The notes under the pieces are model-generated. The model saw only the letters and a list, made by a program, of their open reading frames with translations. It made no database searches and was not told the DNA's origin. From contig DXJO01000004.1 in assembly GCA_019057475.1 (NCBI GenBank), positions 62,001 to 126,000 of the forward strand: a stretch of DNA of 64,000 nt. Direction: 5' to 3'. The DNA comes from Candidatus Thorarchaeota archaeon (lineage in GTDB: Archaea > Asgardarchaeota > Thorarchaeia > Thorarchaeales > Thorarchaeaceae). This document shows positions 1-64,000 of the stretch, one piece after another (within the stretch, counting starts at the first letter, position 1; the number at the start of each line of letters is the position of its first letter). A program made the translations under genes and the position numbers.

Positions 1-363
1 TTCGCTATGGCAACAAGTCCGGAAATTGCTTTAATTCTGTGGGCACTGCCAATCTATCCATTGTCTTCAACCGCCGCATTTGCCTTGGGAGCGCGGATTT
101 CCGGAGAGCGTGAGCGTGGTCGCGCGATGTCGCTGGTAAATGGTGCGCAGAATCTCGGCATGGTGCTTGGCCCTCTCATCGGGGGATTCTTTGCCGAACT
201 GATGAATCGGGTTCAACCGGTTTCGTGGGCCAACGTGGCTTTCAATTTTCTCGCTCTCTTCTTGGCACTAGGCCTAGTGCGTCGATTAGGGTGGAGAACT
301 GAAAGAATCAGCCAGACTGACCAACACTTTGAAATAACGGAGCAGCCTCCTGCAAGCATATGA
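1..363 (+). CDS. MFS transporter, C-terminal fragment (starts upstream)
   Basis: The reading frame is open from the first base, so this is the 3' end of a gene that starts before the window. The visible ~120 residues contain an MFS-like cytoplasmic loop rich in Arg/Glu (GERERGRAMS), then a helix with NLGMVLGPLIGG, which resembles the conserved TM5 signature of drug/sugar MFS carriers, and a final hydrophobic helix. The tail is short and hydrophilic. The stop overlaps the next start in an ATGA (360-363), which implies translational coupling with the Ntn hydrolase. The substrate cannot be inferred. Confidence 0.8.
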   Translation, partial: FAMATSPEIALILWALPIYPLSSTAAFALGARISGERERGRAMSLVNGAQNLGMVLGPLIGGFFAELMNRVQPVSWANVAFNFLALFLALGLVRRLGWRTERISQTDQHFEITEQPPASI

Positions 364-1196
364 CTGGTGATTGCACAATCGGAGCCAAGATTGTTGGTGA
401 CAGATACCTCCTTTTCAAGAATCGAGACCTTGTCTATGAAGATTACAAAGACCAATGCATCTTTGAGGATGACATCTTCGCGGTGATTGGCATTAAGATT
501 GGTGCGGGTATTGACATGGGCGCGTCTATTGGTGTCAACCGATGGGGTCTTGCTGCCTGCAACTCAACCGTTCTAATTAATTCTGAAGAAGCGTATGACG
601 TTCTCATGGAGCGCTTGCTACGAAGAGCCAAGACCCTCGATGAGGCCTATGACATCGTGGTGAAATCCCTCGACAGTGGGGAAAGATATCAGTGGGGGAA
701 TTTTGTAATTGCGACGCCCGATGAGGTTGGAGCAATTGAAATCGGCGATGGCGTGTATGAAATCGAGCGTGGCTCAGATTCGATTGCTCGTACGAATCAT
801 CATCTCGTCCTCTCAACAAGGGACGCCCTGCTCAGAGCATCGCCTGAGGAGCGCGAAGCTGGAGGGCCTCTCAGCGCGAGTCAGAACAGAAGGCAGATTG
901 CAGCAAGGATGCTTGAATCCGCAAGGTCCACCCAAGATATAATCGAGATACTCAGTACACACGCCAAGGGAAAGGGCTATGATTCGATATGTCGGCACAG
1001 AACTGGCGTGCGGGGTGAAGACCCGTGGTTGGGTGAAACCTCCTATAGCTATATCATTGAGGTCGAAACGAAGCCGCTTGACTTCCGCATTCATGTTGCA
1101 CCTGGGAACCCTTGCAGTACTACGTACCACGAGGTGCAACTAGACTTCAAAACTTCCAGTGAAGCAAAAGGACAACTAATTCGCGATTTTCCATGA
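360..1196 (+). CDS. Ntn-hydrolase (C45/acyltransferase-like), Cys nucleophile
   Basis: 278 aa. Cys5-Thr6 follows a four-residue leader (MTGD), and an N-R-D triad lies at about 21-23, within the CT...(G/K)NRD pattern of Cys-type N-terminal nucleophile amidases (peptidase C45, isopenicillin-N acyltransferase-like, and related NRDE proteins). In these families the leader is removed autocatalytically and Cys becomes residue 1. The motifs GVNRWGLAACN and the NFVIATPDE strand also fit the fold. The likely activity is amide hydrolysis or acyl transfer on a small molecule; the substrate is unknown. The gene overlaps the MFS stop by 4 nt and is followed after 24 nt by a DHDPS-family gene, so the three may form one catabolic operon. 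Confidence 0.7.
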   Translation: MTGDCTIGAKIVGDRYLLFKNRDLVYEDYKDQCIFEDDIFAVIGIKIGAGIDMGASIGVNRWGLAACNSTVLINSEEAYDVLMERLLRRAKTLDEAYDIVVKSLDSGERYQWGNFVIATPDEVGAIEIGDGVYEIERGSDSIARTNHHLVLSTRDALLRASPEEREAGGPLSASQNRRQIAARMLESARSTQDIIEILSTHAKGKGYDSICRHRTGVRGEDPWLGETSYSYIIEVETKPLDFRIHVAPGNPCSTTYHEVQLDFKTSSEAKGQLIRDFP

Positions 1197-1220
1197 ACAC
1201 GTGGAACAGCTGGTGATCTG

Positions 1221-2120
1221 ATGGACCTCACACGACTTCAACAAGCACTGCAAGGAGTTGCCATAACGACAGCCACTCCTTTTTCTAAAGACCTCCGCTC
1301 AGTAGATCTAGATGCATTGACTGGAAACATGAAGTATCTATTGAGGGCGGACGGGAAGTTACTTGTTCCCTGTGGCAACACCGGAGAGTTCTACGCACTT
1401 ATGTTCGATGAATGGAAGCAGGTGTTGAGAACTACCCTTGATGTTGTTGCTGACAAGATGATAGTGACTGTGGGCATCGGTCACTCCATTGGCACTGCCC
1501 TCGAAATGATCCGGTACGCTGAGACTGAAGGGGCAGATGGAGTAATGGTGATGTACCCTCGGCATGTATTCAGCTCTGAGGAAGGCGTCCTGAACTACTA
1601 TCGAAGAATCATAGATGCGGCAAAGGAAGTTGGCGTAGTCCTGTACAAGAAGGGTCCGCTCTTGACGGATGAAGTCTTGAGTAAGTTACTAGAGAGCGGC
1701 AAAGTCGCAGGCGTGAAGTATGCTTACGGCCGAATAGTCAACTTCGCCAGGACGGTATACACACTTGGAGAAGATGTGATTTGGTCTTGCGGCGTCGCAG
1801 AGAGGTTCGCTCCATTCTATTGGCTCGCAGGCGCAAGAGGCCTCACGACTGGTCTTGGCAACTTTGCACCAAAGGTTTCACTTGGGATGTTCGATGCTCT
1901 GGTCAGGAGTGATTGGACTGAAGCAATGCGTATTCACAAGATGATAACTCCTCTTGAGGACTTGCGTGAGGGGCGAGGTAGTGCAAATAATGTTCCTGTG
2001 GTAAAGGCTGTGATGGACTCCTTGGGATTAGCTGGAGGAAACTGCCGACCTCCCATTCACAAGCTAACTGAGGCCGAAAGGCAGGCAGCGATTGATGCAG
2101 TTTCGGGATGGGGTCTCTAG
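1221..2120 (+). CDS. Dihydrodipicolinate synthase/N-acetylneuraminate lyase family protein
   Basis: 299 aa, the usual length for this class I aldolase TIM barrel. The pyruvate-binding loop is present as CGNTGEFYAL (51-60), the conserved Tyr is about 142 (VLYKKG), and the Schiff-base Lys is about 166 (AGVKYAYG). The GNTGEF form and the lack of lysine-pathway neighbours make a catabolic aldolase or dehydratase (2-keto acid substrates) more likely than DapA itself; that is inference. It is the third gene of the MFS/Ntn-hydrolase unit. It ends with TAG, 10 nt from the convergent amidohydrolase. Confidence 0.85.
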   Translation: MDLTRLQQALQGVAITTATPFSKDLRSVDLDALTGNMKYLLRADGKLLVPCGNTGEFYALMFDEWKQVLRTTLDVVADKMIVTVGIGHSIGTALEMIRYAETEGADGVMVMYPRHVFSSEEGVLNYYRRIIDAAKEVGVVLYKKGPLLTDEVLSKLLESGKVAGVKYAYGRIVNFARTVYTLGEDVIWSCGVAERFAPFYWLAGARGLTTGLGNFAPKVSLGMFDALVRSDWTEAMRIHKMITPLEDLREGRGSANNVPVVKAVMDSLGLAGGNCRPPIHKLTEAERQAAIDAVSGWGL

Positions 2121-2129
2121 ACCAAGCAC

Positions 2130-3320
2130 TTACTCCAGAAGTATCTTCTTGCCATTGATGAAGACCTGCAAAACTTCACTGTAGAAGTCGAATGGGTCAC
2201 CAGACCAAATCACTAAATCTGCATCTTTGCCCGGTTCAAGAGAGCCCACTCGGTCTTCAATCGCAAGGATCTCAGCAGGATTCAGAGTGACACACTTCAA
2301 GGCGTCTTCACGGCTCATGCCATGCTTAATCGCATACATTGGCAGGAGGGGGAAATAGTTCATTGGCGTGAGCGAGTCTGTCTGAAGCGCTACCTTCACA
2401 CCAGCCTTGTTGAGAATGACTGCTGTCTTGAAGCCACGCTCTTTTACTTCCGGTTTGGTGACCCAGAGCATGGTAGGCCCAATAACTGCTGGGACTCCCT
2501 TCCTGGCTATGTACTTGGCAATCTTGTGGCCTTCTGTGCAGTGGATGATAACGAGCCTTAGGTTGAACTCTTCTGCGATTCTAATGATGGTAGCTATGTC
2601 ATCAGCCCGATGAGAATGTGCATGAAGTGGTATCTGTCTCTTGAGAACCTTGGCGATGGTTTCTAGACCCAAGTCTCTCTTGGGCGGCTTAGGTATCGCT
2701 TCACCTTTCTCCTTCGCCTCTCTGGCTTTCGCACCGAAGGCTTTCCACTCGTCCAAGTAATTCTGACCATTTGTGAGTGTCTTTCTCAGAAGTGCGGCAA
2801 CACCCATCCGAGTCGAAGGCATTCTCTTGTTGTCTACTCCATGTACTCTTTTTGGGTTCTCTCCAAGTGCGATCTTGAGCGCAGATGGAGACATCACAAT
2901 CATCTCATCAACGACATTGCCGCCCATTGGCTTGATAACAAAAGCCTCACCAGATACCACGTTCCCTGACCCGGGACCGGTATTGATGCAGGTCACGCCT
3001 CCTCTTGTTATCTCCTTGAGTGACGCTTCGAACGGGTTGAAGCCGTCCATACCGCGCATCTCAGGAGTGATTGGAGTTGTCATCTCATTCCCGTCCATTC
3101 CAGCCCACCCAATCGAACCGTCGAACAATCCGTGGTGACAATGCGCGTCAATGAAGCCTGGCAATACATACTGTCCCTTGGCATTAATCTTCTTGGCCTT
3201 GGTGGGTATAGTTATCGATTTGCCAACCTTGACGATTTTGCCCTTGTCAAACAGAACAATGCCATTCTTTATCACGCCCTGTACGGGGCACATTATCGTT
3301 GCATTTGTAATCGCAATCAT
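2130..3320 (-). CDS. Amidohydrolase-superfamily metal-dependent hydrolase
   Basis: 396 aa. A short N-terminal beta-sandwich is followed by the metal motif PGFIDAHCH (His60, His62), then later His pairs (LHAHSH near 235, a following IIHC), and an Asp in ALQTDS, the barrel ligands of imidazolonepropionase/prolidase-like amidohydrolases. The C-terminal strand contains the classical GSLEPGKDADLVIWSGDPF signature. A soluble cytoplasmic enzyme cleaving an amide or imide C-N bond is expected; the substrate is not evident. It is convergent with the aldolase and is followed downstream (3' side of the minus strand) only by that gene. Confidence 0.85.
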   Translation of the reverse strand: MIAITNATIMCPVQGVIKNGIVLFDKGKIVKVGKSITIPTKAKKINAKGQYVLPGFIDAHCHHGLFDGSIGWAGMDGNEMTTPITPEMRGMDGFNPFEASLKEITRGGVTCINTGPGSGNVVSGEAFVIKPMGGNVVDEMIVMSPSALKIALGENPKRVHGVDNKRMPSTRMGVAALLRKTLTNGQNYLDEWKAFGAKAREAKEKGEAIPKPPKRDLGLETIAKVLKRQIPLHAHSHRADDIATIIRIAEEFNLRLVIIHCTEGHKIAKYIARKGVPAVIGPTMLWVTKPEVKERGFKTAVILNKAGVKVALQTDSLTPMNYFPLLPMYAIKHGMSREDALKCVTLNPAEILAIEDRVGSLEPGKDADLVIWSGDPFDFYSEVLQVFINGKKILLE

Positions 3321-3388
3321 GCTCGCTCATCCACTTGCAGGTACATCATGGTGTTGAGAAAAGTCTTCTCGTTTGTGAGGGGCATCTG

Positions 3389-4384
3389 CTACTTGCTTGG
3401 TGCGGCCTTCCAGTCAAGAATATGTGCCATCCAACCAGCAGTTCGTGCCATGGCAAACAGTGAGGTGTTGAGTTCTGCGGGTATGCCCAAAGTTGTGTAA
3501 ACAGCAGCATTGTAGAGATCCACGTTTGGATGCAGTGTCAACCCCTTTCGTTCACGCGCAAGCAATGGTCCCACGCTCGCCACTTCCTCCACGAGTTTGT
3601 AGAGTTGGTCATGCCTTGTTCCTAAGGCACGTCTCTTGAGGATGTTTCTTAGGATCACTGCTCTTGGATCAATTGTGCGATAAATCCTATGTCCGATCCC
3701 AAATATCCTCTGTCCTGAGTCCAGCCTCTTTGCCAGCTTGGCTCTAACCATGGTCGGATCAGCGATATCCTCTATCATCTTCATGGCTCTTAGGCCGGCT
3801 CCATGATGAAGAGGGTTTCCGTGAATTAACAATGCGGAACCTAGAGCTTCAGAGAGGGAAACCCCAGCTTTGACCCCACGTTCCAGCGCAGAGAGCGAGG
3901 GATTATCGGGGTCGTCCATGTGAAGAATGACCGTGGTTTCAAGGTCCTTAAGGTCTCGAGTCGATGGAAGTGATCCTGTTAGCGTCCAGATGAAGTTGGC
4001 CACATGGTTCAGATCCGTTCTTGGTTCGATGAGTTTGAGTTTCTCACACTCCCGCCAAGAGTTCGCAATCACAATGGGGGTGAGAGCAACCATTGTGAGC
4101 AGAGTTTCAAATTGATCTAGGCGAAGCTCCGTTCTAATCATATTAAGACTCTCACTCAGCCAAATCAGAGCAGACATGCAGTCGCCTTTTTGTACGGAAC
4201 CCAAACTTAGAGTTTCAATAGCTGATTCTCGCAGGCGTATTATCGAGGACACAAAATCATCATGCTGTTCCGCGGAAGGACGGCTGCTGTGAACCAACAG
4301 ATAGAGAATGGACTCGAAATCATAATCCAGAGCCAAGTCGGCTACATTTAGTCCCCTGAATAAGCTGTCCTTCCTCGGGGTCAA
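3389..4384 (-). CDS. Citrate synthase family protein, short N-terminus
   Basis: 331 aa from a TTG start. The large- and small-domain motifs are visible: H in ILHMDDPDN (~152), NPLHHGAG (~193), the GIGHRIYR catalytic loop (~230), and PNVDLYNA carrying the catalytic Asp (~288). So the His/His/Asp triad is intact. Usual archaeal citrate synthases are ~370-380 aa; the alignment here begins at the LFRGLNVADLA segment, so the first ~30 residues of the family are absent. An in-frame TAA lies just upstream, so no longer start is possible. It may be a citrate, 2-methylcitrate or divergent synthase. There is no adjacent TCA gene. Confidence 0.8.
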   Translation of the reverse strand: MTPRKDSLFRGLNVADLALDYDFESILYLLVHSSRPSAEQHDDFVSSIIRLRESAIETLSLGSVQKGDCMSALIWLSESLNMIRTELRLDQFETLLTMVALTPIVIANSWRECEKLKLIEPRTDLNHVANFIWTLTGSLPSTRDLKDLETTVILHMDDPDNPSLSALERGVKAGVSLSEALGSALLIHGNPLHHGAGLRAMKMIEDIADPTMVRAKLAKRLDSGQRIFGIGHRIYRTIDPRAVILRNILKRRALGTRHDQLYKLVEEVASVGPLLARERKGLTLHPNVDLYNAAVYTTLGIPAELNTSLFAMARTAGWMAHILDWKAAPSK

Positions 4385-4545
4385 TTCTACTTATGGGTTG
4401 CAAGAAACTCTTCCAGTTCGACCCCGCCCAATCAAGCTGATAAGGCTAGCTATTATGGGTCACTTGCAAACTGATTCGGGGTGAACAGTTAAGTTATGTA
4501 GTGAAGCAATGAGCATCGATGCTTGAAGTGGAGGGATGAATACCT

Positions 4546-5583
4546 GTGGTACGACCCGGTCCAGGCTGTGCTGTTTGGGAGATCACACTGAAGTGCAATC
4601 TGAATTGCATGCATTGCGGCTCCGCAGCTGGAAAAGCACGAAGCGATGAGCTTACCACAGATGAAGCACTGCAACTATGTGATGACCTGAAAGGCATCGG
4701 TTGTCAGGGCGTCGCTATGATGGGTGGCGAGCCACTACTTAGAAAAGATTGGCCATCTATCGCAGAGCGAGTACGCGAAGTAGGCATGGACCTGTCGATT
4801 ATCACTAACGGGTACAAAATCACTGAGAGCAAATTTCAGCGAATCTTCGATGTCAACCCCGAGTTGGTTACAGTAAGTATTGATGGCGGGCACGCCGCTA
4901 TTCATGATACGATACGCGGAGTTCCGGGCTCCTTCAAACAGGTAGTAGCAACTCTTCGCCGACTCGTGAAATCTGGCTTGCCAACTGGTGTCATCACCAC
5001 TGTCCACAAGATGAACCTAGGCGAGCTTCCCACTATCCGAAAATTCTTGCTGGGCACGGGCGTAGCGTGGCAGATACAGATGGCCACGCCCTACGGGCGT
5101 CTTACATATGATCATGTTCTCTCAAAGGAAGAATACTATTCACTGGCTCTATTCATTGCTGCCACCCGGAAGAGGTACTCCAAGAAGGAGCTCATGATTG
5201 CAGGTGCACATGACATGGGCTACTTCTCACGGGTTCTCCCCCCCTTGCAAGTGTATCCGTGGCAAGGCTGTCAAGCTGGCATCTCAACACTTGGGATTGA
5301 GAGCAATGGAAACATCCTTGGGTGTCTTGCATTGCCTCCGGAGTACGTGGAGGGCAACATTCGCGAACGGCCTCTGAAAGAGATCTGGAACGATGACGCT
5401 TTTTCCTCGTACACTCGCAGAGTTCGGCGGACTGACTTGGGCAGCGAGTGCGCCAGCTGTACATACAGTAAGATATGCAAGGGTGGCTGTTCTGCCGTTT
5501 CTCATTCGATGGCAGGTGGACTTCATCGAGATCCATATTGCCTTCGTCTTATTGAAGAGGGACTCAAGAAAAGCAACAGTTGA
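4546..5583 (+). CDS. Radical SAM/SPASM protein, candidate peptide maturase
   Basis: 345 aa, GTG start with a GGAGGG site at 4530-4535; an in-frame TGA at 4537 excludes a longer form. The radical SAM cluster motif CxxxCxxC is at Cys17/21/24, and the SAM-binding GGEP is at 60-63. The C-terminal SPASM domain is complete: Cys242, then G255-x4-C260, then C-x2-C-x5-C-x3-C at 302/305/311/315, and Cys332. This is the seven-cysteine layout of enzymes that carry two auxiliary Fe-S clusters (PqqE, MftC and sactisynthase types). It lies 44 bp upstream of four paralogous small proteins with a conserved C-terminal tail, then a methyltransferase. A role in modifying those tails is inference. Alternatives are a heme-biosynthesis (AhbC/D) type or an enzyme maturase. 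Confidence 0.85.
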   Translation: MVRPGPGCAVWEITLKCNLNCMHCGSAAGKARSDELTTDEALQLCDDLKGIGCQGVAMMGGEPLLRKDWPSIAERVREVGMDLSIITNGYKITESKFQRIFDVNPELVTVSIDGGHAAIHDTIRGVPGSFKQVVATLRRLVKSGLPTGVITTVHKMNLGELPTIRKFLLGTGVAWQIQMATPYGRLTYDHVLSKEEYYSLALFIAATRKRYSKKELMIAGAHDMGYFSRVLPPLQVYPWQGCQAGISTLGIESNGNILGCLALPPEYVEGNIRERPLKEIWNDDAFSSYTRRVRRTDLGSECASCTYSKICKGGCSAVSHSMAGGLHRDPYCLRLIEEGLKKSNS

Positions 5584-5627
5584 CATCTTGGGAAAAACAT
5601 TTCTTCTAAGGACTACTCTATTACATC

Positions 5628-5993
5628 ATGTCATTGATGGATATGATTCCAGTTGGGATTGAACTACTCCGACTTAGTGGGCGAGACGGCGTGTACGCTA
5701 TTCTATCACGGGTGTTCAAAGCTCAACCGACACCTCTGGCATATAGAAGAAGAATCAGGCCGCTCGGCGCTAGCGTAGGATTGTCAGAGGCTGAGGTTGA
5801 CGAGGTTATTAGCGGGAGTTCTAATGTTACGGTCCTTCCATCTTGGTTGAAGTGGGGTCTTGTTGCTTTCATAGTCGTTGTGTTGATTCTTAGTGCCATC
5901 GCGGTGACCGGGTCGTACGTGCCCTGGTATACGAATCCGACCTACGTTCCAGGTACCGACTATGCAAGCATCAGGCCTAAGGATTTCTTGTAG
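5628..5993 (+). CDS. Small membrane protein, paralogue 1 of 4 (candidate modified-peptide precursor)
   Basis: 121 aa. The N-terminal ~75 residues are predicted soluble and helical, with the family segment LGASVGLSEAEV (~47-58) and VTVLPSWLK before one TM helix (~78-98). A 23-residue tail follows, containing TYVPGTDY and SIRPKDFL at the very end. The tail matches paralogues 2-4 as T-Y-[VL]-P-G-T-x-Y-[AG]-[SA]-I-x-P-[KR]-D-F. No cysteine is present, so thioether chemistry would be impossible. It starts 44 bp after the radical SAM gene, with no clear ribosome site. The family was not recognised; the precursor role is inferred from the neighbours. Confidence 0.75.
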   Translation: MSLMDMIPVGIELLRLSGRDGVYAILSRVFKAQPTPLAYRRRIRPLGASVGLSEAEVDEVISGSSNVTVLPSWLKWGLVAFIVVVLILSAIAVTGSYVPWYTNPTYVPGTDYASIRPKDFL

Positions 5994-6113
5994 GAATGGC
6001 CTATTGAGTTCGTGCATATACCTAAAGATCAAGTGGCATTACGCTATTCAATGAATTATCTCATCCCTTTGCGTTGCGTAAGTTTCTTATTGGAGTTAGT
6101 CTAATGTTCATAC

Positions 6114-6446
6114 ATGCTTCTAGATAAACCTCCCACCGTCGGACTTGACATCCTCCGTACCCGGGGCGGAGAGCGTCTTTACCGATTGATTCTTCGAATT
6201 GCGGGGATTCCAACAGTCAGGGCAATGCCCTCGAAGGAATTAGTGCGTCTTGGAGCCAAGGTCGGGCTTGAAGCGTCGGAGGTTGAACAGGTTGCAGAGA
6301 GCAGACCTGATGTAAATGTGCTTCCCGATTGGTTGAAGGCAATTCTAGCCCTCATTGTGATTGTTGGCTCGTACTATCTGGGGCGAAGAATGACCTATCT
6401 CCCCGGGACGTTGTATGGAGCCATAGGTCCACGGGACTTCTTGTAG
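6114..6446 (+). CDS. Small membrane protein, paralogue 2 of 4 (candidate modified-peptide precursor)
   Basis: 110 aa, the shortest copy. The N-terminal helix region contains LGAKVGLEASEV (~44-55) and VNVLPDWLK (~72-80), both shared with paralogue 1. One TM segment (~81-93) is followed by GRR and the tail TYLPGTLYGAIGPRDFL, which ends the protein. No cysteine. The 3' flank resembles that of paralogue 1 at DNA level (a shared GTAGGAATGG around both stops and a GCATTACGC block 40-60 bp later), which points to duplication. A T-rich TATA-like stretch at about 6082-6091 lies ~25-30 nt ahead of the ATG, consistent with a leaderless transcript. Confidence 0.75.
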   Translation: MLLDKPPTVGLDILRTRGGERLYRLILRIAGIPTVRAMPSKELVRLGAKVGLEASEVEQVAESRPDVNVLPDWLKAILALIVIVGSYYLGRRMTYLPGTLYGAIGPRDFL

Positions 6447-6507
6447 GAATGGTCCAGAGGGTTCATCTGAATAACTTGGAAACTGGCTTGCATTACGCGT
6501 ATCAATA

Positions 6508-6517
6508 GCTTTTATGC
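6508..6517 (+). promoter_or_regulatory. TATA-like box of small-protein paralogue 3
   Basis: GCTTTTATGC is centred about 28 nt before the ATG at 6540, where an archaeal TATA box would place transcription start at or next to the initiation codon. There is no ribosome-binding site in the short interval, as expected for a leaderless mRNA. Confidence 0.45.
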
Positions 6518-6539
6518 TTCGGAGCCCTACCGTCTTCTC

Positions 6540-6923
6540 ATGACTTGGAGGGAATCCATTCTCTATGAACTGAACGCAACTCGCTTTCGACGGCTAGGCG
6601 GGCTTGGAGGGCTCAAAGATTGGGTGTGCGGTTTCTTAGCAACTTCAGTTCTTGATACAGAGAAAGCCGAGCAGTTAGGCGCTCAAGCTGGTCTGACTTC
6701 CGACGAGGTTGGAGCTGTTATGGACGCTCGAATGAGCAGAAAAGAGAGCATCCTGTTCAAGCTGACGGTAGTAGTTTTTACGCTCATAATTGTGGGAGCA
6801 GTTATTATGGCAGACCCATTAGGTGTTTTTGGCCAATACCCCGCCACCAACACCACGTACGTGCCGGGTACGCGCTATGGCAGCATCAGCCCGAAGGACT
6901 TCCAGTGGGGATTCGCACATTAA
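6540..6923 (+). CDS. Small membrane protein, paralogue 3 of 4 (candidate modified-peptide precursor)
   Basis: 127 aa. It starts MTWRESILYEL, closely matching the corrected start of paralogue 4. LGAQAGLTSDEV (~46-57) is the family segment. RKESILFKL introduces a TM helix (~72-92), followed by a ~35-residue tail with TTYVPGTRYGSISPKDF, and unlike the other copies six further residues (QWGFAH). The only cysteine is in the N-terminal region. A good TATA-like box (6508-6517) sits about 28 nt before the ATG, so the mRNA is probably leaderless. It pairs with paralogue 4 as a more recent duplicate; function unknown. Confidence 0.75.
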   Translation: MTWRESILYELNATRFRRLGGLGGLKDWVCGFLATSVLDTEKAEQLGAQAGLTSDEVGAVMDARMSRKESILFKLTVVVFTLIIVGAVIMADPLGVFGQYPATNTTYVPGTRYGSISPKDFQWGFAH

Positions 6924-7000
6924 CACTTGTCGATTATTCAGGGCCAGTCGCTCTACGCCAACCGATAATCTTAACGGCTTTGACCCCATACTATACAACT

Positions 7001-7369
7001 ATGAATTGGATGGAACTCTGTCTGTATCAACTGGATGTGGTTTCTATCCGAGGGAGCCGCCGCTTCCTTGGGCCTATGGAATGGCTTCGCAGTTTCTTGA
7101 CAAAACCAGTCCTTGGGTCAGAGAAGATCGAGCTGCTCGGTGCTCAAGCAGGTCTCGAACCCAATGAGGCTCGAGACGCAGTAAGCATGCCCGCAAGCAA
7201 GGGTGAGAGCATAGTGTTCAAGCTGGTTGTGGGGATTGTGCTTTTCTCAATCTTGATTTCGATTGTGATTATGAGCCCAATAGGCGCCTACATCAATCAG
7301 GAGCTCTTCAACACAACTTACCTGCCAGGGACACTCTATGGAAGCATCAGTCCGAAAGACTTCAGGTAA
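7001..7369 (+). CDS. Small membrane protein, paralogue 4 of 4 (candidate modified-peptide precursor)
   Basis: 122 aa from the ATG at 7001. The frame is open upstream to 6905, but alignment to paralogue 3 (MNWMELCLYQL versus MTWRESILYEL) fixes the start here. LGAQAGLEPNEA (~47-58), KGESIVFKL, and a TM helix (~72-92) are followed by the tail TTYLPGTLYGSISPKDFR ending the protein. The stop is 5 nt ahead of the methyltransferase ATG, so these two are very likely cotranscribed. As in the other copies, the tail carries two conserved Tyr, a Pro-Gly-Thr turn, and a terminal Pro-Lys-Asp-Phe, and has no cysteine. Confidence 0.75.
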   Translation: MNWMELCLYQLDVVSIRGSRRFLGPMEWLRSFLTKPVLGSEKIELLGAQAGLEPNEARDAVSMPASKGESIVFKLVVGIVLFSILISIVIMSPIGAYINQELFNTTYLPGTLYGSISPKDFR

Positions 7370-7374
7370 GCACG

Positions 7375-8688
7375 ATGCGAATCCACGTGGGCTGCGGCCC
7401 GGTCTACAAGAAGGGCTACGTCAACATTGACGTCTTTGATCCTACTGTTGCAGATCGTATCATGTCTGCATATCATCTGGAATTTCCCGATGACTCAGCA
7501 AGTCTTGTGGAGTGTATGCACACTCTCGAACACCTGGGTGCAGCGAAGAGCATCTATGCATTGGCTGAATTCTTTCGCGTATTGAAACCTGGGGGTGTCT
7601 TACTTCTGGAAATCCCAGACATAGAAGCAACCTTTGCAAACTTTCTCAAGCACGGGGAAAAACAAAGGAAGCTCCTAATGAACTGGATCTACGGCTTAGA
7701 TTCGCCAGGGATGGGCCATCGCTACTGCTTCCCCCGGGAACTGCTCAGTCGCATGTTGAAAGAGTCTGGGTTCAAAGATATCCTGTTGAAGCGGCTCGCG
7801 ACCAAATCTATCCAACCATCATTGCGGGTCAAGTGCAGGAAACCTGAATCGTATATTGCCCATCAGATTATTTCACGTGTACGACGTTCTCTGGTAGACA
7901 ATGGCCTAGTTGATCTTGATGACCAAGTCAGTGCACTTGACCGCGAAACTCTCATCCAATCTCTTGCTTCACTGACACATCAGCTGTGTGCCAAATGGGA
8001 TGAACTGGCGCTAAGGCAGATGACCATAGAATCAGCGGTGCAGAATCCGCGAATGGGGTTGGCTTTCATCGAGCAACTTGAGAGCCAGGTTTCTGAGTCG
8101 GCTTCTCGGGTGAAGAGGTATGGGCGGATTCTCGAAACACTGGGGTCTCTTGACTTCCCTGCAGTTTTGTTGCATCTACTTATGCAGGTTCCTCCACAGG
8201 TAGGAACTCAGAACCAGACGTACCTGACTGTCCGAAATATGGGGGTTGCCACTGTCAAGAAGCTTCTTGCAGGAAAGGAAGAACAGGCAGTCTCGAAGGA
8301 GCTGCGACGAACACGTGCGGCGTTGTCTGGCGATAAAATTCTGAGCCACTTCTCTGAAGAAGGAGTGAAGCGCCTTGCAGAGCAGAGTTTCGCTCACGGT
8401 GCAAAAGCTTTTGCTAATCATGAACTAACTGAGGCCGTTCGATTGTTCGAAGAGGCGTTCAGTCTTAATCGTGATGATCTTCTTATTACATGGAACCTAG
8501 CGCGTCTGAAGGCGATCGAAGGAAAAGGAGATACGTCAAAGAAGTACTATGAAATGACTTCCTTGCTTGCCCAACGCTACAAGCAACCCTTCCGTCGAAG
8601 GATGCTCGAGCGGCTTCGCTCTGAAATCAGTCTTGCATCCGAGGGCCAGATGGATGGCCTAGCAGCACCAGTCTACCAGGCCTTCTAG
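7375..8688 (+). CDS. SAM-dependent methyltransferase with helical/TPR-like C-terminus
   Basis: 437 aa. The N-terminal ~150 residues are a class I (type 11) methyltransferase: motif I HVGCG (4-8), GYVNID acidic strand (~14-19), HTLEHL (~49-54), and FFRVLKPGGVLLLEIP (~66-81). A long helical linker follows, and residues ~340-400 form a TPR-like pair (AKAFANHELTEAVRLFEEA...LLITWNLARLKAIEGK), suggesting a protein or peptide substrate. It begins 5 nt after paralogue 4, so it probably belongs to the radical SAM cluster as a second modifying enzyme; that is inference. Related orphan methyltransferases also act on glycans or lipids. Confidence 0.8.
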   Translation: MRIHVGCGPVYKKGYVNIDVFDPTVADRIMSAYHLEFPDDSASLVECMHTLEHLGAAKSIYALAEFFRVLKPGGVLLLEIPDIEATFANFLKHGEKQRKLLMNWIYGLDSPGMGHRYCFPRELLSRMLKESGFKDILLKRLATKSIQPSLRVKCRKPESYIAHQIISRVRRSLVDNGLVDLDDQVSALDRETLIQSLASLTHQLCAKWDELALRQMTIESAVQNPRMGLAFIEQLESQVSESASRVKRYGRILETLGSLDFPAVLLHLLMQVPPQVGTQNQTYLTVRNMGVATVKKLLAGKEEQAVSKELRRTRAALSGDKILSHFSEEGVKRLAEQSFAHGAKAFANHELTEAVRLFEEAFSLNRDDLLITWNLARLKAIEGKGDTSKKYYEMTSLLAQRYKQPFRRRMLERLRSEISLASEGQMDGLAAPVYQAF

Positions 8689-8712
8689 CAACACAATATG
8701 TCGACTGACTAT

Positions 8713-9717
8713 CTACAGCTTCTTTGCTATTAACGCTGCCAAATCAGCTAGGCGATGTGCGTAGCCTGCCTCATTGTCATACCAGCCAAGAACCTTTACC
8801 ATATTCCCCTGAGTCATCGTCGCAAGGGAGTCAAAAGAGCAGGAATCTGTATCGTTAATGAAGTCGGATGAAACAAGCGGCTCGTCAACGTACCCTAGAT
8901 ACGGAGCCATATCTCCCTTCTCGGAGGCTTTCTTGAATGCCGCATTGACAACGTCTACAGTTACTTCCTTGTCAACCTCAGCAACCAAGTCGACCAACGA
9001 AACGTCCATCAATGGAACTCTGATTGCCATGCCGTTCAACCGGCCGACCATTTTTGGATAGACCAGACCGATAGCTTTGGCAGCTCCGGTGGTCGTGGGG
9101 ATCATGTTCCATGCTCCAGCTCTGGCCCTTCTGAGGTCCTTATGCCACATGTCTAACATCCGTTGATCGTTTGTCACGGCGTGAATTGTGGTCATCAAGC
9201 CTGTTTCAAGTCCGAAGTTCTGGTCCAGAACCTTGACCAGTGGAGCAAGGCAGTTTGTGGTGCAGGAGGCGTTGGAGATAACGTGATGCTTTGAGGAGTC
9301 ATAATCGCCATCATTAACGCCAAGCACGACGGTGAACATCTCGCCACTGCCGGGGGCACTTATCACGACCTTCTTGGCTCCTGCAGTGAGATGTTTCTCT
9401 GCGTCTTCCCGTTTTCTGAAAAAGCCGGTACACTCCATCACGATGTCAATGCCCATCTCCTTCCATGGAAGCTTAGCAGGATCCCTCTCGGAAAGAATCT
9501 TGACCTCTTTGCCGTTGACAGTTATGCTTCCCTTCTCATACTCAACAGTACCGTCGAATCTGCCCATGACGGTATCGTACTTGAGGAGGTGGGCATTGGT
9601 GTGTTCGTCAGTGAGGTCATTTGCTGCTACGACTTCAAACTCTTTACTCTTCAACGCAGCCTTGAGAAAGCCACGTCCTATTCTTCCAAAACCGTTGATA
9701 GCTACTCTCGCAGTCAT
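8713..9717 (-). CDS. gap: Glyceraldehyde-3-phosphate dehydrogenase, bacterial (class I) type
   Basis: 334 aa, starting at the ATG whose product reads MTARVAINGFGRIGR; an AGAAGGG ribosome site precedes it, so the longer open frame to 9843 is not real. NAD-binding motif INGFGRIGR (7-15), Asp34 after the second strand (an NAD preference marker), active-site SNASCTTNC with Cys152, and base His in TTIHAVTND (~179) are all present, as is the C-terminal WYDNEAGYA. It catalyses G3P + Pi + NAD to 1,3-bisphosphoglycerate. Most archaea carry the distant type II enzyme, so this class I form is probably bacterial in origin. It is convergent with the methyltransferase gene. Confidence 0.95.
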   Translation of the reverse strand: MTARVAINGFGRIGRGFLKAALKSKEFEVVAANDLTDEHTNAHLLKYDTVMGRFDGTVEYEKGSITVNGKEVKILSERDPAKLPWKEMGIDIVMECTGFFRKREDAEKHLTAGAKKVVISAPGSGEMFTVVLGVNDGDYDSSKHHVISNASCTTNCLAPLVKVLDQNFGLETGLMTTIHAVTNDQRMLDMWHKDLRRARAGAWNMIPTTTGAAKAIGLVYPKMVGRLNGMAIRVPLMDVSLVDLVAEVDKEVTVDVVNAAFKKASEKGDMAPYLGYVDEPLVSSDFINDTDSCSFDSLATMTQGNMVKVLGWYDNEAGYAHRLADLAALIAKKL

Positions 9718-9946
9718 ATTGTAGCACCCTTCTGCGCCTGCTCGTAGTGTTCGCCTATATTGTTTGCTATCAAACCAAGTACCTCCGCATACAAAGGAAA
9801 GATGGGTGCGCCTTGGACAATATGTAAGGTCTTCAGCTGTCACATCTCAAATGACACTTCAACTAGTCCATCCTGTTTGTTTTGCTATTCGATTGATTTT
9901 TATCAGCGATAAGCAATGGTAATCGAAACGTGAAGGGGAAACAGTA

Positions 9947-11800
9947 TTGAGCAAAGAACGGAAGAAGAAAGAAGACATCTCTTTGGAAGATCTGATAGCT
10001 CTACCTGTCCAGTTCATGGGCAACCCTGGTAGAACTAGTCGAAGAATATGCTTTGCATCAAATAAGACTGGCCGAATGGAATTACATTTACTTGATCTTG
10101 AAACGCAAGAGTTCTCTCAACTATCAAATGGTGAGTATCCAATATCTCCAGTGGGTTGGCATAAATGGGCTCCAGATGACACATATCTCCTATTTCCTAA
10201 GGACCCAATTCAGGGAAATGAGAAGAATGACATCTACAAAATATCAGTCCCAGATGGAAGAGTAACGCAAATTACCAATACTCCTGAATCCAGCGATGAC
10301 TTGGGAGAGGTTAGCCATGATGGGAAATGGATTGTCTTCCGCTCCGATCGTGTTGAGGGTATTGATCAACTGTTCAGAATGCGCCCTGATGGAACGGAAG
10401 TCACGCAGCTCACAGAGCATACCCGCCCGATTTCATTCTGGTCAGATGTTAGTATATCCCCAGATGATGAGTGGATTGCTTATACTGCAAATGAATCAGA
10501 GAATCTCCAGAATATCGATGTATGGGTTGTGAAAATGGATGGTTCTGATAGGAAGAAGCTCTTTGGAGTCCAAGATGGATCAAAGGAGTTGGTTCGGGCT
10601 TGGTCACGCGATGGTACTATGTTATTAGTATCATCTGACTATGCGGGGACTGACCAAGCTGGAGTTTATTTCCTGAACTCAGGTAATGTGAAATGGTTTG
10701 GAGAAGCAAGTGCTCCTGAGTCACCAGTGAAATTCACTGCTGATGGTAAACAAATCATAGTTGGACGTGACATTGATGCTGAGCAGAAACTTCTCCTCTA
10801 TGATATAAAAACTGGAGAGGAAACCACACTCGATATCCCCTCTGGATTTGCAGGTGCAGTATACACTACATTTGACGGAAATCATCTACTTGTGGGTCAT
10901 CAAGACTCGACCCATCGAATGCGTTTCATACTATACGATCTCATCAAGCATTCCTTTGAAGAGGTCATCCCTGCAGAGTATGGGAGATTTTCTCCTGAAG
11001 ATTTCCTCCCAGATGAATACATCAGCTATCCTTCTGGTGACACGACGGTTCATGCGATTCTATACAGGCCAAAGAATCTCAAGCGTGGTGTGAAGCTACC
11101 TGCTATCGTAGTACCCCATGGAGGTCCTACTGGACACTATATCCGCGTCTTCCTTGATGATGCTCAGGTACTTGCAAATGAAGGATATGTCTTATTGTAC
11201 CCGAATGTAAGAGGATCCACAGGATATGGTGTAGAATTCAGAGATGCATGTCTGAATGACTGGGGGGGCAAGGATCTTGATGACGTTGAGGCTGGGGTTG
11301 AGTATCTACGTAGTCTAGATTATGTGAATCCTGACCGAATAGGAATACATGGTGGTAGCTATGGAGGTTATTTGACATTCATGGCTGTCACAAAAAAGCC
11401 AGACCTCTGGAAAGCAGCCTCAGCTTGGATGGGAATCACTTCATTAAAGCATCTCCACGAGAAGTGCAAGGAAACATTCCCGGCTCTGCCATATTACCTT
11501 GAGGAGCAGATGGGCAAACCTGAGGACGAAGGAGTTCTTGAACTATGGGAAGACAGAAGCGCAATCAACTTCGTGAAGAATATGTCCGCCAAGCTTCAAA
11601 TGATTCATGCTGAGAACGACCCGCGATGTCCCATCGAGCAGTCTGAGATGTTCAGAGACCGATTAGTCGAATTGGGACGAAAAGAGGGAGAAGACTTCGA
11701 GTATGTCCATCTAACAGAAGAGGGACACGGGTCATTCGATAAAGACCAACGCGTACGGATGATGCGTCACGTCTTTGACTTCTTTAATCGAAACCTCTGA
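9947..11800 (+). CDS. S9-family serine peptidase (prolyl oligopeptidase/acylaminoacyl peptidase type)
   Basis: 617 aa, TTG start with a GAAGGGG ribosome site 7-8 nt upstream. Residues ~25-340 are repeats of a beta-propeller (recurring D-G-T, SPDDEWIAY and SxDG motifs). The C-terminal alpha/beta hydrolase has HGGPTGHY (oxyanion), nucleophile GGSYGG near residue 470, Asp in HAENDPRCP (~555) and His in EEGHGS (~590), so the triad is complete. No signal peptide, hence cytoplasmic oligopeptide cleavage, consistent with two peptide importers downstream. The DNA is visibly AT-richer than the genes on either side. A hairpin follows the stop. Confidence 0.92.
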   Translation: MSKERKKKEDISLEDLIALPVQFMGNPGRTSRRICFASNKTGRMELHLLDLETQEFSQLSNGEYPISPVGWHKWAPDDTYLLFPKDPIQGNEKNDIYKISVPDGRVTQITNTPESSDDLGEVSHDGKWIVFRSDRVEGIDQLFRMRPDGTEVTQLTEHTRPISFWSDVSISPDDEWIAYTANESENLQNIDVWVVKMDGSDRKKLFGVQDGSKELVRAWSRDGTMLLVSSDYAGTDQAGVYFLNSGNVKWFGEASAPESPVKFTADGKQIIVGRDIDAEQKLLLYDIKTGEETTLDIPSGFAGAVYTTFDGNHLLVGHQDSTHRMRFILYDLIKHSFEEVIPAEYGRFSPEDFLPDEYISYPSGDTTVHAILYRPKNLKRGVKLPAIVVPHGGPTGHYIRVFLDDAQVLANEGYVLLYPNVRGSTGYGVEFRDACLNDWGGKDLDDVEAGVEYLRSLDYVNPDRIGIHGGSYGGYLTFMAVTKKPDLWKAASAWMGITSLKHLHEKCKETFPALPYYLEEQMGKPEDEGVLELWEDRSAINFVKNMSAKLQMIHAENDPRCPIEQSEMFRDRLVELGRKEGEDFEYVHLTEEGHGSFDKDQRVRMMRHVFDFFNRNL

Positions 11801-11821
11801 TTCGATTAGTAAACATATGAT

Positions 11822-11858
11822 GGGGAGTTCTGGTGGCCTTTCATACCGCGAACTCTCC
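11822..11858 (+). terminator. Hairpin downstream of the S9 peptidase
   Basis: GGGGAGTTC (11822-11830) pairs with GAACTCTCC (11850-11858), nine pairs with one G-U, around a 19-nt loop that can form a further short GGT/ACC pair. It sits 22 nt after the peptidase stop. The downstream T-run is weak, so it could act as an mRNA 3' stabiliser rather than a strict terminator. Confidence 0.45.
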
Positions 11859-11949
11859 TGATGGGATTTCACTAGAGTCATTCTGTCTAGTCTCAAGTAC
11901 CTGTTTCTTCTGAATATAACTCGCGCAATAGGCGTTTGAACAAGGTAAT

Positions 11950-13125
11950 TCACTCAGGTTCCTGGGGTCTCGCAAGCAGCGCCTGCTGATATCGTTTCAT
12001 GCCAACATAATACACGGGAACCGGAAGCAGTTCCATAATTCCCACCATGACGAATGGAGCAGCGGGGTTGAGTGAAACCCACATCATTCCTCCCATAATG
12101 GGCGCAACGAATCTCGCGAAGGCCAGCACACCGCGGAAGTGACCAAACCCTTCGTGAGCCTTCCCCTCGTACGCTGTGCCAAATACAGAAGACATCACAG
12201 TGTGACCTGCTGTCCCAACAACGGTCTGAACGATGAAGATTGCGGCAATCCACCACAGGTTGGGGGCAAAGACGAACATGATGTTTGTTGCAAACCCAAT
12301 CAGGGATGCGAATGCAACCACGTGGATTTTGTTGGCTTTGTCTGCATATCTCCCTATAGGCTCGCTCACGAATGAAATGATGATACCCGGGGGAAGGTAA
12401 ACCAGTGCTATGAGCATGATGTCTGTGGTGAATCTCTCGAGAATGAATAGCTCGACAAATGGCGATAGAAGTGACATCCCAAAGGCATTGATGGCTGCAG
12501 CTATCACCAACGCTACAATACCAACGGCAATTGCGGCCTGCTTGTTTTGAGAGAGAACCGGCGCTTCTTACTCGATTGGCGGCACTCGACTTGCTAGCAC
12601 TATCACTCCACCGATTAGGCTAGTCGCAGCAAAGAACAAGAACGGAACAATTCCGTTGAAGATGGTTAATAGGCTGAAACCAATAAACGCCCCTATTATG
12701 GACTCACGCCCGTTTGCAGCTTCCCGACGCCCGAAAGCTTCTGCTCGATTCTCATGAATTGCTCGCTCGGAAATCTCTGCATCACTGCCTACATAGTAGA
12801 AGGCCGCTCCGCATCCCCATACAAGACTATTGAGAATGAGCAAATCCACCAATCCGAGGTAGATTGCCATAGCCATTCCGATGTATGATAGTGATCGAAA
12901 CAGAGCTCCTGCAAAGATTGCTTGACGCCTTCGTTTTCTCTTCACGATTCTTCCGGCCAATGGTGAGAATATCGCAATTCCAAGAGTGAATGAAGCGAAG
13001 ATCATCCCCACCTGGATTGCATTGGCTCCATTGTGACCGCCATGATTGGAAGAATGAATGCCACATAGAAAAAGCCCAAACTGCAGAAAAGCGATGAATT
13101 GTAGATTGACTTGGGGCTCGCCCAA
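11950..13125 (-). pseudogene. MFS transporter, disrupted by in-frame TAA and N-terminal frame disturbance
   Basis: Two open segments in the same frame (13125-12568 and about 12567-11950) together encode a 12-TM MFS carrier. They are separated by one TAA at 12568-12570, between VPPIE and EAPVLSQNK. In the first TM helix the ideal sequence (FYVAFILPIMAVTM) lies in another frame, and the current frame reads SSNHGGHNGA instead. One extra and one missing base about 55 nt apart, near a T-run, would explain this. The remainder (GANAIQVGMIFASF, RKRRRQAI, second-half helices) is typical. This is either a recent pseudogene or sequence error. Substrate unknown. Confidence 0.75.
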
Positions 13126-13198
13126 TCAGTCTTCCTTTGCGAATCTTCTATGTTATCCCTCCCCCTCAGTTTGCTTTCCTGTCTGGGTGTTCTATCCG

Positions 13199-14182
13199 CT
13201 AGAGATAACAGGCTACGAATCTACCGGGCTTGACTTCAACCAGTTCCGGCTCCTCGGCTTTGCACTGAGGACCGAATTCCTGACAGCGAGGCTTGAAGCG
13301 GCATCCCGGAGGAAGGTCAATGGGAGTTGGGGTTTCTCCAGGCAGCATTATCCTATGCCTCTTATGTGTGGGGTCTGGTATCGGGATGTTTGAAACCAAC
13401 GCCTTTGTGTAAGGATGAAGCGGATCCATGATGACCTCCTCCATTGGGCCCGTTTCCACAAGGCGTCCAAGATACATTATGACGATGTAATCGGCGATGT
13501 ATCGTGCTTGAGCCAAATCGTGAGTGATGAAGATATAGGTGAGGCCATGTTCCTCCTGCAGGTCTTCCATTAGGTTCATGATCTCGGTTCGAATGCTTGC
13601 ATCAAGCATGGACACTGGTTCATCAGCGATTATGAGCTTCGGCTCCAAGATGAGTGAACGTGCGATTGCCACTCTCTGAAGCTGACCTCCGCTGAGCTCA
13701 TGTGTGTAGCGCCTTGCAAAATCCTTTGCCGGCATGAGCCTTACATTCTCGAGAGCAGCAAGAACGCGACGGCGCAGTTCGGCTTCATTTTCTTCGATTT
13801 TGTGAATGGTGAGCCCCTCACCGACAAGTGTTTCAACGGTAAGCCGGGGGTCTAGGACCTCGAAGGGGTTCTGGAAGATGATCTGCATTTTCAGTCTCAA
13901 CAGGCGGAGTTCCTCTCGCGTCAAATCGGATATGTTGACTCCTTCGAAGTATGCACTTCCTGACGTGGGTTCAATAAGACGAAGGATAGTCCTAGCTAGT
14001 GTTGTTTTACCGCAGCCAGACTCTCCTGCAATGGCGATTGAGCCGCCTCTCGGGACATCAAAGCTCACATCGTCTACAGCCTTTACGTATTTCTTTTCCT
14101 GCATGAAAGAAAGGAGTCCTGAACGCACAGGAAACCATTTCTTTAGGTTCCGAACTTCAAGGATGGGCTCTACTGATGTCAT
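13199..14182 (-). CDS. Oligopeptide ABC transporter ATP-binding protein, OppF type (operon 1)
   Basis: 327 aa. Walker A GESGCGKTT (~53-61), Q-loop IFQNPFEVLDPR, signature LSGGQLQR (~165), Walker B LIIADEP (~190) and H-loop ITHD are intact. The C-terminal oligopeptide/dipeptide extension carries Pro-Gly-Cys-Arg-Phe and three more cysteines (PRCQEFGPQC...ACYL). It powers peptide import together with the OppD-type subunit, whose stop overlaps this start by 4 nt (ATGA). It is the last gene of the five-gene minus-strand operon. Confidence 0.93.
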   Translation of the reverse strand: MTSVEPILEVRNLKKWFPVRSGLLSFMQEKKYVKAVDDVSFDVPRGGSIAIAGESGCGKTTLARTILRLIEPTSGSAYFEGVNISDLTREELRLLRLKMQIIFQNPFEVLDPRLTVETLVGEGLTIHKIEENEAELRRRVLAALENVRLMPAKDFARRYTHELSGGQLQRVAIARSLILEPKLIIADEPVSMLDASIRTEIMNLMEDLQEEHGLTYIFITHDLAQARYIADYIVIMYLGRLVETGPMEEVIMDPLHPYTKALVSNIPIPDPTHKRHRIMLPGETPTPIDLPPGCRFKPRCQEFGPQCKAEEPELVEVKPGRFVACYL

Positions 14183-15156
14183 TCAATCACCTCGAAAGAC
14201 AGTTCTCCAGCGAAGTGACACTTTGCGTAATGTCCCTGCTTGATTTCTCTATACATAGGTTCTTTCTCTTTGCAGATATCCTGAGCGTAGGGACACCTTG
14301 GATGGAACCTGCAGCCAGCGGGAGGATTCAGTAGGTTTGGAGGAGTACCTGGAATGAACTGCAGGCGCTTCTTTTCCCCGATTACACTCGGGAATGCACC
14401 AATCAACTTGGATGTGTACGGATGCAGATTGTGCTTGAACACTGCCTTCGCACTGCCCACTTCAACTAGGTTGCCTGCGTACATTATGCCTACGTTGTGA
14501 CAGTTCTCTGCAACAACTGACAGGTCGTGAGTGATGAACAGGACTGCAAGCTCGTACTTTTCCTGCAGCTTCCTGAGCAAGTCCAGTATCTTGTTCTGGA
14601 CTATCACGTCAAGGGCTGTCACCGGCTCGTCAGCAATGACGAGCATTGGATCACACGCAAGAGACTGGGCAATGATGGCACGTTGGAGCATTCCGCCACT
14701 GAACTCATGAGGGTAGTCTCTTTGCCTCTTCGGTTCTAGACCCACCTCATCGAAAAGATCGGAAACAGTTGCTCTTGCCTCTTCCTTGCTGACACCTTCC
14801 TTCTCACGAATCACCTCAACAATCTGGGCGCCTATGCGAAGCACAGGATTGAACGCATTCATGGCGTACTGGAAAATTATGGATGCTTTTCTCCATCTTA
14901 AATACCTTATCTCCTCTTCACTGAGAGCGGTAATTTCCTCATCTCCAAGCCTTATCGTGCCCTGTACTATCCGACCGTTCTCAGGGAGCAGACGCATGAT
15001 GCTGTATGCAGTAGTTGTCTTGCCGCAGCCTGACTCACCAGCGAGCCCAAGAGTTTCCTTCGCCTCTATCTTGAAGGACACACCATCTACGGCCTTGACT
15101 GACTCCTTGCCGAGGTAGTAGTAGGTCTTGAGATTCTCAACTTCAAGAACTGCCAT
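14179..15156 (-). CDS. Oligopeptide ABC transporter ATP-binding protein, OppD type (operon 1)
   Basis: 325 aa using the ATG at 15156, which has a GGAGGCG site 9 nt upstream and begins MAVLEVENLKTYY. The frame is open 12 codons further to 15192, but that would overlap the permease gene. Walker A GESGCGKTTTA, Q-loop, signature FSGGMLQRA, Walker B LVIADEPVTALD, and the C-terminal PAGCRFHPRCPYAQDIC extension are present. It starts 1 nt after the permease stop and overlaps the OppF start by 4 nt, so it is tightly coupled. It energises peptide uptake. Confidence 0.93.
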   Translation of the reverse strand: MAVLEVENLKTYYYLGKESVKAVDGVSFKIEAKETLGLAGESGCGKTTTAYSIMRLLPENGRIVQGTIRLGDEEITALSEEEIRYLRWRKASIIFQYAMNAFNPVLRIGAQIVEVIREKEGVSKEEARATVSDLFDEVGLEPKRQRDYPHEFSGGMLQRAIIAQSLACDPMLVIADEPVTALDVIVQNKILDLLRKLQEKYELAVLFITHDLSVVAENCHNVGIMYAGNLVEVGSAKAVFKHNLHPYTSKLIGAFPSVIGEKKRLQFIPGTPPNLLNPPAGCRFHPRCPYAQDICKEKEPMYREIKQGHYAKCHFAGELSFEVIE

Positions 15157-15157
15157 T

Positions 15158-16705
15158 TCAGCGTCGCCTCCCTCGTAAGCGTGGATTGACAACTTTGTCC
15201 GCTGCGTGACTCACGAACACGAAACCTAACGAGGTCAGTAGGATCAGCAATCCCGGTGGAAGAATCCACCACCATGCCATATTGAGAAGTGCCGCGTTCT
15301 TGTTTGCCCAATGAAGCATGATACCCCAGCTGGGTGGCCCGTGAATATCCACGAAACCAAGGAACGCGATACCTGCCTCACCAAGAATAGCACTAACAAC
15401 ACCAAGAATCATGTTTGCCAAGATAAGTGGCAAAGTGTTTGGAAGAATGTGTTTGATGAGGATGTATCTATCCGAAGCACCTAATGCATGGGCCGCCTCT
15501 GTAAGAGGTCTCTCCCTGAGAGATAGCGCCTCACTTCGTACCATTCTCGCTGTTCCTGTCCAACCAAGAATTGCAATGACAAAAATGATGTTGTGAAGAC
15601 CCTGTCCAAACATAATCAGAAATACTAACATCAGTGGGAGTGTTGGAAGTGAAAGGAATACATCAGTTATTCGCATTAGAATAGTATCAACAGATCCGCC
15701 ATAATAGCCAGATATCAAACCCACTGTAGTACCTAGACCCACGGCGACAATACTAGCTGTGAATCCAACTATAAGTGAAATTTGAGTTCCATAAACTAGG
15801 CGACTCAAGATATCCTGACCGATGTGATTAGTTCCCAGCGGAAATTCTGCTGAAGGTGGTAGAAGCAGATTCTCTCCAATTCCAGCTGTTAATTCGCCCC
15901 AGTTTCGTATCAACCCTGCCCATTCAAGCACTGGTGCAATTAATGCTAGACCAACGATTGCGCCAATAATGCCCAGACCGACAAGCCCCATCCGTTCATG
16001 AACGAACTCGCTCCAGAATGATTCAATGCTCCTGCGATAATTCCAAATCGATTCGATTATTTTGGGAAGGATCATGTATGCTGGAATTAGGATGAATGTT
16101 GCGATAAGTGAGATTCCACCCAGTGTATTGTTTAGTGGCACCGAAAGCACTGCTGGCAAAATAGTAGTTCCAGTTGCTGCTTCGGAGAGGAATCCTTCTA
16201 ACACAATCCAGATTCCTACACTGCCAACTGCGATTCCACGATAAAGATCAATCTGTCGATTCGACCAATGGGCGAGTAGTTTTGGATTCCATAGAAAGAG
16301 CACGAATGCGAAAATGAATCCTATTCCTATACCAAATGCAAAGAAGAAGAGTATTGTAAGTCCAACTAGTAATAATGGTTGTAGAATTTTTACCAGACGA
16401 TAATTATAGAACTGCTTGTAATAAAGTGCGAGGAACATTGTTCCTCCGAACAATGCCCAACCGCTGATTCGATATGATGTTGTTATGAACAAACTGTAAT
16501 CTTCAGACAACCCTGTTACTTCGAAGGACAACCATCCAACTAAGATGTTTGTCACTGAATCTACAATGAATATGACTAAGAGAGTAAGTAAGATGAACGA
16601 TCCTAGTGAAGCCAATTTTACATGCCAGGGTTTCTTCTTACTTGCTGTTTCGAATATTTCATTGTCTGAATCCGTTGAGATATCTTGGTGTGTCATTTTC
16701 TGCAT
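15158..16705 (-). CDS. Oligopeptide ABC transporter permease, OppC type, with long N-terminal membrane extension
   Basis: 515 aa against ~290-300 for typical OppC. The last ~280 residues are the canonical permease: PLGTNHIGQDILSRLVYG entry motif, then the EAA-loop region EAAHALGASDRYILIKHILPNTLP near 415-440. The first ~230 residues add about six hydrophobic helices of no recognised family. The second operon's OppC (24803) also has an extension, so this is a lineage feature rather than a fusion artefact. The 5' two thirds are AT-rich compared with the ATPase genes. Starts 6 nt after OppB. Confidence 0.9.
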   Translation of the reverse strand: MQKMTHQDISTDSDNEIFETASKKKPWHVKLASLGSFILLTLLVIFIVDSVTNILVGWLSFEVTGLSEDYSLFITTSYRISGWALFGGTMFLALYYKQFYNYRLVKILQPLLLVGLTILFFFAFGIGIGFIFAFVLFLWNPKLLAHWSNRQIDLYRGIAVGSVGIWIVLEGFLSEAATGTTILPAVLSVPLNNTLGGISLIATFILIPAYMILPKIIESIWNYRRSIESFWSEFVHERMGLVGLGIIGAIVGLALIAPVLEWAGLIRNWGELTAGIGENLLLPPSAEFPLGTNHIGQDILSRLVYGTQISLIVGFTASIVAVGLGTTVGLISGYYGGSVDTILMRITDVFLSLPTLPLMLVFLIMFGQGLHNIIFVIAILGWTGTARMVRSEALSLRERPLTEAAHALGASDRYILIKHILPNTLPLILANMILGVVSAILGEAGIAFLGFVDIHGPPSWGIMLHWANKNAALLNMAWWWILPPGLLILLTSLGFVFVSHAADKVVNPRLRGRRR

Positions 16706-16711
16706 TCCTCC

Positions 16712-17731
16712 TTAATATCTAATTCTTGGATCCAGGTACAAGTACAACACATCCGCTAGAAAATTCGCAAAAACTGTGATACTTGCTAAGAATAGAAATA
16801 TCCCCTGTAAAACCGGATAATCTACTGATAATACAGAATGATACGTCAACAATCCTAATCCTGACCAACTAAAAACGAATTCAGTAATCATAGCGCCACT
16901 GATAAGGTACGGTAGGTTGACTGCAACAACGCTGACCATCGGTAACATTGCATTTCTCATAGCATGTCCAAAGAGTATTGTGCGTTCTTTGAGCCCTTTT
17001 GCTCTAGCTGCAAGAATATAATCTTGTGTGAACACATCTAGTACCGAATCTCTCATTATCAGGTAGAAACCTCCAATGAACGATAATGTTAGAACTATCC
17101 ATGGCCCTGTCATATGCCACAAGTAATCACGCCAATAATCAAGGAAATTCACATGCACATAGCCTCTTGTGATTGTTCCTGCAAGAGGAATAATTCCTAA
17201 TTGAAATCCGAAAAACATCAGCATTAGTAGACCAATCCAAAATACGGGCATTGCGTATGCGACAAGAAAAGTTACAGTGGATCCAGTGTCAATTAAGGTG
17301 TCGCGTCGAGCTGCTGCAATAACACCGACTACTATTCCGATGATTATTGCTGCGGCCATTGAAGCTCCCATCAGAATGAATGTGTTTGCAAATCTGAAAT
17401 CAAAAATCGTTTTCCAAACTGGCTCTCCGAAATGTGAAAAGGAATAGCCCATGTCTCCTTGAAAGAGATTAACCAGATAGATGAAATATTGTTCAATGAG
17501 ACTCTTGTCTAACCCAAATCGTTCAACGATTGCTTGTCTAAGTTCTGGAGGGATGCCTTCACCTAGAAGTGCCTGACGAGGATCTCCTGGCATAACTCTG
17601 AAAATGATAAAATTCAGTGTTATGATCATAAACCACACTATGATTGTTTGTACGAAACGCTGAGCAATATACCGCCGGGTTCCAACACTAGTTCTTGCTG
17701 ACACAGCACCACTCTCATTCAATATATGCAA
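16712..17731 (-). CDS. Oligopeptide ABC transporter permease, OppB type (operon 1)
   Basis: 339 aa. A basic N-terminus and first TM helix are followed by FRVMPGDPRQALL, the OppB/DppB hallmark, then the extracytoplasmic segment, and five more TM helices. The EAA loop is ILAARAKGLKERTILFGHAMRNAMLP (about 240-265; read as two adjoining parts), and the C-terminus ends in YLDPRIRY, the family ending. It pairs with the OppC-type permease to form the channel. A terminator-like hairpin lies between it and the binding-protein gene upstream. Confidence 0.93.
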   Translation of the reverse strand: MHILNESGAVSARTSVGTRRYIAQRFVQTIIVWFMIITLNFIIFRVMPGDPRQALLGEGIPPELRQAIVERFGLDKSLIEQYFIYLVNLFQGDMGYSFSHFGEPVWKTIFDFRFANTFILMGASMAAAIIIGIVVGVIAAARRDTLIDTGSTVTFLVAYAMPVFWIGLLMLMFFGFQLGIIPLAGTITRGYVHVNFLDYWRDYLWHMTGPWIVLTLSFIGGFYLIMRDSVLDVFTQDYILAARAKGLKERTILFGHAMRNAMLPMVSVVAVNLPYLISGAMITEFVFSWSGLGLLTYHSVLSVDYPVLQGIFLFLASITVFANFLADVLYLYLDPRIRY

Positions 17732-17767
17732 TTATGTACTACTTAAAAGACCGCGGAATTACGTGGG

Positions 17768-17802
17768 CAAAAAGAAAGGAGTAGGGACCTAAGCTAGGCC
17801 CC
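17768..17802 (-). terminator. Terminator-like hairpin between SBP and OppB of operon 1
   Basis: On the minus strand GGGGCCTA (17802-17795) pairs with TAGGTCCC (17791-17784) around a 3-nt loop, eight pairs with one G-U, and is followed by TCCTTTCTTTTT. It lies 16 nt after the binding-protein stop and before OppB, a position that would favour excess binding protein over permease. Confidence 0.6.
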
Positions 17803-17817
17803 TTAAACCAGTTTGAA

Positions 17818-19548
17818 TTATTTCTTCTTCATGAAGAGGTAGGTCACAATTACACCTACAATCAGCGCACCAGCACCAATTCCAATCACGAGAACCCAGT
17901 CAACGCCTGTTGGAGGTTCAGTAACTAAACCAGAGTCGTACATAAAGACCATAGCTCGTGGGTTGAATGATGTAAATGGTCCACCGGGTGGTGTAGTGAA
18001 GTTGACCCACTCAGCTCTCATTGCGTGAGTGTCATCAGACAAGAAGAGTGGTATGAATGGCTTGTGCTCAAGGCAGTCAAGTTGAACTTGCCTTGCTGCA
18101 GCAGCTATTGTCGCGGGTGTAGCGCCCACGAAGTCATCCAAATGTGTGTCTACTGCAGTATCACTGAGACCATAACAGTTGTCACCCCAGTCAACAATGT
18201 TGTCTGAGTGCATTCTCCACCAGACATGGTCTGGTACAGCACTGTAACCGTGACTCATCTCATAAGCGATGAATGCACGTGGTTCTGCATAAATGCCTTC
18301 ATACATTGGACCATCATCCATAACTTTGACGTTACAGTCGATACCTATTTTGGCTAGTTGAAGCTTGATACCTGTTCCAGTTGCTACGCTGATGTCATCC
18401 CATGAGAGGACCCAGAGGTCAAAATCTAGATCATCAAAGAAGCCATCCTCGTCTCCGTCTGTGTATGTATCATTCAAAAGGTCGATTGCTGCATCAATGT
18501 CCTGAGTTGGGAATGCGCCATCATTATCAAAGTATGCTGGGAAGAACTCGGCTGGAATGCAACTGTTAGTTGGTGTTCCAAATCCAAGTCTGCCAATGTT
18601 GATAAGTTCTTGACGATCAATTCCTAGTGCAATTGCATCTCTAACATCAGGATCATCGAATGGTGCAACTGTTGTATTAAATCCTAGAACATAATCCCAT
18701 TGGGATACAACACCTGTAACTAGTTGTAGTTCGGGTGCATTTAGGATTGAGTTTACATAAGCACCAAAGACTTCGTAGCGTTCTGTGTCAGCTTCACCAC
18801 TTCTCATTGCGAGAATACGAGCATCCTGACCGAGTACCACATCAATTCGAAGGCTTTCGATATTCGGTAGTTGACCCACATATGGATTATCAGGACCCCA
18901 CCAGTCGTCGTTTCTTTCCATCTGAATAAATTCACTGGGGGTTCGTGAAACGAACTTGAATGGACCTGAACCAATGTGAGCAGTTACGTTTGTAGCATCA
19001 TCCCACACAGCTGCATCGGCAGCAACACCTTCTCGAATGTGTTTTGGCAGAAGATGCATTGAACCTAAGTTATCAACAGCAAATGTAAATGGTTCATCAA
19101 ATACAACTGTAACAACCTGACCGCTAACGGTAATTGTTGTTGTATGCTGTAGTAGTGACCAATAGTTTGCATCTGCCGGTGCGGCCTTGTGATGGTCAAA
19201 AGTGAATTTGACATCTGCAGGTGTTAACGCAGTACCATCATGCCAAGTAGCACCCTCTCTTATGGTGAAGGTGACACTCATTCCATCTGCGGACACTGTC
19301 CACGCCTCGGCTAACCAAGGTATCATTTCTAGGTCGTCATCGTATGAGATAAGTGTATCATAAATCAGCATGTCGTACTAGGTTGAGCGTGCGCTACGGG
19401 CAAATATTGGGTTTTGTTCACCAATATCTGAAGGATATGCCATGACGAATTCCATGACATCATCCTGAGCCGCAACGGGTGCGCCCATCACTGGAAAGAA
19501 CAAGAGAATAGCTAGAATGATACAGCTTGCTCTCTGAGTGTTTTTCAT
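17818..19548 (-). pseudogene. Peptide ABC transporter substrate-binding protein (family 5) with an in-frame TAG at codon 57
   Basis: The natural start is the ATG at 19548, giving MKNTQRASCIILAILL..., a clear signal peptide ending near AAQDD. Reading continues through NPIFARSARST to a TAG at 19380-19378, then resumes in the same frame with YDMLIYDTLISYDDDLEMIP, a typical family-5 N-lobe. Including the stop position, the product would be ~576 aa and ends with a TM anchor (LVIGIGAGALIVGVIVTYLF) and KKK. TGG to TAG (Trp) is the simplest change. TAG is an ordinary stop elsewhere here, so this may be a recent null mutation, sequence error, or readthrough. The downstream frame alone (ATG 19371) lacks a signal peptide. 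Confidence 0.8.
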
Positions 19549-19678
19549 ACAATCTTTCCTCCTATAACAACTAGAAGTAGAGTACTCTAGTGAACTTAAT
19601 CATTTGCATCGTATGGTTTAAAGCTTTTGAAAATAGTGATATCGCATGAAGAAAAAGCTGAATGGAAAGATTCGCTAA

Positions 19679-20473
19679 TCAACAGAAATCATGTTTCAAT
19701 TTCTTCTGATACAAATCATCCTTTTCACAGATACGTGATAGCGCGATACCGTTCTGAAGTGCCTTATCTAGAGAACCTTCACCTATGTTCTCTAGAAATA
19801 GGAACCTTTCCTTTCCTGATTCTATGTTTTGGAAAATCGCCATTATTGTTTGAATATATACGCGTTCCTCAATCTCAAAACTGTCAACTCGATATTCTAG
19901 TGGGCAATTTGTCACAAGTGATGCAGCTACTGAAAAACTGTGAATTGATTTTCGCTTCAGAGCTAGATCATTCTCTCTGTGCCGAGATTTTGGTGATCTT
20001 GGAATGAAAAGTGGAAATGCCGCACCTGATCCCAATTGAATCCCTCTAAGTTCCTCATCCATTCCAAGGAGTGTTTTCTTAGATTCTTGGATTTTGTTCA
20101 CAAATGCATCAATGAAATTTCGAAGATTATCATCATCTGAGTCTAATGCATTAGTTGAGATAATCGATTTGTCAATGCTCTGAATTCGTTTTTCAGTATG
20201 CATCGGTCTCCACAATAGAAACCAATCGTCTGAAATAATGGCAAGAGGTGCAAGTGTTTCATCTACTAGTGAGCGAAATGTTTCCTTCTGGTTTGTCTTT
20301 ATTCTTGATGCACCAAATCGCACGAACCTGAAAGGTCTCCAAATTGGTTGAGATACTGTTACAGATTCCAATTCTTGTTTACTAAGGATTCCTTTACGTT
20401 TGGCCCTCTTTCGAAAGAAGGATTCAATTTCGCCATCATCGAATTCTTCTATTTCAAAAACTTTCATCTTCAC
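19679..20473 (-). CDS. Hypothetical protein, 264 aa, AT-rich
   Basis: No family recognised. The product starts MKMKVFEIEEFDDGEIESFF, is mixed alpha/beta with many charged residues and no TM helix or signal peptide. A central acidic run (SDDDNLRNF, ~112-120) and a C-terminal segment of helices are visible. Codon use is AT-rich like the adjacent binding-protein gene but unlike the M20 gene. It is oriented like the opp operon, upstream of it, with ~130 bp between, so it is probably a separate unit. It may have arrived with the AT-rich block. Confidence 0.5.
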   Translation of the reverse strand: MKMKVFEIEEFDDGEIESFFRKRAKRKGILSKQELESVTVSQPIWRPFRFVRFGASRIKTNQKETFRSLVDETLAPLAIISDDWFLLWRPMHTEKRIQSIDKSIISTNALDSDDDNLRNFIDAFVNKIQESKKTLLGMDEELRGIQLGSGAAFPLFIPRSPKSRHRENDLALKRKSIHSFSVAASLVTNCPLEYRVDSFEIEERVYIQTIMAIFQNIESGKERFLFLENIGEGSLDKALQNGIALSRICEKDDLYQKKLKHDFC

Positions 20474-20578
20474 TCCTCTAGAAACGTCGAATTAAGCACA
20501 AACTAGAACCAAATAAGAAGTTCGACTGATTCTGCATCAGAGGGAGGATAGTTCACAAGGAACTTCTTCATACAATTT

Positions 20579-20872
20579 ATGACTTCCATGATTGACAAAC
20601 TTGAGAAGCACATAGAGGAGAATCTTGAGAATGCTTTGAACGATTTGAAAGAGTTCGTTCGTATTCCTTCTATTGCAACTAAGAATCAAGGCATAGTGGA
20701 GGCTGCTGAATTTCTAAAAAGCCATCTTAGTAGTGCGGGAGTGAAAGTGAAAATTCACAATACATCAGGTTCACCTGTTGTTACAGGCCATCTTGATGTT
20801 GGCGCAAAACGAGCTCCTGAGTTTATTTAAAAGAACGCCGATTTTCTGAAGGCTGATGGAGGGATATCGGCG
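20579..20872 (+). pseudogene. Truncated M20 peptidase copy
   Basis: Residues 1-78 align with the start of the intact M20 gene at 21402 (IEENLENALNDLKEFVRIPS and GSPVVT...DVGAKR). The sequence then jumps directly to a copy of a later part (APEF, then KNADFLKADGGI, matching PEFTKKNTEFLKADGGI). So about 110 residues, including the first metal ligands, are deleted. A K-to-stop TAA (20828-20830) interrupts the remnant. It is a decayed tandem duplicate with no expected activity. Confidence 0.8.
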
Positions 20873-20890
20873 GACTATGTCTGTGCTTTC

Positions 20891-21216
20891 ATGAATAGAG
20901 GCGTTGCACACGACCGTCCTGCGAAGGAACAAAAGCGCGGACCAGGATGGGCATCTCTAAGAGAAAAAGGGTGGACTGTACTGCCTGTTTTGCACATAGA
21001 CGAAGCCTCGCTTGTCTTTGGCGGACGGAAGGAGGATGCTGATCCGCGACTTGGACTGAAATACTTTGGGCCATTCCACACGGACGAGAGAAACCAACGC
21101 CACAGATGCGTATCGGAATCATAGCAATGGGCAGTACACATGCCTTAGCAAGAGCGTTTCTGGAGATGCTAGGGATTGAGCAGAAGTCACATAGTAGTAC
21201 GACGAATTCTCTTTGA
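20891..21216 (+). pseudogene. Possible Argonaute/Piwi-like N-terminal remnant, frameshifted
   Basis: Directly after the M20 remnant, and in its frame, are residues reading HIDEASLVFGG...DPRLGLKYFGPF. I recall this style (E-x-x-L-x-F-G-x-G then D-P-R-x-G-L-x-x-x-G-P) from the beginning of some prokaryotic Argonaute proteins. After a +1 shift near 21090 the other frame continues TPQMRIGIIAMGSTHALARAF, which would follow in such proteins. It stops at 21214. No PIWI domain or partner gene remains. The assignment rests on motif memory only. The rest of this gene-poor stretch (21217-21401) shows nothing recognisable. Confidence 0.25.
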
Positions 21217-21401
21217 TGAATTCTATTCGACGTATCTCTTTGATAGAGTCCGGGTTAGAGTTTCTTTGTTGAAGATGGGTCCGTCGAGAGCAATCATCAT
21301 GTTGGCGTCCTTATGGTGGGAAGATGTCCTTAATGTATATGGTTCGGGTATTCGAAGATAAGCAGTTCGTTTCGACGTTCCGCACATATCGGTCCTCCTA
21401 G

Positions 21402-22793
21402 ATGGGAGAGTATTTGACTAAGCAAGGTTCCCCAAGACACTGGTCGATGCATATGTACGATGCTGTGATTGAGTTCATTGATGATAACATAGAGCGTTCG
21501 ATAGATTCTCTCAAGGAGCTCTGTCGTATCCCAACTGTGGCCGCGAAAGGACAGGGTCTTGAAGAGACCGCGGAACTGGTGAGCAAGATGCTTGAGGACG
21601 CAGGTCTTGAGACCCAGCTTCATAAAACATCCGGAGCACCGGTTGTCACAGCGATTTTCGACGTTGGGGCAAAGAGGACACTCATGTTCTATGACCATTA
21701 TGACGTCCAGCCAGCGGAGCCACTCGACCTCTGGGATTCAGAGCCCTTTGAGCCCGAAGCCCGGAATGGCAGGCTGTACGGTCGGGGGGTGGCTGACAAT
21801 AAAGGCGACACGGTTTCAAGAATCTGGACAATCAAAGCATTCACTGAAACCAAAACCGACCTGCCGGTCAACATCAAGTTCGTTGTGGAAGGTGAAGAGG
21901 AGATTGGAAGCTTGCACCTTCCTGAGTTCACCAAGAAGAATACTGAATTCCTGAAGGCTGATGGAGGGATTTGGGAGTTCGGCGGCGCTGGAATCGATGG
22001 CGTGCAAGAAGCCTGGCTCGGTCTGAAAGGGGTCTTTTTCGTAGAGCTTGAGGTCGAACGCTTAAACAAGGATGTTCACTCAAGCACGGCCTGCATCCTC
22101 CCGTCGGCGGCATATCGTCTAGTTTGGGCGCTGGCTTCACTGAAGGACGAGAATGATAAGATACTCATCGAAGGCTTCTATGATGACGCCAAGCCGCTAT
22201 CAGCAGCTGAGCTTGATGCGATCAAGAAGATAGACATGCACGAGCAGATGTGGAAGACTGAATACGGACTAGACGAGTATCTAATGAGCCTGTCTGGTGA
22301 TGCACTGAAGGAGGCCTACTATAATGCTCCAACCTGCAACATCTGTGGTTTGACGAGTGGTTATCAAGGCAAAGGCTCCATGACAGTTCTTCCTGCAAAA
22401 GCATCGGTCAAGATTGATTTCAGGCTCGTGGAAGACATGGGTCCGAATGACATTCATCGGAAGCTCAGGTTGCACCTAGATAGACGCGGGTTCACAGACG
22501 TGAAGATTTCCTACTCCGAGGGATATCCGGCAGCCAAAACACCGGTTGACCATCCTTTTGTTGAGATTGTCGCAAAGGCTAATCAAAAGGTGTTCGGAGA
22601 CTTGAGGATACAAGTAACGAGCCCTGGCTCTGGGCCTCTCTATCTTTTCAAGGAACATGTTCCAATGGTGTCTATTGGATGTGGAGATTCCAAGAGTAGC
22701 GTGCACTCTCCAAACGAGAGCATAATCTTGGAGAACTATAGGAAATCCATGCATCGTCTTGTCTATGTCATTGACGAGATGGGTCGCTGGTGA
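21402..22793 (+). CDS. M20 family dipeptidase/metallopeptidase
   Basis: 463 aa from the ATG at 21402; comparison with the decayed copy suggests that the true start may be the ATG at 21447 or 21453 (MYDAVIEFIDDNI). Metal ligands: His-Tyr-Asp in MFYDHYDVQPAE (~105), Asp in GRGVADNKGD (~138), the catalytic EGEEEIGS (~168), and later His ligands. The length and the LWDSEPFEP motif match the CNDP/ArgE-DapE group. It is a cytoplasmic di-zinc enzyme cleaving dipeptides or acyl-amino acids. It sits between two peptide importer operons, so imported peptides are the natural substrate. Confidence 0.92.
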   Translation: MGEYLTKQGSPRHWSMHMYDAVIEFIDDNIERSIDSLKELCRIPTVAAKGQGLEETAELVSKMLEDAGLETQLHKTSGAPVVTAIFDVGAKRTLMFYDHYDVQPAEPLDLWDSEPFEPEARNGRLYGRGVADNKGDTVSRIWTIKAFTETKTDLPVNIKFVVEGEEEIGSLHLPEFTKKNTEFLKADGGIWEFGGAGIDGVQEAWLGLKGVFFVELEVERLNKDVHSSTACILPSAAYRLVWALASLKDENDKILIEGFYDDAKPLSAAELDAIKKIDMHEQMWKTEYGLDEYLMSLSGDALKEAYYNAPTCNICGLTSGYQGKGSMTVLPAKASVKIDFRLVEDMGPNDIHRKLRLHLDRRGFTDVKISYSEGYPAAKTPVDHPFVEIVAKANQKVFGDLRIQVTSPGSGPLYLFKEHVPMVSIGCGDSKSSVHSPNESIILENYRKSMHRLVYVIDEMGRW

Positions 22794-22805
22794 TTGCTCG
22801 ACGAT

Positions 22806-23783
22806 TTAGAAAAGGTGACATGCAACAGAATGGCCCGTTTCCACCTCTCGGAATTCAGGGTCCTCCGTCTTGCATTTCTCCATGCACTTCGGGCAGCGCG
22901 GATGAAATCGACAGCCTGAGGGTGGATCTATGGGACTGGGTATCTCTCCCGGTGGAATTGCTTCTGACCTCCGAGCCTTCGGATCAGGCACTGGAATCGC
23001 ACCTATCAGTCCCACAGTATAAGGATGAAGAGGGTTCTCGTAGACTTGGTTCCTGTCTCCGAGCTCAATGACTCGGCCAAGATACATTATCGCTATGCGA
23101 TCACAGACATGTCTTGCTGTCGCTAGATCGTGCGATATGAAGAGGTACGTCAGATCAAGGTCCTTCTTCAGGTCAAGCATGAGTTCAAGCAACTGAGCCT
23201 TGATGGACACGTCTACCATCGCGACTGGTTCGTCTGTGACCACGAATTCGGGGTCCATTATGATAGCTCTTCCGAAGACAACCCTCTGCTTCTGTCCACC
23301 ACTGAGTTGATGTGGGAGCCTATCATAGAATGAACTAGCAGGAGACAATCCCACCTTCTCAAGCACCTCTTCGGCTTTCTCCTTCCTTTCTGCGGGGGTG
23401 CCAAGCTTTTGGAACTTCAATGCGTCCGCTATCGCTTTACCAACTGACAGGCGCGGATTCAACGAAGATGTAGGATCTTGAAACGTGAACTGAAGTCTAC
23501 GCCTGAGAAGCCTGAGTTCCTTCCCTCTGATATCTGCGATATCCTCTCCATCATAGATGATCTGACCCTCAGTGGGTTTGAGTAGACGCACGCATAATCT
23601 TCCCATTGTAGTCTTTCCCGAACCACTCTCGCCAGCAAGACCAAGGGTTTCGCCCTTTTCTATTTGGAGTGAAACATCGTCAATTGCTCTGACAAAAGTT
23701 GTTTCTCCTTTGAACAGTGAATCGATAAAGCCCCTCTGAACGGGGAAGTACATCTTGACATTCTTTGCTTCTATGAGTGCCAT
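22806..23783 (-). CDS. Oligopeptide ABC transporter ATP-binding protein, OppF type (operon 2)
   Basis: 325 aa from the ATG at 23783, which has a GGAGGG site and starts MALIEAKNVKMYFP; the frame is open to 23903 but that overlaps OppD. Walker A GESGSGKTTMG, Q-loop FTFQDPTSSLNPR, signature LSGGQKQRV, Walker B FVVTDEPVAMVD, and the C-terminal SGCRFHPRCPKCMEKC cysteine-rich extension are present. It begins 2 nt after the OppD stop and ends 12 nt from the convergent M20 gene. Confidence 0.93.
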   Translation of the reverse strand: MALIEAKNVKMYFPVQRGFIDSLFKGETTFVRAIDDVSLQIEKGETLGLAGESGSGKTTMGRLCVRLLKPTEGQIIYDGEDIADIRGKELRLLRRRLQFTFQDPTSSLNPRLSVGKAIADALKFQKLGTPAERKEKAEEVLEKVGLSPASSFYDRLPHQLSGGQKQRVVFGRAIIMDPEFVVTDEPVAMVDVSIKAQLLELMLDLKKDLDLTYLFISHDLATARHVCDRIAIMYLGRVIELGDRNQVYENPLHPYTVGLIGAIPVPDPKARRSEAIPPGEIPSPIDPPSGCRFHPRCPKCMEKCKTEDPEFREVETGHSVACHLF

Positions 23784-23785
23784 CC

Positions 23786-24796
23786 TCATTTCCCTCCATA
23801 AAGGTGGCATGCCACTAGTCCACCTGTTTCGCTCTCGATAAGGGGCGGAACCTGCGTCTTGCAGATATCCATTGCCATGGGACATCTGGGATTGAACATA
23901 CACCCAGGGATGGGATCAACCAGATCAGGGGGAGCTCCTGGAATCCACACAAGCTTCTTGTCTGGCTTTGTGACATCCGGAACTGAGAGGAGCAGTGCCT
24001 GGGCATAGGGGTGCTGAGGAGCCTCAAATACGTTCTCTACAGATGCAAGCTCAACTAGTCGACCACAATACATGATTGCGATGTCATCTGCAGTTTGCGC
24101 CAATACGCCGAGATTGTGAGTGATGAGAATCATTGTCAGATTGAACTTCTTTTTCAGTTCCGCCATCTGTTCGAGGATTTGCGCCTCCACAATTACGTCA
24201 AGCGATGTTGTTGGCTCGTCTGATATCAATAGCCGCGGCCGCAAGACCAGACCAAGGCCAATCATCACTCTTTGACGCATTCCTCCGCTGAACTGGTGAG
24301 GGTAGTCTGTCACACGCTCAGGCAAAATACCTAGGCCTTCGAGAACCTCCTTTCCTCGATCAAGAGCTTCTTCTTTTTCTATCTCTGGGTCATGGGCGCG
24401 TATCATCTGAACGAAATGGCTACCAATGGTCAGCATGGGATTCAACGATGTCATGGGGTCCTGAAAGATATAGGCTATCTCCTTGCCGCGAAGAACCCTC
24501 ATTTGCTCTTCATTCAGCTCCGTGATATCGACCTCTCCTTTCGGAATATCTCCCTCCTTACATGGAATATCCTCATCGATGTTGATGTAGATATTTCCAT
24601 CCGCGATTTGCCCAGGATAAGGGACTAGTCGCATTATCGCCCTACCAAGAGTAGATTTACCGCACCCTGATTCCCCAGCCAGACCGAGCGTTCTGTTTTC
24701 CTCGAGACTTAGTCGAATCCGATCCACCGCACGAGCAACGCCCCTGCGTGTCTTGTACTCCACCGTCAAATCCTGAATCCTTAGTGCATTGGTCAT
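23786..24796 (-). CDS. Oligopeptide ABC transporter ATP-binding protein, OppD type (operon 2)
   Basis: 336 aa. Walker A GESGCGKSTLG (~39-49), an unusual acidic insert (INIDEDIPCKEGDIPKGEVD) in front of the Q-loop IFQDPMTSLNPM, signature FSGGMRQRV, Walker B LLISDEPTTSLD, and the C-terminal PGCMFNPRCPMAMDIC extension. The GC content is close to the neighbours, in contrast to operon 1. It is coupled to OppC (6-nt gap) and OppF (2-nt gap). Confidence 0.93.
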   Translation of the reverse strand: MTNALRIQDLTVEYKTRRGVARAVDRIRLSLEENRTLGLAGESGCGKSTLGRAIMRLVPYPGQIADGNIYINIDEDIPCKEGDIPKGEVDITELNEEQMRVLRGKEIAYIFQDPMTSLNPMLTIGSHFVQMIRAHDPEIEKEEALDRGKEVLEGLGILPERVTDYPHQFSGGMRQRVMIGLGLVLRPRLLISDEPTTSLDVIVEAQILEQMAELKKKFNLTMILITHNLGVLAQTADDIAIMYCGRLVELASVENVFEAPQHPYAQALLLSVPDVTKPDKKLVWIPGAPPDLVDPIPGCMFNPRCPMAMDICKTQVPPLIESETGGLVACHLYGGK

Positions 24797-24802
24797 TCAG
24801 CA

Positions 24803-26068
24803 TCACTCTCTAAGTTTCGGTGTAAGTATTTCGCTCAGGCCTTCTCCAGCTAGCGTGAATCCAAGCGCGAGGAGCACAATCATTATTCCTGGAAATACCA
24901 TCAGCCACCATTTTCCAATTATCAGCACGCCCCAGCCCGCCGTCAAGTCGTATCCCCAATCAGCAATATCAATGGGGAATCCAAGTCCCACGAAGGTCAG
25001 TCCCGCGGCTGTTAGGATTGCATCTGCGAAGTTAATGGAGAGGACGACTATGGCTGATGGCAGTGCATTCGGGAGAATATACTGGAACAGGATTTCCCAA
25101 TCCCTAGCACCCATGACTACAGCCGCTTCGACATATGGAAGCTCCTTGATTGAGAGCACTTGACTGCGAATGACTCGATAGTACGAGGGAACGTACACTA
25201 CAGCGATAGATATCGCCATGTTGATAATTCCGGGGCCAAGCATGGCCGCGATTGCGATTGCGAGCACGAGGCCTGGAAAGGCAAAGATGCTGTCCATCAC
25301 GAGTGAAACCACTCGGTCGACCATTCCTCCCCTATACGCAGCAGCCAAGCCCGTAGGAACACCTATGATGAAACATACGATCACAGATACAACTGCCACC
25401 TGTAGCATAATTGCTCCCCCTGCGATTGTTCTGCTAAGGAGGTCCTGTCCAAGTTCAGTGGTGCCGAGTGGTGTTCTTGAGCTTGGTGGGGCGAGTGGGA
25501 GACCAACGTCAAGAGTGAAGGGGTCGTGAGGAACAATCCAGTAGGAAATGAATGTCATGTAGACAATTGAGAGTACAAGTAGGATGCCTGCTGTAACTGC
25601 TAGACCTGGATTACCTCGTTCCTTCAGCACTGGGTAGAAATCGTACAGCAAGAGACACGCAAAACCAAGTGTGAATCCGCCAGACACAAGTGCGAACCAG
25701 AGATCCAATGCAGCAGCAGGTAGGACCGCAAAGCTTGCAACAGACACGGCTATCACAATGATGACGCAGAAACCAATGAACCAAATGAATGCCCGCTTCT
25801 TAGTCAGAAACTCCTGTTCAACCATCCATCTACGCCAGGCACTGCTGACCAGCACCAGGAGTCCAATGACGAAGGTTCCCGCAACAACTTGGAGTCCTAT
25901 CCCACTATTGGATCCTACCGCAACCAGAATCAGACCTGAAATATAGATCAATGCCAAGCCAACAAGAGCCAGAAGTGCGAACCACCACTTTCCAGAACGG
26001 TTTTCGAATGTTTCTTTTGTGGGGATTAGTTGGAAGAATACACCACTGATCAATTTTGTTCTATCCAT
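24803..26068 (-). CDS. Oligopeptide ABC transporter permease, OppC type, N-terminal extension (operon 2)
   Basis: 421 aa, about 120 longer than typical OppC. Residues ~30-150 contain about four hydrophobic helices of unknown role. Then comes the canonical domain: FTLDVGLPLAPPSSRTPLGT, TELGQDLLSRTIAGG, and the EAA loop YVEAAVVMGARDWEILFQYI (~330-350). The C-terminus ends LTPKLRE. It forms the channel with OppB, 12 nt upstream. Confidence 0.92.
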   Translation of the reverse strand: MDRTKLISGVFFQLIPTKETFENRSGKWWFALLALVGLALIYISGLILVAVGSNSGIGLQVVAGTFVIGLLVLVSSAWRRWMVEQEFLTKKRAFIWFIGFCVIIVIAVSVASFAVLPAAALDLWFALVSGGFTLGFACLLLYDFYPVLKERGNPGLAVTAGILLVLSIVYMTFISYWIVPHDPFTLDVGLPLAPPSSRTPLGTTELGQDLLSRTIAGGAIMLQVAVVSVIVCFIIGVPTGLAAAYRGGMVDRVVSLVMDSIFAFPGLVLAIAIAAMLGPGIINMAISIAVVYVPSYYRVIRSQVLSIKELPYVEAAVVMGARDWEILFQYILPNALPSAIVVLSINFADAILTAAGLTFVGLGFPIDIADWGYDLTAGWGVLIIGKWWLMVFPGIMIVLLALGFTLAGEGLSEILTPKLRE

Positions 26069-26080
26069 CGATATCTCTCC

Positions 26081-27091
26081 TCACAATCTGATTCTCGGGT
26101 CAAGGTAAGCGTAGAGAATATCTACAAACAGCGTTAGCATGCTCACGAGAACACCAAAGAAGACGACTGTCCCTTGGATGGCTGTATAGTCCCGGCGACT
26201 GATGCGGGCCACAAGATAAGTTCCCAAGCCCGGCCAGCTGAACGTGGTTTCGGTAAGTATAGCTCCTGCTAGGAGAGCTGCAAATTGAATTCCAATCATC
26301 GTTAGAATTGGCAGGAATGCGTTCCTGAGAGCGTATCTATAGGTGACTGTGCCATTGGAGAGTCCTCTAGCTTGCGCTGCTATGACAAAGTCCATCCTGA
26401 GGGTTTCGAGCATGTTAGTCCGTGTGAAGCGGATGAAGATGCCACACAGTATGGTACCCAATGTTATGGTTGGTAGGATGAGGTACGTGACAGAAGTCAC
26501 CAATGAGAACAAGTCGCCCGCTAGGATACTATCAATTGTGTACAATCCGGTAATTGTTGGTGGAGGAGTATAGCGTCCGGGAAATCTTCTTCCTGTGGGT
26601 AACCATCCAAGCCATATCGAGAAAATGAATTGGAGAACCATTCCTAGGAAAAAGACTGGAATCGCGTACGTCACAATGGAAAAGAGCCTTATCGAGTGAT
26701 CTGTGGTTGTATCATAATTCTTTGAAGCCTTAACACCAAGTGCAAGCCCTAGAAGAACGGCGAAGAGTATGGAGTAGATTGACAGCTCGAGGGTTGCGGG
26801 GAATCTCCCGAACAGGTGCGTGCTAATTGGCTGATAATCTTGCATCGATATACCAAAGTCACCGTGAAATATTCCCCACAGGTAATCAAAATACTGCTCA
26901 AGAATTGGCTTGTCAAGCCCGAGTCTGGTCCGGAACTCGGCAAGGACTACTGGGTCTACACCCTTCTCAAAATGAAGCAAGGCGGGATCACCTGGAATAA
27001 TCCGTAGTATAACAAATACGAGGGTGAGAAGCAGCATGACCATGGGAATCATGAGCAGCACGCGAGAGGTAACATACGATCTTAGAGTCAT
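26081..27091 (-). CDS. Oligopeptide ABC transporter permease, OppB type (operon 2)
   Basis: 336 aa from the ATG at 27091 (MTLRSYVTSRVLLMIP), which matches the normal OppB N-terminus; the frame extends 16 codons to a TTG at 27139 without family support. FVILRIIPGDPALL (after TM1), EAA loop VIAAQARGLSNGTVTYRYA, and ending YLDPRIRL are typical. Six TM helices. It is separated from its binding-protein gene by ~180 bp that hold a terminator-like hairpin. Confidence 0.92.
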   Translation of the reverse strand: MTLRSYVTSRVLLMIPMVMLLLTLVFVILRIIPGDPALLHFEKGVDPVVLAEFRTRLGLDKPILEQYFDYLWGIFHGDFGISMQDYQPISTHLFGRFPATLELSIYSILFAVLLGLALGVKASKNYDTTTDHSIRLFSIVTYAIPVFFLGMVLQFIFSIWLGWLPTGRRFPGRYTPPPTITGLYTIDSILAGDLFSLVTSVTYLILPTITLGTILCGIFIRFTRTNMLETLRMDFVIAAQARGLSNGTVTYRYALRNAFLPILTMIGIQFAALLAGAILTETTFSWPGLGTYLVARISRRDYTAIQGTVVFFGVLVSMLTLFVDILYAYLDPRIRL

Positions 27092-27203
27092 CCAACACCA
27101 CAACAGCACGTTTCTTTTCTCTACAGCATACTCACACAAACTGAGTCTTAAGGCATGCGGATTAAGCGAAATCCCAATTCAGATCGACTAGTTCCTTTGA
27201 ACG

Positions 27204-27254
27204 AAGAAAAAAGAGAGTTCGGTGCCGCTAAACCGATTAGGATTCAGCAGCACC
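27204..27254 (-). terminator. Terminator-like hairpin between SBP and OppB of operon 2
   Basis: On the minus strand GGTGCTGCT (27254-27246) pairs with AGCGGCACC (27229-27221), nine pairs including one G-U, around a 16-nt loop. It is followed by CTCTCTTTTTTCTTC. It lies 18 nt after the binding-protein stop, the same relative position as the hairpin in operon 1. Confidence 0.6.
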
Positions 27255-27272
27255 TACCTTTATTGATATATT

Positions 27273-28937
27273 CTACGGGCCGGTTGTTGCCGGAGCTCCC
27301 CAGTACACTAGCCAGTGGCGCCAGCTCACTGTGATGTCAAGAACAACACCGTGAATGCTTGGGCTTGTCACTGCTACAGTGCGGCCTTGCCAGAGCGGAA
27401 TCATTGAGCACTGCTCGGCTTGAAGGTCCTGCAAATCGTAGTAGGCTTCCTGCCTGCCAGCGTCAGTTGTTGCGCTGCGGCCATCAACCCAGAGATTGTA
27501 CTCCGCGACGCCCGCCGCTGGATACGTTTCATTGAAGCCCATGTTGAGCCAAGAGGCAAATGGCAAGAACGCGTAGTTGTCCGGATCGATGTAGTCTGGA
27601 TACCAGCCGTATACATATACGGGCATCGTGCCAGCGTTTCTCTGATCTCTGTATGCAGACCACTCAAGTGATTTTAGGTTGACTTTCATTACACCGCTTG
27701 CTTCAAAATCACTCTTGTATACTGCAGCCTGTTCGGCGCTCTGAGGATAGTGTCCTGAGCTCTCGTAGTACAGGTCAAATTCCAGCTTGTTGTCTGCATC
27801 GTAACCATGCAGAGCAAACATCGCCAAGGTATGGGAGTAGTTTGCACCAGTTCCATAGATCTCAAATGACGGCCTGTGATATGCCATACCGGCAGGCACT
27901 ATGGTTTCCAATGGATCTGCATTGCCAAGGAATACAGTTTCGCAGACGTGGCTCTTGTTAAGAGCTGCTGCTATACCCTGCCTGATATCAGTTTCATTGA
28001 ATGGATAGATGTCTTGCTGGAAGCACATGTACTGTATCGCAGCACCAATTCCATCCCAGACACGAACATCGGCGTTCTCTCTGAAAGCATTTACTTGTGC
28101 GGCCGACATGTGCCTGTATGCAATGTCAATATCGCCAGCTAGCATTGCTGACGTTAAGGCTGTGTCAGTCGAATAGAATTGGATGATAATCACATCTGCC
28201 TTGGGGTATACTGGGCCATTCCAGTAGTTGGGGTTCTTCTCTAGCCGCATCTGTTGATCTTCACCGCCAACCCGTGTCCAGTTCGCCAAGATGAATGGTC
28301 CTAGACCATTTGGATGGCTGCCCCGTGTATCACCTTCAGTATACTCCACGTAATGATCAAGTGGTGCATAATCTGGATGAACCATGTATGATGCCGCGCA
28401 GGACATCAGTTGCAGAAACGGAGCGAATGACATATGCAGATTGAATCTTACGACATAGTCGCTGATTATTTCAACATTGTCGATGATGTCAGCATAACCC
28501 ATGTTGAATTGCGGGCCATCAGGCTCTTGCAGTCCGGTACCTGTGAGATTGCAGTTTCTGTCAAAGGTGTATTTAACGACCGAAGCATTGAATGCTGTTC
28601 CATCCTCGAAAGTTATACCTTCTCGCAGATTGAAATCCCATTGTTTTCCCCCATCGGTTGCTAACCAACTTTCGGCGAGTGCGGGCAGAATATCATCTGC
28701 TCCACCGGCCGACCCGGGTTCGATTTCAACTAGCCCCGAACTGAGAGCTGTAATAATTTCCCAGCCGAAGTAGTCATATGATTGGGCCATGTCAATGCTC
28801 GCTTCCACAGAGTCAGTGGTTCCCATAAGGATAGTACCACCTGGGGGAATTGGCGGAAACATAATCATGTATCCGGCTACCGCCCCCGCGATAACAACGA
28901 TAATGACCACAATAGCAATAGTTTGTTTTTGTTCCAA
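27273..28937 (-). CDS. Peptide ABC transporter substrate-binding protein, membrane-anchored (operon 2)
   Basis: 554 aa from the TTG at 28937, which has a perfect AGGAGG 7 nt upstream; the frame to 28964 lacks a site. The N-terminus is an uncleaved-type TM anchor (QKQTIAIVVIIVVIAGAVAG) followed by FPPIPPGG, so the protein is held outside the membrane. The rest is an SBP family 5 fold: LPALAESWLATDGGKQWDF, FNLREGITFEDGTAFNA, GLGPFILANW, LEKNPNYWNGP, and DIRQGIAAALNKS. It captures oligopeptides for the OppBCDF proteins downstream. Unlike the first-operon homologue, it is N-terminally anchored and intact. Confidence 0.93.
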   Translation of the reverse strand: MEQKQTIAIVVIIVVIAGAVAGYMIMFPPIPPGGTILMGTTDSVEASIDMAQSYDYFGWEIITALSSGLVEIEPGSAGGADDILPALAESWLATDGGKQWDFNLREGITFEDGTAFNASVVKYTFDRNCNLTGTGLQEPDGPQFNMGYADIIDNVEIISDYVVRFNLHMSFAPFLQLMSCAASYMVHPDYAPLDHYVEYTEGDTRGSHPNGLGPFILANWTRVGGEDQQMRLEKNPNYWNGPVYPKADVIIIQFYSTDTALTSAMLAGDIDIAYRHMSAAQVNAFRENADVRVWDGIGAAIQYMCFQQDIYPFNETDIRQGIAAALNKSHVCETVFLGNADPLETIVPAGMAYHRPSFEIYGTGANYSHTLAMFALHGYDADNKLEFDLYYESSGHYPQSAEQAAVYKSDFEASGVMKVNLKSLEWSAYRDQRNAGTMPVYVYGWYPDYIDPDNYAFLPFASWLNMGFNETYPAAGVAEYNLWVDGRSATTDAGRQEAYYDLQDLQAEQCSMIPLWQGRTVAVTSPSIHGVVLDITVSWRHWLVYWGAPATTGP

Positions 28938-29169
28938 GAGGAATCCTCCTTTCACGCAGCACAAATAATTGTGTGTGTGCTATAAACTCCCCCTTATGCT
29001 GTATATAAGTAATCCCACAAAAGCCATTGTAACAGCGACGATGGTTCGGCAAGTGACGATGGTGTTATCGAGCTAATCGTTACATTGCTGACCCTTTTGG
29101 AACCATATGTGGTGTGCGGCCTTTAATATGTCATAGCCAAGTCTGAGGGACTAAGGGAAGCAAAACTGG

Positions 29170-30765
29170 TCAGGGAAGTGGTGGTCTTATCGAAACCTCT
29201 TTCTCCCATTCAACCGCAAAGCTGTACTCTATGGCTAATTTCTTCTGCGATTCGATACTCGTTTCCCACTCAATGACACCAAGCTCGGTCTTCTTGGGAA
29301 TCAATGAAGGCGTCTTCAACTCGACCTCAATCTTCTCGGATGAGCTATATGGTATTCTGTCCACAATTCGGATCTCTATGGTATCCTTTGAGAAGTTCTT
29401 CAGCTCAATCCTGTACTTGTAGTCGCGCCTCTTCTTGCCTCTGGTGAATCCAGCCTTTTCCGTGTCCTTCTCGACTAGCTTCTTTTCAGCCTTAACATCA
29501 TATGACGTCCTGGTGCCAAGCTGAAACTTCTCGCGAGGTGCTATGAGTGATAGATTGGTTTCGCCTATGAAATCACCAGCCGCATAGACTTTAACATTTC
29601 CAGGTAGCAGAACAGAATCGCCATTCGTAATCTCGTCCTGTGCAACAACTTCGGGCATTGCATAAGCATTCCAGAAGTGCAGCCGTCTGGATTCGAACTT
29701 CTCCTCTGTGAGAGTGACTGGATGAGGGTCATCATCTGAGGGAATGTCGAGTCTGCCAGGCACGTCGTAGATTACCGTACCTCCCAAGGTTTCTGTTGCC
29801 TCAGCATAGGTTTCAATCATATCAACCAATGGTTCCTCTTCATAGGCCTTCTCTACTTCATCGTCGAGGTAGTCCATGTCTTTGGACATTTCCGCCTTGG
29901 CAACGCGGGTTTCTCCGAAACCAGATGGCCCAGATCCTTCCGCAGCATATGGTCTATAGACATCCACATAGAACGGTGTTGGTTCTACTGCCTCAACTGG
30001 GCGTGCTGATGCTGTGGAGACCACGAGCTCGATATCCTCCCAATCCTCAAGGGTGTGGTTGTAGATCTGTGCGATTCTCTTTACTGATGCAGTGTTTTCA
30101 CCAACGTCAACATCATAGGTCGGACTCCATCCTGCTCCCCCTATCTGATATGTCACCTCGAGTTCGATTCTGGTGTTCTCCTGAACTTCTACCGTAACGT
30201 TTACGTCCGTGGTTGTGATTATCCGCATCTGACCTTGGACTCTCTGAATGTTGCTGTGGAGTACTTGTATCTCAGCATCTAACTTCTCAAGATCTTCGCG
30301 AAGCTCTCGCTGTTTCTTCTTGGCATCGCTCAGAAGCTTGAGCGTAGTCCTGTCCATCGTGCTGAGATGATCCATTGTACTTTCGCCGGCCGCAAACCAC
30401 TTTCCAAACTCAGCCGAGAACTGTTGCATTATGGATGACAAATGGGCAGCTCTAGATTCTTGATACTGGATGCTGTCTGAAACTTCAACTCGCTTCTTCT
30501 CCAGGACCTCTAGGTTCTTCTTCATCTCCTTGAGTTCACCTGGGGGCTCGAAGACTGAACTCGTTTTCTTTACATCAATGCCCCTTAGGATGGCAGCTCC
30601 CTTGCCTTTCACTCGGAAACTATCATCATGCGCATACTCGGAGATGCCTGTTATCAGAACAACGTGTTCTCCGGGTATGAGCTCTGTCTTGCCGGAACGA
30701 GTAATTCTAGCACCATCGCGGAATACTGTAACCTCGGTAATCCTTGTAGTCATTTCTTTTTTCAT
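29170..30765 (-). CDS. DUF4139 domain protein (copy 2 of a tandem pair)
   Basis: 531 aa. An N-terminal DUF4140-like beta domain (ITEVTVFRDGARITR, ~7-21) is followed by a coiled coil (~80-185), then the DUF4139 domain with YQIGGAGWSPTYDVDV, LVVSTASARPVEAVEPTPFYV, an acidic variable insert (~285-325), and LPGNVKVYAAGDFIGE and ENFSKDTIEIRIVDRIP in the last third. Related bacterial proteins include those annotated mucoidy inhibitor MuiA; the biochemical role is unknown. A GAGGTGAG site overlaps the stop of the upstream paralogue, so the pair is cotranscribed. No signal peptide. Confidence 0.85.
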   Translation of the reverse strand: MKKEMTTRITEVTVFRDGARITRSGKTELIPGEHVVLITGISEYAHDDSFRVKGKGAAILRGIDVKKTSSVFEPPGELKEMKKNLEVLEKKRVEVSDSIQYQESRAAHLSSIMQQFSAEFGKWFAAGESTMDHLSTMDRTTLKLLSDAKKKQRELREDLEKLDAEIQVLHSNIQRVQGQMRIITTTDVNVTVEVQENTRIELEVTYQIGGAGWSPTYDVDVGENTASVKRIAQIYNHTLEDWEDIELVVSTASARPVEAVEPTPFYVDVYRPYAAEGSGPSGFGETRVAKAEMSKDMDYLDDEVEKAYEEEPLVDMIETYAEATETLGGTVIYDVPGRLDIPSDDDPHPVTLTEEKFESRRLHFWNAYAMPEVVAQDEITNGDSVLLPGNVKVYAAGDFIGETNLSLIAPREKFQLGTRTSYDVKAEKKLVEKDTEKAGFTRGKKRRDYKYRIELKNFSKDTIEIRIVDRIPYSSSEKIEVELKTPSLIPKKTELGVIEWETSIESQKKLAIEYSFAVEWEKEVSIRPPLP

Positions 30766-30776
30766 GTTCTCTCACC

Positions 30777-32366
30777 TCATGGCAATGGAGGATTGATTGA
30801 AATCCCTCGTTCCCATTGCACCTCGAAGGCGTACTCGATCTCTGCTTTCTTGCCAGCGTCCACCTTGCGGTGCCACTCCATAATTCCAAGTTCATGCTTA
30901 TCGACACCAAGCTTCTCCCAGTCCGCATTCACCTCTATTGAAGTGCTGAGGCTATGGGGTATTCTATCTAATATCTCAATGTCAATCATTTGCTTGGCAA
31001 AGTTTTCGAGCTCAAGTCGATACTTGTAGCTCCTTCTCAGCTTGCCGCGAGCGATGCCTGCTTTCTCCACTTCGCGTTCAACCAGTTTCTTCTTCGCCTT
31101 GACATTGTGGGCAACGCGTGTCCCCAACTTGAACTTCTCTCTGGGGGACATCAATTCCAGGCTTGTTTCGCCAATGTACTCTCCTTCAGAGTAGACTTTG
31201 ACTTTTCCAGGAAGGAGAACTGTGTCGCCGTTGGTGACTTCATCCTGAGCAACAACCTCTGACATGGCGTCTGCGAACCAGTAGTGGAGTGTGCGTGAGT
31301 CCATCTCCTCTTCTATCAAGGTCACTGGGTGTTTCTCGCCATCAGCAGGGACTGTGAAGGGCTTGGGTACTTCGTATACTGCAATTCCCGACACTGTTTC
31401 AGTGACTTCTGCAAACTCCTCCTCCATCTCTGGCGGGGGTGGAGGGATAGCTACCTCCATTAGAGACGCTGATGGCATCGGTGCACGTTTAGCCATCTTC
31501 TTCCTGGCTACAGGTCTAGATGCCATCGTTGCCATCCTTCTGCGATCTTCCTCTGGATCGTAAGCCGCTATCATAAATGGCGTTGGTTCTACTGCTTCAA
31601 CTGGTCGTGCCGTGGCAGTTGAAACAACTAGATCTACTTCTTCCCACTGTTCTCTTGTGCGATTCCGAACAACTGCTATTCTTCTGATTTTCGCGATCTT
31701 CGGAAGTAGGTCAATGTCGTAAGTCGGAATCCATCCTGCTCCCCTGCACTGGTATGTTACCTCAAGCTCAATGATGCCTGCCTTTGAAGCCTCCAAGCTG
31801 ACCTCAACCTCGTAGAAGGTTTCGGTTCTTTTTCTAGATTCAATTGTCCCAAGGTTCTGCCTAAGAACTTGAATCTGATCGTCTATGTCCTTGAGCCTGT
31901 ATTTCAGCTCTCTCAGCTTCTTCTTCGTCTGAGCAATCATCTTGCCAGAGGCATTGTCAATCTCAGTCAGCTGCGATATTTCCGCTTCATCAGCAGCGTA
32001 GACCATTCCAAATGTGGAGGCAAACTCTCCCATCATCCCATTGAGATAGGTCAATCTACTAGTGTGCATCTCAATCTCGTCAGTAGTGGTCTTGCGATTG
32101 CCCTCAAGCTTCTTGAGTTGAGCAATCAGTTGTTTCTTGTCTTCCATTGGCTCGTAGACGGTTTCCATTCTTCTTACATCAATGCTGGAAATGGTAGCAG
32201 GTCCTTTTCCCTTGACGCGAAAACTGTCTTCTTGTGCCCACGCGGTTATCCCTGATATGAGCACCTTCTGAGCGCCGGCCGCTAAATTCGTCTGGCCTGT
32301 TCTCGTCACGCGAGCGCCATCGCGGAAGACGGTGACGTTTGATATTCTGGTTTCAAGCTCTGTCAA
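30777..32366 (-). CDS. DUF4139 domain protein (copy 1 of a tandem pair)
   Basis: 529 aa, TTG start supported by GAGGAG 6-7 nt upstream. Same plan as the downstream copy: ISNVTVFRDGARVTR (~8-22), a coiled coil (~70-180), YQCRGAGWIPTYDIDL, VVSTATARPVEAVEPTPFMI, a central Ala/Met/Pro-rich insert with a PPPPPEMEEEF run (~310), and a closing beta-rich part (EWHRKVDAGKKAEIEYAF). The two copies are similar along their length except for the central insert, so they are an old tandem duplication. The gene is not assigned a pathway by its neighbours. A TATA-like AAAGCATAAA lies ~35-45 nt ahead. Confidence 0.85.
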   Translation of the reverse strand: MTELETRISNVTVFRDGARVTRTGQTNLAAGAQKVLISGITAWAQEDSFRVKGKGPATISSIDVRRMETVYEPMEDKKQLIAQLKKLEGNRKTTTDEIEMHTSRLTYLNGMMGEFASTFGMVYAADEAEISQLTEIDNASGKMIAQTKKKLRELKYRLKDIDDQIQVLRQNLGTIESRKRTETFYEVEVSLEASKAGIIELEVTYQCRGAGWIPTYDIDLLPKIAKIRRIAVVRNRTREQWEEVDLVVSTATARPVEAVEPTPFMIAAYDPEEDRRRMATMASRPVARKKMAKRAPMPSASLMEVAIPPPPPEMEEEFAEVTETVSGIAVYEVPKPFTVPADGEKHPVTLIEEEMDSRTLHYWFADAMSEVVAQDEVTNGDTVLLPGKVKVYSEGEYIGETSLELMSPREKFKLGTRVAHNVKAKKKLVEREVEKAGIARGKLRRSYKYRLELENFAKQMIDIEILDRIPHSLSTSIEVNADWEKLGVDKHELGIMEWHRKVDAGKKAEIEYAFEVQWERGISINPPLP

Positions 32367-32400
32367 AGTCCTCTCCTCACGCCCTTCAACCTTTGTCGCA

Positions 32401-32412
32401 TTTATGCTTTGA
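32401..32412 (-). promoter_or_regulatory. TATA-like box for the DUF4139 pair
   Basis: Reading on the minus strand, an AAGCATAAATGC element lies about 35-45 nt ahead of the TTG start of the first DUF4139 gene. This leaves room for a short leader that includes the GAGGAG site. Confidence 0.35.
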
Positions 32413-32552
32413 GTCAGCTGCCTCCGGCCCTATTATCCCGGCTTGTCAGCAATTGCGATTTACCTGGGTTGCCCGTCAATGAATAGGGATATATAAGCGA
32501 ATATCTTATAATAAAGAATATTATCATCACTCTTGCTAGGAGACATGAAACA

Positions 32553-32816
32553 TTGACTTTGAACTGCCGGGAAGCCAATGGAGGCGCTAACCTCACACTC
32601 ATGAGAGTACAACATGATGCACTTGGAAAAACCTTCAATGACATACGTCGCAAGAGATTCGAGCTTGACGAAAAAAAGGACAGAGGACACATCTCAGGAC
32701 CACTCTATCAAAGGTTACTGCTCAATCTAATCGTCGGGAGCAATGGCATTCGCTCAGAGCGCGAAGATTTGGAGGGCACAATCAGCCTATTCGAATCAAG
32801 CGAGTTCGCCGCATAG
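32553..32816 (+). CDS. Small hypothetical helical protein
   Basis: 87 aa from a TTG with an AGGAG about 8 nt upstream; a shorter form could begin at the ATG at 32601. The sequence is charged and helical (KTFNDIRRKRFELDEKKDRG, then YQRLLLNLIVGSNGIRSERE), with no Cys pair and no TM helix. A TATA-like ATATATAAGC (~32488-32497) precedes it. No family recognised. It is convergent with the membrane protein at 32832. Coding status is plausible but unproven. Confidence 0.4.
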   Translation: MTLNCREANGGANLTLMRVQHDALGKTFNDIRRKRFELDEKKDRGHISGPLYQRLLLNLIVGSNGIRSEREDLEGTISLFESSEFAA

Positions 32817-32831
32817 GCATGATGGTTATGT

Positions 32832-33395
32832 TCACTTCTTTTTACCCCATGCAAATCTCGCTAGAATAACTAGCAGAGTCAATGCCAGAATTATACATGA
32901 CCACTTCAGTTGAGTGAAGATGTTGGCAATACTGACAGCCAACGGCGAGAGATTCGGGTATGACGCAATCAATGCTGCAATCGTGATATTCTCTAGATAG
33001 TCGAAGATCATGCCGAGGATGGGTATGAAAACTGCCTTCTCCATTGGGTGCCCTTCAGGAAACAATCTTGTGACGACACCAGTCAGTGCCAGGGTCATGC
33101 TCATGCCATAGGCCAACGGAAAGATTAGATCAAGAACCTGCAGCGTGGTATACAATTGCCTACCCTGCTCGCCAAGCACAGTGAAGAGATGTTCGACATC
33201 AGCAAAAGTGTAACCTGGTCTGGTATCTAGGATTGGCAAGCCTCCGGACAGCGCCAGTATCTGGGGATGGACATATCCCATCATTACTACGGCTACAATT
33301 ATCGTCAGAACGAGGAACAGCAGGAAAAATCTCAGGGTTGTCAGTTTCTTGATATGGTCTAGGAGTTTCATCTCTCTATTCTCCGGCATTTTCAT
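32832..33395 (-). CDS. Uncharacterised four-TM membrane protein
   Basis: 187 aa. TM helix 1 (~22-42), a ~45-residue outside loop with DTRPGYTFADVEHLF, then three TM helices. Conserved-looking polar residues lie in or near the membrane: LDLIFPLAYGMSMT (~88-101) and FDYLEN (~132-137), with a basic C-terminus. Such Asp/Tyr positions suggest a small family of enzyme-like or channel-like membrane proteins, but I do not recognise a named one. ATG start; TTT-rich sequence lies upstream. Confidence 0.6.
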   Translation of the reverse strand: MKMPENREMKLLDHIKKLTTLRFFLLFLVLTIIVAVVMMGYVHPQILALSGGLPILDTRPGYTFADVEHLFTVLGEQGRQLYTTLQVLDLIFPLAYGMSMTLALTGVVTRLFPEGHPMEKAVFIPILGMIFDYLENITIAALIASYPNLSPLAVSIANIFTQLKWSCIILALTLLVILARFAWGKKK

Positions 33396-33766
33396 CGACT
33401 TAGTGCACCCTTTAAGAATCCGCGTGATTAACTGTCGGTGCTCAGGTGGAGGTTATTAGACTTCATCATGATTTGCTGCTATGAGAGCGGAGAAGTGGCT
33501 GCTTGTCGGAGGCCAGGTCTTCAGACTCGAACGCGCTTCCATGAACCTCAGAGAAGCGATTCAGCCTGCGAGTGATTTAAGTCAAGAGAGACAGGTTGTC
33601 GTAAAAAAGAGCCGGGCAAATAAATGGATTGTATATTGGAGACACAAGAAAGACAGATCGATGTGTCCTTCGTTCACTGAGAGTCTTATTGAGAACGATT
33701 GCGCTTGCTGAATCGCTGTTCACGGATAAGAAAGGGAATTTGGGGGCATTCAGCCCCCGAGAATAT
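33396..33766. other. Intergenic stretch, mostly empty
   Basis: No convincing gene. A short open frame (33481-33711, +) has no ribosome site and no recognisable content. Near the right end is the rubredoxin terminator hairpin (33742-33758). Confidence 0.5.
33742..33758 (-). terminator. GC hairpin downstream of rubredoxin
   Basis: GGGGGC (33742-33747) and GCCCCC (33753-33758) pair perfectly around a 5-nt loop, 8 nt after the rubredoxin stop on the minus strand. The following minus-strand bases (AAATTCCCTTTCTT) are pyrimidine-rich. Confidence 0.5.
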
Positions 33767-33928
33767 TCACTCTAATTTCTCGAAATCTTTCTTAGAAGCG
33801 CCGCACATCGGACAGACCCAATCATCAGGTAGGTCTTCGAACTTCGTGCCCGCTGCAATTCCGCTGTCCTCATCGCCTTTGTCTTCGTCGTATACCCAGC
33901 CACAAACTAGACATTCCCATCGTGCCAT
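33767..33928 (-). CDS. Rubredoxin
   Basis: 53 aa from the ATG at 33928 ([15 protein letters not shown]), with a GGAG site 8 nt upstream; the frame extends 12 codons further without need. The iron-binding pairs are CLVCG (6-10) and CPMCG (39-43), with the usual DLPDDWVCP lead-in. It is a one-electron carrier with Fe(Cys)4, cytoplasmic, often serving oxygen or peroxide detoxification in anaerobes. No obvious redox partner is adjacent. Confidence 0.95.
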
Positions 33929-34055
33929 TTTAGCATTCTCCGGTTTCAATTGAGTATTGCTCATTCAAGGTCGTAATGACCCTATGTGCATTTCTTCATT
34001 TCTGGGTCGAAGTGATAAAAGCGTTCGGTTGCGACAGCTTGGGAGTATGAAGCTG

Positions 34056-35276
34056 CTATTGGTCCTCCTCTTCCCAAAGGTCTTCTTCCAAATCGGAGAG
34101 TTTCTCTTCTTCGACATCGGGCTCTTCGGCTTCTGCAGCCTCCTCCACGACTGGTTCTTCGGAAGGCTCGGTTTCCTCCTCAGTCGTGACGGGCTCTTCT
34201 TCAGGTGGCAGCTCTACCGCCGGCTCGAGAACCTTCCCGGCACGTCTGATGAACAACAACTCCATCACGAGAGCCACTAACGGAAAGATGAAGAGCTTTG
34301 TCAAGTCGCCCATGGCTGCTCCCAACACCGGGTTTACCGTGGGTAGTATTGGTAGTATTGTGTCTGCAAAGTAGTAGCCAGAAGCAAGGAAAAATGTGAG
34401 AGTCACTGCCAGTTCCTTTGATATCTTCCATCTTGTTTCCTTTTCAGCTCTTGAGGCCAAAGTAGATCCCACAGAGCTCATTGTGTAGAACACAAAGAAT
34501 ATGGTGATTGCAAAACCAACTATATCGAAGCCAAGTGTAGTGGTCTTACCTGCGTTGTAGATGAAGTATCCCGAGTAAAGGGAGATGAAAAGCCCAATCA
34601 ATGCCACATTAACGAAGGTTGTCTTTTCGCGCTGGCGACCCAGGATCATCCCATTGAAAAAGTTGAAGGCTGCTGCCACCAGAGTTCCTAACACGAGCAG
34701 GGCCAGCCTTGGCAAATTGGCTGCGAGTTCGGTGAGATTTATTGACAAGACATACCCGAGAGCACCGAATATCACCACGTAGCAGAAGATATGGCTCATT
34801 GTGACTAGGACCTTCATTAGTCTGGAGTTCTCCCTGACATCAGCTTTTTCGGCATAGCCTAAGCTTGTTCTCGTTGAGAAGTACGCCTGGAATGAAATCC
34901 AGCCCAAGAACGCGATTCCGAAGTATACAATCATGAACACAGCGAACAAGTTGAATACGAAGTATACCTGAAGTATAATGCTGACAAGTATCCAAATGAT
35001 GAACATCACTACGGACGAACCATATGACTCCTCGCTAGCGACGAATCGTTGCAGCCCAAGTAGTGACAGGATTGCAGTCAGGAGGAAGAACATTGGGAAT
35101 GCTGCTGACATCAGGGTGGCATATGCCCATGCACTTGGTACGAGAAGCGCCAGTTGCTGCAACACGGTGGTCAACACTAAGCCCAACACAAAGACAATCG
35201 TGAGCCATCGGAGTCTCTTTGACTCCCAGAACATCTTTAGTCCGTTTACAAACTTGGTTAGCATAGGAATTTCCAT
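34056..35276 (-). CDS. Polytopic membrane protein with long acidic C-terminal tail
   Basis: 406 aa from the ATG at 35276, preceded by AGGAGG at an 8-nt spacing (the frame to 35333 is spurious). About nine to ten TM helices fill residues ~20-340. The last ~65 residues are an acidic Pro/Glu tail (ELPPEEEPVTTEEETEPSEE and on to WEEEDQ) that would be cytoplasmic or disordered. The family is not recognised. The tail could bind metal ions or basic partners, but that is a guess. It is followed by rubredoxin on the same strand, ~130 bp away. Confidence 0.65.
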   Translation of the reverse strand: MEIPMLTKFVNGLKMFWESKRLRWLTIVFVLGLVLTTVLQQLALLVPSAWAYATLMSAAFPMFFLLTAILSLLGLQRFVASEESYGSSVVMFIIWILVSIILQVYFVFNLFAVFMIVYFGIAFLGWISFQAYFSTRTSLGYAEKADVRENSRLMKVLVTMSHIFCYVVIFGALGYVLSINLTELAANLPRLALLVLGTLVAAAFNFFNGMILGRQREKTTFVNVALIGLFISLYSGYFIYNAGKTTTLGFDIVGFAITIFFVFYTMSSVGSTLASRAEKETRWKISKELAVTLTFFLASGYYFADTILPILPTVNPVLGAAMGDLTKLFIFPLVALVMELLFIRRAGKVLEPAVELPPEEEPVTTEEETEPSEEPVVEEAAEAEEPDVEEEKLSDLEEDLWEEEDQ

Positions 35277-35319
35277 TCGACTACCTCCTGCACCATTCGA
35301 GCTAGAACAATTATCTCTT

Positions 35320-35901
35320 TTATGTTCTCCCACTCGCTTTTTTCAGTAGGAATACGAATTCCTCCTCGAGAGTGGGAGTGAAGTCAGGCTTCTCTATTAT
35401 CGTGTCAATTCTCTTGCCATTTTCGTCGAAGATCTCAATCCAGGGTATTGCCTTGACGCCCCAGTCCTCAGCTTCAGGCGGTGACGGTGGGGTTCGCCAC
35501 TGATGGTCTGGGTCCAGTGCTGCAACCTTCATCGTTCCGAATACGCGCACTTCCAGACCAAGCTTCTCTTCCAAGTGCAATAGAACTGGTATTGCCTCTC
35601 TGCAGTCCTTGCACCAGCTTGCGCCTAGAATAACGACAGTTAGACCTTTCACGAGTCCTTTCAGTTCTTTCATCGCCTGCTCGTTCAATTCGTAATTGCT
35701 GTATATCTTCATCTGCTCATCTTTCGACTCGCCCTTGGAATTCTCCAGATATTCTCTGCACGTTAGGGCTCTGGTTCGGATTTCATCGAGGTCGACCATG
35801 GCAATCAACTTCACAATGGCATACTGGTTAAGCGCTTCTACATTGTGTTTCCTTTTGTATCTCTCGGAAGTGTCACTTACTGCTTTGACCCAAGATGCCA
35901 T
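35320..35901 (-). CDS. Thioredoxin-fold protein
   Basis: 193 aa from the ATG at 35901 (MASWVKAVSDTSERYKR); the open frame continues to 36198 but would run through the divergent GTPase gene. A helical N-terminal part (~1-80) precedes a thioredoxin fold with TVVILGASWCKDCREAIP (active-site C-K-D-C near 113-116), and cis-Pro region KAIPWIEIF (~160). TlpA/Trx-like proteins reduce or swap disulfides. There is no signal peptide, so it is cytoplasmic. It is divergent from the GTPase at 35947, sharing a 45-bp promoter region. Confidence 0.8.
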   Translation of the reverse strand: MASWVKAVSDTSERYKRKHNVEALNQYAIVKLIAMVDLDEIRTRALTCREYLENSKGESKDEQMKIYSNYELNEQAMKELKGLVKGLTVVILGASWCKDCREAIPVLLHLEEKLGLEVRVFGTMKVAALDPDHQWRTPPSPPEAEDWGVKAIPWIEIFDENGKRIDTIIEKPDFTPTLEEEFVFLLKKASGRT

Positions 35902-35946
35902 AAGAATGCTGATAAGTGAGCTTGCGGATGGTAACGAGGCACAAGG

Positions 35947-36513
35947 ATGGTGCACGCGCTGACCGCTGAAGTCTATAAGACACTCATAGTTGGGCCCCGC
36001 AATGTAGGGAAGTCGTCTCTTGTTCGGAGATATCTTCTGGGTCGTTTCGAAACCACCTACACTGCTACAGTGGGCGCTGACCTCAGCGTAGCGACTTTCG
36101 ACTTCCCTGAAGGCACGATTGTTCTTAGTGTGGTTGATCTGGGCGGCCAGCAGACATTTGCTGCGCTTAGAAACAGATTCTATCAGGGTGCTCACCACGT
36201 TATCCTAGTATACGACAAGACTGACCGGTCTACCTTTGAGGACATTCCAAAGTGGTTTGAAACTCTAACGGAGGGCATCAGAATGCCTAGCTACATCTTC
36301 CTAGCTGGCTCCTTGGTAGCAAACAAAGCGGACCTGAAAGACGCCTCTGAAGTAACAACAGAAGAGGGTCACCAATTGGCCGACTTGCTATCCATGAAAT
36401 ACTTTGAAACCAGCGCGAAGACCGGAACGAATGTCGGCGAAGTCTTCATCCACGCAGCCACGTCGTGCAGAGCTAGGGTCAAGAGCGCCATGGCTGAGCA
36501 GAGCAGCACCTAG
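35947..36513 (+). CDS. Ras/Rab-like small GTPase (divergent copy)
   Basis: 188 aa. G1 GPRNVGKSS (16-24), G2 Thr in TATVGADL (~41), G3 DLGGQ (~65-69), G4 NKAD (~127-130), and G5 ETSAKT (~152-157) are all present, so GTP binding is likely. The Gln after G3 matches the Ras/Rab catalytic Gln. A Gly-rich spacing variant (AGSLVANKAD) precedes G4. The C-terminus (MAEQSST) has no CAAX or Cys motif, so no prenylation is indicated. It is less similar to the other two copies than they are to each other. Eukaryotic-type GTPases of this kind are common in Asgard archaea. Confidence 0.92.
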   Translation: MVHALTAEVYKTLIVGPRNVGKSSLVRRYLLGRFETTYTATVGADLSVATFDFPEGTIVLSVVDLGGQQTFAALRNRFYQGAHHVILVYDKTDRSTFEDIPKWFETLTEGIRMPSYIFLAGSLVANKADLKDASEVTTEEGHQLADLLSMKYFETSAKTGTNVGEVFIHAATSCRARVKSAMAEQSST

Positions 36514-36552
36514 TCTTTCTCTCTGACCTAGGGATTCTTTCACATCCAGTAC

Positions 36553-37932
36553 TCACTGAGTTGCCGCTGTTATCCTGCAGTCTGCAATCCTCACTGAAGG
36601 AATGAATGTGGGCGTATCAACCTCCCACCAGTAGATCTGTCTGCGGTTGTTGCCAAATGCAGTGATGTTCGCAAACATCCTGAGCATGCTGTCACTGATC
36701 CGCACGTTCTTGATTGGCTTCATCTCTCCTTTCTCTATGAGGAACATCGCATCACGCGGAATTGTGGAGAAATCTCCGGTTTGGTAGTTGGTGAACCTTG
36801 TGTACCAGTTCGACGTGACATAGATGGTTGGCTTGTTCCCCTCTAGTAGCTCCTCAAATGAGCGATCCCCGTTCTCGAATACAATATTCGAGTTGTCAGG
36901 AAGTAGCATTTTCAAACCTTGCCCAAGTCCCACGAGGCGTGAACTTCCTGTGGACTCAGTTTCGAACATCTTGGCAGTACTCGTATTATGGACGAATGAC
37001 TTGAGCACACCTTCCTCATAGATATTGAATGTCCTGGTTGGAGTGCCCTCTGCATCAAATGGCCTACTTGCCAGACCTCCTGCCATTCTTGGATCGTCGG
37101 CAACTGTTAGAAACTCCGGTCCCAGCTGCTGTCCCATCTTGTCTCCGAGTGGTGACATGCCTATCATCACCATGAATGGGTTAGCTGATCCGACCATGAA
37201 ACCCATTACATTTGCAGCTACGGTAGGATTCATGACAAGATCATAGGTCCCGGGCTTGCCTTGTTTGGCACCCACCGCTTGTTTGGCCAGTCTACCTGCT
37301 TGTGCGCCAGCCTCAATCATACCACTCAGTGCTTGTGAAGGCTTGGTTCCACACTCAAGACCTTGCCCCGAATGGTCCAGCTCATCCATGAATGCCCTGA
37401 CATTTAGGTCAAATGAGGTGCTTCGTGTTGAGCCTTCAGGACCGTAGCTCGATCTGAAGGATTGGAATTCCTTCCCAAACTTGAGCGCGCCTGCGACTCG
37501 CTTAGCTCCTTGTGCGCGGGCGGCGTCAATGGCTGCATTGACCAAGCCTGGAGCCTTATCACTGAAGTCATCGATTTTGCTGTCGAATGTGCCAGCAATC
37601 ACCTTGTAATCGTGAACGTTGTCTTCGACACCTGCGAAGAATATCGACTCGGGAAGGCGCTTTGTGAATTCAATGGTGTCATCCACTGCTTTCTTGACAT
37701 CCTCCGCGCTTGACACTGACCTCTCGCTGAATCCTGTCTTTGCTCCTTCCACAATCAGAAAGAGCTGCAGTGAAAAACTCTCCCAGCGCTTATTGATGTC
37801 TATGGCGTTCTGCGAGAATCTGATCTGGGAATTGCTGGATAACACTCCCCTAGCGATTACTCCGTCGGTTTTCTCCTTCGCATGGTCAACTGCTATGTCC
37901 ACATAGGACTTGAGATCATCGAGATTAGTCAT
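36553..37932 (-). CDS. tldE: TldE/PmbA-like metallopeptidase subunit
   Basis: 459 aa. It has the TldD/PmbA family fold but no HExxxH, as expected for the non-catalytic TldE partner. Family segments include ISTIPRDAMFLIEKGEM-like text near 390 (GDFSTIPRDAMFLIEKGE), FDAEGTPTRTFNIYEEG (~295), and a Gly-rich N-terminal domain. It forms a heterodimer with TldD, the gene immediately upstream; the two overlap by one base. The complex degrades or trims unfolded peptides. Confidence 0.9.
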   Translation of the reverse strand: MTNLDDLKSYVDIAVDHAKEKTDGVIARGVLSSNSQIRFSQNAIDINKRWESFSLQLFLIVEGAKTGFSERSVSSAEDVKKAVDDTIEFTKRLPESIFFAGVEDNVHDYKVIAGTFDSKIDDFSDKAPGLVNAAIDAARAQGAKRVAGALKFGKEFQSFRSSYGPEGSTRSTSFDLNVRAFMDELDHSGQGLECGTKPSQALSGMIEAGAQAGRLAKQAVGAKQGKPGTYDLVMNPTVAANVMGFMVGSANPFMVMIGMSPLGDKMGQQLGPEFLTVADDPRMAGGLASRPFDAEGTPTRTFNIYEEGVLKSFVHNTSTAKMFETESTGSSRLVGLGQGLKMLLPDNSNIVFENGDRSFEELLEGNKPTIYVTSNWYTRFTNYQTGDFSTIPRDAMFLIEKGEMKPIKNVRISDSMLRMFANITAFGNNRRQIYWWEVDTPTFIPSVRIADCRITAATQ

Positions 37933-39362
37933 TACCCAACACCTCCAAGACGAATGTCACGGAATCTTACCTCTCCGCCTCCTGCGTACACAGGTACTCC
38001 CTGCATCGGGTCACTCTTCCCACAGGTTCCTGGGAAGTCAAATCTAAGGTTATTCGAAACTGCATCGACCGCGCTTAGCAGGCCAACGCTTGTAGTTTCC
38101 ATTACTGGTCTTCTTACCATCGTGTCTGTCAGTTCGCCGTTCTTTATCAGATACGCAACGCATCCCGTGTACTTTGACTGGTAGCGCCTGTCATCTATAT
38201 TCCATTCCGTGAAAGATTTCATCAGGCAACCCAGCTTGACATCCTCAATCAATTCTTCGAGCGAATGATCACCAGGCTCAAAGTAAGTGTTTGCCATTCT
38301 GATGATGGGCTCTCGATTATAACTTGAAGCTCTAGCGGAACCGTTCGAACCAGTTCCAAATTTGACGCCAAACTCCCGGTTGAGCAGGGGTTCATTTAGA
38401 ATACCGTTCTTGATCAGGATTCTCTTCCTTGCCTTGACTCCCTCATCATCATAGAGATAGAAGCCTCCTGTATTGGGTATGGTGGGGTCTTCACTGACCG
38501 TCACTGCATCACTCCCCACTCTTGATTCGCCTATCTTGAGGTCTCTCCAGAAACTCTCGCCAGCCTGGGCTCCCTCACGGCCCATGATTCTGTCGCCCTC
38601 GCTTGGGTGGCCTACATTCTCGTGTGCGATGATTCCCGCCACCTCAGGTCCGACTATCATGTCAATCGGGCGTTCCATCAGCTCGGGAACCTTCCTTGCT
38701 GTTAGTGCGGCTTTCTGGATGAGACGAACCTCGTCACCGAGGGTCTCAACAACATTGCCCTCCTTTATGCGCTCCCAGCCACCAGACTGTGTCATGTCCA
38801 AGTATTTCTGTTCTGATTCTACCTTCCCCTTCGCTGTGAGCAATGTCCACAACTTGATGTAGGAGATGTGGCCAGTGATTTCAGTTCCATCACTTGTGAC
38901 GATGTATTTGTCAACGACCGTGGGATTCACGACGAGCATGAATTGGGCGAGGTCCTTCATTTGAGCGTTAAGCTCTTTGGCAGTGTCCATTAACGTATCA
39001 ATGTCCACATCTGAAAGCGGCTCCTTGACATCCGTGGTCCACTTGGCCTTGTTAGCCACGGGTTCGCCCATGTCTATGTGCTCTTCTCGTTGAGCATTCC
39101 TTGCCATCTTGAGTGCAACCTGGATTGCATCTTTAGCAATCTCGCGGTCCATTCTGTCAAAAGATGCAAAGCCCATGTTTCCGTCAACAAGAAGTCGGAC
39201 TCCAATCCCCACAGACGGCTTCGTCCCACCTGAGATTGGTTCCCCGTTCCTGTATGCCAATCCTCTGGCCCGTTCATTTTCATAACGTGCCTCAACATAT
39301 TTCGCGCCGAGCTCACTTCCAAGTTTCACACAGTACTCGGTTATGTCCTTTCCATCAGTCAT
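37932..39362 (-). CDS. tldD: TldD-like metalloprotease subunit
   Basis: 476 aa. The zinc site HExxxH is present as AHENVGHPSEGD (His-Glu...His near 246-251), with a further Cys/His ligand region downstream (GCLMKSFTEWNIDDRRYQSK). GGFYLYDDEGVKARK and TCGKSDPMQGVPVYAGGG are family signatures. With TldE it forms the peptidase that in bacteria matures microcin B17 and helps degrade CcdA. It could supply leader-peptide processing for the radical SAM system at 4.5 kb, but the loci are 30 kb apart and this is only a hypothesis. Confidence 0.93.
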   Translation of the reverse strand: MTDGKDITEYCVKLGSELGAKYVEARYENERARGLAYRNGEPISGGTKPSVGIGVRLLVDGNMGFASFDRMDREIAKDAIQVALKMARNAQREEHIDMGEPVANKAKWTTDVKEPLSDVDIDTLMDTAKELNAQMKDLAQFMLVVNPTVVDKYIVTSDGTEITGHISYIKLWTLLTAKGKVESEQKYLDMTQSGGWERIKEGNVVETLGDEVRLIQKAALTARKVPELMERPIDMIVGPEVAGIIAHENVGHPSEGDRIMGREGAQAGESFWRDLKIGESRVGSDAVTVSEDPTIPNTGGFYLYDDEGVKARKRILIKNGILNEPLLNREFGVKFGTGSNGSARASSYNREPIIRMANTYFEPGDHSLEELIEDVKLGCLMKSFTEWNIDDRRYQSKYTGCVAYLIKNGELTDTMVRRPVMETTSVGLLSAVDAVSNNLRFDFPGTCGKSDPMQGVPVYAGGGEVRFRDIRLGGVG

Positions 39363-39512
39363 ACGTTGCCACCAGTTAGCTTATCGTGCTCGCATATTGA
39401 AGAAATAAATCATACGGATAAGGTGGGAGTGATAGCGTCCAGGAAATACTGGTGCCGTCTGGTCACCCAATCCTTTCGTGCACCGGTGCGACACGAAGGG
39501 GAGTGATTTGAT

Positions 39513-40025
39513 ATGCCTAAGGTCACTAAGAAGATCATCACATCATTTCCCAAGTTCAAATCTGAATGGGAGAAGGATGCAGGAAAACCCGAGAACACAA
39601 TCATGTACTATTTTATCGCAGCACTCAACATTGAGAAAGATCCTGATTTGGCTGATGCGATGATGACCGTGGTTGTGTCAAAGAAGGACTGCCTTAAGAA
39701 TGGAAGATCCCCTTCTGGGCTGAAGCTTGGTAGAAGTGCGAAGTATTTCATTGGACAGTTCAAGAAGAGCCCAAGGATTGCGGCGTCATATGTCGGTGGC
39801 ACTCCTAAGAATGGATACAAGTTCAAAAAGAGTTCCCTGAACATGACTGTGGTCAAGAAACAGGACCATGGAACGGGTCTGAAGATATTCATCCAGAGTG
39901 GAGGCAAAGATTTCGGTACACCTTTGCAGCTTCGAAAGAACAATTCCGGGCAATGGAAACTAACGGAGTATTCATCCGTCTGTACTGGTGTCAAGAAGAC
40001 TCCTCAGGAAGAAGGCGATTTTTAG
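39513..40025 (+). CDS. Uncharacterised basic protein (resembles a bacterial DUF family)
   Basis: 170 aa, rich in Lys. ATG with a GGGGAG site (39499-39504) 8 nt ahead. Visible features: a helix with MYYFIAALNIEKDPDLADAM (~31-50), LGRSAKYFIGQF, then ASYVGGTPKNGYKF (~91-104). The S-Y-x-G-x-T-P-x-N-x-Y string recalls an uncharacterised family (annotated DUF6935 in bacteria) that I remember imperfectly. No TM helix. Single-gene unit, convergent with the zinc-ribbon protein. Confidence 0.55.
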   Translation: MPKVTKKIITSFPKFKSEWEKDAGKPENTIMYYFIAALNIEKDPDLADAMMTVVVSKKDCLKNGRSPSGLKLGRSAKYFIGQFKKSPRIAASYVGGTPKNGYKFKKSSLNMTVVKKQDHGTGLKIFIQSGGKDFGTPLQLRKNNSGQWKLTEYSSVCTGVKKTPQEEGDF

Positions 40026-40044
40026 CACTCAAAACGCGCATTCT

Positions 40045-40509
40045 TCAGGGGTTGATAGGGGCAAAGAGAGGAATTGAGTCTTCTAGGTTGCTATTGAATT
40101 CATCTCGAATCGGGAGTATGCTTGACGTTTCCATCCACATTCGCAGCTTATCTACATGTTTCCGCAATCGCAGATTGCTGCCTGCGTACCCGAGTGGGAA
40201 TGCCATAGGACCGATGAGTCTCTCCTGATTGTGAGCTGTGTAGAAGCATGCTTGAAATCCCTTTGCTCCAATCTCCCGCGCCCGCTCACTTACGCTCATG
40301 ACGAGGTCCAGGTCCGCGTCTGATTTCACACTCATGTAGTAAGTAGGATGGTGCGGATTCGCGGTGTCAGTGAACTTGACAACGCGAGCGCCTGAAGGAA
40401 AACGTTTGCTGACACAGGAGCGGCATTTCCATTCAGCTTCATTCACAAGCGAGTTATACACGACGTGTGTATCTTCAGTTGAGCCGCACGTGCTACATCT
40501 CATGTTCAT
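40045..40509 (-). CDS. Zinc-ribbon-containing hypothetical protein
   Basis: 154 aa. The N-terminal 33 residues form a ribbon with two CxxC pairs (RCSTCGS at 4-10 and KCRSCVS at ~28-34), a likely Zn(Cys)4 site. The rest is an alpha/beta domain (HHPTYYMSVKSDADLDLVMS, then KGFQACFYTAHN and a basic RLRKHVDKLRMW). No recognised family. The combination suggests nucleic-acid or protein binding. It stands between two plus-strand genes. Confidence 0.6.
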   Translation of the reverse strand: MNMRCSTCGSTEDTHVVYNSLVNEAEWKCRSCVSKRFPSGARVVKFTDTANPHHPTYYMSVKSDADLDLVMSVSERAREIGAKGFQACFYTAHNQERLIGPMAFPLGYAGSNLRLRKHVDKLRMWMETSSILPIRDEFNSNLEDSIPLFAPINP

Positions 40510-40703
40510 CGATTTACCCCTGTTTTCATAGAAAAAGCAGAACTTGAGATGTTATGTTCTCCTCATAATACAGCCAATCGAGCAAAAAAGCGACTGACTT
40601 GCTCAAAGCCGAGAGGAAACCCGCAGCATTGTCAATATTCAAATAGAGTTCAGCGTAATTCTTGGAGCGATGAATGTCGATATCATTCTTGGGAGTGTAT
40701 CAC

Positions 40704-42044
40704 ATGAGCATGGTTGAAACAATTAGCAGAAAGAAGTGGAATTCGTTTGCTATCTTCCTTATACTGGATGTCGTTCAGATTGCCTTTGTGTCTTTGTTGG
40801 TTCTTAATGAGTCTACTCCGCTAATAGTTAGCATTGATCCTGGGGGCTCAGACCCATTCACCACAGTTTTTCAATTCATCGGAATCGCAGTTGCGCAGGC
40901 CGTCATGATATATCTCGTTGCAATGAGCATGTTACGGAAAGAAGGCATGGTTGAGCTCTATCCCAAGTTCGACGCCAGCACAAAGTGGGAATGTCAACAC
41001 TCACAGGATAATCTTGTCAAGTGGACTCAGGAACTCGCAGAGAAGAGCGGGGTTTCTGTGGACAAGGTCTTTATCATGCGTTCTCCTTTGCCGAACGCTT
41101 TTACTTTCAGTCTGCCACTCATCGGAACCGTTATCGTAGTTCACACTAATCTCTTGGATGTGCTTAGCCAAAGTGAGGTCATGTCTGTCATTGCTCATGA
41201 GCTTGGACATGTCAAAAACACAGACTCCTTGATCTCTATCCTTGTAAGAATGCCCGCTTTCTTTGTTGACCTAATCTATCTATACGTATACGTGAGACTC
41301 GGACTTGGCGTAGCTAACTCTCTACTGGTGGATTTTGATCTATTTCTGGCGGTAATTCGTCTTGGCGTTCTGATTGCATTCTTCATCGCATCAAGGATGA
41401 TAATGTCATGGTCAATCACCTTCGCTCAGAGAGCATCACGGGAAGCAGAGCTACTTGCTGACCTTCATGCAGCGGAAGTTCTGGGAGCTGAAACCACCAT
41501 TAATGCGCTCATTCGACTGGGTCAGAGAGCTGAAGCAGTGACTGCCCTCGTGAGTGAGATACGCTGGCTTGAGTCTTTGAACCCAGAGAGGATGAACCCC
41601 TTGACCAATGCAGAGATTAACCAGATGATTCTGTCGTACCCCCTGGACGCAATAGATGAAACCAACGCGAAGCAGATGGCTCCGTGGGTCTTTCTTTCAA
41701 CTCGCCTCACCAACATGCGCGATGTCTACGGTGTGGAACTTAGTGATCAACAGATAGAGGACGCTGTAGTTCCTGCGGCGCAGAATCTTCTTACTCGGAG
41801 GAAAAAGGAAACTCAGGATGAATCCAGCACAGAGCCCAAAAATCTGATTGTCGACTGGCGCAAGGTAGACTACGACGGTGACCGCCGGCTTTCGACTGAG
41901 GAGCTTGTTGACCTGCTTGCCATGCTTCGCCAAAATCCCAGCAAGATGATGTTTGACAGTGAAGTTGGCCGAAACCTGCTAATGATCGGCCATCCTGACT
42001 TTAGACGAAGGGTCATCTCACTTGCAGATGCTTTCAATCTTTAA
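40704..42044 (+). CDS. M48 (HtpX-like) membrane metalloprotease with C-terminal EF-hand-like loop
   Basis: 446 aa from the ATG at 40704, which has a GGGAG site 8-9 nt upstream (an earlier in-frame ATG at 40674 lacks one). Two N-terminal TM helices (~15-85), the zinc motif AHELGH (~174), and two further TM helices (~190-240) with the distal Glu in SREAELLADLHAAE give the HtpX layout. Near the C-terminus (41868-41903) a 12-residue loop D-x-D-G-D-x-x-L-S-x-x-E matches a canonical EF-hand calcium-binding site, unusual for HtpX. A role in membrane protein quality control is expected. Confidence 0.9.
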   Translation: MSMVETISRKKWNSFAIFLILDVVQIAFVSLLVLNESTPLIVSIDPGGSDPFTTVFQFIGIAVAQAVMIYLVAMSMLRKEGMVELYPKFDASTKWECQHSQDNLVKWTQELAEKSGVSVDKVFIMRSPLPNAFTFSLPLIGTVIVVHTNLLDVLSQSEVMSVIAHELGHVKNTDSLISILVRMPAFFVDLIYLYVYVRLGLGVANSLLVDFDLFLAVIRLGVLIAFFIASRMIMSWSITFAQRASREAELLADLHAAEVLGAETTINALIRLGQRAEAVTALVSEIRWLESLNPERMNPLTNAEINQMILSYPLDAIDETNAKQMAPWVFLSTRLTNMRDVYGVELSDQQIEDAVVPAAQNLLTRRKKETQDESSTEPKNLIVDWRKVDYDGDRRLSTEELVDLLAMLRQNPSKMMFDSEVGRNLLMIGHPDFRRRVISLADAFNL

Positions 42045-42390
42045 ATTTGGCTTTCTCCACCAATATGTCAGAGCGAAGGGACAAGGTCCTGCTAGGACCG
42101 AATGCGTGCTTTGTCGCCTCATAATCACAGTCCAAGAGTGTCGCTGACCACATGTTGCGTATTGGTTTGCCATCTACTGCAGCTCCCCGAGTATGACCAT
42201 TCTGCAATGACTTGCCATACACAAATAGAACTGCCGCGAAGAGCAGAGATGCGACGAGCAAGACGGTGACGATCATAGCTCTTGTTCTTCCTCTTAATGC
42301 GTTTAACCCTTGAGAAACCGGATAAATGGCATCACCGCTGGTGCTTTGCCTATTTTCAGAACTGAGAGAGCGCTCCTTTCCTTCGTACAT
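42034..42390 (-). CDS. Small single-TM hypothetical protein
   Basis: 118 aa if read from 42390; a shorter form from the ATG at 42279 is possible. It has an Arg-rich cytoplasmic part, one TM helix (MIVTVLLVASLLFAAVLFVYG, ~39-59), and a ~55-residue outside part with no known domain. It overlaps the end of the ABC-2 permease upstream by ~35 nt and the M48 gene's 3' end by 11 nt. Its place after the ABC-2 genes suggests an accessory component. Confidence in coding is moderate. Confidence 0.4.
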   Translation of the reverse strand: MYEGKERSLSSENRQSTSGDAIYPVSQGLNALRGRTRAMIVTVLLVASLLFAAVLFVYGKSLQNGHTRGAAVDGKPIRNMWSATLLDCDYEATKHAFGPSRTLSLRSDILVEKAKFKD

Positions 42391-43231
42391 ACCGCTCGGT
42401 GTATCTGAACATCAGGATGCCCACAACCACGTATATCACATCGAGTATCAGTAATGCCACAATTGCTGTCATAATCCCGGGTGCTGCGAATCCATACATC
42501 AGGAAGCCTCTGAAGGACTCCACAGTCCACGTAAGGGGCGATGCAACAGAAACATACTGGAGCATCGGGTGAAGGATTGCAATAGGATATGCCATGGGCG
42601 CTACGAGCATCAGAGCACTCGATATGAATTCGATGATCATCCAGCCCTGTTTTGCCAGAAGCACAATGCAGGTCAGAGCGAACACGATGCCCTGCAGGGC
42701 TAATATTGAAAGCGCTACGATCGCGAGAGCGGGCAAGATGCCCCATGCATTTATAGTCACACCGAAGAACAGCACTGCCGCCACAAGCTGAAGGATTACA
42801 CCGAGACCTCCGTGCTGAAGGTTGTGCATCATGCTTCCCCAGACTATAGTGCTCCTCTTCATGGGCGTTGTCATGAGGGTTTCCAGGGTGCCAACGCTCT
42901 GTTCTCTTCTAAATGACATTCCAGTTCCCCAGAACATGCTCATCGCTAGCCCTGTGAATGCCGTCCCGATTGCGATGTAACTCAACCAGTCAGTCGTGCC
43001 AACAAGCTCCCCTAGAGCTGCAGACTCTGAGCCACCAACAACGGCATTCCCCGCAATAAGCATAGGAATAAACCAAAGGAAAGGCATAACGATGAACCAC
43101 AGCACGCTTAGAGGGTAGCTGAACTCCACTTTCCACTGCTTGATTGCAAGAGCGTTAATCGCTCTTATCTCGGCTCTGAGGCCCTCACGTTTCCACATCT
43201 TCTGGAAGATGCTCTCTTTGTCGCCGTTCAT
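42356..43231 (-). CDS. ABC-2 type transporter permease (second)
   Basis: 291 aa, about six TM helices. Typical ABC-2 exporter features: a long cytoplasmic N-terminus, FRREQSVGTLETLMTTPMKR (~110-130), and a Pro-rich TM5 region. A very similar plan in the permease upstream (3-nt gap) shows that the two form the transporter dimer with the ATPase. The likely cargo is a lipid, drug or polysaccharide; nothing in the sequence decides. Confidence 0.85.
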   Translation of the reverse strand: MNGDKESIFQKMWKREGLRAEIRAINALAIKQWKVEFSYPLSVLWFIVMPFLWFIPMLIAGNAVVGGSESAALGELVGTTDWLSYIAIGTAFTGLAMSMFWGTGMSFRREQSVGTLETLMTTPMKRSTIVWGSMMHNLQHGGLGVILQLVAAVLFFGVTINAWGILPALAIVALSILALQGIVFALTCIVLLAKQGWMIIEFISSALMLVAPMAYPIAILHPMLQYVSVASPLTWTVESFRGFLMYGFAAPGIMTAIVALLILDVIYVVVGILMFRYTERYVRRKGALSQF

Positions 43232-43234
43232 ATC

Positions 43235-44134
43235 CTAGAATCCTCCCATACTGCCACGATTCTTGGTCCAACGTTCTGCGTACTTGAAGGAGGCGATTCC
43301 TACAAGCCAGAAGAATAGGATTGTGATTCCAAGCCCAGTCGCTGATGATAGGAACTGACCAAGCTCGAATACACCAGTAATCGCCAGTTCTCGTATGACG
43401 ATGATGGCTATCGTCGATGGAACCAGGTATGCAACGTATCTTGCCTGAGTAGGCAATGCCTGAAGCGGGTAGTTCACCGGCGAAACCGTGAATAGTGCCG
43501 TGTCCACGAATTGGGTTAGCACACTGGGGTCCTTGAAGACAAGGATCATTCCTGCCACCATGAAACCAAAGCCATACAAAGCAAGTATCATCATGAGCAG
43601 TAGTACTATAATTGGTGCGATGGCCGTCAGCGCGTAGGAAACCCCAAACAGGAAAGAGGCACTTATCAGCAATACAATAGCTGAGATTGAAGTCTGAATC
43701 GAGTCTGAAAGAGCTGCGCCAGTTAGGATACTAATTCTTGGCACCGGGGTTACGAACAATGGCTCTAGTGTTCCAGAGAATTGCTCATAGCGGAAGTTAT
43801 TCCCTACCGACCAGATGCTTGCATCCACGTACTGGTACACAAACCAGCCAATGATTGCGAACTTGACGAAATCGTTGAAACCCGATAGCTCAGTGAAGGA
43901 TGTGCTTGTGCCAGGCCCACCCAATGCCGTCATCATTAGCACGTAAGGTGCCAACCAGAGAAGTGGTAGCACTCCCCATATGAGAAAGTTGGCCGGGTAT
44001 CTCATTGCTATCTTGAGGTTCTTGGCCGCAAATACGCGTGCGGCTGTCCAGTCCATCAGCCTGGGTTTGAATGAATCGAGATAGAGGCTGCCTGCATGAG
44101 GGGTCTCTTCAATGATAGTGTCAGCTATTGTCAA
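43235..44134 (-). CDS. ABC-2 type transporter permease (first)
   Basis: 299 aa. About six TM helices and the ABC-2 signature NNFRYEQFSGTLEPLFVTPV (~131-150). The N-terminus (TIADTIIEETPHAG) is cytoplasmic. It overlaps the ATPase stop by 4 nt, so translation is coupled. It differs enough from its partner permease that an asymmetric heterodimer is expected. Confidence 0.85.
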   Translation of the reverse strand: MTIADTIIEETPHAGSLYLDSFKPRLMDWTAARVFAAKNLKIAMRYPANFLIWGVLPLLWLAPYVLMMTALGGPGTSTSFTELSGFNDFVKFAIIGWFVYQYVDASIWSVGNNFRYEQFSGTLEPLFVTPVPRISILTGAALSDSIQTSISAIVLLISASFLFGVSYALTAIAPIIVLLLMMILALYGFGFMVAGMILVFKDPSVLTQFVDTALFTVSPVNYPLQALPTQARYVAYLVPSTIAIIVIRELAITGVFELGQFLSSATGLGITILFFWLVGIASFKYAERWTKNRGSMGGF

Positions 44135-45129
44135 TCTTCAATCCTCCGACCTGTTAGCTGAAGAAAAACGTCGTCCAGTGTGGGCTCCTTTACCTCAAAG
44201 TGCTCGACTCGAATACCTGGCAACTCGTGAAGATGGTTCAGCAGACGATGAGCTAGCTCGTATCCATCGTGTGAAGTGGCAATGATCTCTGCATGCCCAT
44301 CCTTTGAAGTAATCGCCGCAGACATCACACTGTCCATCTTCTTGATTGTTTCAATGTCCGGTTTGCCCTCCACTCTGATGTGCAGGCTGTCGTAGTCGCG
44401 GACTGCTTTCTTGAGAGCCTTGGGCGTATCGAAGCTCTTGACCTCGCCCTCGTTGATGAGAGCAATCTTATCACAGAGCAAATCAGCCTCATGCATGTAA
44501 TGAGTTGTCAATAGGATTGTCTTGTCGCTGAGTTTTTCGCTGATGTACTTCCTCAGGTCTGTTGCAAACGTCGGGTCAAGGCCTTGCGTGGGTTCGTCAA
44601 AGAGAAGTACTGGAGGGTCGTGAATTAGTGCCCTTGCGAATACGATCTTCATGCGCATTCCATGGCTCAGTTTTTCCGTCTTCTCGTCAGCCTTCTCAAG
44701 GAGTTCCATCCTCCCAAGCAGCTCGTCAGCTCTCTCCTTTGCCTCATTGTGCGGCATTCTGTACAGTTTGGCGAAGAAGATCATGTTCTCCCTTGCTGTG
44801 AGCTTCCAGTAGATGCTCCGCTCGTTGCCTTGGCAGACTCCCATTGATGCGCGAGCGTGGGTTGATTCTCGCAGGATGTCGTATCCGTTAATGCGAGCAG
44901 TTCCAGACGTTGGGAGGACCAGAGTTGCTAAACACTTAATCAGAGTCGTCTTCCCCGCTCCGTTGGGTCCAAGCAAACCGTAGACTTTGCCTTGCGGAAT
45001 ATCCAGTGAAATGCCTTTTAGAGCCTCTACCCGTTTCTTCTCAACGGGAACTACGATGGCTCTTCTTCGGATGCTGATGAACGTCTTTGTTAGGTTCTCA
45101 ATCTCTACGGCATTGACTGTCAGTGTCAT
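44131..45129 (-). CDS. ABC transporter ATP-binding protein (ABC-2 exporter, DrrA/CcmA-like)
   Basis: 332 aa. Walker A GPNGAGKTT (~54-62), signature LSHGMRMK (~157), Walker B VLLFDEPTQGLDPT (~174), H-loop TTHYMHEAD. A C-terminal domain of ~90 residues with DDVFLQLTGRR ending resembles the DrrA-type regulatory extension. Start: ATG preceded by GAGGAGGT. It energises the two downstream permeases. Export of a drug-like or lipid substrate is probable but not shown. Confidence 0.92.
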   Translation of the reverse strand: MTLTVNAVEIENLTKTFISIRRRAIVVPVEKKRVEALKGISLDIPQGKVYGLLGPNGAGKTTLIKCLATLVLPTSGTARINGYDILRESTHARASMGVCQGNERSIYWKLTARENMIFFAKLYRMPHNEAKERADELLGRMELLEKADEKTEKLSHGMRMKIVFARALIHDPPVLLFDEPTQGLDPTFATDLRKYISEKLSDKTILLTTHYMHEADLLCDKIALINEGEVKSFDTPKALKKAVRDYDSLHIRVEGKPDIETIKKMDSVMSAAITSKDGHAEIIATSHDGYELAHRLLNHLHELPGIRVEHFEVKEPTLDDVFLQLTGRRIED

Positions 45130-45431
45130 TACCTCCTCAACGAATAGTCGAGTTGAAGTTCGGGATGTTTGTTGGACACAACGTGTTGACCTTCTTCAAT
45201 AAGACATCGTCCCTCGGCACTGCCGAGCTTCTGGTCAACTCGGAATGAAAATGCAGAGTGGGATGTTAGTCCCTATGTTTCATCACGAACACCGAAGTTT
45301 CTCCCCTTTGCGGTCCGATATAAGCATTTCCAATAAAGCTGGGTTGGACTCCCAGAATAATAAAGATGGAGCAACTAGAATTGTATACTCCGATAACATC
45401 TTAGGTGCGAGTAGCGGTCTGAATCCCTACT
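45130..45431. other. Divergent promoter region with a palindrome
   Basis: This interval separates the ABC-2 operon (minus) from the DMT transporter (plus). It contains a perfect 15-bp palindrome CTCGGCACTGCCGAG (45213-45227) that could be an operator or the stem of a small hairpin, and TATA-like GATATAAGC near 45317-45325 and TTGTATAC near 45381. Nothing coding is seen. Confidence 0.4.
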
Positions 45432-46334
45432 ATGCAAGTCACCCCCGAGATGATGATTGGATTAGCGACAGGTCTACTAGCATCAGCTATCTATGCGGTG
45501 TCTGTTGTTGTCTACAGGTCGCAGAGCGATTCCGTTCGACCTCTCGCAATCAGCTCGATCAAGATGTGGGTGGCATTGGCTTTCATGACCGCGCTGGTTA
45601 TCCTTCCCATTGGTTCTGAGCCGTTCTACATTCCTCAGGGAGCGCTGGCATACCTTGTCGTATCGGTGACTTTCGGTGCCGTGCTAGGTGACACTTTCTA
45701 TCTAATGGCGCAAGAGAGAATCGGTGTTACTTACGCCTTTCCAATTGCGATGTCGTTTCCAATTTTCACCTATCTATTGGCCATTGCAGTTGGCCTTGAA
45801 GAACCCCTGCTGTCCAGATCTGCAGGCATCCTTTTGGCTGTAATGGGAGTCATCCTCATTTCAAAGGAACAGGGGCAAGAAGAAGACCACTCAGCCAAGC
45901 GCAAGCTCGACAAAATCGGAGTAGGATTGGCTCTCCTGGTTGCCATATTCTATGCGATGGGAGCTATCCTCCTACAAGTGGGAGTTGAAGATGTCAGCCC
46001 TATCGACGGCAATTTCGTTAGAGTGGCTTTCGGGTCCGTCGCATTCATCCCGTTGTTCCTCGTCGCCAAGCATCGTGGGATGCCGACACCTCCTCAGCAG
46101 TCCGTCAAGATAATAGCTGTTGCAGGACTGTTTGGAATGGGCTTGGGTTCGCTTCTCTACGTTTCTACTGTGAAGTTTGTGGGTGCCGCAGTCACCTCTG
46201 TTATTGGTTCTCTAGCCCCACTCTTCGCGCTGCCAATATCAGTAATCTTCCTGAAAGAACGTATCACCAGAGTTGCAATGCTCGGCGTCGTGGCTACAAT
46301 CGCGGGAGTCATTCTCGTTGTTTTGGGATTGTGA
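45432..46334 (+). CDS. DMT superfamily (EamA) transporter
   Basis: 300 aa with ten TM helices in two EamA repeats. Repeat 1 ends around GLEEPLLSRSAGILLAVMGVILIS (read as two parts), repeat 2 around LKERITRVAMLGVVATIAGVIL; both carry the typical E-P/E-x-hydrophobic ending. The intervening charged loop (KEQGQEEDHSAKRKLDK, ~154-170) is cytoplasmic. Such carriers move amino acids, nucleosides or drugs; the substrate is undetermined. No ribosome site is visible ahead of the ATG. Confidence 0.88.
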   Translation: MQVTPEMMIGLATGLLASAIYAVSVVVYRSQSDSVRPLAISSIKMWVALAFMTALVILPIGSEPFYIPQGALAYLVVSVTFGAVLGDTFYLMAQERIGVTYAFPIAMSFPIFTYLLAIAVGLEEPLLSRSAGILLAVMGVILISKEQGQEEDHSAKRKLDKIGVGLALLVAIFYAMGAILLQVGVEDVSPIDGNFVRVAFGSVAFIPLFLVAKHRGMPTPPQQSVKIIAVAGLFGMGLGSLLYVSTVKFVGAAVTSVIGSLAPLFALPISVIFLKERITRVAMLGVVATIAGVILVVLGL

Positions 46335-46405
46335 CTATCACTTCATCTCCCATGTCACTTAATAGCTAACCATCTCCAAAAGGTGATTGAGAAATTCATT
46401 CTGAG

Positions 46406-47011
46406 ATGGCATCAGTGATTGATTGGATCAACTTCATTGTGCTGGCAATGTCAACGGTACTAATGGCGCATTTCTACATCAAGAGTGTCGAACCTGCTGC
46501 TCTTGAGAAGGAGGTTGGCGAGTCTGCCTATTCCAAGTGCAAGCAGTACCGAATCATTGCATCTGTCTTCGAAGTCGTAACGATTGTGAACTACCTAATC
46601 TACTACTTCCATCCGCTCTCCATTGATTTTCCGCAGCTCCTTCCGTGGGAATACTGGGTTTCTGTAGTCGTAGGGTTTGTCATTCTCATCCCCTCGCTGA
46701 CTCTGATGTTCAAGGGCTTGAGGGATGCCGGCAAAGAAACCCTTGAACCTAGGAAGGAACATACATTGTACAGCGGAATCTATGAAACCCTTCGACATCC
46801 GCAGGCCTTTGGGGAGGCTTTCGTCTGGTTGGCCATTTCCTTCTTTCTTAACTCGCCGTTTCTAATACTGTACTCATTTCTCTGGTTTCCCATATTCTAC
46901 GTGTTCTGCATTGCAGAGGAGAGGGATCTAGTAATCAGATATGGGCAGCCTTACTTGGAGTACAGGGACCGTGTAGGATTCCTGATTCCAAAGCGGAAAC
47001 GGAAGGATTAA
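46406..47011 (+). CDS. ICMT/PEMT-like membrane methyltransferase
   Basis: 201 aa with five to six TM helices. The C-terminal half has the isoprenylcysteine/phospholipid methyltransferase core: LYSGIYETLRHPQAFGE (RHP motif, ~124-140), and the SAM-binding AEERDLVIRYGQPYLEYRDRV (~172-192; E-E then G-x-x-Y-x-x-Y). In eukaryotes ICMT methylates prenylated CAAX proteins; in prokaryotes homologues may act on lipids or small isoprenoids. None of the GTPases in this window has a C-terminal Cys motif, so they are unlikely substrates. Confidence 0.8.
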   Translation: MASVIDWINFIVLAMSTVLMAHFYIKSVEPAALEKEVGESAYSKCKQYRIIASVFEVVTIVNYLIYYFHPLSIDFPQLLPWEYWVSVVVGFVILIPSLTLMFKGLRDAGKETLEPRKEHTLYSGIYETLRHPQAFGEAFVWLAISFFLNSPFLILYSFLWFPIFYVFCIAEERDLVIRYGQPYLEYRDRVGFLIPKRKRKD

Positions 47012-47082
47012 CCATTTCGTCTGTGTCTGCAGGAACACCTACATGGAAGAGTATTTGACGGTCAAAACATCTTTCCCTCACT

Positions 47083-47940
47083 ATGGCATCTGCCACACCC
47101 TACACCAAAGATGGTCGCTTTTTAGTGAGCAAGACCCCTATCAGTGGTGGATTGAAGAGTGATATCAAGCGAGCCGTGGAACTCATCGGTGGTTTTGAGG
47201 AAGTCATCGAAGATGGTGACACGGTGACCATCAAGCCGAATTTCAACACCGCTGACCCATATCCCGCATCAAGCGATCCAGAATTCATCAGAGCTCTAGG
47301 TGAGCTTCTTCTGGAAGCCGGAGCCGAGAAGATTCGAATCGTTGACAGTTCGACTCTGAGGGTGTCGACGCGAGAAGTAGCCAGAAAGATTGGTTTCAAC
47401 GAAGTAGCTGATGCCTTGGATGCAGACCTGATATTCCTTGATGAGAATGAATGGGTGAAGGTGGACTTTCCCCGTGGCAAGTTCCTCAAGAAAGGCTCAA
47501 TCGGGAAGCCACTGCTTGACCTTGGAAAGCTTGTGCTGGCTCCATGTCTCAAGACACACAAGCTTGCGAGATTCACTGCGAGTATGAAACTCTTTGTGGG
47601 CTGGATTAAGCATAGGGAGCGACTTAGGATGCACGCACGACGATTGGAGCAGAAGGCTGTTGACCTAGCCTCGTACTTCCAGCCATCTCTAATAGTTATG
47701 GACGCCCGGAAGTGCTTTGTGACAGGTGGCCCCATGAGTGGGCAGTTGGAGTGCTCTGGTTTCATTCTCGCCAGTGGAGATATGGTTTCCATAGATGTTG
47801 AGGGCGTGAGGATTCTTCAGAGCTACGGGACAAAGAATCGACTGGACCGGAATGTCTGGGAACTCCCTCAGATCGCTCATGCAGTTGAGATTGGCATCGG
47901 GGCCAAGAGTGATGCTGAAATCGAGCTAGTTGTTAACTAG
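47083..47940 (+). CDS. DUF362 domain protein
   Basis: 285 aa. DUF362 features: VTIKPNFN (~47-54), LLLEAGAEKIRIVDSST (~70-87), LAPCLKTHKLARFTASMK (~146-163), and VEGVRILQSYG near the end. No ferredoxin CxxC cluster is present, although some DUF362 proteins have one. The function of the family is unclear. The ATG has no strong ribosome site. It is followed after 23 bp by the phosphatase gene, so an operon is possible. Confidence 0.85.
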   Translation: MASATPYTKDGRFLVSKTPISGGLKSDIKRAVELIGGFEEVIEDGDTVTIKPNFNTADPYPASSDPEFIRALGELLLEAGAEKIRIVDSSTLRVSTREVARKIGFNEVADALDADLIFLDENEWVKVDFPRGKFLKKGSIGKPLLDLGKLVLAPCLKTHKLARFTASMKLFVGWIKHRERLRMHARRLEQKAVDLASYFQPSLIVMDARKCFVTGGPMSGQLECSGFILASGDMVSIDVEGVRILQSYGTKNRLDRNVWELPQIAHAVEIGIGAKSDAEIELVVN

Positions 47941-47963
47941 TCAACGTGCAGGCATGCTAAGAG

Positions 47964-48608
47964 ATGAGAACATTGAACAATGACTCCATGCTATACAACA
48001 TGCGCTCCCTTGATTATGAGGAAGTGAATGGGTCCGCTCTTCACCCAGGCCTTGTCTACAGGTCCGCTCTGCCTTTGTTTCAAAAGGAGCCCGAGATGAT
48101 TCGCATACTGCAGGCTCATGGAGTCAAAACCATAATCGACCTTCGCACTGATGGAGAGAAGAGTGATCATTGCTACAGCGAGGCCGTGCTCTCGCGTTTT
48201 GAAATCATGTCCGTGCCAATAGATTCGTTCACATCTGTTAGGCGGCCCGATGATGACTATTCTGACTACATGAGTCCACTTCATCATATCTTCCAAGAAT
48301 GCAGAAAGGGCATATCCCAGGTGTTCAGCATTTTACAGGCTCGCGAGAGCTATCCCGTTCTCTTCCACTGTTTTGCAGGGCGTGATAGGGCTGGCGTGAT
48401 TGCTGCTCTTCTTCTCGATCTCCTGGGCTTCAGCAAGGAAACCATTGTACAAGATTACATGCTGTCGCCGGGGGCCAAAGCAGCAAACATCAAACAGCTA
48501 GTTGCTGAGGTACAACGGATGGGCGGAGCCACAGACTATCTTCAGCAAGAAGTGGGGCTGACTTCGCAACAGATAGACCAAGTACGCTCAAATCTCTTAG
48601 TTCGTTAG
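47964..48608 (+). CDS. Tyrosine/dual-specificity protein phosphatase
   Basis: 214 aa. The CX5R P-loop is HCFAGRDRAG (Cys ~135, Arg ~141), preceded by IIDLRTDGEK (~53-62), where the Asp serves as the expected structural residue, and followed by the helix VIAALLLDLLGF. The GxVYRSALP opening (~29-37) matches the Y_phosphatase3/Siw14-like group. It probably dephosphorylates Tyr or phosphoinositide-like substrates in the cytoplasm. Start ATG at 47964; a GAGATG precedes it weakly. Confidence 0.85.
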   Translation: MRTLNNDSMLYNMRSLDYEEVNGSALHPGLVYRSALPLFQKEPEMIRILQAHGVKTIIDLRTDGEKSDHCYSEAVLSRFEIMSVPIDSFTSVRRPDDDYSDYMSPLHHIFQECRKGISQVFSILQARESYPVLFHCFAGRDRAGVIAALLLDLLGFSKETIVQDYMLSPGAKAANIKQLVAEVQRMGGATDYLQQEVGLTSQQIDQVRSNLLVR

Positions 48609-48621
48609 TGGCCGGGTTGTT

Positions 48622-50883
48622 CTAGGAGCTCTTGTTGGACTTTCTCCTTTGCCTCGGGAACCGGATTTTGAACGCGACGCCTTTGCTATGGTTTCCAGCT
48701 ACACGATCGACGATTAGTATTTCGCCGCCGTACTTGTCAACAATTTGCTTGGATTGGTGAAGACCTAAACCCCCAAATCTACGTGACATATCAAAGATTC
48801 CGGCCTTCGAAGCATCTGTTATCCCCGGTCCATTATCAGCAATTGAGAGTATAAACGCATCCTCTTGCTCCTGCAGTTTCACCCATACCCGCTTGTCTTC
48901 TCTAGGATTGTGTTCCACTGCGTTCATCAATAAGTTAGAGATCAGCAGTTCAAGATACTCATCTGCACGAACCACGGCATCTTGAGTTCCAAACGATGTG
49001 TCGAATTCTGCTTCCACACGACTTGAGATGGCCCTTATGCAACCAGCGGCTGCCAAGTTTAGAGACTTCTCCTCCATCGGGACTGTCATGAGTTGTTCTG
49101 TTGCCCGTGCCTCCCCAATCAGCCTTGCACATCTGCTAACAGCTTCATTGATGATATCGAGGAATGAGTCCTTGATTGTGTCTTCTGTCGCGCTTCGCAT
49201 CAGAGTCGCGCTATTCAGGATGACTTGAAGTTGGTTGGTTATGTCGTGACCCATAAGGTCTTGATACAGGTGGGCTCTATCTTTTGCTGCTCGAACGTCT
49301 TTCTCCGACTTCTTTGCGTGCGTCACATCTACAAATACAGTCTGAATCGCAGGCGTTCCTTCGTATTCTATTCTATTAGTGAAGTTTTCTACCCAGCGTA
49401 TTTCTCCGTCCTTTCTCAAGAGTCGTATCTCGAAACTGGATGTCTGGAGCTTGTCTTCTTCTCCACCAGGCATCCTCTCCTTAAGGAGGTCGACGTCATC
49501 GGGGTGGATGAGATCCCACGCTTGCTTCAGCGACATTGTAAGAAGGACCTCGACTTCGTAACCAACCAAGTCCGCGAATGCGGAGTTTACGTAGGCAAAT
49601 CCGTTGTTGTTGAGGATAGTCAGACCCTGCATGGACTGTTCAGCCAGCGTTCGATACTTCAGCTCTGATCTGCTCAGCGCTTCAATAGAGGTCTTTAGCT
49701 GAATATCAGCATGCCTTCTCTTGGTGATGTCCCGAACTAAGCCCATGAATGCCTTTGGTTGACCGTTGGAGTTTCGAAGCAGAGAAGCGCTCATCTCTGC
49801 GGGGAATTCCGTTCCGTCATTGCGAATCATGGTGTACTCAACATCGCGTATCGCTCCCTCAGCCAATGTCTTCTGGAGGTTGGCCATGGCGAGCTCCCTA
49901 TCCCCTGGGACAATCATTTCGATGGCAGGCTTGCCTAGCAGTTCCTCTTCGGTTTCGCAGCCATGCATCTTGATTGCCTGCTTATTGGCCATTATGAGGT
50001 TACCTTCTAGGTCAGTTAGCGTGATTGCATCTGGGGAGGTTTCTATCAGAACCCTGTAGAGATTCTCCGTTTCTCGTTGTTTTGCTTCTGCCTCTTCTCT
50101 CTCTGTCCTGTCGATTATCAGTATTTCGAGTGCACGCTCTCCATCATATTCTATCAGGCTTGAGAACGCCTCTACAAATAGGAGAGAGCCATCTTTCTTG
50201 ATGAACCTGTACTGGTATTGTGTGGGGGTCTGTCTTCCCTCCCTTCGGTCCGCTGCGTATTCTAGGAGCCTGCTTTTATCATCGGGATGGACAAGTCCCC
50301 ATCCTTCTTCGGATGTCATCTCCAGAATTTCATCAACAGAGTAACCCACCATGTCTGCGAATGCTTGGTTGACGTACGTGTACCGGCTGTTCTGTATCAC
50401 AGTGACACCCTGAAGCGGCTTCTCTACCAGGGTCTTGTACCTCGCTTCTGAACGCGCAAGGGCTTCCTCTGCCTCCTTGAACGCTGTCATGTCAAGGATG
50501 ACCGCGAACGAGCCCCTATGCTTGCCTTTATAATCGATTAGAGGGGCACCTGATACAATCGTAGGGACACCTTCACCGGTCCTAGACGTCCACACTAGCT
50601 CGTATTGAGATGCTAGACCTTTCTTTCTTCTTTTCACGTTCGCCTTGAGTACTTTGGTGTTCTCCGAATCAAGGAAATCGGTCAGCTTGAAGCCAATCAT
50701 TGCATCAAGAGTGTATCCGAGCATGTCGGAGAATCGCTTGTTCACGTAGGTGAAGACATTCTTTTTGTCGACTACGGCGAATCCTTCATTCATCGAGTCC
50801 ACTAGCGCACGATAACGGAGAATATCATCGCTAGTATCCATGCTTTCCATTGGCGTTTCTCTCAAAGGAGGCTTGTCACTCAT
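48622..50883 (-). CDS. Multi-PAS sensor histidine kinase
   Basis: 753 aa without TM helices. Four PAS domains in order (~22-140, 145-262, 270-390, 405-525), each with a NxxF/YVN start (e.g. FTYVNKRFSDMLGY, YTYVNQAFADMVGY). The DHp helix carries LMGHDITNQLQ (phosphoacceptor His ~550), and the HATPase has N-box LLMNAVEHNP (~657), G1 IADNGPGI (~685) and G2 GGLGLHQSK. It is a cytoplasmic sensor; the ligand is unknown and PAS cofactor residues are not diagnostic. No response regulator gene is adjacent. Single-gene unit. Confidence 0.92.
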   Translation of the reverse strand: MSDKPPLRETPMESMDTSDDILRYRALVDSMNEGFAVVDKKNVFTYVNKRFSDMLGYTLDAMIGFKLTDFLDSENTKVLKANVKRRKKGLASQYELVWTSRTGEGVPTIVSGAPLIDYKGKHRGSFAVILDMTAFKEAEEALARSEARYKTLVEKPLQGVTVIQNSRYTYVNQAFADMVGYSVDEILEMTSEEGWGLVHPDDKSRLLEYAADRREGRQTPTQYQYRFIKKDGSLLFVEAFSSLIEYDGERALEILIIDRTEREEAEAKQRETENLYRVLIETSPDAITLTDLEGNLIMANKQAIKMHGCETEEELLGKPAIEMIVPGDRELAMANLQKTLAEGAIRDVEYTMIRNDGTEFPAEMSASLLRNSNGQPKAFMGLVRDITKRRHADIQLKTSIEALSRSELKYRTLAEQSMQGLTILNNNGFAYVNSAFADLVGYEVEVLLTMSLKQAWDLIHPDDVDLLKERMPGGEEDKLQTSSFEIRLLRKDGEIRWVENFTNRIEYEGTPAIQTVFVDVTHAKKSEKDVRAAKDRAHLYQDLMGHDITNQLQVILNSATLMRSATEDTIKDSFLDIINEAVSRCARLIGEARATEQLMTVPMEEKSLNLAAAGCIRAISSRVEAEFDTSFGTQDAVVRADEYLELLISNLLMNAVEHNPREDKRVWVKLQEQEDAFILSIADNGPGITDASKAGIFDMSRRFGGLGLHQSKQIVDKYGGEILIVDRVAGNHSKGVAFKIRFPRQRRKSNKSS

Positions 50884-51247
50884 GTGGACCCCGACCTTCG
50901 TCCCGTCATACTCTGGTTCGGCGGACCATATACACAGGATTGTTGAAACTAGGCTAACGAGCTATATTTGTCTTGACCATATGAATTGACTTTGTGCGAA
51001 TCTATCTCATGAATACGCAGTGACCTTTCCGGAATGCCTAACGAAGACCGCAACATTTCTATCATGCGCAAAGAACTCAGAAAACCCCAGCTCGAAACTC
51101 GCATTGACTCTCCGAAGTCAAGCGTCTGGAATAGACGAGAAACTTCAGGATTGGTAATTCGATCTTGCTGGTCGCCGATGGCATCGGGAGCTTTGAATAC
51201 CCTGATAGTTAGGTAGGACCCTGTTGCATGAATAAGGAGGAAGTCGA
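50884..51247. other. Intergenic stretch without recognised genes
   Basis: Between the histidine kinase start and the MaoC gene. A small open frame (51034-51216) has no support. The right end holds the AGGAGG ribosome site (51235-51240) of the MaoC-like gene. Confidence 0.5.
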
Positions 51248-51676
51248 ATGGAAATAGCTAAGTACGAAGACATCAGAATTGGACAGCATGCAGAATATGT
51301 ACGCACAGTTACATCCGAGGATATTGAGATGTTTGGTCAGGTAAGTGGCGATTACAACCCACTTCACTTCGATGAGGATTGGGCGAAGACAACGATGTTC
51401 AAGGGTCGAATCGCGCATGGAATACTGACCGCCACCTACGTAAGCACGGTGATTGGGATGAAACTTCCTGGTCCTGGAACTATCTACATAAGTCAAAGCA
51501 TGAAGTTTCGACGACCAGTCCGAATTGGTGATAAAATCACTGCTCGTGTTGAAGTCATAGATAAGACTGATGAAAAGGAATTCCTCACGTTGAAGACAGT
51601 CTGCATCAATCAAGAGGATAAGGTGGTTCTTGACGGAGAAGCTGTCGTCACCATGATGAGATTGGACCGCACGTGA
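51248..51676 (+). CDS. MaoC-like (R)-specific enoyl-CoA hydratase
   Basis: 142 aa single hot-dog domain. ATG at 51248, with AGGAGG 7 nt upstream. Catalytic Asp and His are in SGDYNPLHFDEDWAK (D~35, H~40), and the substrate loop FKGRIAHGILTA (~51-62) is conserved. It hydrates trans-2-enoyl-CoA to (R)-3-hydroxyacyl-CoA, or the reverse. No PHA or fatty-acid operon is adjacent. Confidence 0.93.
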   Translation: MEIAKYEDIRIGQHAEYVRTVTSEDIEMFGQVSGDYNPLHFDEDWAKTTMFKGRIAHGILTATYVSTVIGMKLPGPGTIYISQSMKFRRPVRIGDKITARVEVIDKTDEKEFLTLKTVCINQEDKVVLDGEAVVTMMRLDRT

Positions 51677-51940
51677 AACGCTGGATGATTTAACTCCCGG
51701 ATAGTGCGCATTGATTCTATATGTAATGGATATGGGGTACCAGCTTTAATCGTGGCACAAGATATCGCCACCAGAAGCCCATGAAAGGGTTCAGGTAGTC
51801 CTTCTTTCTAAGGTCGACGATAGACGAAAACCAGTCCGGCCATCGTTGCGTCCTTGACTTTTGTTTCCGATGCGAAATCATTAATATGGTGAAGCTAATA
51901 GATTGCTGTTGCATTCCGTAATTGAATGAGGTAGAGGACC

Positions 51941-52846
51941 TTGGGCGAGGAATCTAATGAAGATGTACTTCCTATCATTCGCTTAACCGTGCGTCTAAAC
52001 AAACCTGTTGAAGACGTATGGGAAATACTCACAAACCCACTCCTGATGATTCAGTGGTTGGGCAATGAGATAACAGCAGACATCAAGCTTGGAGGCACCA
52101 TACGCTTCATGGGCAAAAATGCTCCAACGATTCCTGAGATGGCGGATTACTGGGAGATAAAGAGGCTGAAGGATAAGAGGGCCATTCTGTGTAGCTGGCG
52201 GATTATGGGGGTTGACACTCTTTTCGTTCTGCGACTCACGAAGTCCGATGGCGGCTCGATATTGGAAGTAAAGCATGGTGCTGTTCCGAGGGAGGCGAGA
52301 AATCTCTATCTTCCTGAGCACTGGAATGTGATGTTCGCCAATCTGAAGGCCTCGTTGGAGCTTGGCGAGCCGGCTCTCCGATTCGACTATTCTAATTACA
52401 GACCGTTGAGTACCACTCGATACGACCCTGTCGATTTGCGCCTTAGTGTGCGGATTAACACTCCACCACAGTTGCCTTTCGATGCCTTCTCAAACCCCGA
52501 GAAACTCAGTCATTTCATTAGGGCCGACAAACCAAAGGTTGACCTTCGCTATGCTGGCATTTTCACCTGGTGGGCCGAAGGCAAGGGGCCCGTTGTATTC
52601 ACCAAGGTGGAGCAAGACCGTGAGCTGGAGTTCTCCTGGGTCTACCTAGATGAGAAAGAAACGCGTGTCAACATTCGATTTGTCCCAGTTGATGATAGTA
52701 CCGTTGTGACCCTTCATCATTATGGGTTTGAAAAACCCGAGGATGTCATTGGCTATCGCATTGGCTGGTCAAGCATGCTCGCTGAGCTCAAGCTCGTCTG
52801 CGAGCTTGGAGAATCAGGCGTAACAAGGCTGGCAGATTGGACTTAA
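51941..52846 (+). CDS. Tandem SRPBCC (START/Bet v1-like, AHSA1-type) protein
   Basis: 301 aa, TTG start after a GAGGTAGAGGA site. Two SRPBCC domains: residues ~12-145 (RLNKPVEDVWEILTNPLLMIQWL ... LEVKHGAVP) and ~165-295 (RINTPPQLPFDAFSNPEKLSHFI ... VTLHHYGFEKPE). Each shows the AHSA1-like pattern with the W/F-rich hydrophobic cavity. It may bind a lipid or other small hydrophobic ligand; the actual ligand is unknown. No further genes are coupled to it; it is convergent with the lipid-kinase gene. Confidence 0.8.
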   Translation: MGEESNEDVLPIIRLTVRLNKPVEDVWEILTNPLLMIQWLGNEITADIKLGGTIRFMGKNAPTIPEMADYWEIKRLKDKRAILCSWRIMGVDTLFVLRLTKSDGGSILEVKHGAVPREARNLYLPEHWNVMFANLKASLELGEPALRFDYSNYRPLSTTRYDPVDLRLSVRINTPPQLPFDAFSNPEKLSHFIRADKPKVDLRYAGIFTWWAEGKGPVVFTKVEQDRELEFSWVYLDEKETRVNIRFVPVDDSTVVTLHHYGFEKPEDVIGYRIGWSSMLAELKLVCELGESGVTRLADWT

Positions 52847-52859
52847 ATCAGCAGGACGC

Positions 52860-53600
52860 CTACATCCCGAAGATAACCAGTCCTGGGAACAATAGAGCCC
52901 ACATCAACAGAGCAGTGGCAAATGGAATCGCGAAATTATCGATCCAGCCAATACTTAGTATTTCAACAATCGCTATGACCGCGCCAATCAACAGTATCTG
53001 CGGGATTACGCAAAGCGGGCATCCAATACTCGAATACAATGCAAGAGCGGTGAGGACAGCAATACTGGTGAACACCAAGACTGCAACACTCCCCTCCACT
53101 GACTTCTGCCCTAGTTTTCTCCTGACGTACTTACCGCCTAGCGGCCTTCCCACAGCCTCGCCTGCGGCGTCCCCCCATGATACCGCCAGTATGGATGCGA
53201 CGAATATCGATGGTTCAGGCATGAACACGATGAACACTGAAATGAACGCGATCATTCCCATGAAGGCGGATGCGAATGTGTTGAATCCGCTCTCGCCTTC
53301 TCTGCTACCTGAAATGAGCAATTCAGAGATCAGGTTGCTTTTGTGAGCCCACGCGTAGATGAGAACAGTGAGAAAAATACCCCCCGCAAGCGTCGGCCCA
53401 CTCAAGTTCGAGTAGGCAGGTACTGTTAGGGCGATAAATGTGCCTAGGGAAATATGGACTATCTTCCTTCCTTGCCACCTGGGTAGGCCTTTCAATGACA
53501 TCTTGAAAACTATTGCGAGAACAGCGAATGACAAGATACCCGTGAGCCCCGCCATGACAAGGTCCATGGTGGTCATGTTACCGAAGACAAGCTCAACCAT
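52860..53600 (-). CDS. SEC59/DGK1-like polyprenol or diacylglycerol kinase
   Basis: 246 aa from the ATG at 53600 (MVELVFGNMTT); a GGAAG precedes it and a TATA-like GAATAAAC lies ~45 nt upstream (the frame continues to 53633). Seven to eight TM helices. RKIVHIS (~48-54) and SWGDAAGEAVGRPLGGKYV (~140-158) followed by LGQKSVEGS are the CTP-dependent kinase signature of DGK1/SEC59/VTE5 enzymes. It probably phosphorylates a polyprenol (dolichol-like) or diglyceride lipid at the membrane. It ends 13 bp from the convergent SRPBCC gene. Confidence 0.85.
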   Translation of the reverse strand: MVELVFGNMTTMDLVMAGLTGILSFAVLAIVFKMSLKGLPRWQGRKIVHISLGTFIALTVPAYSNLSGPTLAGGIFLTVLIYAWAHKSNLISELLISGSREGESGFNTFASAFMGMIAFISVFIVFMPEPSIFVASILAVSWGDAAGEAVGRPLGGKYVRRKLGQKSVEGSVAVLVFTSIAVLTALALYSSIGCPLCVIPQILLIGAVIAIVEILSIGWIDNFAIPFATALLMWALLFPGLVIFGM

Positions 53601-53817
53601 GTTGCTTCTTCCATTTCGCTTACTGACTTGCATATGTGTTTATTCATGCGCAACATCACGTGCTTGAAATGTGGGTGTTCTTGCATTGAATTCTGACTAG
53701 ATTCGGCGGAAATAATCTATCAACGCTAGCCTTATTTTGTCTATTTGCGTACGCATTGAATTGCAGATTCGAATATCTGGACTGGTGGCGGGTTTCAGTC
53801 TGTTGGTAGTATGAATC

Positions 53818-54408
53818 ATGAAACCTCGGATTCCCCGAATGATGACCTATAAGACAGTGCTCATCGGCGATGGGGCAGTCGGGAAAACATCCATCCGACG
53901 CGCCTACATGGGGAAGGAATTCATGTCAAGTCATCTCGCGACCATAGGAGTCGATTTTGCTCAGAAACATATTCAAATCGAAGACGAAACCGTTCGATTC
54001 ATTATTTGGGATCTAGCGGGTCAGCCAACGTTTGAAAGAGTCCGACGACACTACTATCAAGGGTCTCATAGTCTCATTCTTGTGTACTCCGTGGTTGACC
54101 GTGAAACCTTCGATAACGCTTCCAAATGGCTCGTAGAGGCGTACAAGTACATGGGGCAACTCCCGCCTACGGCAGTCATAGGGAATAAGATTGACCTCCG
54201 GTGGGGGTACCCGCGAGAGGATGTCATTTCAACTGAAGAAGGTCGAGAGTTTACTGAATACTTCATCGAGAAACTGGAAGTGGACGCGATATTCAGGGAA
54301 ACGTCCGCACTGACCGGTGTGAGTATCCAAGATATGTTCACCGAGCTGCTCAAGATGATGAGCAAGGACGCCGCAAAAACTCCTTCACCAGTGGATTCAT
54401 CGGTTTAA
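53818..54408 (+). CDS. Rab-like small GTPase (copy A)
   Basis: 196 aa. G1 GDGAVGKTS (17-25), G2 LATIGVDF (~41-48, Rab-like Thr then Gly-Val-Asp-Phe), G3 WDLAGQ (~66-71, catalytic Gln), G4 NKID (~125-128), G5 ETSALTG (~160-166). The Rab-style switch text VDFAQKHIQIEDETVRFIIWDLAGQ (read in parts) gives a fully competent GTPase. The C-terminus DSSV lacks Cys, so there is no prenyl site. It is closely similar to the copy at 57464. It precedes the glycosylase-like gene by 24 bp, so cotranscription is likely. Confidence 0.95.
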   Translation: MKPRIPRMMTYKTVLIGDGAVGKTSIRRAYMGKEFMSSHLATIGVDFAQKHIQIEDETVRFIIWDLAGQPTFERVRRHYYQGSHSLILVYSVVDRETFDNASKWLVEAYKYMGQLPPTAVIGNKIDLRWGYPREDVISTEEGREFTEYFIEKLEVDAIFRETSALTGVSIQDMFTELLKMMSKDAAKTPSPVDSSV

Positions 54409-54432
54409 ACCTATGATAATGACATCTCACCG

Positions 54433-55728
54433 GTGCTATCTGCTTTGGTGCCGATCGAGGTAACCTCCATAAGGCCTGGTGTGTGGAACTACGATATGCT
54501 TGAGGTTTCTCAAGAACAGGCTCAGCGATTCATCCTCGATGTTCAAGGACTCAGGACTGAGAAGCCATCCGAATCCATACTTAAAGTTGTCAGGCGGATT
54601 CACAATATCCAAATCGACACAATATCCGTTGTCACAAGAAGTCACGATCTAACCATCTTCTGCAGATTACCGAGCTACAAGGAAGGCGAGGTATGGGGTT
54701 TCGAACGTCGCGGCAAGCTGTTCGAGTTCTGGTCACATGCAATGTGTCTGATCCCAATGGAGTCCTTTCCATTCTACGCTTGGAAGATGGAGCAGCTAAG
54801 CAAGCAGACTACAGGTTGGCTGATTGAGTGGGGTGTGAAGAACAAGGACACTGTTGAAGCAGTCTATCGTCACGTGAAGAAGAACGGTCCGACCCAAAGC
54901 GCCAGTTTGGGTGCGAGAAAGAAAGGGAGCAACGGCTGGTGGGAATGGAAAGCAGAGAAACGCGCCTTAGAGCATTTGTTCACAGTAGGGCGCCTCATGG
55001 TTGCCTACCGAAAGGGGTTCCAGAAATACTACGATCTCAGGGAGAGAGTGCTCCCGTCCGGTCAAGATTCAGAACCCATGACGGACGAGAAAGTGGCCAA
55101 CTTTGTGGTTCAAACAACTCTTGGTTCCCTGGGTCTAGCGAGCTACGAGGATATCAAGGTCTACCTAGGTCGAATGCCCGCACGTATTTTGTGGAAAAGC
55201 AGTCGAACAGCAATAGAAGGGTATCTTGACAATCTTCGTCAAGGTGGAGTTGTGGAAGAGGTATCTGTCACCGGTCTCGGAAATCGCTATTTCGTTCTCG
55301 GAAAGAATCACGATGTACTTGTGAACTCAGTCGACAACCCACTGAATAACGAAGCAGCACTCATCCTTAGCCCCTTTGACAACATAATGAGGGAGCGTCA
55401 CCGTCCTCGAAAGATGTGGGGCTTCGAGTACAAGCTGGAAGCCTACACTCAGGCAGCGAAGCGCGTTTACGGTTACTATGTGCTTCCGATTCTTGACGGC
55501 CACGAGCTAATAGGACGGATGGATGCCAAGAAACATCGGGATGAAGGACTGCTGGAAGTCAAGGTGCTGCATTTCCAGAAAGGCCGCGCAAGTGACAGCT
55601 CTCTAGTTGAACGCGTGGCAATGGGTATCATGAACTTCATGCAGTTTCAGGGATGCAGCCGCGTGAAGATAGGAGCGACCCACCCCCGAATTGCGAAGCG
55701 TGCACTGATGCAACATCTTGAGTTGTGA
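54433..55728 (+). CDS. YcaQ/AlkZ-like winged-helix DNA glycosylase family protein
   Basis: 431 aa from a GTG; the family alignment begins near the ATG at 54496 (MLEVSQEQAQRFIL), which may be the true start. The catalytic Gln-x-Asp motif appears in IHNIQIDTISVV (~57), with SHDLTIFCRLPSY after it and the C-terminal LSPFDNIMRERHRPRKMWGF (~312-331), YVLPIL and GRMDAKKHRDEG typical of the HTH_42 family. The related bacterial enzymes excise bulky or cross-linked bases (interstrand crosslinks). It lies between two Rab-like GTPases and is preceded by one at 24 bp. Confidence 0.88.
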   Translation: MLSALVPIEVTSIRPGVWNYDMLEVSQEQAQRFILDVQGLRTEKPSESILKVVRRIHNIQIDTISVVTRSHDLTIFCRLPSYKEGEVWGFERRGKLFEFWSHAMCLIPMESFPFYAWKMEQLSKQTTGWLIEWGVKNKDTVEAVYRHVKKNGPTQSASLGARKKGSNGWWEWKAEKRALEHLFTVGRLMVAYRKGFQKYYDLRERVLPSGQDSEPMTDEKVANFVVQTTLGSLGLASYEDIKVYLGRMPARILWKSSRTAIEGYLDNLRQGGVVEEVSVTGLGNRYFVLGKNHDVLVNSVDNPLNNEAALILSPFDNIMRERHRPRKMWGFEYKLEAYTQAAKRVYGYYVLPILDGHELIGRMDAKKHRDEGLLEVKVLHFQKGRASDSSLVERVAMGIMNFMQFQGCSRVKIGATHPRIAKRALMQHLEL

Positions 55729-55736
55729 CGTATTAG

Positions 55737-56756
55737 CTAAGGATCACTGGTCTTCCACGCGTAGTACTCCTGAGTATGAATCTGTTCAAAACCATACATC
55801 TTGTACAGGTTTACTGCAGGAGTATTATCAACATCTGCTTCTAATTGTGCGAACTTCACATTTTCCTCTTGTAGGCGGACAATTGTTTCATGAAGCACCG
55901 CTTTCATTATGCCCCTTCTCCAATACTTCGGAACAACTCCTACAGGACCAATTTCGACACTTTCTTCCTCTGGTCGAACAATGGAGAATCCTACAACCTT
56001 TTCATCCATCAAAACAAGAACTGATGCTCTATGTAATGGTCTGTTTCTGTTGAACCAGTAGTTGAAGGCAGTCTTTTGCTGTGTTTCCGTCACATCTAGA
56101 AACAGTCGATCTTTTCCATGTCTGAAAGAATCAAAGAAAGGGCTCTCGATATCCTTGTTTTCTACCTTGCCTATCTCTTCTATTCTGAAACCATCTGGGA
56201 GCGCTGGTGGTGCAGAGGGTAGAGTGAGGCTTTCTAAATCAACTCTCATGAATACTTCTTTGGTGGCTCTATGAAAACCTGAGGTGTCGTACCATGATTT
56301 ATACTCATCTCGAGCTTTGAGGATTGAATCTTGTATTGGACTAAGGTTCACCTCAAGTCGTTCTAATCCTGTTTCTTTGACATACTCTTTGCATGCGTGA
56401 ATCAATGATTGAGCCAACCAAGCTCTATTAGTGGTCCGCTTCACAATTGGATGCCAATTGCTGATGAAGGCCATATCAGGGGACCCTGTGTATAATTGCA
56501 TGGCACCGACTATCTCATCGCCGCTTACAGCAAGGATTCCAATATTGTGGTCATCTTGCGTCAGCTCTCCTAGCAATCTTTCAATCCTATCAAGGGTCCT
56601 AGTGTCCGAGTAAAACTGCGATGCTTGTCTTGTTTTGAATGTGAACTCTGACAGCTTCTTTAGATCTACATCCTTGAGTTTGTCTATTGCTATCTTGACC
56701 GTAGGAGCACGCTCCTTGACTACTGAGGTGCCAACACGTGATTCCGATTCTGGAAT
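55737..56756 (-). CDS. Tandem GNAT acetyltransferase-like protein, start unresolved
   Basis: Product of at least ~325 aa. The second GNAT core has IGPVGVVPKYWRRGIMKAV (~270-288) followed by a Q/R-rich helix, ADVDNTPAVNLYKMYGF (~310-326). The N-terminal half (HNIGILAVSGDEIVGAMQLY) looks like another GNAT unit without the P-loop. The frame stays open to 56933 but that part overlaps the surface-protein gene and does not look coding. There is no ATG/GTG/TTG at the expected N-terminus; the stated end uses a possible ATT. The DNA is AT-richer than the neighbours. Substrate unknown. Confidence 0.6.
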   Translation of the reverse strand: MPESESRVGTSVVKERAPTVKIAIDKLKDVDLKKLSEFTFKTRQASQFYSDTRTLDRIERLLGELTQDDHNIGILAVSGDEIVGAMQLYTGSPDMAFISNWHPIVKRTTNRAWLAQSLIHACKEYVKETGLERLEVNLSPIQDSILKARDEYKSWYDTSGFHRATKEVFMRVDLESLTLPSAPPALPDGFRIEEIGKVENKDIESPFFDSFRHGKDRLFLDVTETQQKTAFNYWFNRNRPLHRASVLVLMDEKVVGFSIVRPEEESVEIGPVGVVPKYWRRGIMKAVLHETIVRLQEENVKFAQLEADVDNTPAVNLYKMYGFEQIHTQEYYAWKTSDP

Positions 56757-56773
56757 ATAGTTTCCGGATGAAT

Positions 56774-57183
56774 CTAGGTTGTTTCCTGCTTTGGCCGAAT
56801 GATGAAGATGTAGACCAGTACAACAATCACTACGACCACAACGATGGCACCAATGATCAATGGCGTCACGTCTGCAGGGGGCGTTGTCACTATCGCAGCA
56901 GCCACCACGATGTAGCTGAAGTAGTCTGAACAATTGAGCGCAGTAATGGTTTTCCCGAACGTGTCCTCAGCAGTGATGTAGTATTCAACCACTGAATCCT
57001 CTGGCTGCCCAGGGATGGATGCGTTATAGCTGTCGTCGGGAATTGAACTCATCTCCAGATTGGTCCAAGACCCTTCATCTGCCCTGTAGTAGAGCCTGAC
57101 CGTGTCCAGGCTTGGGTCGATGACGATAGCCACATTAGAACCATAAGTAGCGCGAAGCGTTTCAGATTCGAGTTCATTTTTCT
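56774..57183 (-). pseudogene. Surface protein remnant: signal peptide, Ig-like segment and TM anchor, frameshifted
   Basis: On the minus strand an ATG near 57183, preceded by TTAGGAG, opens MNSNLKRFALLMVLMWLSSS, an excellent signal peptide. That frame stops after 42 codons. From about 57140 the neighbouring frame continues with DTVRLYYRADEGSWTNLEMS, SVVEYYITAEDTFG and a TM helix (IIGAIVVVVVIVVLVYIFII) and stops at 56774. The text is typical of archaeal extracellular Ig-like domains. So this is probably one short secreted/anchored protein broken by a frameshift or deletion, or a truncated remnant. Confidence 0.55.
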
Positions 57184-57463
57184 TTCTCCTAAGAACAACT
57201 GAAGAGCGTGATAACAAGACCGTCGGAAATCTGCCCTTACCTGTTCTTTGTGCGTGCCCTTGACGTGTTCTGAAAGGCAATCCGCAATCAGGAGGGTGCA
57301 TACTCGCAAGAGCGCGCCGATTCTGTACGATTCGCTAACCTTATTTCCTCGAATTACCAATACCTGAAGTGCCAAAACGTTATCGGGAGGTTCAAGCGGG
57401 CCATCATCTATTGATAGTGGACCCAAGCAGGTTCTCCCGAGTCGGTGGAGAGGAGCATTTCAA

Positions 57464-58063
57464 ATGAAAGACCAGGACGACGGCAGTAGAGTACTAAAAG
57501 CTGTGTTGATCGGTGACGGGGCTGTGGGCAAGACTAGCATCAGGCGCAACTACCTGGGCGAGGACTTCTTAGAGGGCCATCTTGCGACCATTGGCGTGGA
57601 CCTTGCAACAAAGCGCGTTCTGTTTGATCAGGAAGTCGTGAAATTTATTCTCTGGGATCTCGCGGGGCAGCCAACGTTCGAGAAGGTTCGAGGGCATTAT
57701 TACCACGGGTCCAACGGGATAATTCTCGTGTATAGTGTCGTCAATAGGGACTCGTTCGACAATGCATCAAAGTGGTTTGTCGAGGCCTATCGGAACATGG
57801 GCACTCTACCGCCGACAGTTATCGTGGCTAACAAGATTGATCTGCTGCCTGGAGCAGATGCGTCCAAGGTTGTCACTACGGAGGAGGGCAAAGCCTTTAC
57901 CAAGTACTTCATTGACAAGCTAGAAGTTCCGGCGGTGTTCATCGAAACCTCAGCAAAGACCGGCGAGAACATCCAAGACACATTCACTCACCTGCTCAAG
58001 ATGATGTCACAGGCGGAGCAGGATGACGAGTCCGGAATCTTTCAGGGTGACCCTGGGATCTAG
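57464..58063 (+). CDS. Rab-like small GTPase (copy B)
   Basis: 199 aa. ATG with a GAGAGGAGC site upstream. G1 GDGAVGKTS (17-25), G2 LATIGVDL (~41-48), G3 WDLAGQ (~66-71), G4 NKID (~125-128), G5 ETSAKTG (~161-167). It is near-collinear with copy A at 53818: same length to G5 and same helix text (FDNASKWFVEAY, NMGTLPPT). It differs in the C-terminal tail, which is acidic (AEQDDESG) and has no Cys. They are paralogues separated by three genes, a local duplication. Confidence 0.95.
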   Translation: MKDQDDGSRVLKAVLIGDGAVGKTSIRRNYLGEDFLEGHLATIGVDLATKRVLFDQEVVKFILWDLAGQPTFEKVRGHYYHGSNGIILVYSVVNRDSFDNASKWFVEAYRNMGTLPPTVIVANKIDLLPGADASKVVTTEEGKAFTKYFIDKLEVPAVFIETSAKTGENIQDTFTHLLKMMSQAEQDDESGIFQGDPGI

Positions 58064-58273
58064 TCCTCTACAAAGGCGAGAAACTTCCCTATCGTAAGGG
58101 TTATTGCATTCCGAGAGCATCCCATTTTAACCATTGTTATCTCCCAAATGTATGTATACGTGGTTAGGAGGGGGATTCGTTGGGGATTGACTATTTTTCG
58201 TTCTAATTGAGTAAAATGTATATCTCAAAGACAGGGATAAATCAGAAGAGCAACAGTTTAGGGAGAGAGAATA

Positions 58274-59017
58274 TTGTTTAGTAGTAAAGGAAAAGTTGCA
58301 GTGGTAACAGGCTCCGCAGGACGCGGGATGGGAAGAAGCATAGCTCTTACTCTTGCACGTGAAGGAGCAAGTGTGGTTGTCAACTATCTGAATAGCAAGA
58401 GTAGAGCCAGTGCAATTGTTGACTACATTGAAGACAATGGCGGGAGTGCAATATCTATTCAAGCCAATGTATTCGTGAAGGATGGTTGTGAAAAACTAAT
58501 AGATGCAGCCATCAAGGAATTTGAGAAAGTTGATATCTGCATAATCAATCCGGGTGCAGGTTGGCACCCTGAACCCCTAGATGTCTTTGACCCCGTTCTA
58601 GCTCTTGAAGATTTGATTCAAGAGATTGCACCTTTCTTTCATCTGATGCGTTTACTTCTGCCTGAGATGTATAAAAGACGATGGGGACGTCTTATTGGTA
58701 TCACATTACATCCTGTGCAAAATTCTCCATCATACTCTTACAACGTTGGGAAAGCTGCTAGACTGCAAGCAATACATCTCGCCTATGAGGAAGCATGGGA
58801 ACAGGGAGTAACAATCAATGCAATAGCGCCAGGACCCGTATCACCTTTTGAGAGCTTTGAACAAGCTGTCGCATATTACAATCATGAAAAAGAGTGGCTA
58901 GAGAGGAGAGATGTGACTCCGCAGGATATTGCTGAGAGTATAGCATTCCTTTGTTCAGAGGTAGGAAGTTACATCTCTGGGAGTGTCATACCCTTTATGT
59001 TCCACAAGAAGAGGTAG
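58274..59017 (+). CDS. Short-chain dehydrogenase/reductase (SDR)
   Basis: 247 aa from a TTG with a GGGAGAGAG site. Cofactor motif TGSAGRGMG (12-20), N-x-G in IINPGAG (~95), catalytic Tyr and Lys in SYSYNVGKAA (~156-160), with Thr in place of the usual Ser 12 residues before Tyr (ITLHP). The absence of an acidic residue after strand 2 (VVVNYLNSKSR, with Asn and Arg) suggests NADP use. Substrate unknown. AT-rich relative to the surrounding genes. Confidence 0.9.
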   Translation: MFSSKGKVAVVTGSAGRGMGRSIALTLAREGASVVVNYLNSKSRASAIVDYIEDNGGSAISIQANVFVKDGCEKLIDAAIKEFEKVDICIINPGAGWHPEPLDVFDPVLALEDLIQEIAPFFHLMRLLLPEMYKRRWGRLIGITLHPVQNSPSYSYNVGKAARLQAIHLAYEEAWEQGVTINAIAPGPVSPFESFEQAVAYYNHEKEWLERRDVTPQDIAESIAFLCSEVGSYISGSVIPFMFHKKR

Positions 59018-59193
59018 AATTAGCGCTTGAAGTATAATGCAGAAAGATCATCAAGGAATAGGGGTATTCATTATCGCTTGGATTTCAACAAATCTCGCAT
59101 GGAGTTGAGATAGATTGAGCGTTGAACTTCCAGACGAATCTTGACGGATCCTACCTACTGGCTGCATATTTTAGATTATCAAGAGGCTTTCAA

Positions 59194-59580
59194 TCATGTT
59201 TCAGTCGCTACTATGAATTGACTTCTAACGCCTGGTGTCAAGAGATAGACAATGATTGCGATGGACAATGCTATGCTTAGGATGCTGTTGAATAAAGTAA
59301 TGCTGGCTGAAGGGATGTCCATCAGCACTCTAATCAGTATCCCAAGCAATAATACCGCATTTGTCAAGACATTCCCCCACCACGCCCAAGAATGCAGAGC
59401 ATCAAGTGCCCATCCCATGGCGATGAGGACTACACCATAACCTATCAACAGGAGTCCATTGACTATGTGAAAGAACAACACTAGTAGACCCAGTACAGAA
59501 AACCCCATTCCATATAAGATCTCCAGGGTGGCAATCATGCCTACACCCCTAGGGCTATCTGACGACCTTGTACCTTTCAA
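59194..59580 (-). CDS. Small polytopic membrane protein
   Basis: 128 aa with about four TM helices. It starts MKGTRSSDSPRGVGMIATLEILYGMGFSVLG (read in parts); the PRGVGMIATLEILYG region resembles the widespread R-P-x-G-V-x-x-x-A-x-L-E opening of small membrane proteins of unknown function. WAWWGN lies between TM2 and TM3. No catalytic residues can be named. It is a single-gene unit divergent from copA, and the intervening sequence may hold both promoters. Confidence 0.6.
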   Translation of the reverse strand: MKGTRSSDSPRGVGMIATLEILYGMGFSVLGLLVLFFHIVNGLLLIGYGVVLIAMGWALDALHSWAWWGNVLTNAVLLLGILIRVLMDIPSASITLFNSILSIALSIAIIVYLLTPGVRSQFIVATET

Positions 59581-59724
59581 CTTAGCTTTCCCTCCACATC
59601 CTAAGCTTCAATGGCTCCGTCACCTAATAATCATACAGTGGGTCCGCTGCTATGAAGGGAAAGGCGACCTTGTACTACTTGTTTATTCAATGGAATATCG
59701 CCAAGAATACTAGGTCCCAAAGCC

Positions 59725-59738
59725 ATAAGTATTTAACT
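59725..59738 (+). promoter_or_regulatory. TATA-like box upstream of copA
   Basis: ATAAGTATTTAACT lies about 35-50 nt before the candidate GTG start at 59774 and ~65 nt before the ATG at 59801, a suitable position for the copA promoter. Confidence 0.35.
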
Positions 59739-59757
59739 ATTGTGCATTATTGTTTTA

Positions 59758-59777
59758 CCATTGTTAACCAACAGTGG
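59758..59777. promoter_or_regulatory. Imperfect palindrome at the copA start
   Basis: CCATTGTTA and TAACAGTGG-like arms (left CCATTGTTA; reverse of the right CCACTGTTG) match at 7 of 9 positions with a 2-bp spacer. It sits between the TATA-like box and the first candidate start, where a metal-responsive repressor or activator could bind. No regulator gene is adjacent. Confidence 0.3.
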
Positions 59778-59800
59778 CTTTTTTCACTATTCGCGGACTG

Positions 59801-62449
59801 ATGAAATTGAGCAAAACAACAGAAGCCAAAGACAAGAAGAAACGCATATCCATGAAGATTGAGGGGATGCACTGCGCTTCTTGTGTGGCATCAATCGAAA
59901 AATCACTACTGGCACAAAACGGTGTCATTCGAGCAACGATTAGCCTCTTGGATGAGAAGGCTGTTATCGAGTACGAACCAAAACAAGTAGACAGAGCTTC
60001 TCTAGAGAAAGCGATCGAGTCAACTGGCTATCGTCCGATGCGACCGGCAATGACATTCAGGCTCGCTCAGAAACCAACCGAAGAAGAATGGGGACTGATT
60101 CCCTCGCGAATTGGTGATATTGATGGCGTGCTCAACGTGGATACATTTCCGAAATCCAGCCGCATTATTGTGGAGTATGACGAGGACCTTGTCACACTCA
60201 AGATAGTAAACCGCGCCCTGAAAGAGATGGGACTAGAGATAGAGGAAGGTGCTGTATCACACTCGGATAGGGAAACCCTGGCAAGGGAGAAGGAGGTCCA
60301 GTACTATTCCAGACTGTTGGCTTTCTCCCTAGTTCTTACAATTCCTGTAGTTCTAATTCATTTCGGCCTTCTTGCACCGTATCTTCCAGCGGATTTTCCA
60401 CACAATCTAGTCATGTTCGTTCTGACAACACCGATTCAGTTCATCGCTGGCTATCCTTTTCTCAAGTCGGCTCTTAGAGCTGCACGCCACGCCAAAACGA
60501 ACATGGACACTCTCATCATGATTGGAACAAGTGCGGCCTACTTCTATTCAGTTGCGACCACATTCATTCTGACGGGATACTCCTCATTCTATGACACTGC
60601 AGCACTGTTAATTACGTTCATACTGCTAGGTCGAACACTCGAGGCTATAGCAAAAGGCAGGACATCAAGAGCCATTCGAAGCCTCATGGACCTTCAAGCA
60701 AAGGTTGCAGTAGTGGTGAGGGATGGAAAGGAAATCAAGATCCCAATTGAGGAAGTCGAAGTAGGTGATGTCGTACTGGTTCGGCCCGGTGACAAGATTC
60801 CTATCGATGGCGAGGTTGTAGAGGGCAAGTCTAGAGTCGACGAATCAATGATTACTGGTGAACCAGCGCCGGTAAGCAAGAGTGTTGGCGACTCAGTAGT
60901 TGGCGCGACAGTGAACAAGAATGGCGTTCTCAAAGTCCGAGCAACAAAAGTCGGCAAAGATACTGTTCTTTCGCAGATTGTGAAAATGGTTGAGGATGCC
61001 CAGACCAACAAGCCTCCTATCCAGCGCAAGGCCGACGCCATCGCGAATGTATTCACGCCAGTTGTCTTGACGATATCGATTGCCACTTTCCTGTTGTGGG
61101 CCGTGGTTTTGGGCCAGGACTGGACTCTGGCGCTGAGCTTTTCGATAGCTGTGCTTGTAGCAGCTTGTCCGTGTGCCCTTGGTCTTGCTACACCCACGGC
61201 AATAATGGTGGGCATTGGAAAGGGTGCTCAACATGGCATCTTAATCAAGACCGGCTCAGGCCTTGAAGTCATTCCCACTATCGATACTATCGTTTTTGAC
61301 AAGACCGGAACTCTTACGATAGGGAAACCTACCGTCACTGACATACTTGCAGTATCTGAAGCCAATGAAGAGGATGTGCTCCGCCTAGTTGCGGCTGTGG
61401 AGAAGAACAGCGAGCATCCACTAGCGGAGGCAATCGTTTACTATGCTGAGGAGCAGGGGATAGAGATTCCGCAAGCTAGTGATTTTGTGTCAATGACAGG
61501 GTTAGGAGTCCAAGCGACAGTTGAAGGCGCTACTCTTCTCGTTGGCAACGATCGCCTGATGAGTGAGAATTCAGTAGAGTTTGGAGACCTTCAAGAACAC
61601 GCTTCGATGCTTCAGGAACAGGGGAGGACAACAGTCTTCATCTCCGCTGATGGGAAGCCACTGGCCGTCCTGGGGATTGCAGATAAGCTGAAGGACACCT
61701 CTGCCCATGCTGTAAGGGCATTGCAGAAGAAGGGCATCAATGTCTGGATGATTACAGGCGACAAGACGAAGACAGCTCAAGCAATCGCCACTTCGATAGG
61801 CATCAAGAATGTAATGGCTGAGGTGATGCCGGCAGAGAAGGCGAGCAAGATTAAACAGCTTCAATCTGAAGGACACGTTGTAGCAATGACTGGCGACGGT
61901 ATCAATGACGCTCCCGCTCTTGCACAGGCTGATATTGGGATTGCTTTGGGCTCAGGAACTGATGTGTCTGTTGAAACAGGTGACATCGTTCTAGTGAAAG
62001 ACGACCTGATGGATGTGGTGTCAGGAATTGAGCTCGGGTCTAGAACAATGACCAAGATCAAACAGGGTTTCTTCTGGGCACTTATCTATAATATGGCATT
62101 GCTCCCGTTGGCAGCAGGTTTGCTTTATCCTGCTTTCGGGATTGTACTTCGCCCTGAGTTTGCAGGACTTGCTATGGCGCTCTCCAGTGTCAGTGTTGTT
62201 ACCAATGCGCTACTGCTCAACAGGTTCAAGCCGGCGAAGCACGAAGAGGGTCCTGATGCTGAACCAACATCGCAGGAAGCGGTTTCGAAGATTGCGATTG
62301 ATCCAATCTGCAAGATGGATGTGGACACTGCTTCTGCAGAGCTTTACAGTGACTACAATGGCAAGCGCTACTACTTCTGTGCTCCCTATTGCAAGACAAC
62401 TTTTGATGCTGATCCCAGCAAGTACGAAGGCCAAGATGTGAAACACTAG
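59801..62449 (+). CDS. copA: Copper-translocating P1B-type ATPase with C-terminal YHS domain
   Basis: 882 aa from the ATG at 59801 (a GTG at 59774 would add nine). N-terminal HMA domain with GMHCASC (~21-27), a second HMA-like fold (~75-140) without cysteines, eight TM helices, the actuator motif TGEPAPV (~360), ion channel CPC in AACPCALG (~455), phosphorylation site DKTGT (~505), MITGDK and [17 protein letters not shown] plus the Asn/Met later helices indicate Cu(I) export. The C-terminal ~45 residues form a YHS domain ([10 protein letters not shown] ... YYFCAPYC), a probable extra metal-binding site. A complete ATPase. Confidence 0.95.
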
Positions 62450-62883
62450 TCATCCGTGTCCTCAACAAAATCGCCTGACTCACTGTGGATGTCCTTATAG
62501 AAGTCGTCTGGCTCGCTGTAGATTTCATCATAGACGTCATCGGACTCACTATTAGATTCAAGTCCTCTGCCCACTAAGAGCTTGATTATCTTGATGAGTG
62601 TATTCTCTGCCGCGCCATGAGATCCCCAGTTAATGTTGAGTATTCCTCCCCCTCCGCCACTTGCCACGACGGTTATCGCGCATTTTCTGGTATCTGACAG
62701 CTGCTCCACAACTACGCTAATGGTTTGGTAGCTGCTTGTTCTAAACACATACTCATCGTGAATGAACAGCCCCACTAATCCGACTTCATTATGCCATACT
62801 CTACTGAACTTCCTGGAGTATCGCCGTTTCAGAACATCCAGTATTTTTCTTGTGAACTCCCCAGGGACCTCTATCGTTTTCAT
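62446..62883 (-). CDS. Hypothetical protein with glycine-rich core and acidic tail
   Basis: 145 aa. A compact alpha/beta part (~1-110) contains [20 protein letters not shown] (~72-91), and helix [12 protein letters not shown]. The last ~35 residues are an acidic Asp/Glu/Ser-rich tail ([16 protein letters not shown] and DFVEDTDD). No TM helix. I do not recognise the family with certainty. It overlaps the copA stop by 4 bp on the other strand. Its role in metal handling is a guess from position. Confidence 0.55.
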
Positions 62884-63059
62884 CTGTTGCTTTCCTACAT
62901 GAGATGCCTTGCGGCAGTGTCCTCAGGTACTTGTTGTTTTGAAAACATATTAAGATGCAGTAGGTTTCGTTAACTTCGCGGAATTAGGACTAGGCTAGTC
63001 CTTAATAGCCGCTTTGAGCTCTAGAAATGTAGCAACATGGTTATTTGGTGGATACCGAC

Positions 63060-64000
63060 ATGTTAACTCGGCTACAGAAGTTCTACTTCGGGATGGCCCG
63101 TTTGGGGCCAAGCGTTATGCTCGACATGCTTGACTTGGCGAGCGCGCTGTTTTATTTCTCAATACAGGATCTGTCGGCTTTTCACACCGGCGTAGCTATC
63201 GCGATGAGCTACATTTCTATCATGGTTTCCGAACTTACATTTGGGAATCTAAGCGACAGGTTCTCTTCCAAGAAATGGGGCCGCAGAAAGCCGTTCATCA
63301 TGGTTGGTGCTCCATTGATGGCAGTGACATTTCTCCTCATCTTCACGCCACACCTGTTCTTGGTACAAGGTGATTCATGGGGCCTGTTCATTTACGCCCT
63401 CGTCACAATGAGTCTGTTCAAGGTCTGCTACGGAATGACGATGACTCCGTTCCAATCATGGATGCCTGAACTAACCGAACCAGAAGAGCGTCCTTCAGTA
63501 TCCTCCTGGCAAAACGTGGCAAACTTCCTTGGCTTCGTGATAGGCACATTTGGGACTGCGTTCATTGCGATTGAGGCTGCGGCATGGGGGCTACCAACTG
63601 AGATTCTAGTCATGATTCTGCTCTTCAGTGCGATTCAGTTGATTGGTTTCGTCGCACCAGTTGCCAACCTGAAGAGAGAAGGTAAGTCTATACTCAAACC
63701 TAGTTTCACCAAGGACATCGGCAGAGTCCTTAGGAATCGTGATTTCGTTGGGTGGTTGGTGGCACAGGGCTTGTTATCAGTTGGAATTGCTATGACTATG
63801 AAATCCACTTTCCCATACATCTACGATTATCTTGTCTTCGGAACGACGGAATTCCTGATCTTTGCTGTGGAGCTGTTGTCTGTTGTGTTCATCTTCTTCA
63901 TGATATATCAGTGGATGATCAAGAACAGAGGTAAGAGGTTGACGTTGCAGTTCGCAATGCTTCTGATTGCATTGTCACTGCCTTTCACATTCGTGATTAC
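63060..64000 (+). CDS. MFS transporter (GPH/sugar-cation symporter-like), 5' part
   Basis: ATG at 63060; the frame runs off the window's end at 64000, so ~314 residues are seen. It carries the MFS loop 2-3 signature FGNLSDRFSSKKWGRRKPFI (~60-79; D-R then G-R-R/K-P), typical of melibiose-type GPH carriers, about eight hydrophobic helices, and the mid-loop NLKREGKSILKPSF. A TATA-like GGTTATTTGG lies ~20-25 nt upstream, with no ribosome site, so the transcript may be leaderless. Substrate unknown. Confidence 0.88.
   Translation, partial: MLTRLQKFYFGMARLGPSVMLDMLDLASALFYFSIQDLSAFHTGVAIAMSYISIMVSELTFGNLSDRFSSKKWGRRKPFIMVGAPLMAVTFLLIFTPHLFLVQGDSWGLFIYALVTMSLFKVCYGMTMTPFQSWMPELTEPEERPSVSSWQNVANFLGFVIGTFGTAFIAIEAAAWGLPTEILVMILLFSAIQLIGFVAPVANLKREGKSILKPSFTKDIGRVLRNRDFVGWLVAQGLLSVGIAMTMKSTFPYIYDYLVFGTTEFLIFAVELLSVVFIFFMIYQWMIKNRGKRLTLQFAMLLIALSLPFTFVI

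Follow-up and report, generated by a model that had tools for sequence, protein, structure and literature searches.

In the window, i.e. the whole 64,000-nucleotide stretch of Candidatus Thorarchaeota DNA that was analyzed, one radical SAM/SPASM gene, four genes for paralogous single-TM proteins and one methyltransferase gene form a tandem set, all on the plus strand (Table 1). This locus raises the question of whether the small proteins are substrates of the enzyme and, if so, what is done to them. The gene order and gaps given by the first-pass annotation, namely 44 nt from the SPASM gene to the small-protein genes and 5 nt from the last of these to the methyltransferase gene, agree with the ORF coordinates. 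No extra small gene lies between the core genes, and none of the locus proteins has a Pfam RRE match. Genes for peptide ABC transporters and PmbA/TldD-type peptidases are present elsewhere in the window.

Table 1. Position and basis of the features assigned at the locus.
Feature	Position	Strand	Remarks
Radical SAM/SPASM peptide maturase, predicted	4546..5583	+	GTG start, 345 aa; Pfam and NCBIfam
Radical SAM [4Fe-4S] motif CNLNCMHC	4594..4617	+	Invariant or nearly so, 36 orthologues
SPASM region, C242-C332, seven conserved cysteines	5269..5541	+	Two orthologue alignments
Putative precursor 1, 121 aa, single TM	5628..5993	+	Family adjoins SPASM gene across Asgard
Leader element, precursor 1, PLGASVGLSEAEV	5760..5798	+	G47, G51, L52 invariant, 20 Asgard single-TM precursors
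Core tail, precursor 1, TYVPGTDYASIRPKDF	5940..5987	+	Y106, G109, Y112, F120 invariant
Putative precursor 2, 110 aa	6114..6446	+	
Leader element, precursor 2	6246..6284	+	Alignment of Asgard single-TM precursors
Core tail, precursor 2, TYLPGTLYGAIGPRDF	6393..6440	+	Alignment of Asgard single-TM precursors
Putative precursor 3, 127 aa	6540..6923	+	
Leader element, precursor 3	6672..6710	+	Alignment of Asgard single-TM precursors
Core tail, precursor 3, TYVPGTRYGSISPKDF	6855..6902	+	Alignment of Asgard single-TM precursors
Putative precursor 4, 122 aa	7001..7369	+	Starts at internal ATG of the 6905 ORF
Leader element, precursor 4	7133..7171	+	Alignment of Asgard single-TM precursors
Core tail, precursor 4, TYLPGTLYGSISPKDF	7316..7363	+	Alignment of Asgard single-TM precursors
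Class I SAM methyltransferase (Methyltransf_23/11), 437 aa	7375..8688	+	Pfam 1.3e-10; all-helical C-terminal domain of ~270 aa

Coupling of the enzyme and the small proteins

The gene set is real and conserved, and the enzyme is coupled to the small proteins. Of 228 Asgard genomes, 58 from nine families carry an orthologue of the enzyme, and 44 are matched by a profile built from the single-TM small proteins; 42 of these 44 also have the enzyme (Fisher p 4.6e-30). In the two genomes with the small protein only, fewer than 300 bases separate its gene from the end of the contig, and this end is the one towards which the enzyme gene would be expected. Of 40 Asgard loci, 39 have a methyltransferase homologue beside the SPASM gene; the other one lies at a contig edge. 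The 16 genomes that have only the enzyme belong mostly to four lineages (f18, f20, f26 and f27), whose neighbouring genes encode multi-TM proteins that are ~140-185 aa long and resemble the small proteins in their N-terminal element, many of them ending in x-Y-G-V-[YF]. No precursor was identified in two f20 genomes and one f25 genome; in two other genomes the enzyme is fragmentary or lies at the end of a contig. The system is also found in Lokiarchaeota, Hodarchaeota and Helarchaeota.

The set is not peculiar to this locus or to Asgard archaea, since it recurs in Thermoplasmatota, Elusimicrobia and Desulfobacterota-type bacteria. When named genomes were scanned, orthologues turned up in Thermoplasmatota (up to 53% identity), Elusimicrobia, Nitrospiraceae, Syntrophus, Smithellaceae, Geobacter, Margulisbacteria and Melainabacteria-type bacteria. 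Orthologues of 43-53% identity in Thermoplasmatota and in bacteria led us to reject an Asgard-only origin. In 293 Thermoplasmatota genomes, ten of them originally found via the enzyme, the enzyme is present in 15 of 15 that bear a precursor, and a precursor in 0 of 269 that lack the enzyme (p 2.4e-19). The pattern named at the outset as contradicting a substrate role, small proteins that are common without the enzyme, was therefore seen neither in Asgard archaea nor in Thermoplasmatota. Some Thermoplasmatota genomes also carry precursors away from the enzyme.

Leader and core of the putative precursors

As first described, the four small proteins of 110-127 aa are paralogous, and they share leader and tail islands beyond chance: LGAxxGLxxxE towards the N terminus and a C-terminal 16-residue tail, TYxPGTxYxxIxPxDF. 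Twenty columns are invariant among the four; the tail accounts for 10 of these, an N-terminal element of 13 residues for 6 and the remaining 92 columns for 4 (p=1.6e-7 for tail enrichment). A sister species keeps all four genes (dN/dS 0.14-0.66, below 1), with leader and tail nearly unchanged and the linker and TM diverging. A pattern search of the Thorarchaeota genome found the tail at this locus only, recovering three of the four copies because the pattern is slightly over-strict. No Pfam family matched the small proteins, and the leader has no Nif11 match.

Alignment of 20 Asgard single-TM precursors shows G47, G51, L52, Y106, G109, Y112 and F120 to be invariant and, family-wide, a leader GxxxGL..E[IV] is joined to a core Y..G.xY[G/S/A][TS][IV]...DF. 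The carriers of this core are soluble precursors, some with two to three tandem cores; single-TM proteins; lipoproteins; and Kunitz-inhibitor proteins. In Thermoplasmatota most partners are soluble and 52-80 aa long, several per locus, with a leader IGKxLGLxxxDI and a core YxxGxxYGT[IV]SIxDF, and two of them (L164) hold two and three tandem cores. Elusimicrobia precursors are lipoprotein-like, i.e. the leader is followed by LxACF and then by CGPYPGYPCGTRYYTVSxxDF, a core with two fixed Cys and YY/YF. Precursors of Nitrospiraceae, Syntrophus, Smithella and Geobacter consist of the leader, a signal or TM segment, a Kunitz_BPTI domain (E down to 5.6e-15) and the core (SKYG[AG]V..RDF or TRYFTVSLRDF). 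The multi-TM proteins end in a reduced core, xYG[VI][YF], which lacks DF and, in most cases, the upstream Tyr.

We compiled 98 cores using a pattern anchored on the Tyr and on a D/N/E-F/L/I pair; x-Y is present in every one, the Tyr being the search anchor. The residue after this Tyr is G in 46%, S in 40%, A in 7% and Y or F in 7%. Conservation is high at the unselected columns Y-6 (78%) and G-3 (81%), and at D+7 (88%) and F+8 (90%), which the pattern partly selects.

The occurrence of the core on unrelated carriers with one leader, together with the tandem cores, makes these proteins RiPP-precursor-like, and one general feature of RiPPs, the linkage of a modifying enzyme to a precursor that has a leader and a core, is present here. 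At the level of sequence, the linkage, the leader/core anatomy and the kinship of the enzyme (see below) can be taken as established. That the small proteins are the substrates, the proposal of the first-pass annotation, is strongly supported by the co-occurrence, the leader and core, and the multiple and tandem cores, all of them sequence-based lines of evidence.

The SPASM enzyme, its relatives and the methyltransferase

The enzyme has Radical_SAM (4.5e-26) and SPASM (2.4e-10) domains by Pfam. Little or no variation is seen across 36 orthologues in the CxxxCxxC motif of the radical SAM site or in the seven-cysteine SPASM pattern noticed initially, namely C242, C260, C302, C305, C311, C315 and C332. 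The top NCBIfam models for the enzyme are TIGR04103, which we take to correspond to IPR026482 (PlpX), at 228 bits and TIGR03913 at 212 bits, both far below the curated cut-offs of 725 and 591.75 bits, respectively; divergent orthologues score 164-248 and 178-220 bits, and for four of them no other model passes 1e-42. Equivalog level is not reached with the MftC (141 vs. 265 bits) or PqqE model (96 vs. 381 bits) either, and heme-pathway SPASM models also score, more weakly. Twelve residues, including W175-Q176-x-Q178, are common to the window enzyme and members of TIGR04103 and TIGR03913, and are mostly missing from MftC, PqqE, TIGR04053, TIGR04347 and two Asgard paralogues. The window enzyme departs from both families at family-wide positions (GGEP for GGEA, TNG for TGG). 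A tree built without PlpX and rooted on the same outgroups, some with long branches, groups the enzyme with TIGR04103/TIGR03913, a grouping that depends on the rooting. The AF2 model (pLDDT 93.9) has generic Foldseek neighbours, namely PqqE, SkfB and SuiB.

The enzyme would thus represent a sister family to TIGR04103/TIGR03913, the spliceotide/GDL group being its nearest known kind, and by the curated cut-offs it is not a member. The initial assignment to the PqqE, MftC and sactisynthase kind was rejected: those HMM matches are weaker, and PqqE and MftC have few of the 12 signature residues. A chemistry different from that of these enzymes is therefore expected.

Spliceotides are made by PlpX (SPASM, IPR026482), which excises tyramine at Xaa-Tyr-Gly to give a ketoamide (PMC11002830; PMC10533398). 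This splicing is reported to be widespread in bacteria, its beta-residues being potent protease inhibitors (PMC10373908); the spliceotide products act as protease inhibitors (PMC10373908, PMC11117315). The Thorarchaeota system resembles that of PlpX/PlpY in its closest model, in the HCGS, R32 and WQxQ signature, in the x-Y-G that part of the substrate cores carry and in having several precursors per cluster. It differs in the sub-threshold score, in the lack of any PlpY-like RRE partner found in the locus, in a leader that is not of the Nif11 type of spliceotide precursors, in the membrane anchor of the Asgard substrates, in the frequent S or A in place of G, in its methyltransferase partner and in its archaeal host. 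The neighbour of a Nostoc TIGR04103 enzyme, for instance, is a Nif11 precursor with the C-terminal end SIALYGLPPELF. GDL-motif/DUF1843 systems (TIGR03913, rad_SAM_trio) supply the best or second-best model for the enzyme family and have several small paralogues beside the enzyme, with LYG, PYG, LYA or MYA; a SAM methyltransferase adjoins in Aureibacter, not visibly related to the Thorarchaeota one. Their motif, in contrast, lies close to the N terminus in soluble peptides of 55-65 aa, and the Thorarchaeota enzyme is below their cut-off. PqqE, MftC and SkfB/SuiB share the radical SAM/SPASM fold and neighbouring precursors but not the core motifs, and PqqE and MftC have an RRE partner (PqqD/MftB), whereas none was found at the Thorarchaeota locus. 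We found no paper on DUF1843 chemistry or on Asgard radical-SAM RiPPs like these, nor did we find splicing or this gene set described for archaea in the open-access literature; a 2022 survey (doi 10.1016/j.chempr.2022.09.017) was outside this search and may hold an earlier mention.

The methyltransferase model (AF2, pLDDT 93.1) has only generic class I methyltransferases as Foldseek neighbours. Its tail, initially called TPR-like, has no significant Pfam match (E 0.08-0.14), and its ~270 residues are predicted to be all-helical. The aspartate of DF as methyl target is unsupported, given multi-TM systems with the methyltransferase but without DF, and Syntrophus-type systems with DF but without the methyltransferase.

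Chemistry at the core tyrosine and fate of the tail

The reading that we favour, with a probability of roughly 50%, is a RiPP-like tailoring in which the SPASM enzyme modifies the core tyrosine and the tail is then displayed as a protease inhibitor. The precursor would be translated in the cytosol, where the enzyme would bind the leader; as a separate RRE protein was not found, the helical domain of the methyltransferase perhaps aids this recognition. Radical attack would fall on the tyrosine of x-Y-[G/S/A], in the case of splicing with loss of tyramine and formation of a ketoamide at the preceding residue. The methyltransferase may add or support a second step, and membrane insertion would then leave the modified tail outside. 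An outward tail is suggested by the lipoprotein and signal-peptide carriers of bacteria, the charge counts in archaeal precursors being ambiguous for topology. Both the fusion to Kunitz domains and what is known of ketoamide activity suggest a role in protease inhibition, so that the modified proteins would possibly serve as surface-displayed, covalent protease inhibitors.

Tyramine excision as the reaction itself has about even odds. It is consistent with the XYG or XYA in the substrates of the closest enzyme relatives. A strict XYG rule fails because Ser follows the Tyr in ~40% of the cores, and Tyr or Phe does so in Elusimicrobia and Geobacter; counting against excision, the second Tyr (-6), the Gly at -3 and DF would be left unexplained. 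We advance only tentatively the fuller proposal that archaea, including Asgard, have a new splicease family that makes membrane-displayed ketoamide (beta-amino-acid) covalent protease inhibitors, with some bacteria fusing the warhead to a Kunitz inhibitor. If splicing is true, Asgard archaea would have a reaction that edits the protein backbone, and phylogenetically diverse enzymes would become available for protein labelling.

The same enzyme and substrates could instead support another radical chemistry at the core tyrosine, followed by methylation: a crosslink from the Tyr to either Asp +7 or Tyr -6, a cyclophane crosslink, an oxidation or an epimerisation. SPASM enzymes, the Foldseek neighbours among them, catalyse diverse reactions; the conservation at Y-6, G-3 and, with partial selection, D+7 and F+8 exceeds the needs of an XYG site; and the Elusimicrobia cores have their fixed Cys pair and YY/YF. 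Yet the multi-TM precursors pair with the same enzyme family while keeping only xYG[VI][YF], and the nearest enzymes belong to XYG peptides, which renders such a chemistry somewhat unlikely.

Cleavage of the tails after modification, giving free peptides that are secreted as signal, toxin or inhibitor, departs from displayed inhibitors in the final product only. The short soluble Thermoplasmatota precursors do resemble ordinary RiPP precursors, and the transporters and peptidases encoded elsewhere in the window would suit such a fate; no conserved protease or exporter gene adjoins the locus, however, in the Asgard and relatives' loci compared, and the lipoprotein and Kunitz carriers suggest a whole protein that is tethered or secreted, so that release is improbable. 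Very improbable is an enzyme that acts on another protein or a small molecule, with the small proteins as scaffold or partner subunits: for all the weaker heme-pathway matches and the rarity of membrane anchors among RiPP precursors, tandem cores and several paralogues per locus are hard to explain in this way, as are unrelated carriers with only leader and core in common.

For tailoring of the core tyrosine, the system offers a single defined residue, a compact core resembling a tag and numerous natural carriers, which make the chemistry testable by a single co-expression, and the Kunitz fusions offer a direct functional prediction.

Gene neighbourhood in Thorarchaeota

In two Thorarchaeota genera (the window and L072), genes for an AAT-type Ntn hydrolase, a member of the DHDPS family and an amidohydrolase lie upstream of the SPASM gene, which is possibly local synteny only. 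The window also carries adjacent genes for PmbA/TldD-family metallopeptidases, relatives of which process some RiPPs; the family is widespread among archaea. Two peptide/oligopeptide ABC transporter operons, each including a solute-binding protein, begin ~5 kb and ~14 kb away from the SPASM locus.

Coordinates of neighbouring and related features
Feature	Coordinates
AAT-type hydrolase, DHDPS-family, amidohydrolase genes	window 360-3320; L072:1850-4914
PmbA/TldD-family genes	window 36553-39362
ABC transporter operons	window 13199-28964
Aureibacter locus	L148:3159-5929
~461-aa protein	L173:5190-6575; L170:4654-6039; L167:1592-2977; further loci
Split SPASM orthologue (G040)	L077:5600-7131
Second radical SAM gene	L186:6871-8453; L187:1953-3314

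Additional and split genes at orthologous loci

At Thermoplasmatota loci, a conserved ~461-aa protein is encoded beside the methyltransferase or the precursors. A Pfam search with this protein gave no match, and it may represent a third enzyme in the system. In genome G040, an apparent frameshift, from either decay or an assembly error, splits the SPASM orthologue; the precursors and methyltransferase are intact.

Related bacterial loci

The Aureibacter GDL-type (TIGR03913/DUF1843) locus is a tandem array of genes for three DUF1843 peptides, a radical SAM enzyme and a SAM methyltransferase of class I, and so parallels the archaeal arrangement. The Kunitz-core locus, whose precursors fuse the core to a Kunitz_BPTI domain, has another radical SAM gene (~455 aa) in its vicinity. 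In L186, this gene and the beginning of a 72-aa peptide overlap. The peptide includes YGARDYTVVAASDF, which is similar to the precursor core.

Follow-up and report, generated by a model that had tools for sequence, protein, structure and literature searches.

The window, a stretch of 64,000 nucleotides from a Thorarchaeota genome of 3.34 Mb, encodes a RiPP-type system in which precursors with a conserved leader and a conserved core stand beside a peptide-modifying enzyme. The core, a tail at the C-terminal end of four small proteins, is very probably the substrate of the adjacent radical SAM/SPASM enzyme. All genes of the cassette are on the plus strand: the radical SAM/SPASM maturase (4546..5583, 345 aa) is followed by precursor 1 (5628..5993, 121 aa), precursor 2 (6114..6446, 110 aa), precursor 3 (6540..6923, 127 aa), precursor 4 (7001..7369, 122 aa) and a SAM-dependent methyltransferase (7375..8688), whose predicted structure consists of a Rossmann domain and a long all-helical (TPR-like) C-terminal half. 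Precursor 4 most likely starts at the ATG at 7001 rather than at the GTG at 6905, since the latter falls within the third open reading frame. Pfam, NCBIfam and PHROGs contained no family for the precursors, apart from the Kunitz domains of the bacterial ones. The methyltransferase may act on the same tail or on its product.

As the preliminary description had reported, the motif T-Y-[VL]-P-G-T-x-Y-[AG]-[SA]-I-x-P-[KR]-D-F is found at the C-terminal end of all four small proteins. With the second tyrosine called Tyr 0 and the residue before it X, this residue is Asp in precursor 1 (DYA, tail 5940-5987), Leu in precursor 2 (LYG, 6393-6440), Arg in precursor 3 (RYG, 6855-6902, with six residues after DF) and Leu in precursor 4 (LYG, 7316-7363). 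The N-terminal parts had been described as divergent, which holds outside the motifs, where the pooled pairwise identity is 51/270 upstream of the leader and 59/234 between leader and tail (19-25%), but not for a leader motif, LGAxxGLxxxE, which begins at residue 46 in each precursor (5763-5798, 6249-6284, 6675-6710 and 7136-7171). The identity is 76% in the tail (73/96) and 60% in the leader (43/72). A hydrophobic stretch of 19 residues, at approximately residues 77-95, 67-85, 71-89 and 72-90 of precursors 1-4, ends 25-38 residues short of the C-terminus, with Kyte-Doolittle maxima of 2.73, 1.86, 2.74 and 2.87, the second of which is borderline. The flanking charges give three of these proteins a positive-inside bias, though a weak one. 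Because tail and leader are both conserved, the four proteins appear to be two-part substrates, with a leader, a core and a transmembrane helix between them, and the leader motif near residue 46 would probably recruit the enzyme. The DNA pattern Y[VL]PGT is by itself weak evidence, as it has four matches in the genome, all at the cassette, versus five for the reversed control.

A close homolog of the enzyme (E <= 2.4e-57) is present in 12 of 59 related genomes, and an HMM built from the four precursors identified precursors in 11 of them. The exception is G008, whose contig stops within the enzyme gene. The remaining 47 genomes yielded no precursor. A profile scan of genome contigs with the enzyme alignment yielded a set of 80 loci from Thorarchaeota and a Hermod genome, Lokiarchaeota, Thermoplasmatota, Elusimicrobia, and Geobacter-, Syntrophus- and Nitrospiraceae-type bacteria, of which four (L088, L090, L132 and L137) showed no enzyme ORF by the search pattern. 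A tail near the enzyme was identified in 67 of the 80 loci by HMM (E < 5) and in another four by eye; the tails of L101, L102 and L138, which have no HMM match, were read by eye. Truncation accounts for L076, L119 and L137, while L092, L094, L097, L116 and L118 contain the enzyme and no tail in the locus DNA examined. A precursor that had lost the tail and kept its N-terminus was sought in all 80 loci and seen only in L108, which retains the leader and a lipobox. A methyltransferase-like protein is present at 64 of the 80 loci. In the open-licence literature we found no report on such a cassette in archaea or Elusimicrobia, and part of it may be in print. In one locus from another family of the phylum, L055 (G040:C101, ~22-24 kb), the enzyme is split or frameshifted into two overlapping pieces that lie beside two tail proteins.

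The tail is no chance resemblance: an HMM of its 18 columns scores most relatives at approximately 1e-5 to 1e-10. The leader HMM matches 129 of 145 tail rows (E < 0.01), which include one spurious tail and duplicates from the same genomes. The counts that follow refer to 115 unique tails, without L050-L053 (from the same genomes as L066, L068, L073 and L075) and without rows of E >= 5, hence without the tail of L109. Tyr 0 is present in 115/115, although the search pattern demanded a tyrosine; L080:5365, the single genuine match that did not fit the pattern, carries it too. Phe+8 is found in 110, Asp or Glu at +7 in 112, Gly-3 in 105 and Tyr-6 in 100 of these tails, and [ST]+2 and [VI]+3 are conserved as well. 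The residue after Tyr 0 is G in 46, S in 38, Y in 15, A in 10 and F in 6 tails, so that the centre is x-Y-[GASYF]. A strict xYG reading was relaxed in view of the xYS tails of Lokiarchaeota and the RYY/RYF tails of Elusimicrobia, in which Y or F always follows the tyrosine. The absence of cysteine, put forward earlier as a property of the tail, applies to the four tails in the window but is not general, as illustrated by YPCGT in Elusimicrobia and SICPKDF in L062.

In the Thermoplasmatota locus L077, the core itself is repeated within single proteins: the precursors at L077:4494-4751 and L077:7367-7648 have two and three tandem cores, respectively, as in VYKAGTEYGTVSTKD-VYKAGTYYGTVSSKD-LYKAGTYYGTISVKDF, and in the three-core protein the cores differ at X. 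Core repetition, the variety of host proteins and the strict co-occurrence with the enzyme indicate that the tail is the likely modified core, and short precursors that lack a transmembrane helix, together with the tandem repeats, likely mark it as the modification site. The proposal that the SPASM enzyme acts on the tail is thus borne out as the likely case, with the invariant tyrosine as the best candidate residue.

The host proteins differ among clades. A transmembrane helix (hydropathy >= 1.9) is present in 39 of 42 rows from Thorarchaeota and 41 of 42 from Lokiarchaeota, but in 0/18 precursors from Thermoplasmatota, which have a median length of 67 aa. The late transmembrane helix noted in the preliminary description is therefore seen in all four proteins of the window, the borderline second one included, and is not a general property. 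Bacterial precursors instead have an N-terminal signal or lipobox followed by a long spacer; a lipobox-like cysteine follows the leader in most Elusimicrobia-type precursors, and 25 of 29 bacterial rows have one by a loose pattern. The suggestion that a late helix gives a cytosolic enzyme time to act fits Thorarchaeota and Lokiarchaeota, but neither the Thermoplasmatota precursors nor the bacterial ones. The helix, or in bacteria the lipobox or signal peptide, would then display the tail outside the cell. Three Thermoplasmatota cassettes also encode a protein of 461 aa (L078:3519-4904, L080:3592-4977 and L081:5190-6575) with a weak similarity to AMP-binding enzymes (PF00501, E 6e-4, one member scanned), and these cassettes carry two or three enzyme paralogs.

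The enzyme contains the CxxxCxxC motif and a seven-cysteine SPASM motif, and C17/C21/C24 as well as C242, C260, C302, C305, C311, C315 and C332 are invariant among 29 family rows and also among 30 rows that include sister families. Its best NCBIfam match is TIGR04103, which we equate with IPR026482 and take to be the family of PlpX, a splicease that excises tyramine at XYG. By score it is a member of neither TIGR04103 (227.9 bits, far below the cut-off of 725) nor TIGR03913 (211.9 bits, far below 591.75), and these two families, again well below cut-off, were the best matches of all four clade representatives scanned. In a careful tree of 48 rows, the family grouped with one Nostoc TIGR04103 enzyme, which stands for TIGR04103 in place of PlpX itself, three TIGR03913-type enzymes and two relatives with a support of 100/99, and the family itself formed one clade (98/98). 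The other 14 SPASM references stayed apart, including types that match heme-pathway models and PqqE and MftC (one reference each); the kinship with the PQQ and mycofactocin systems that had been considered for the enzyme is thus not upheld. For these analyses, the 87 enzyme rows were reduced to 61 for a quick tree of 82 rows, which agrees with the careful one, and to 28 for the careful tree, from which the reference Tropicibacter 2743 was omitted. Consistently, the motifs HCGS (86/87), WQxQ (86/87) and WxGCxAG (87/87) of the family occur in 6/6 references on the TIGR04103/TIGR03913 side and in 0/15 other references.

An AlphaFold2 model of the enzyme (pLDDT 92.7) has the fold of a SPASM maturase, and its nearest structure is SuiB, the streptide maturase (Z 28.2, rmsd 3.1, 318 residues aligned), followed by SkfB (Z 26.9). 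The match starts at residue 96 of SuiB, the N-terminal part of which has no counterpart here, and both solved maturases differ from the enzyme in chemistry and in sequence clade. The best among 1000 re-aligned chains were SuiB, SkfB, a sactipeptide maturase and anSME, with no splicease structure among them, which carries no weight against a splicease, and SkfB also came first when the PDB was searched by sequence with the Nostoc enzyme. A PlpY-like RRE partner was not found in the cassette with Pfam, NCBIfam and the models of the enzyme and the methyltransferase. An RRE fused to the methyltransferase was ruled out by the model of the latter.

Spliceotide cassettes are the closest known systems in several respects. 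According to PMC11002830, the prototype splicease PlpX (IPR026482) from Pleurocapsa works with an RRE partner, PlpY, on Nif11/NHLP precursors. The Nostoc TIGR04103 (nif11-class peptide radical SAM maturase 3) cassette resembles that of PlpX, with a Nif11 precursor that ends in IALYGLPPELF, the enzyme and a partner of 71 aa. Our cassette shares with these systems an enzyme of the same clade with the same three motifs and a substrate centre near the C-terminus that resembles X-Tyr-Gly, as in the LYGLPPELF of Nostoc. It differs in that the enzyme falls below the family cut-off, the precursors have no Nif11/NHLP leader, a PlpY-like partner was not found, G, A, S, Y or F follows the tyrosine, the hosts are membrane-anchored proteins or lipoproteins, the partner is a methyltransferase, and the cassette is present mainly in archaea and Elusimicrobia.

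That the cassette works like a spliceotide cassette, in chemistry and in function, is what we infer from the features observed, namely the cassette, the two-part substrate, the tandem cores, the enzyme clade, the invariant tyrosine, the excess variation at X and the Kunitz fusions. We judge the chances to be even that the enzyme excises tyramine at the X-Tyr of the tail. It would act at X-Tyr-(Gly/Ala), and the excision (loss of C8H9NO at the tyrosine) would leave a ketoamide. Splicing at X-Tyr deletes most of the tyrosine and leaves the X side chain in place, and PlpXY uses MYG and LYG substrates and also accepts GYG (PMC10533398). Since X is retained, it would be the variable that the cell can tune. 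A function of the tail as protease inhibitor is plausible, if somewhat less than an even prospect: protease inhibition by spliceotide products is reported in PMC11117315, so that X would correspond to P1, and a set of basic and hydrophobic residues would be expected against trypsin- and chymotrypsin-like enzymes. The ketoamide would then be the warhead that binds proteases covalently, X would contribute the P1 side chain, and each cassette would supply a few inhibitors that differ in specificity.

The variation at X is consistent with this proposal. Among 29 non-redundant loci with at least two tails, 67 of the 75 pairs of tails from one locus differ at X, versus 57.4 expected from shuffles within clades (P 0.0002), where the shuffle P values are optimistic because the loci are related. 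These statistics omit five near-copies from the window's genus (L061-L065) and loci with half of their tails in common with a retained locus, which leaves 57 loci, 29 of them with two or more tails. X is the sole column of 16 with a significant excess of variation among paralogs; the next lowest P is 0.11, at +4, and several columns are in deficit. The excess is seen in Thorarchaeota (16/17 versus 12.6, P 0.023) and Lokiarchaeota (30/35 versus 25.6, P 0.025) and is not significant in Thermoplasmatota alone (20/22 versus 18.1, P 0.18). Both a basic (Arg/Lys) and a hydrophobic X occur in 23 of the 29 multi-tail loci, versus 16.9 expected (P 0.0032). Within the window's genus, the residues Asp, Leu, Arg and Leu are kept across species and differ among paralogs. 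The single-tail loci of Elusimicrobia-type and other bacteria have Arg or Lys at X in 23/23 cases.

A Kunitz domain (PF00014), identified with Pfam (E 6e-15 to 1e-3, with one match that falls short of the Pfam cut-off), precedes the tail in all seven Geobacter/Syntrophus-type tail proteins scanned, while none was found among the archaeal precursors scanned. Its P1, presumably the residue that follows the second cysteine and read here with a simple sequence pattern, is Lys in 7/7, and X in the tails of the same proteins is Lys in six and Arg in one. Fusions to BPTI-like inhibitors with Lys at P1 and Lys or Arg at X lend support to X as a putative P1. Other observations count against splicing: the residue after the tyrosine is not strictly Gly, the family scores are low and an RRE was not found. 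Splicing alone leaves the conserved Tyr-6, Gly-3, Asp+7 and Phe+8 unexplained, of which Tyr-6, Asp+7 and Phe+8 may serve in recognition or as a target of the methyltransferase. Furthermore, the Asp at X in precursor 1 is unlike the usual P1 residues, and the tail-less L108, with its leader and lipobox, as well as the five further tail-less loci, argue against splicing of the tail.

The same conserved positions could instead reflect another change centred on the tyrosine, for instance a cross-link (C-C or ether) to Thr/Ser+2, Val/Ile+3 or Asp+7, with the methyltransferase capping the product. This would account for the conservation of Tyr-6, Gly-3, [ST]+2, [VI]+3, [DE]+7 and F+8 beyond the needs of splicing, for the variable residue after the tyrosine and for an enzyme below the TIGR04103 cut-off, and SuiB and SkfB as best structural matches agree with it as evidence from the fold only. 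We nevertheless regard a cross-link as unlikely, though by no means negligible, because the enzyme groups with the splicease-type families and the column with excess variation is precisely X, which is retained and homologised in splicing. A thioether of the sactipeptide or ranthipeptide type, suggested by the cysteine in Elusimicrobia tails (CGPYPGYPCGTRYYTVS) and by the ability of SPASM enzymes to form thioethers, has next to no probability: cysteine is absent from nearly all archaeal tails that share this conserved centre, those in the window included, and the enzyme belongs to a different clade.

If the enzyme had another target, the unmodified tail could be a docking or sorting signal, as the transmembrane helix precedes the tail in Thorarchaeota and Lokiarchaeota and the strong conservation of DF could mean recognition. 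The tandem repeats within one protein, the precursors without a helix and the fact that the tail strictly accompanies an enzyme of a peptide-modifying type make this very unlikely. Moreover, known sorting signals that contain a transmembrane helix have their elements in the opposite order, and a PEP-CTERM-like signal was ruled out on two grounds: the helix, where there is one, lies on the N-terminal side of the tail, and L077 has tandem copies of the tail. A route from the tail tyrosine to a small redox cofactor, as in PQQ or mycofactocin, would also use a SPASM enzyme, and the enzyme has some similarity to the mycofact_rSAM (141 bits) and PqqE (96 bits) models, both below cut-off. It is nonetheless highly improbable, since the enzyme lies outside the PqqE/MftC clades and the Kunitz and lipoprotein hosts are ill-suited to a released cofactor; among the six cassette proteins, Pfam and NCBIfam detected no other protein of such a pathway, apart from the methyltransferase, which partially matches MftM (E 0.0018).

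Taken together with the Kunitz fusions, tyramine excision at X-Tyr leads to a joint reading that we offer tentatively and with some doubt: a family of protease inhibitors common to archaea and bacteria, displayed at the cell surface and given its warhead by protein splicing, whose paralogs keep the splice tyrosine and diversify X into a P1 repertoire of basic and hydrophobic residues. Its forms would be the short peptides of Thermoplasmatota, the membrane-anchored proteins of Asgard archaea, the lipoproteins of Elusimicrobia and the Kunitz fusions of the Geobacter type. If so, Asgard archaea would make ketoamide-bearing, backbone-edited proteins and edit membrane proteins of their own, while spliceotides are described as bacterial in the literature consulted. 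A single evolutionary signature, an invariant tyrosine preceded by a diversified residue, would reveal both the residue kept by the chemistry and the purpose of the product. Spliceotides would also be linked to host proteins that bear inhibitor domains of their own, and the biological role of ketoamides would be directly testable with a precursor of 57 residues.

The sister enzymes of TIGR03913 belong to a GDL-motif (DUF1843) system in which each locus encodes two or three paralogous peptides; these resemble the tails in having x-Y-[GAM] with a variable x (MLYGG, KPYGV, PMYMA, VLYAA, PMYAA and QPYGA). Their motif lies near the N-terminus, no transmembrane helix is evident and the peptide sequences are unrelated. 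In the wider clade, an enzyme on an Agathobacter plasmid (L143:5193-7137) is encoded next to ribosomal genes and an MFS transporter, and no tail protein is evident there. In the Nitrospiraceae locus L100, a second radical SAM/SPASM-like ORF (8871-10453, recognized by eye) lies a few kb from the first cassette and is followed by an ORF of 72 aa with YGARDYTVVAASDF, which resembles the Y...DF end of the tail. The neighbours of a TIGR03913-like enzyme on a Tropicibacter plasmid (L145:2743-9380) include another radical SAM protein as well as a phosphotransferase, a trypsin-like peptidase and an M23 peptidase.
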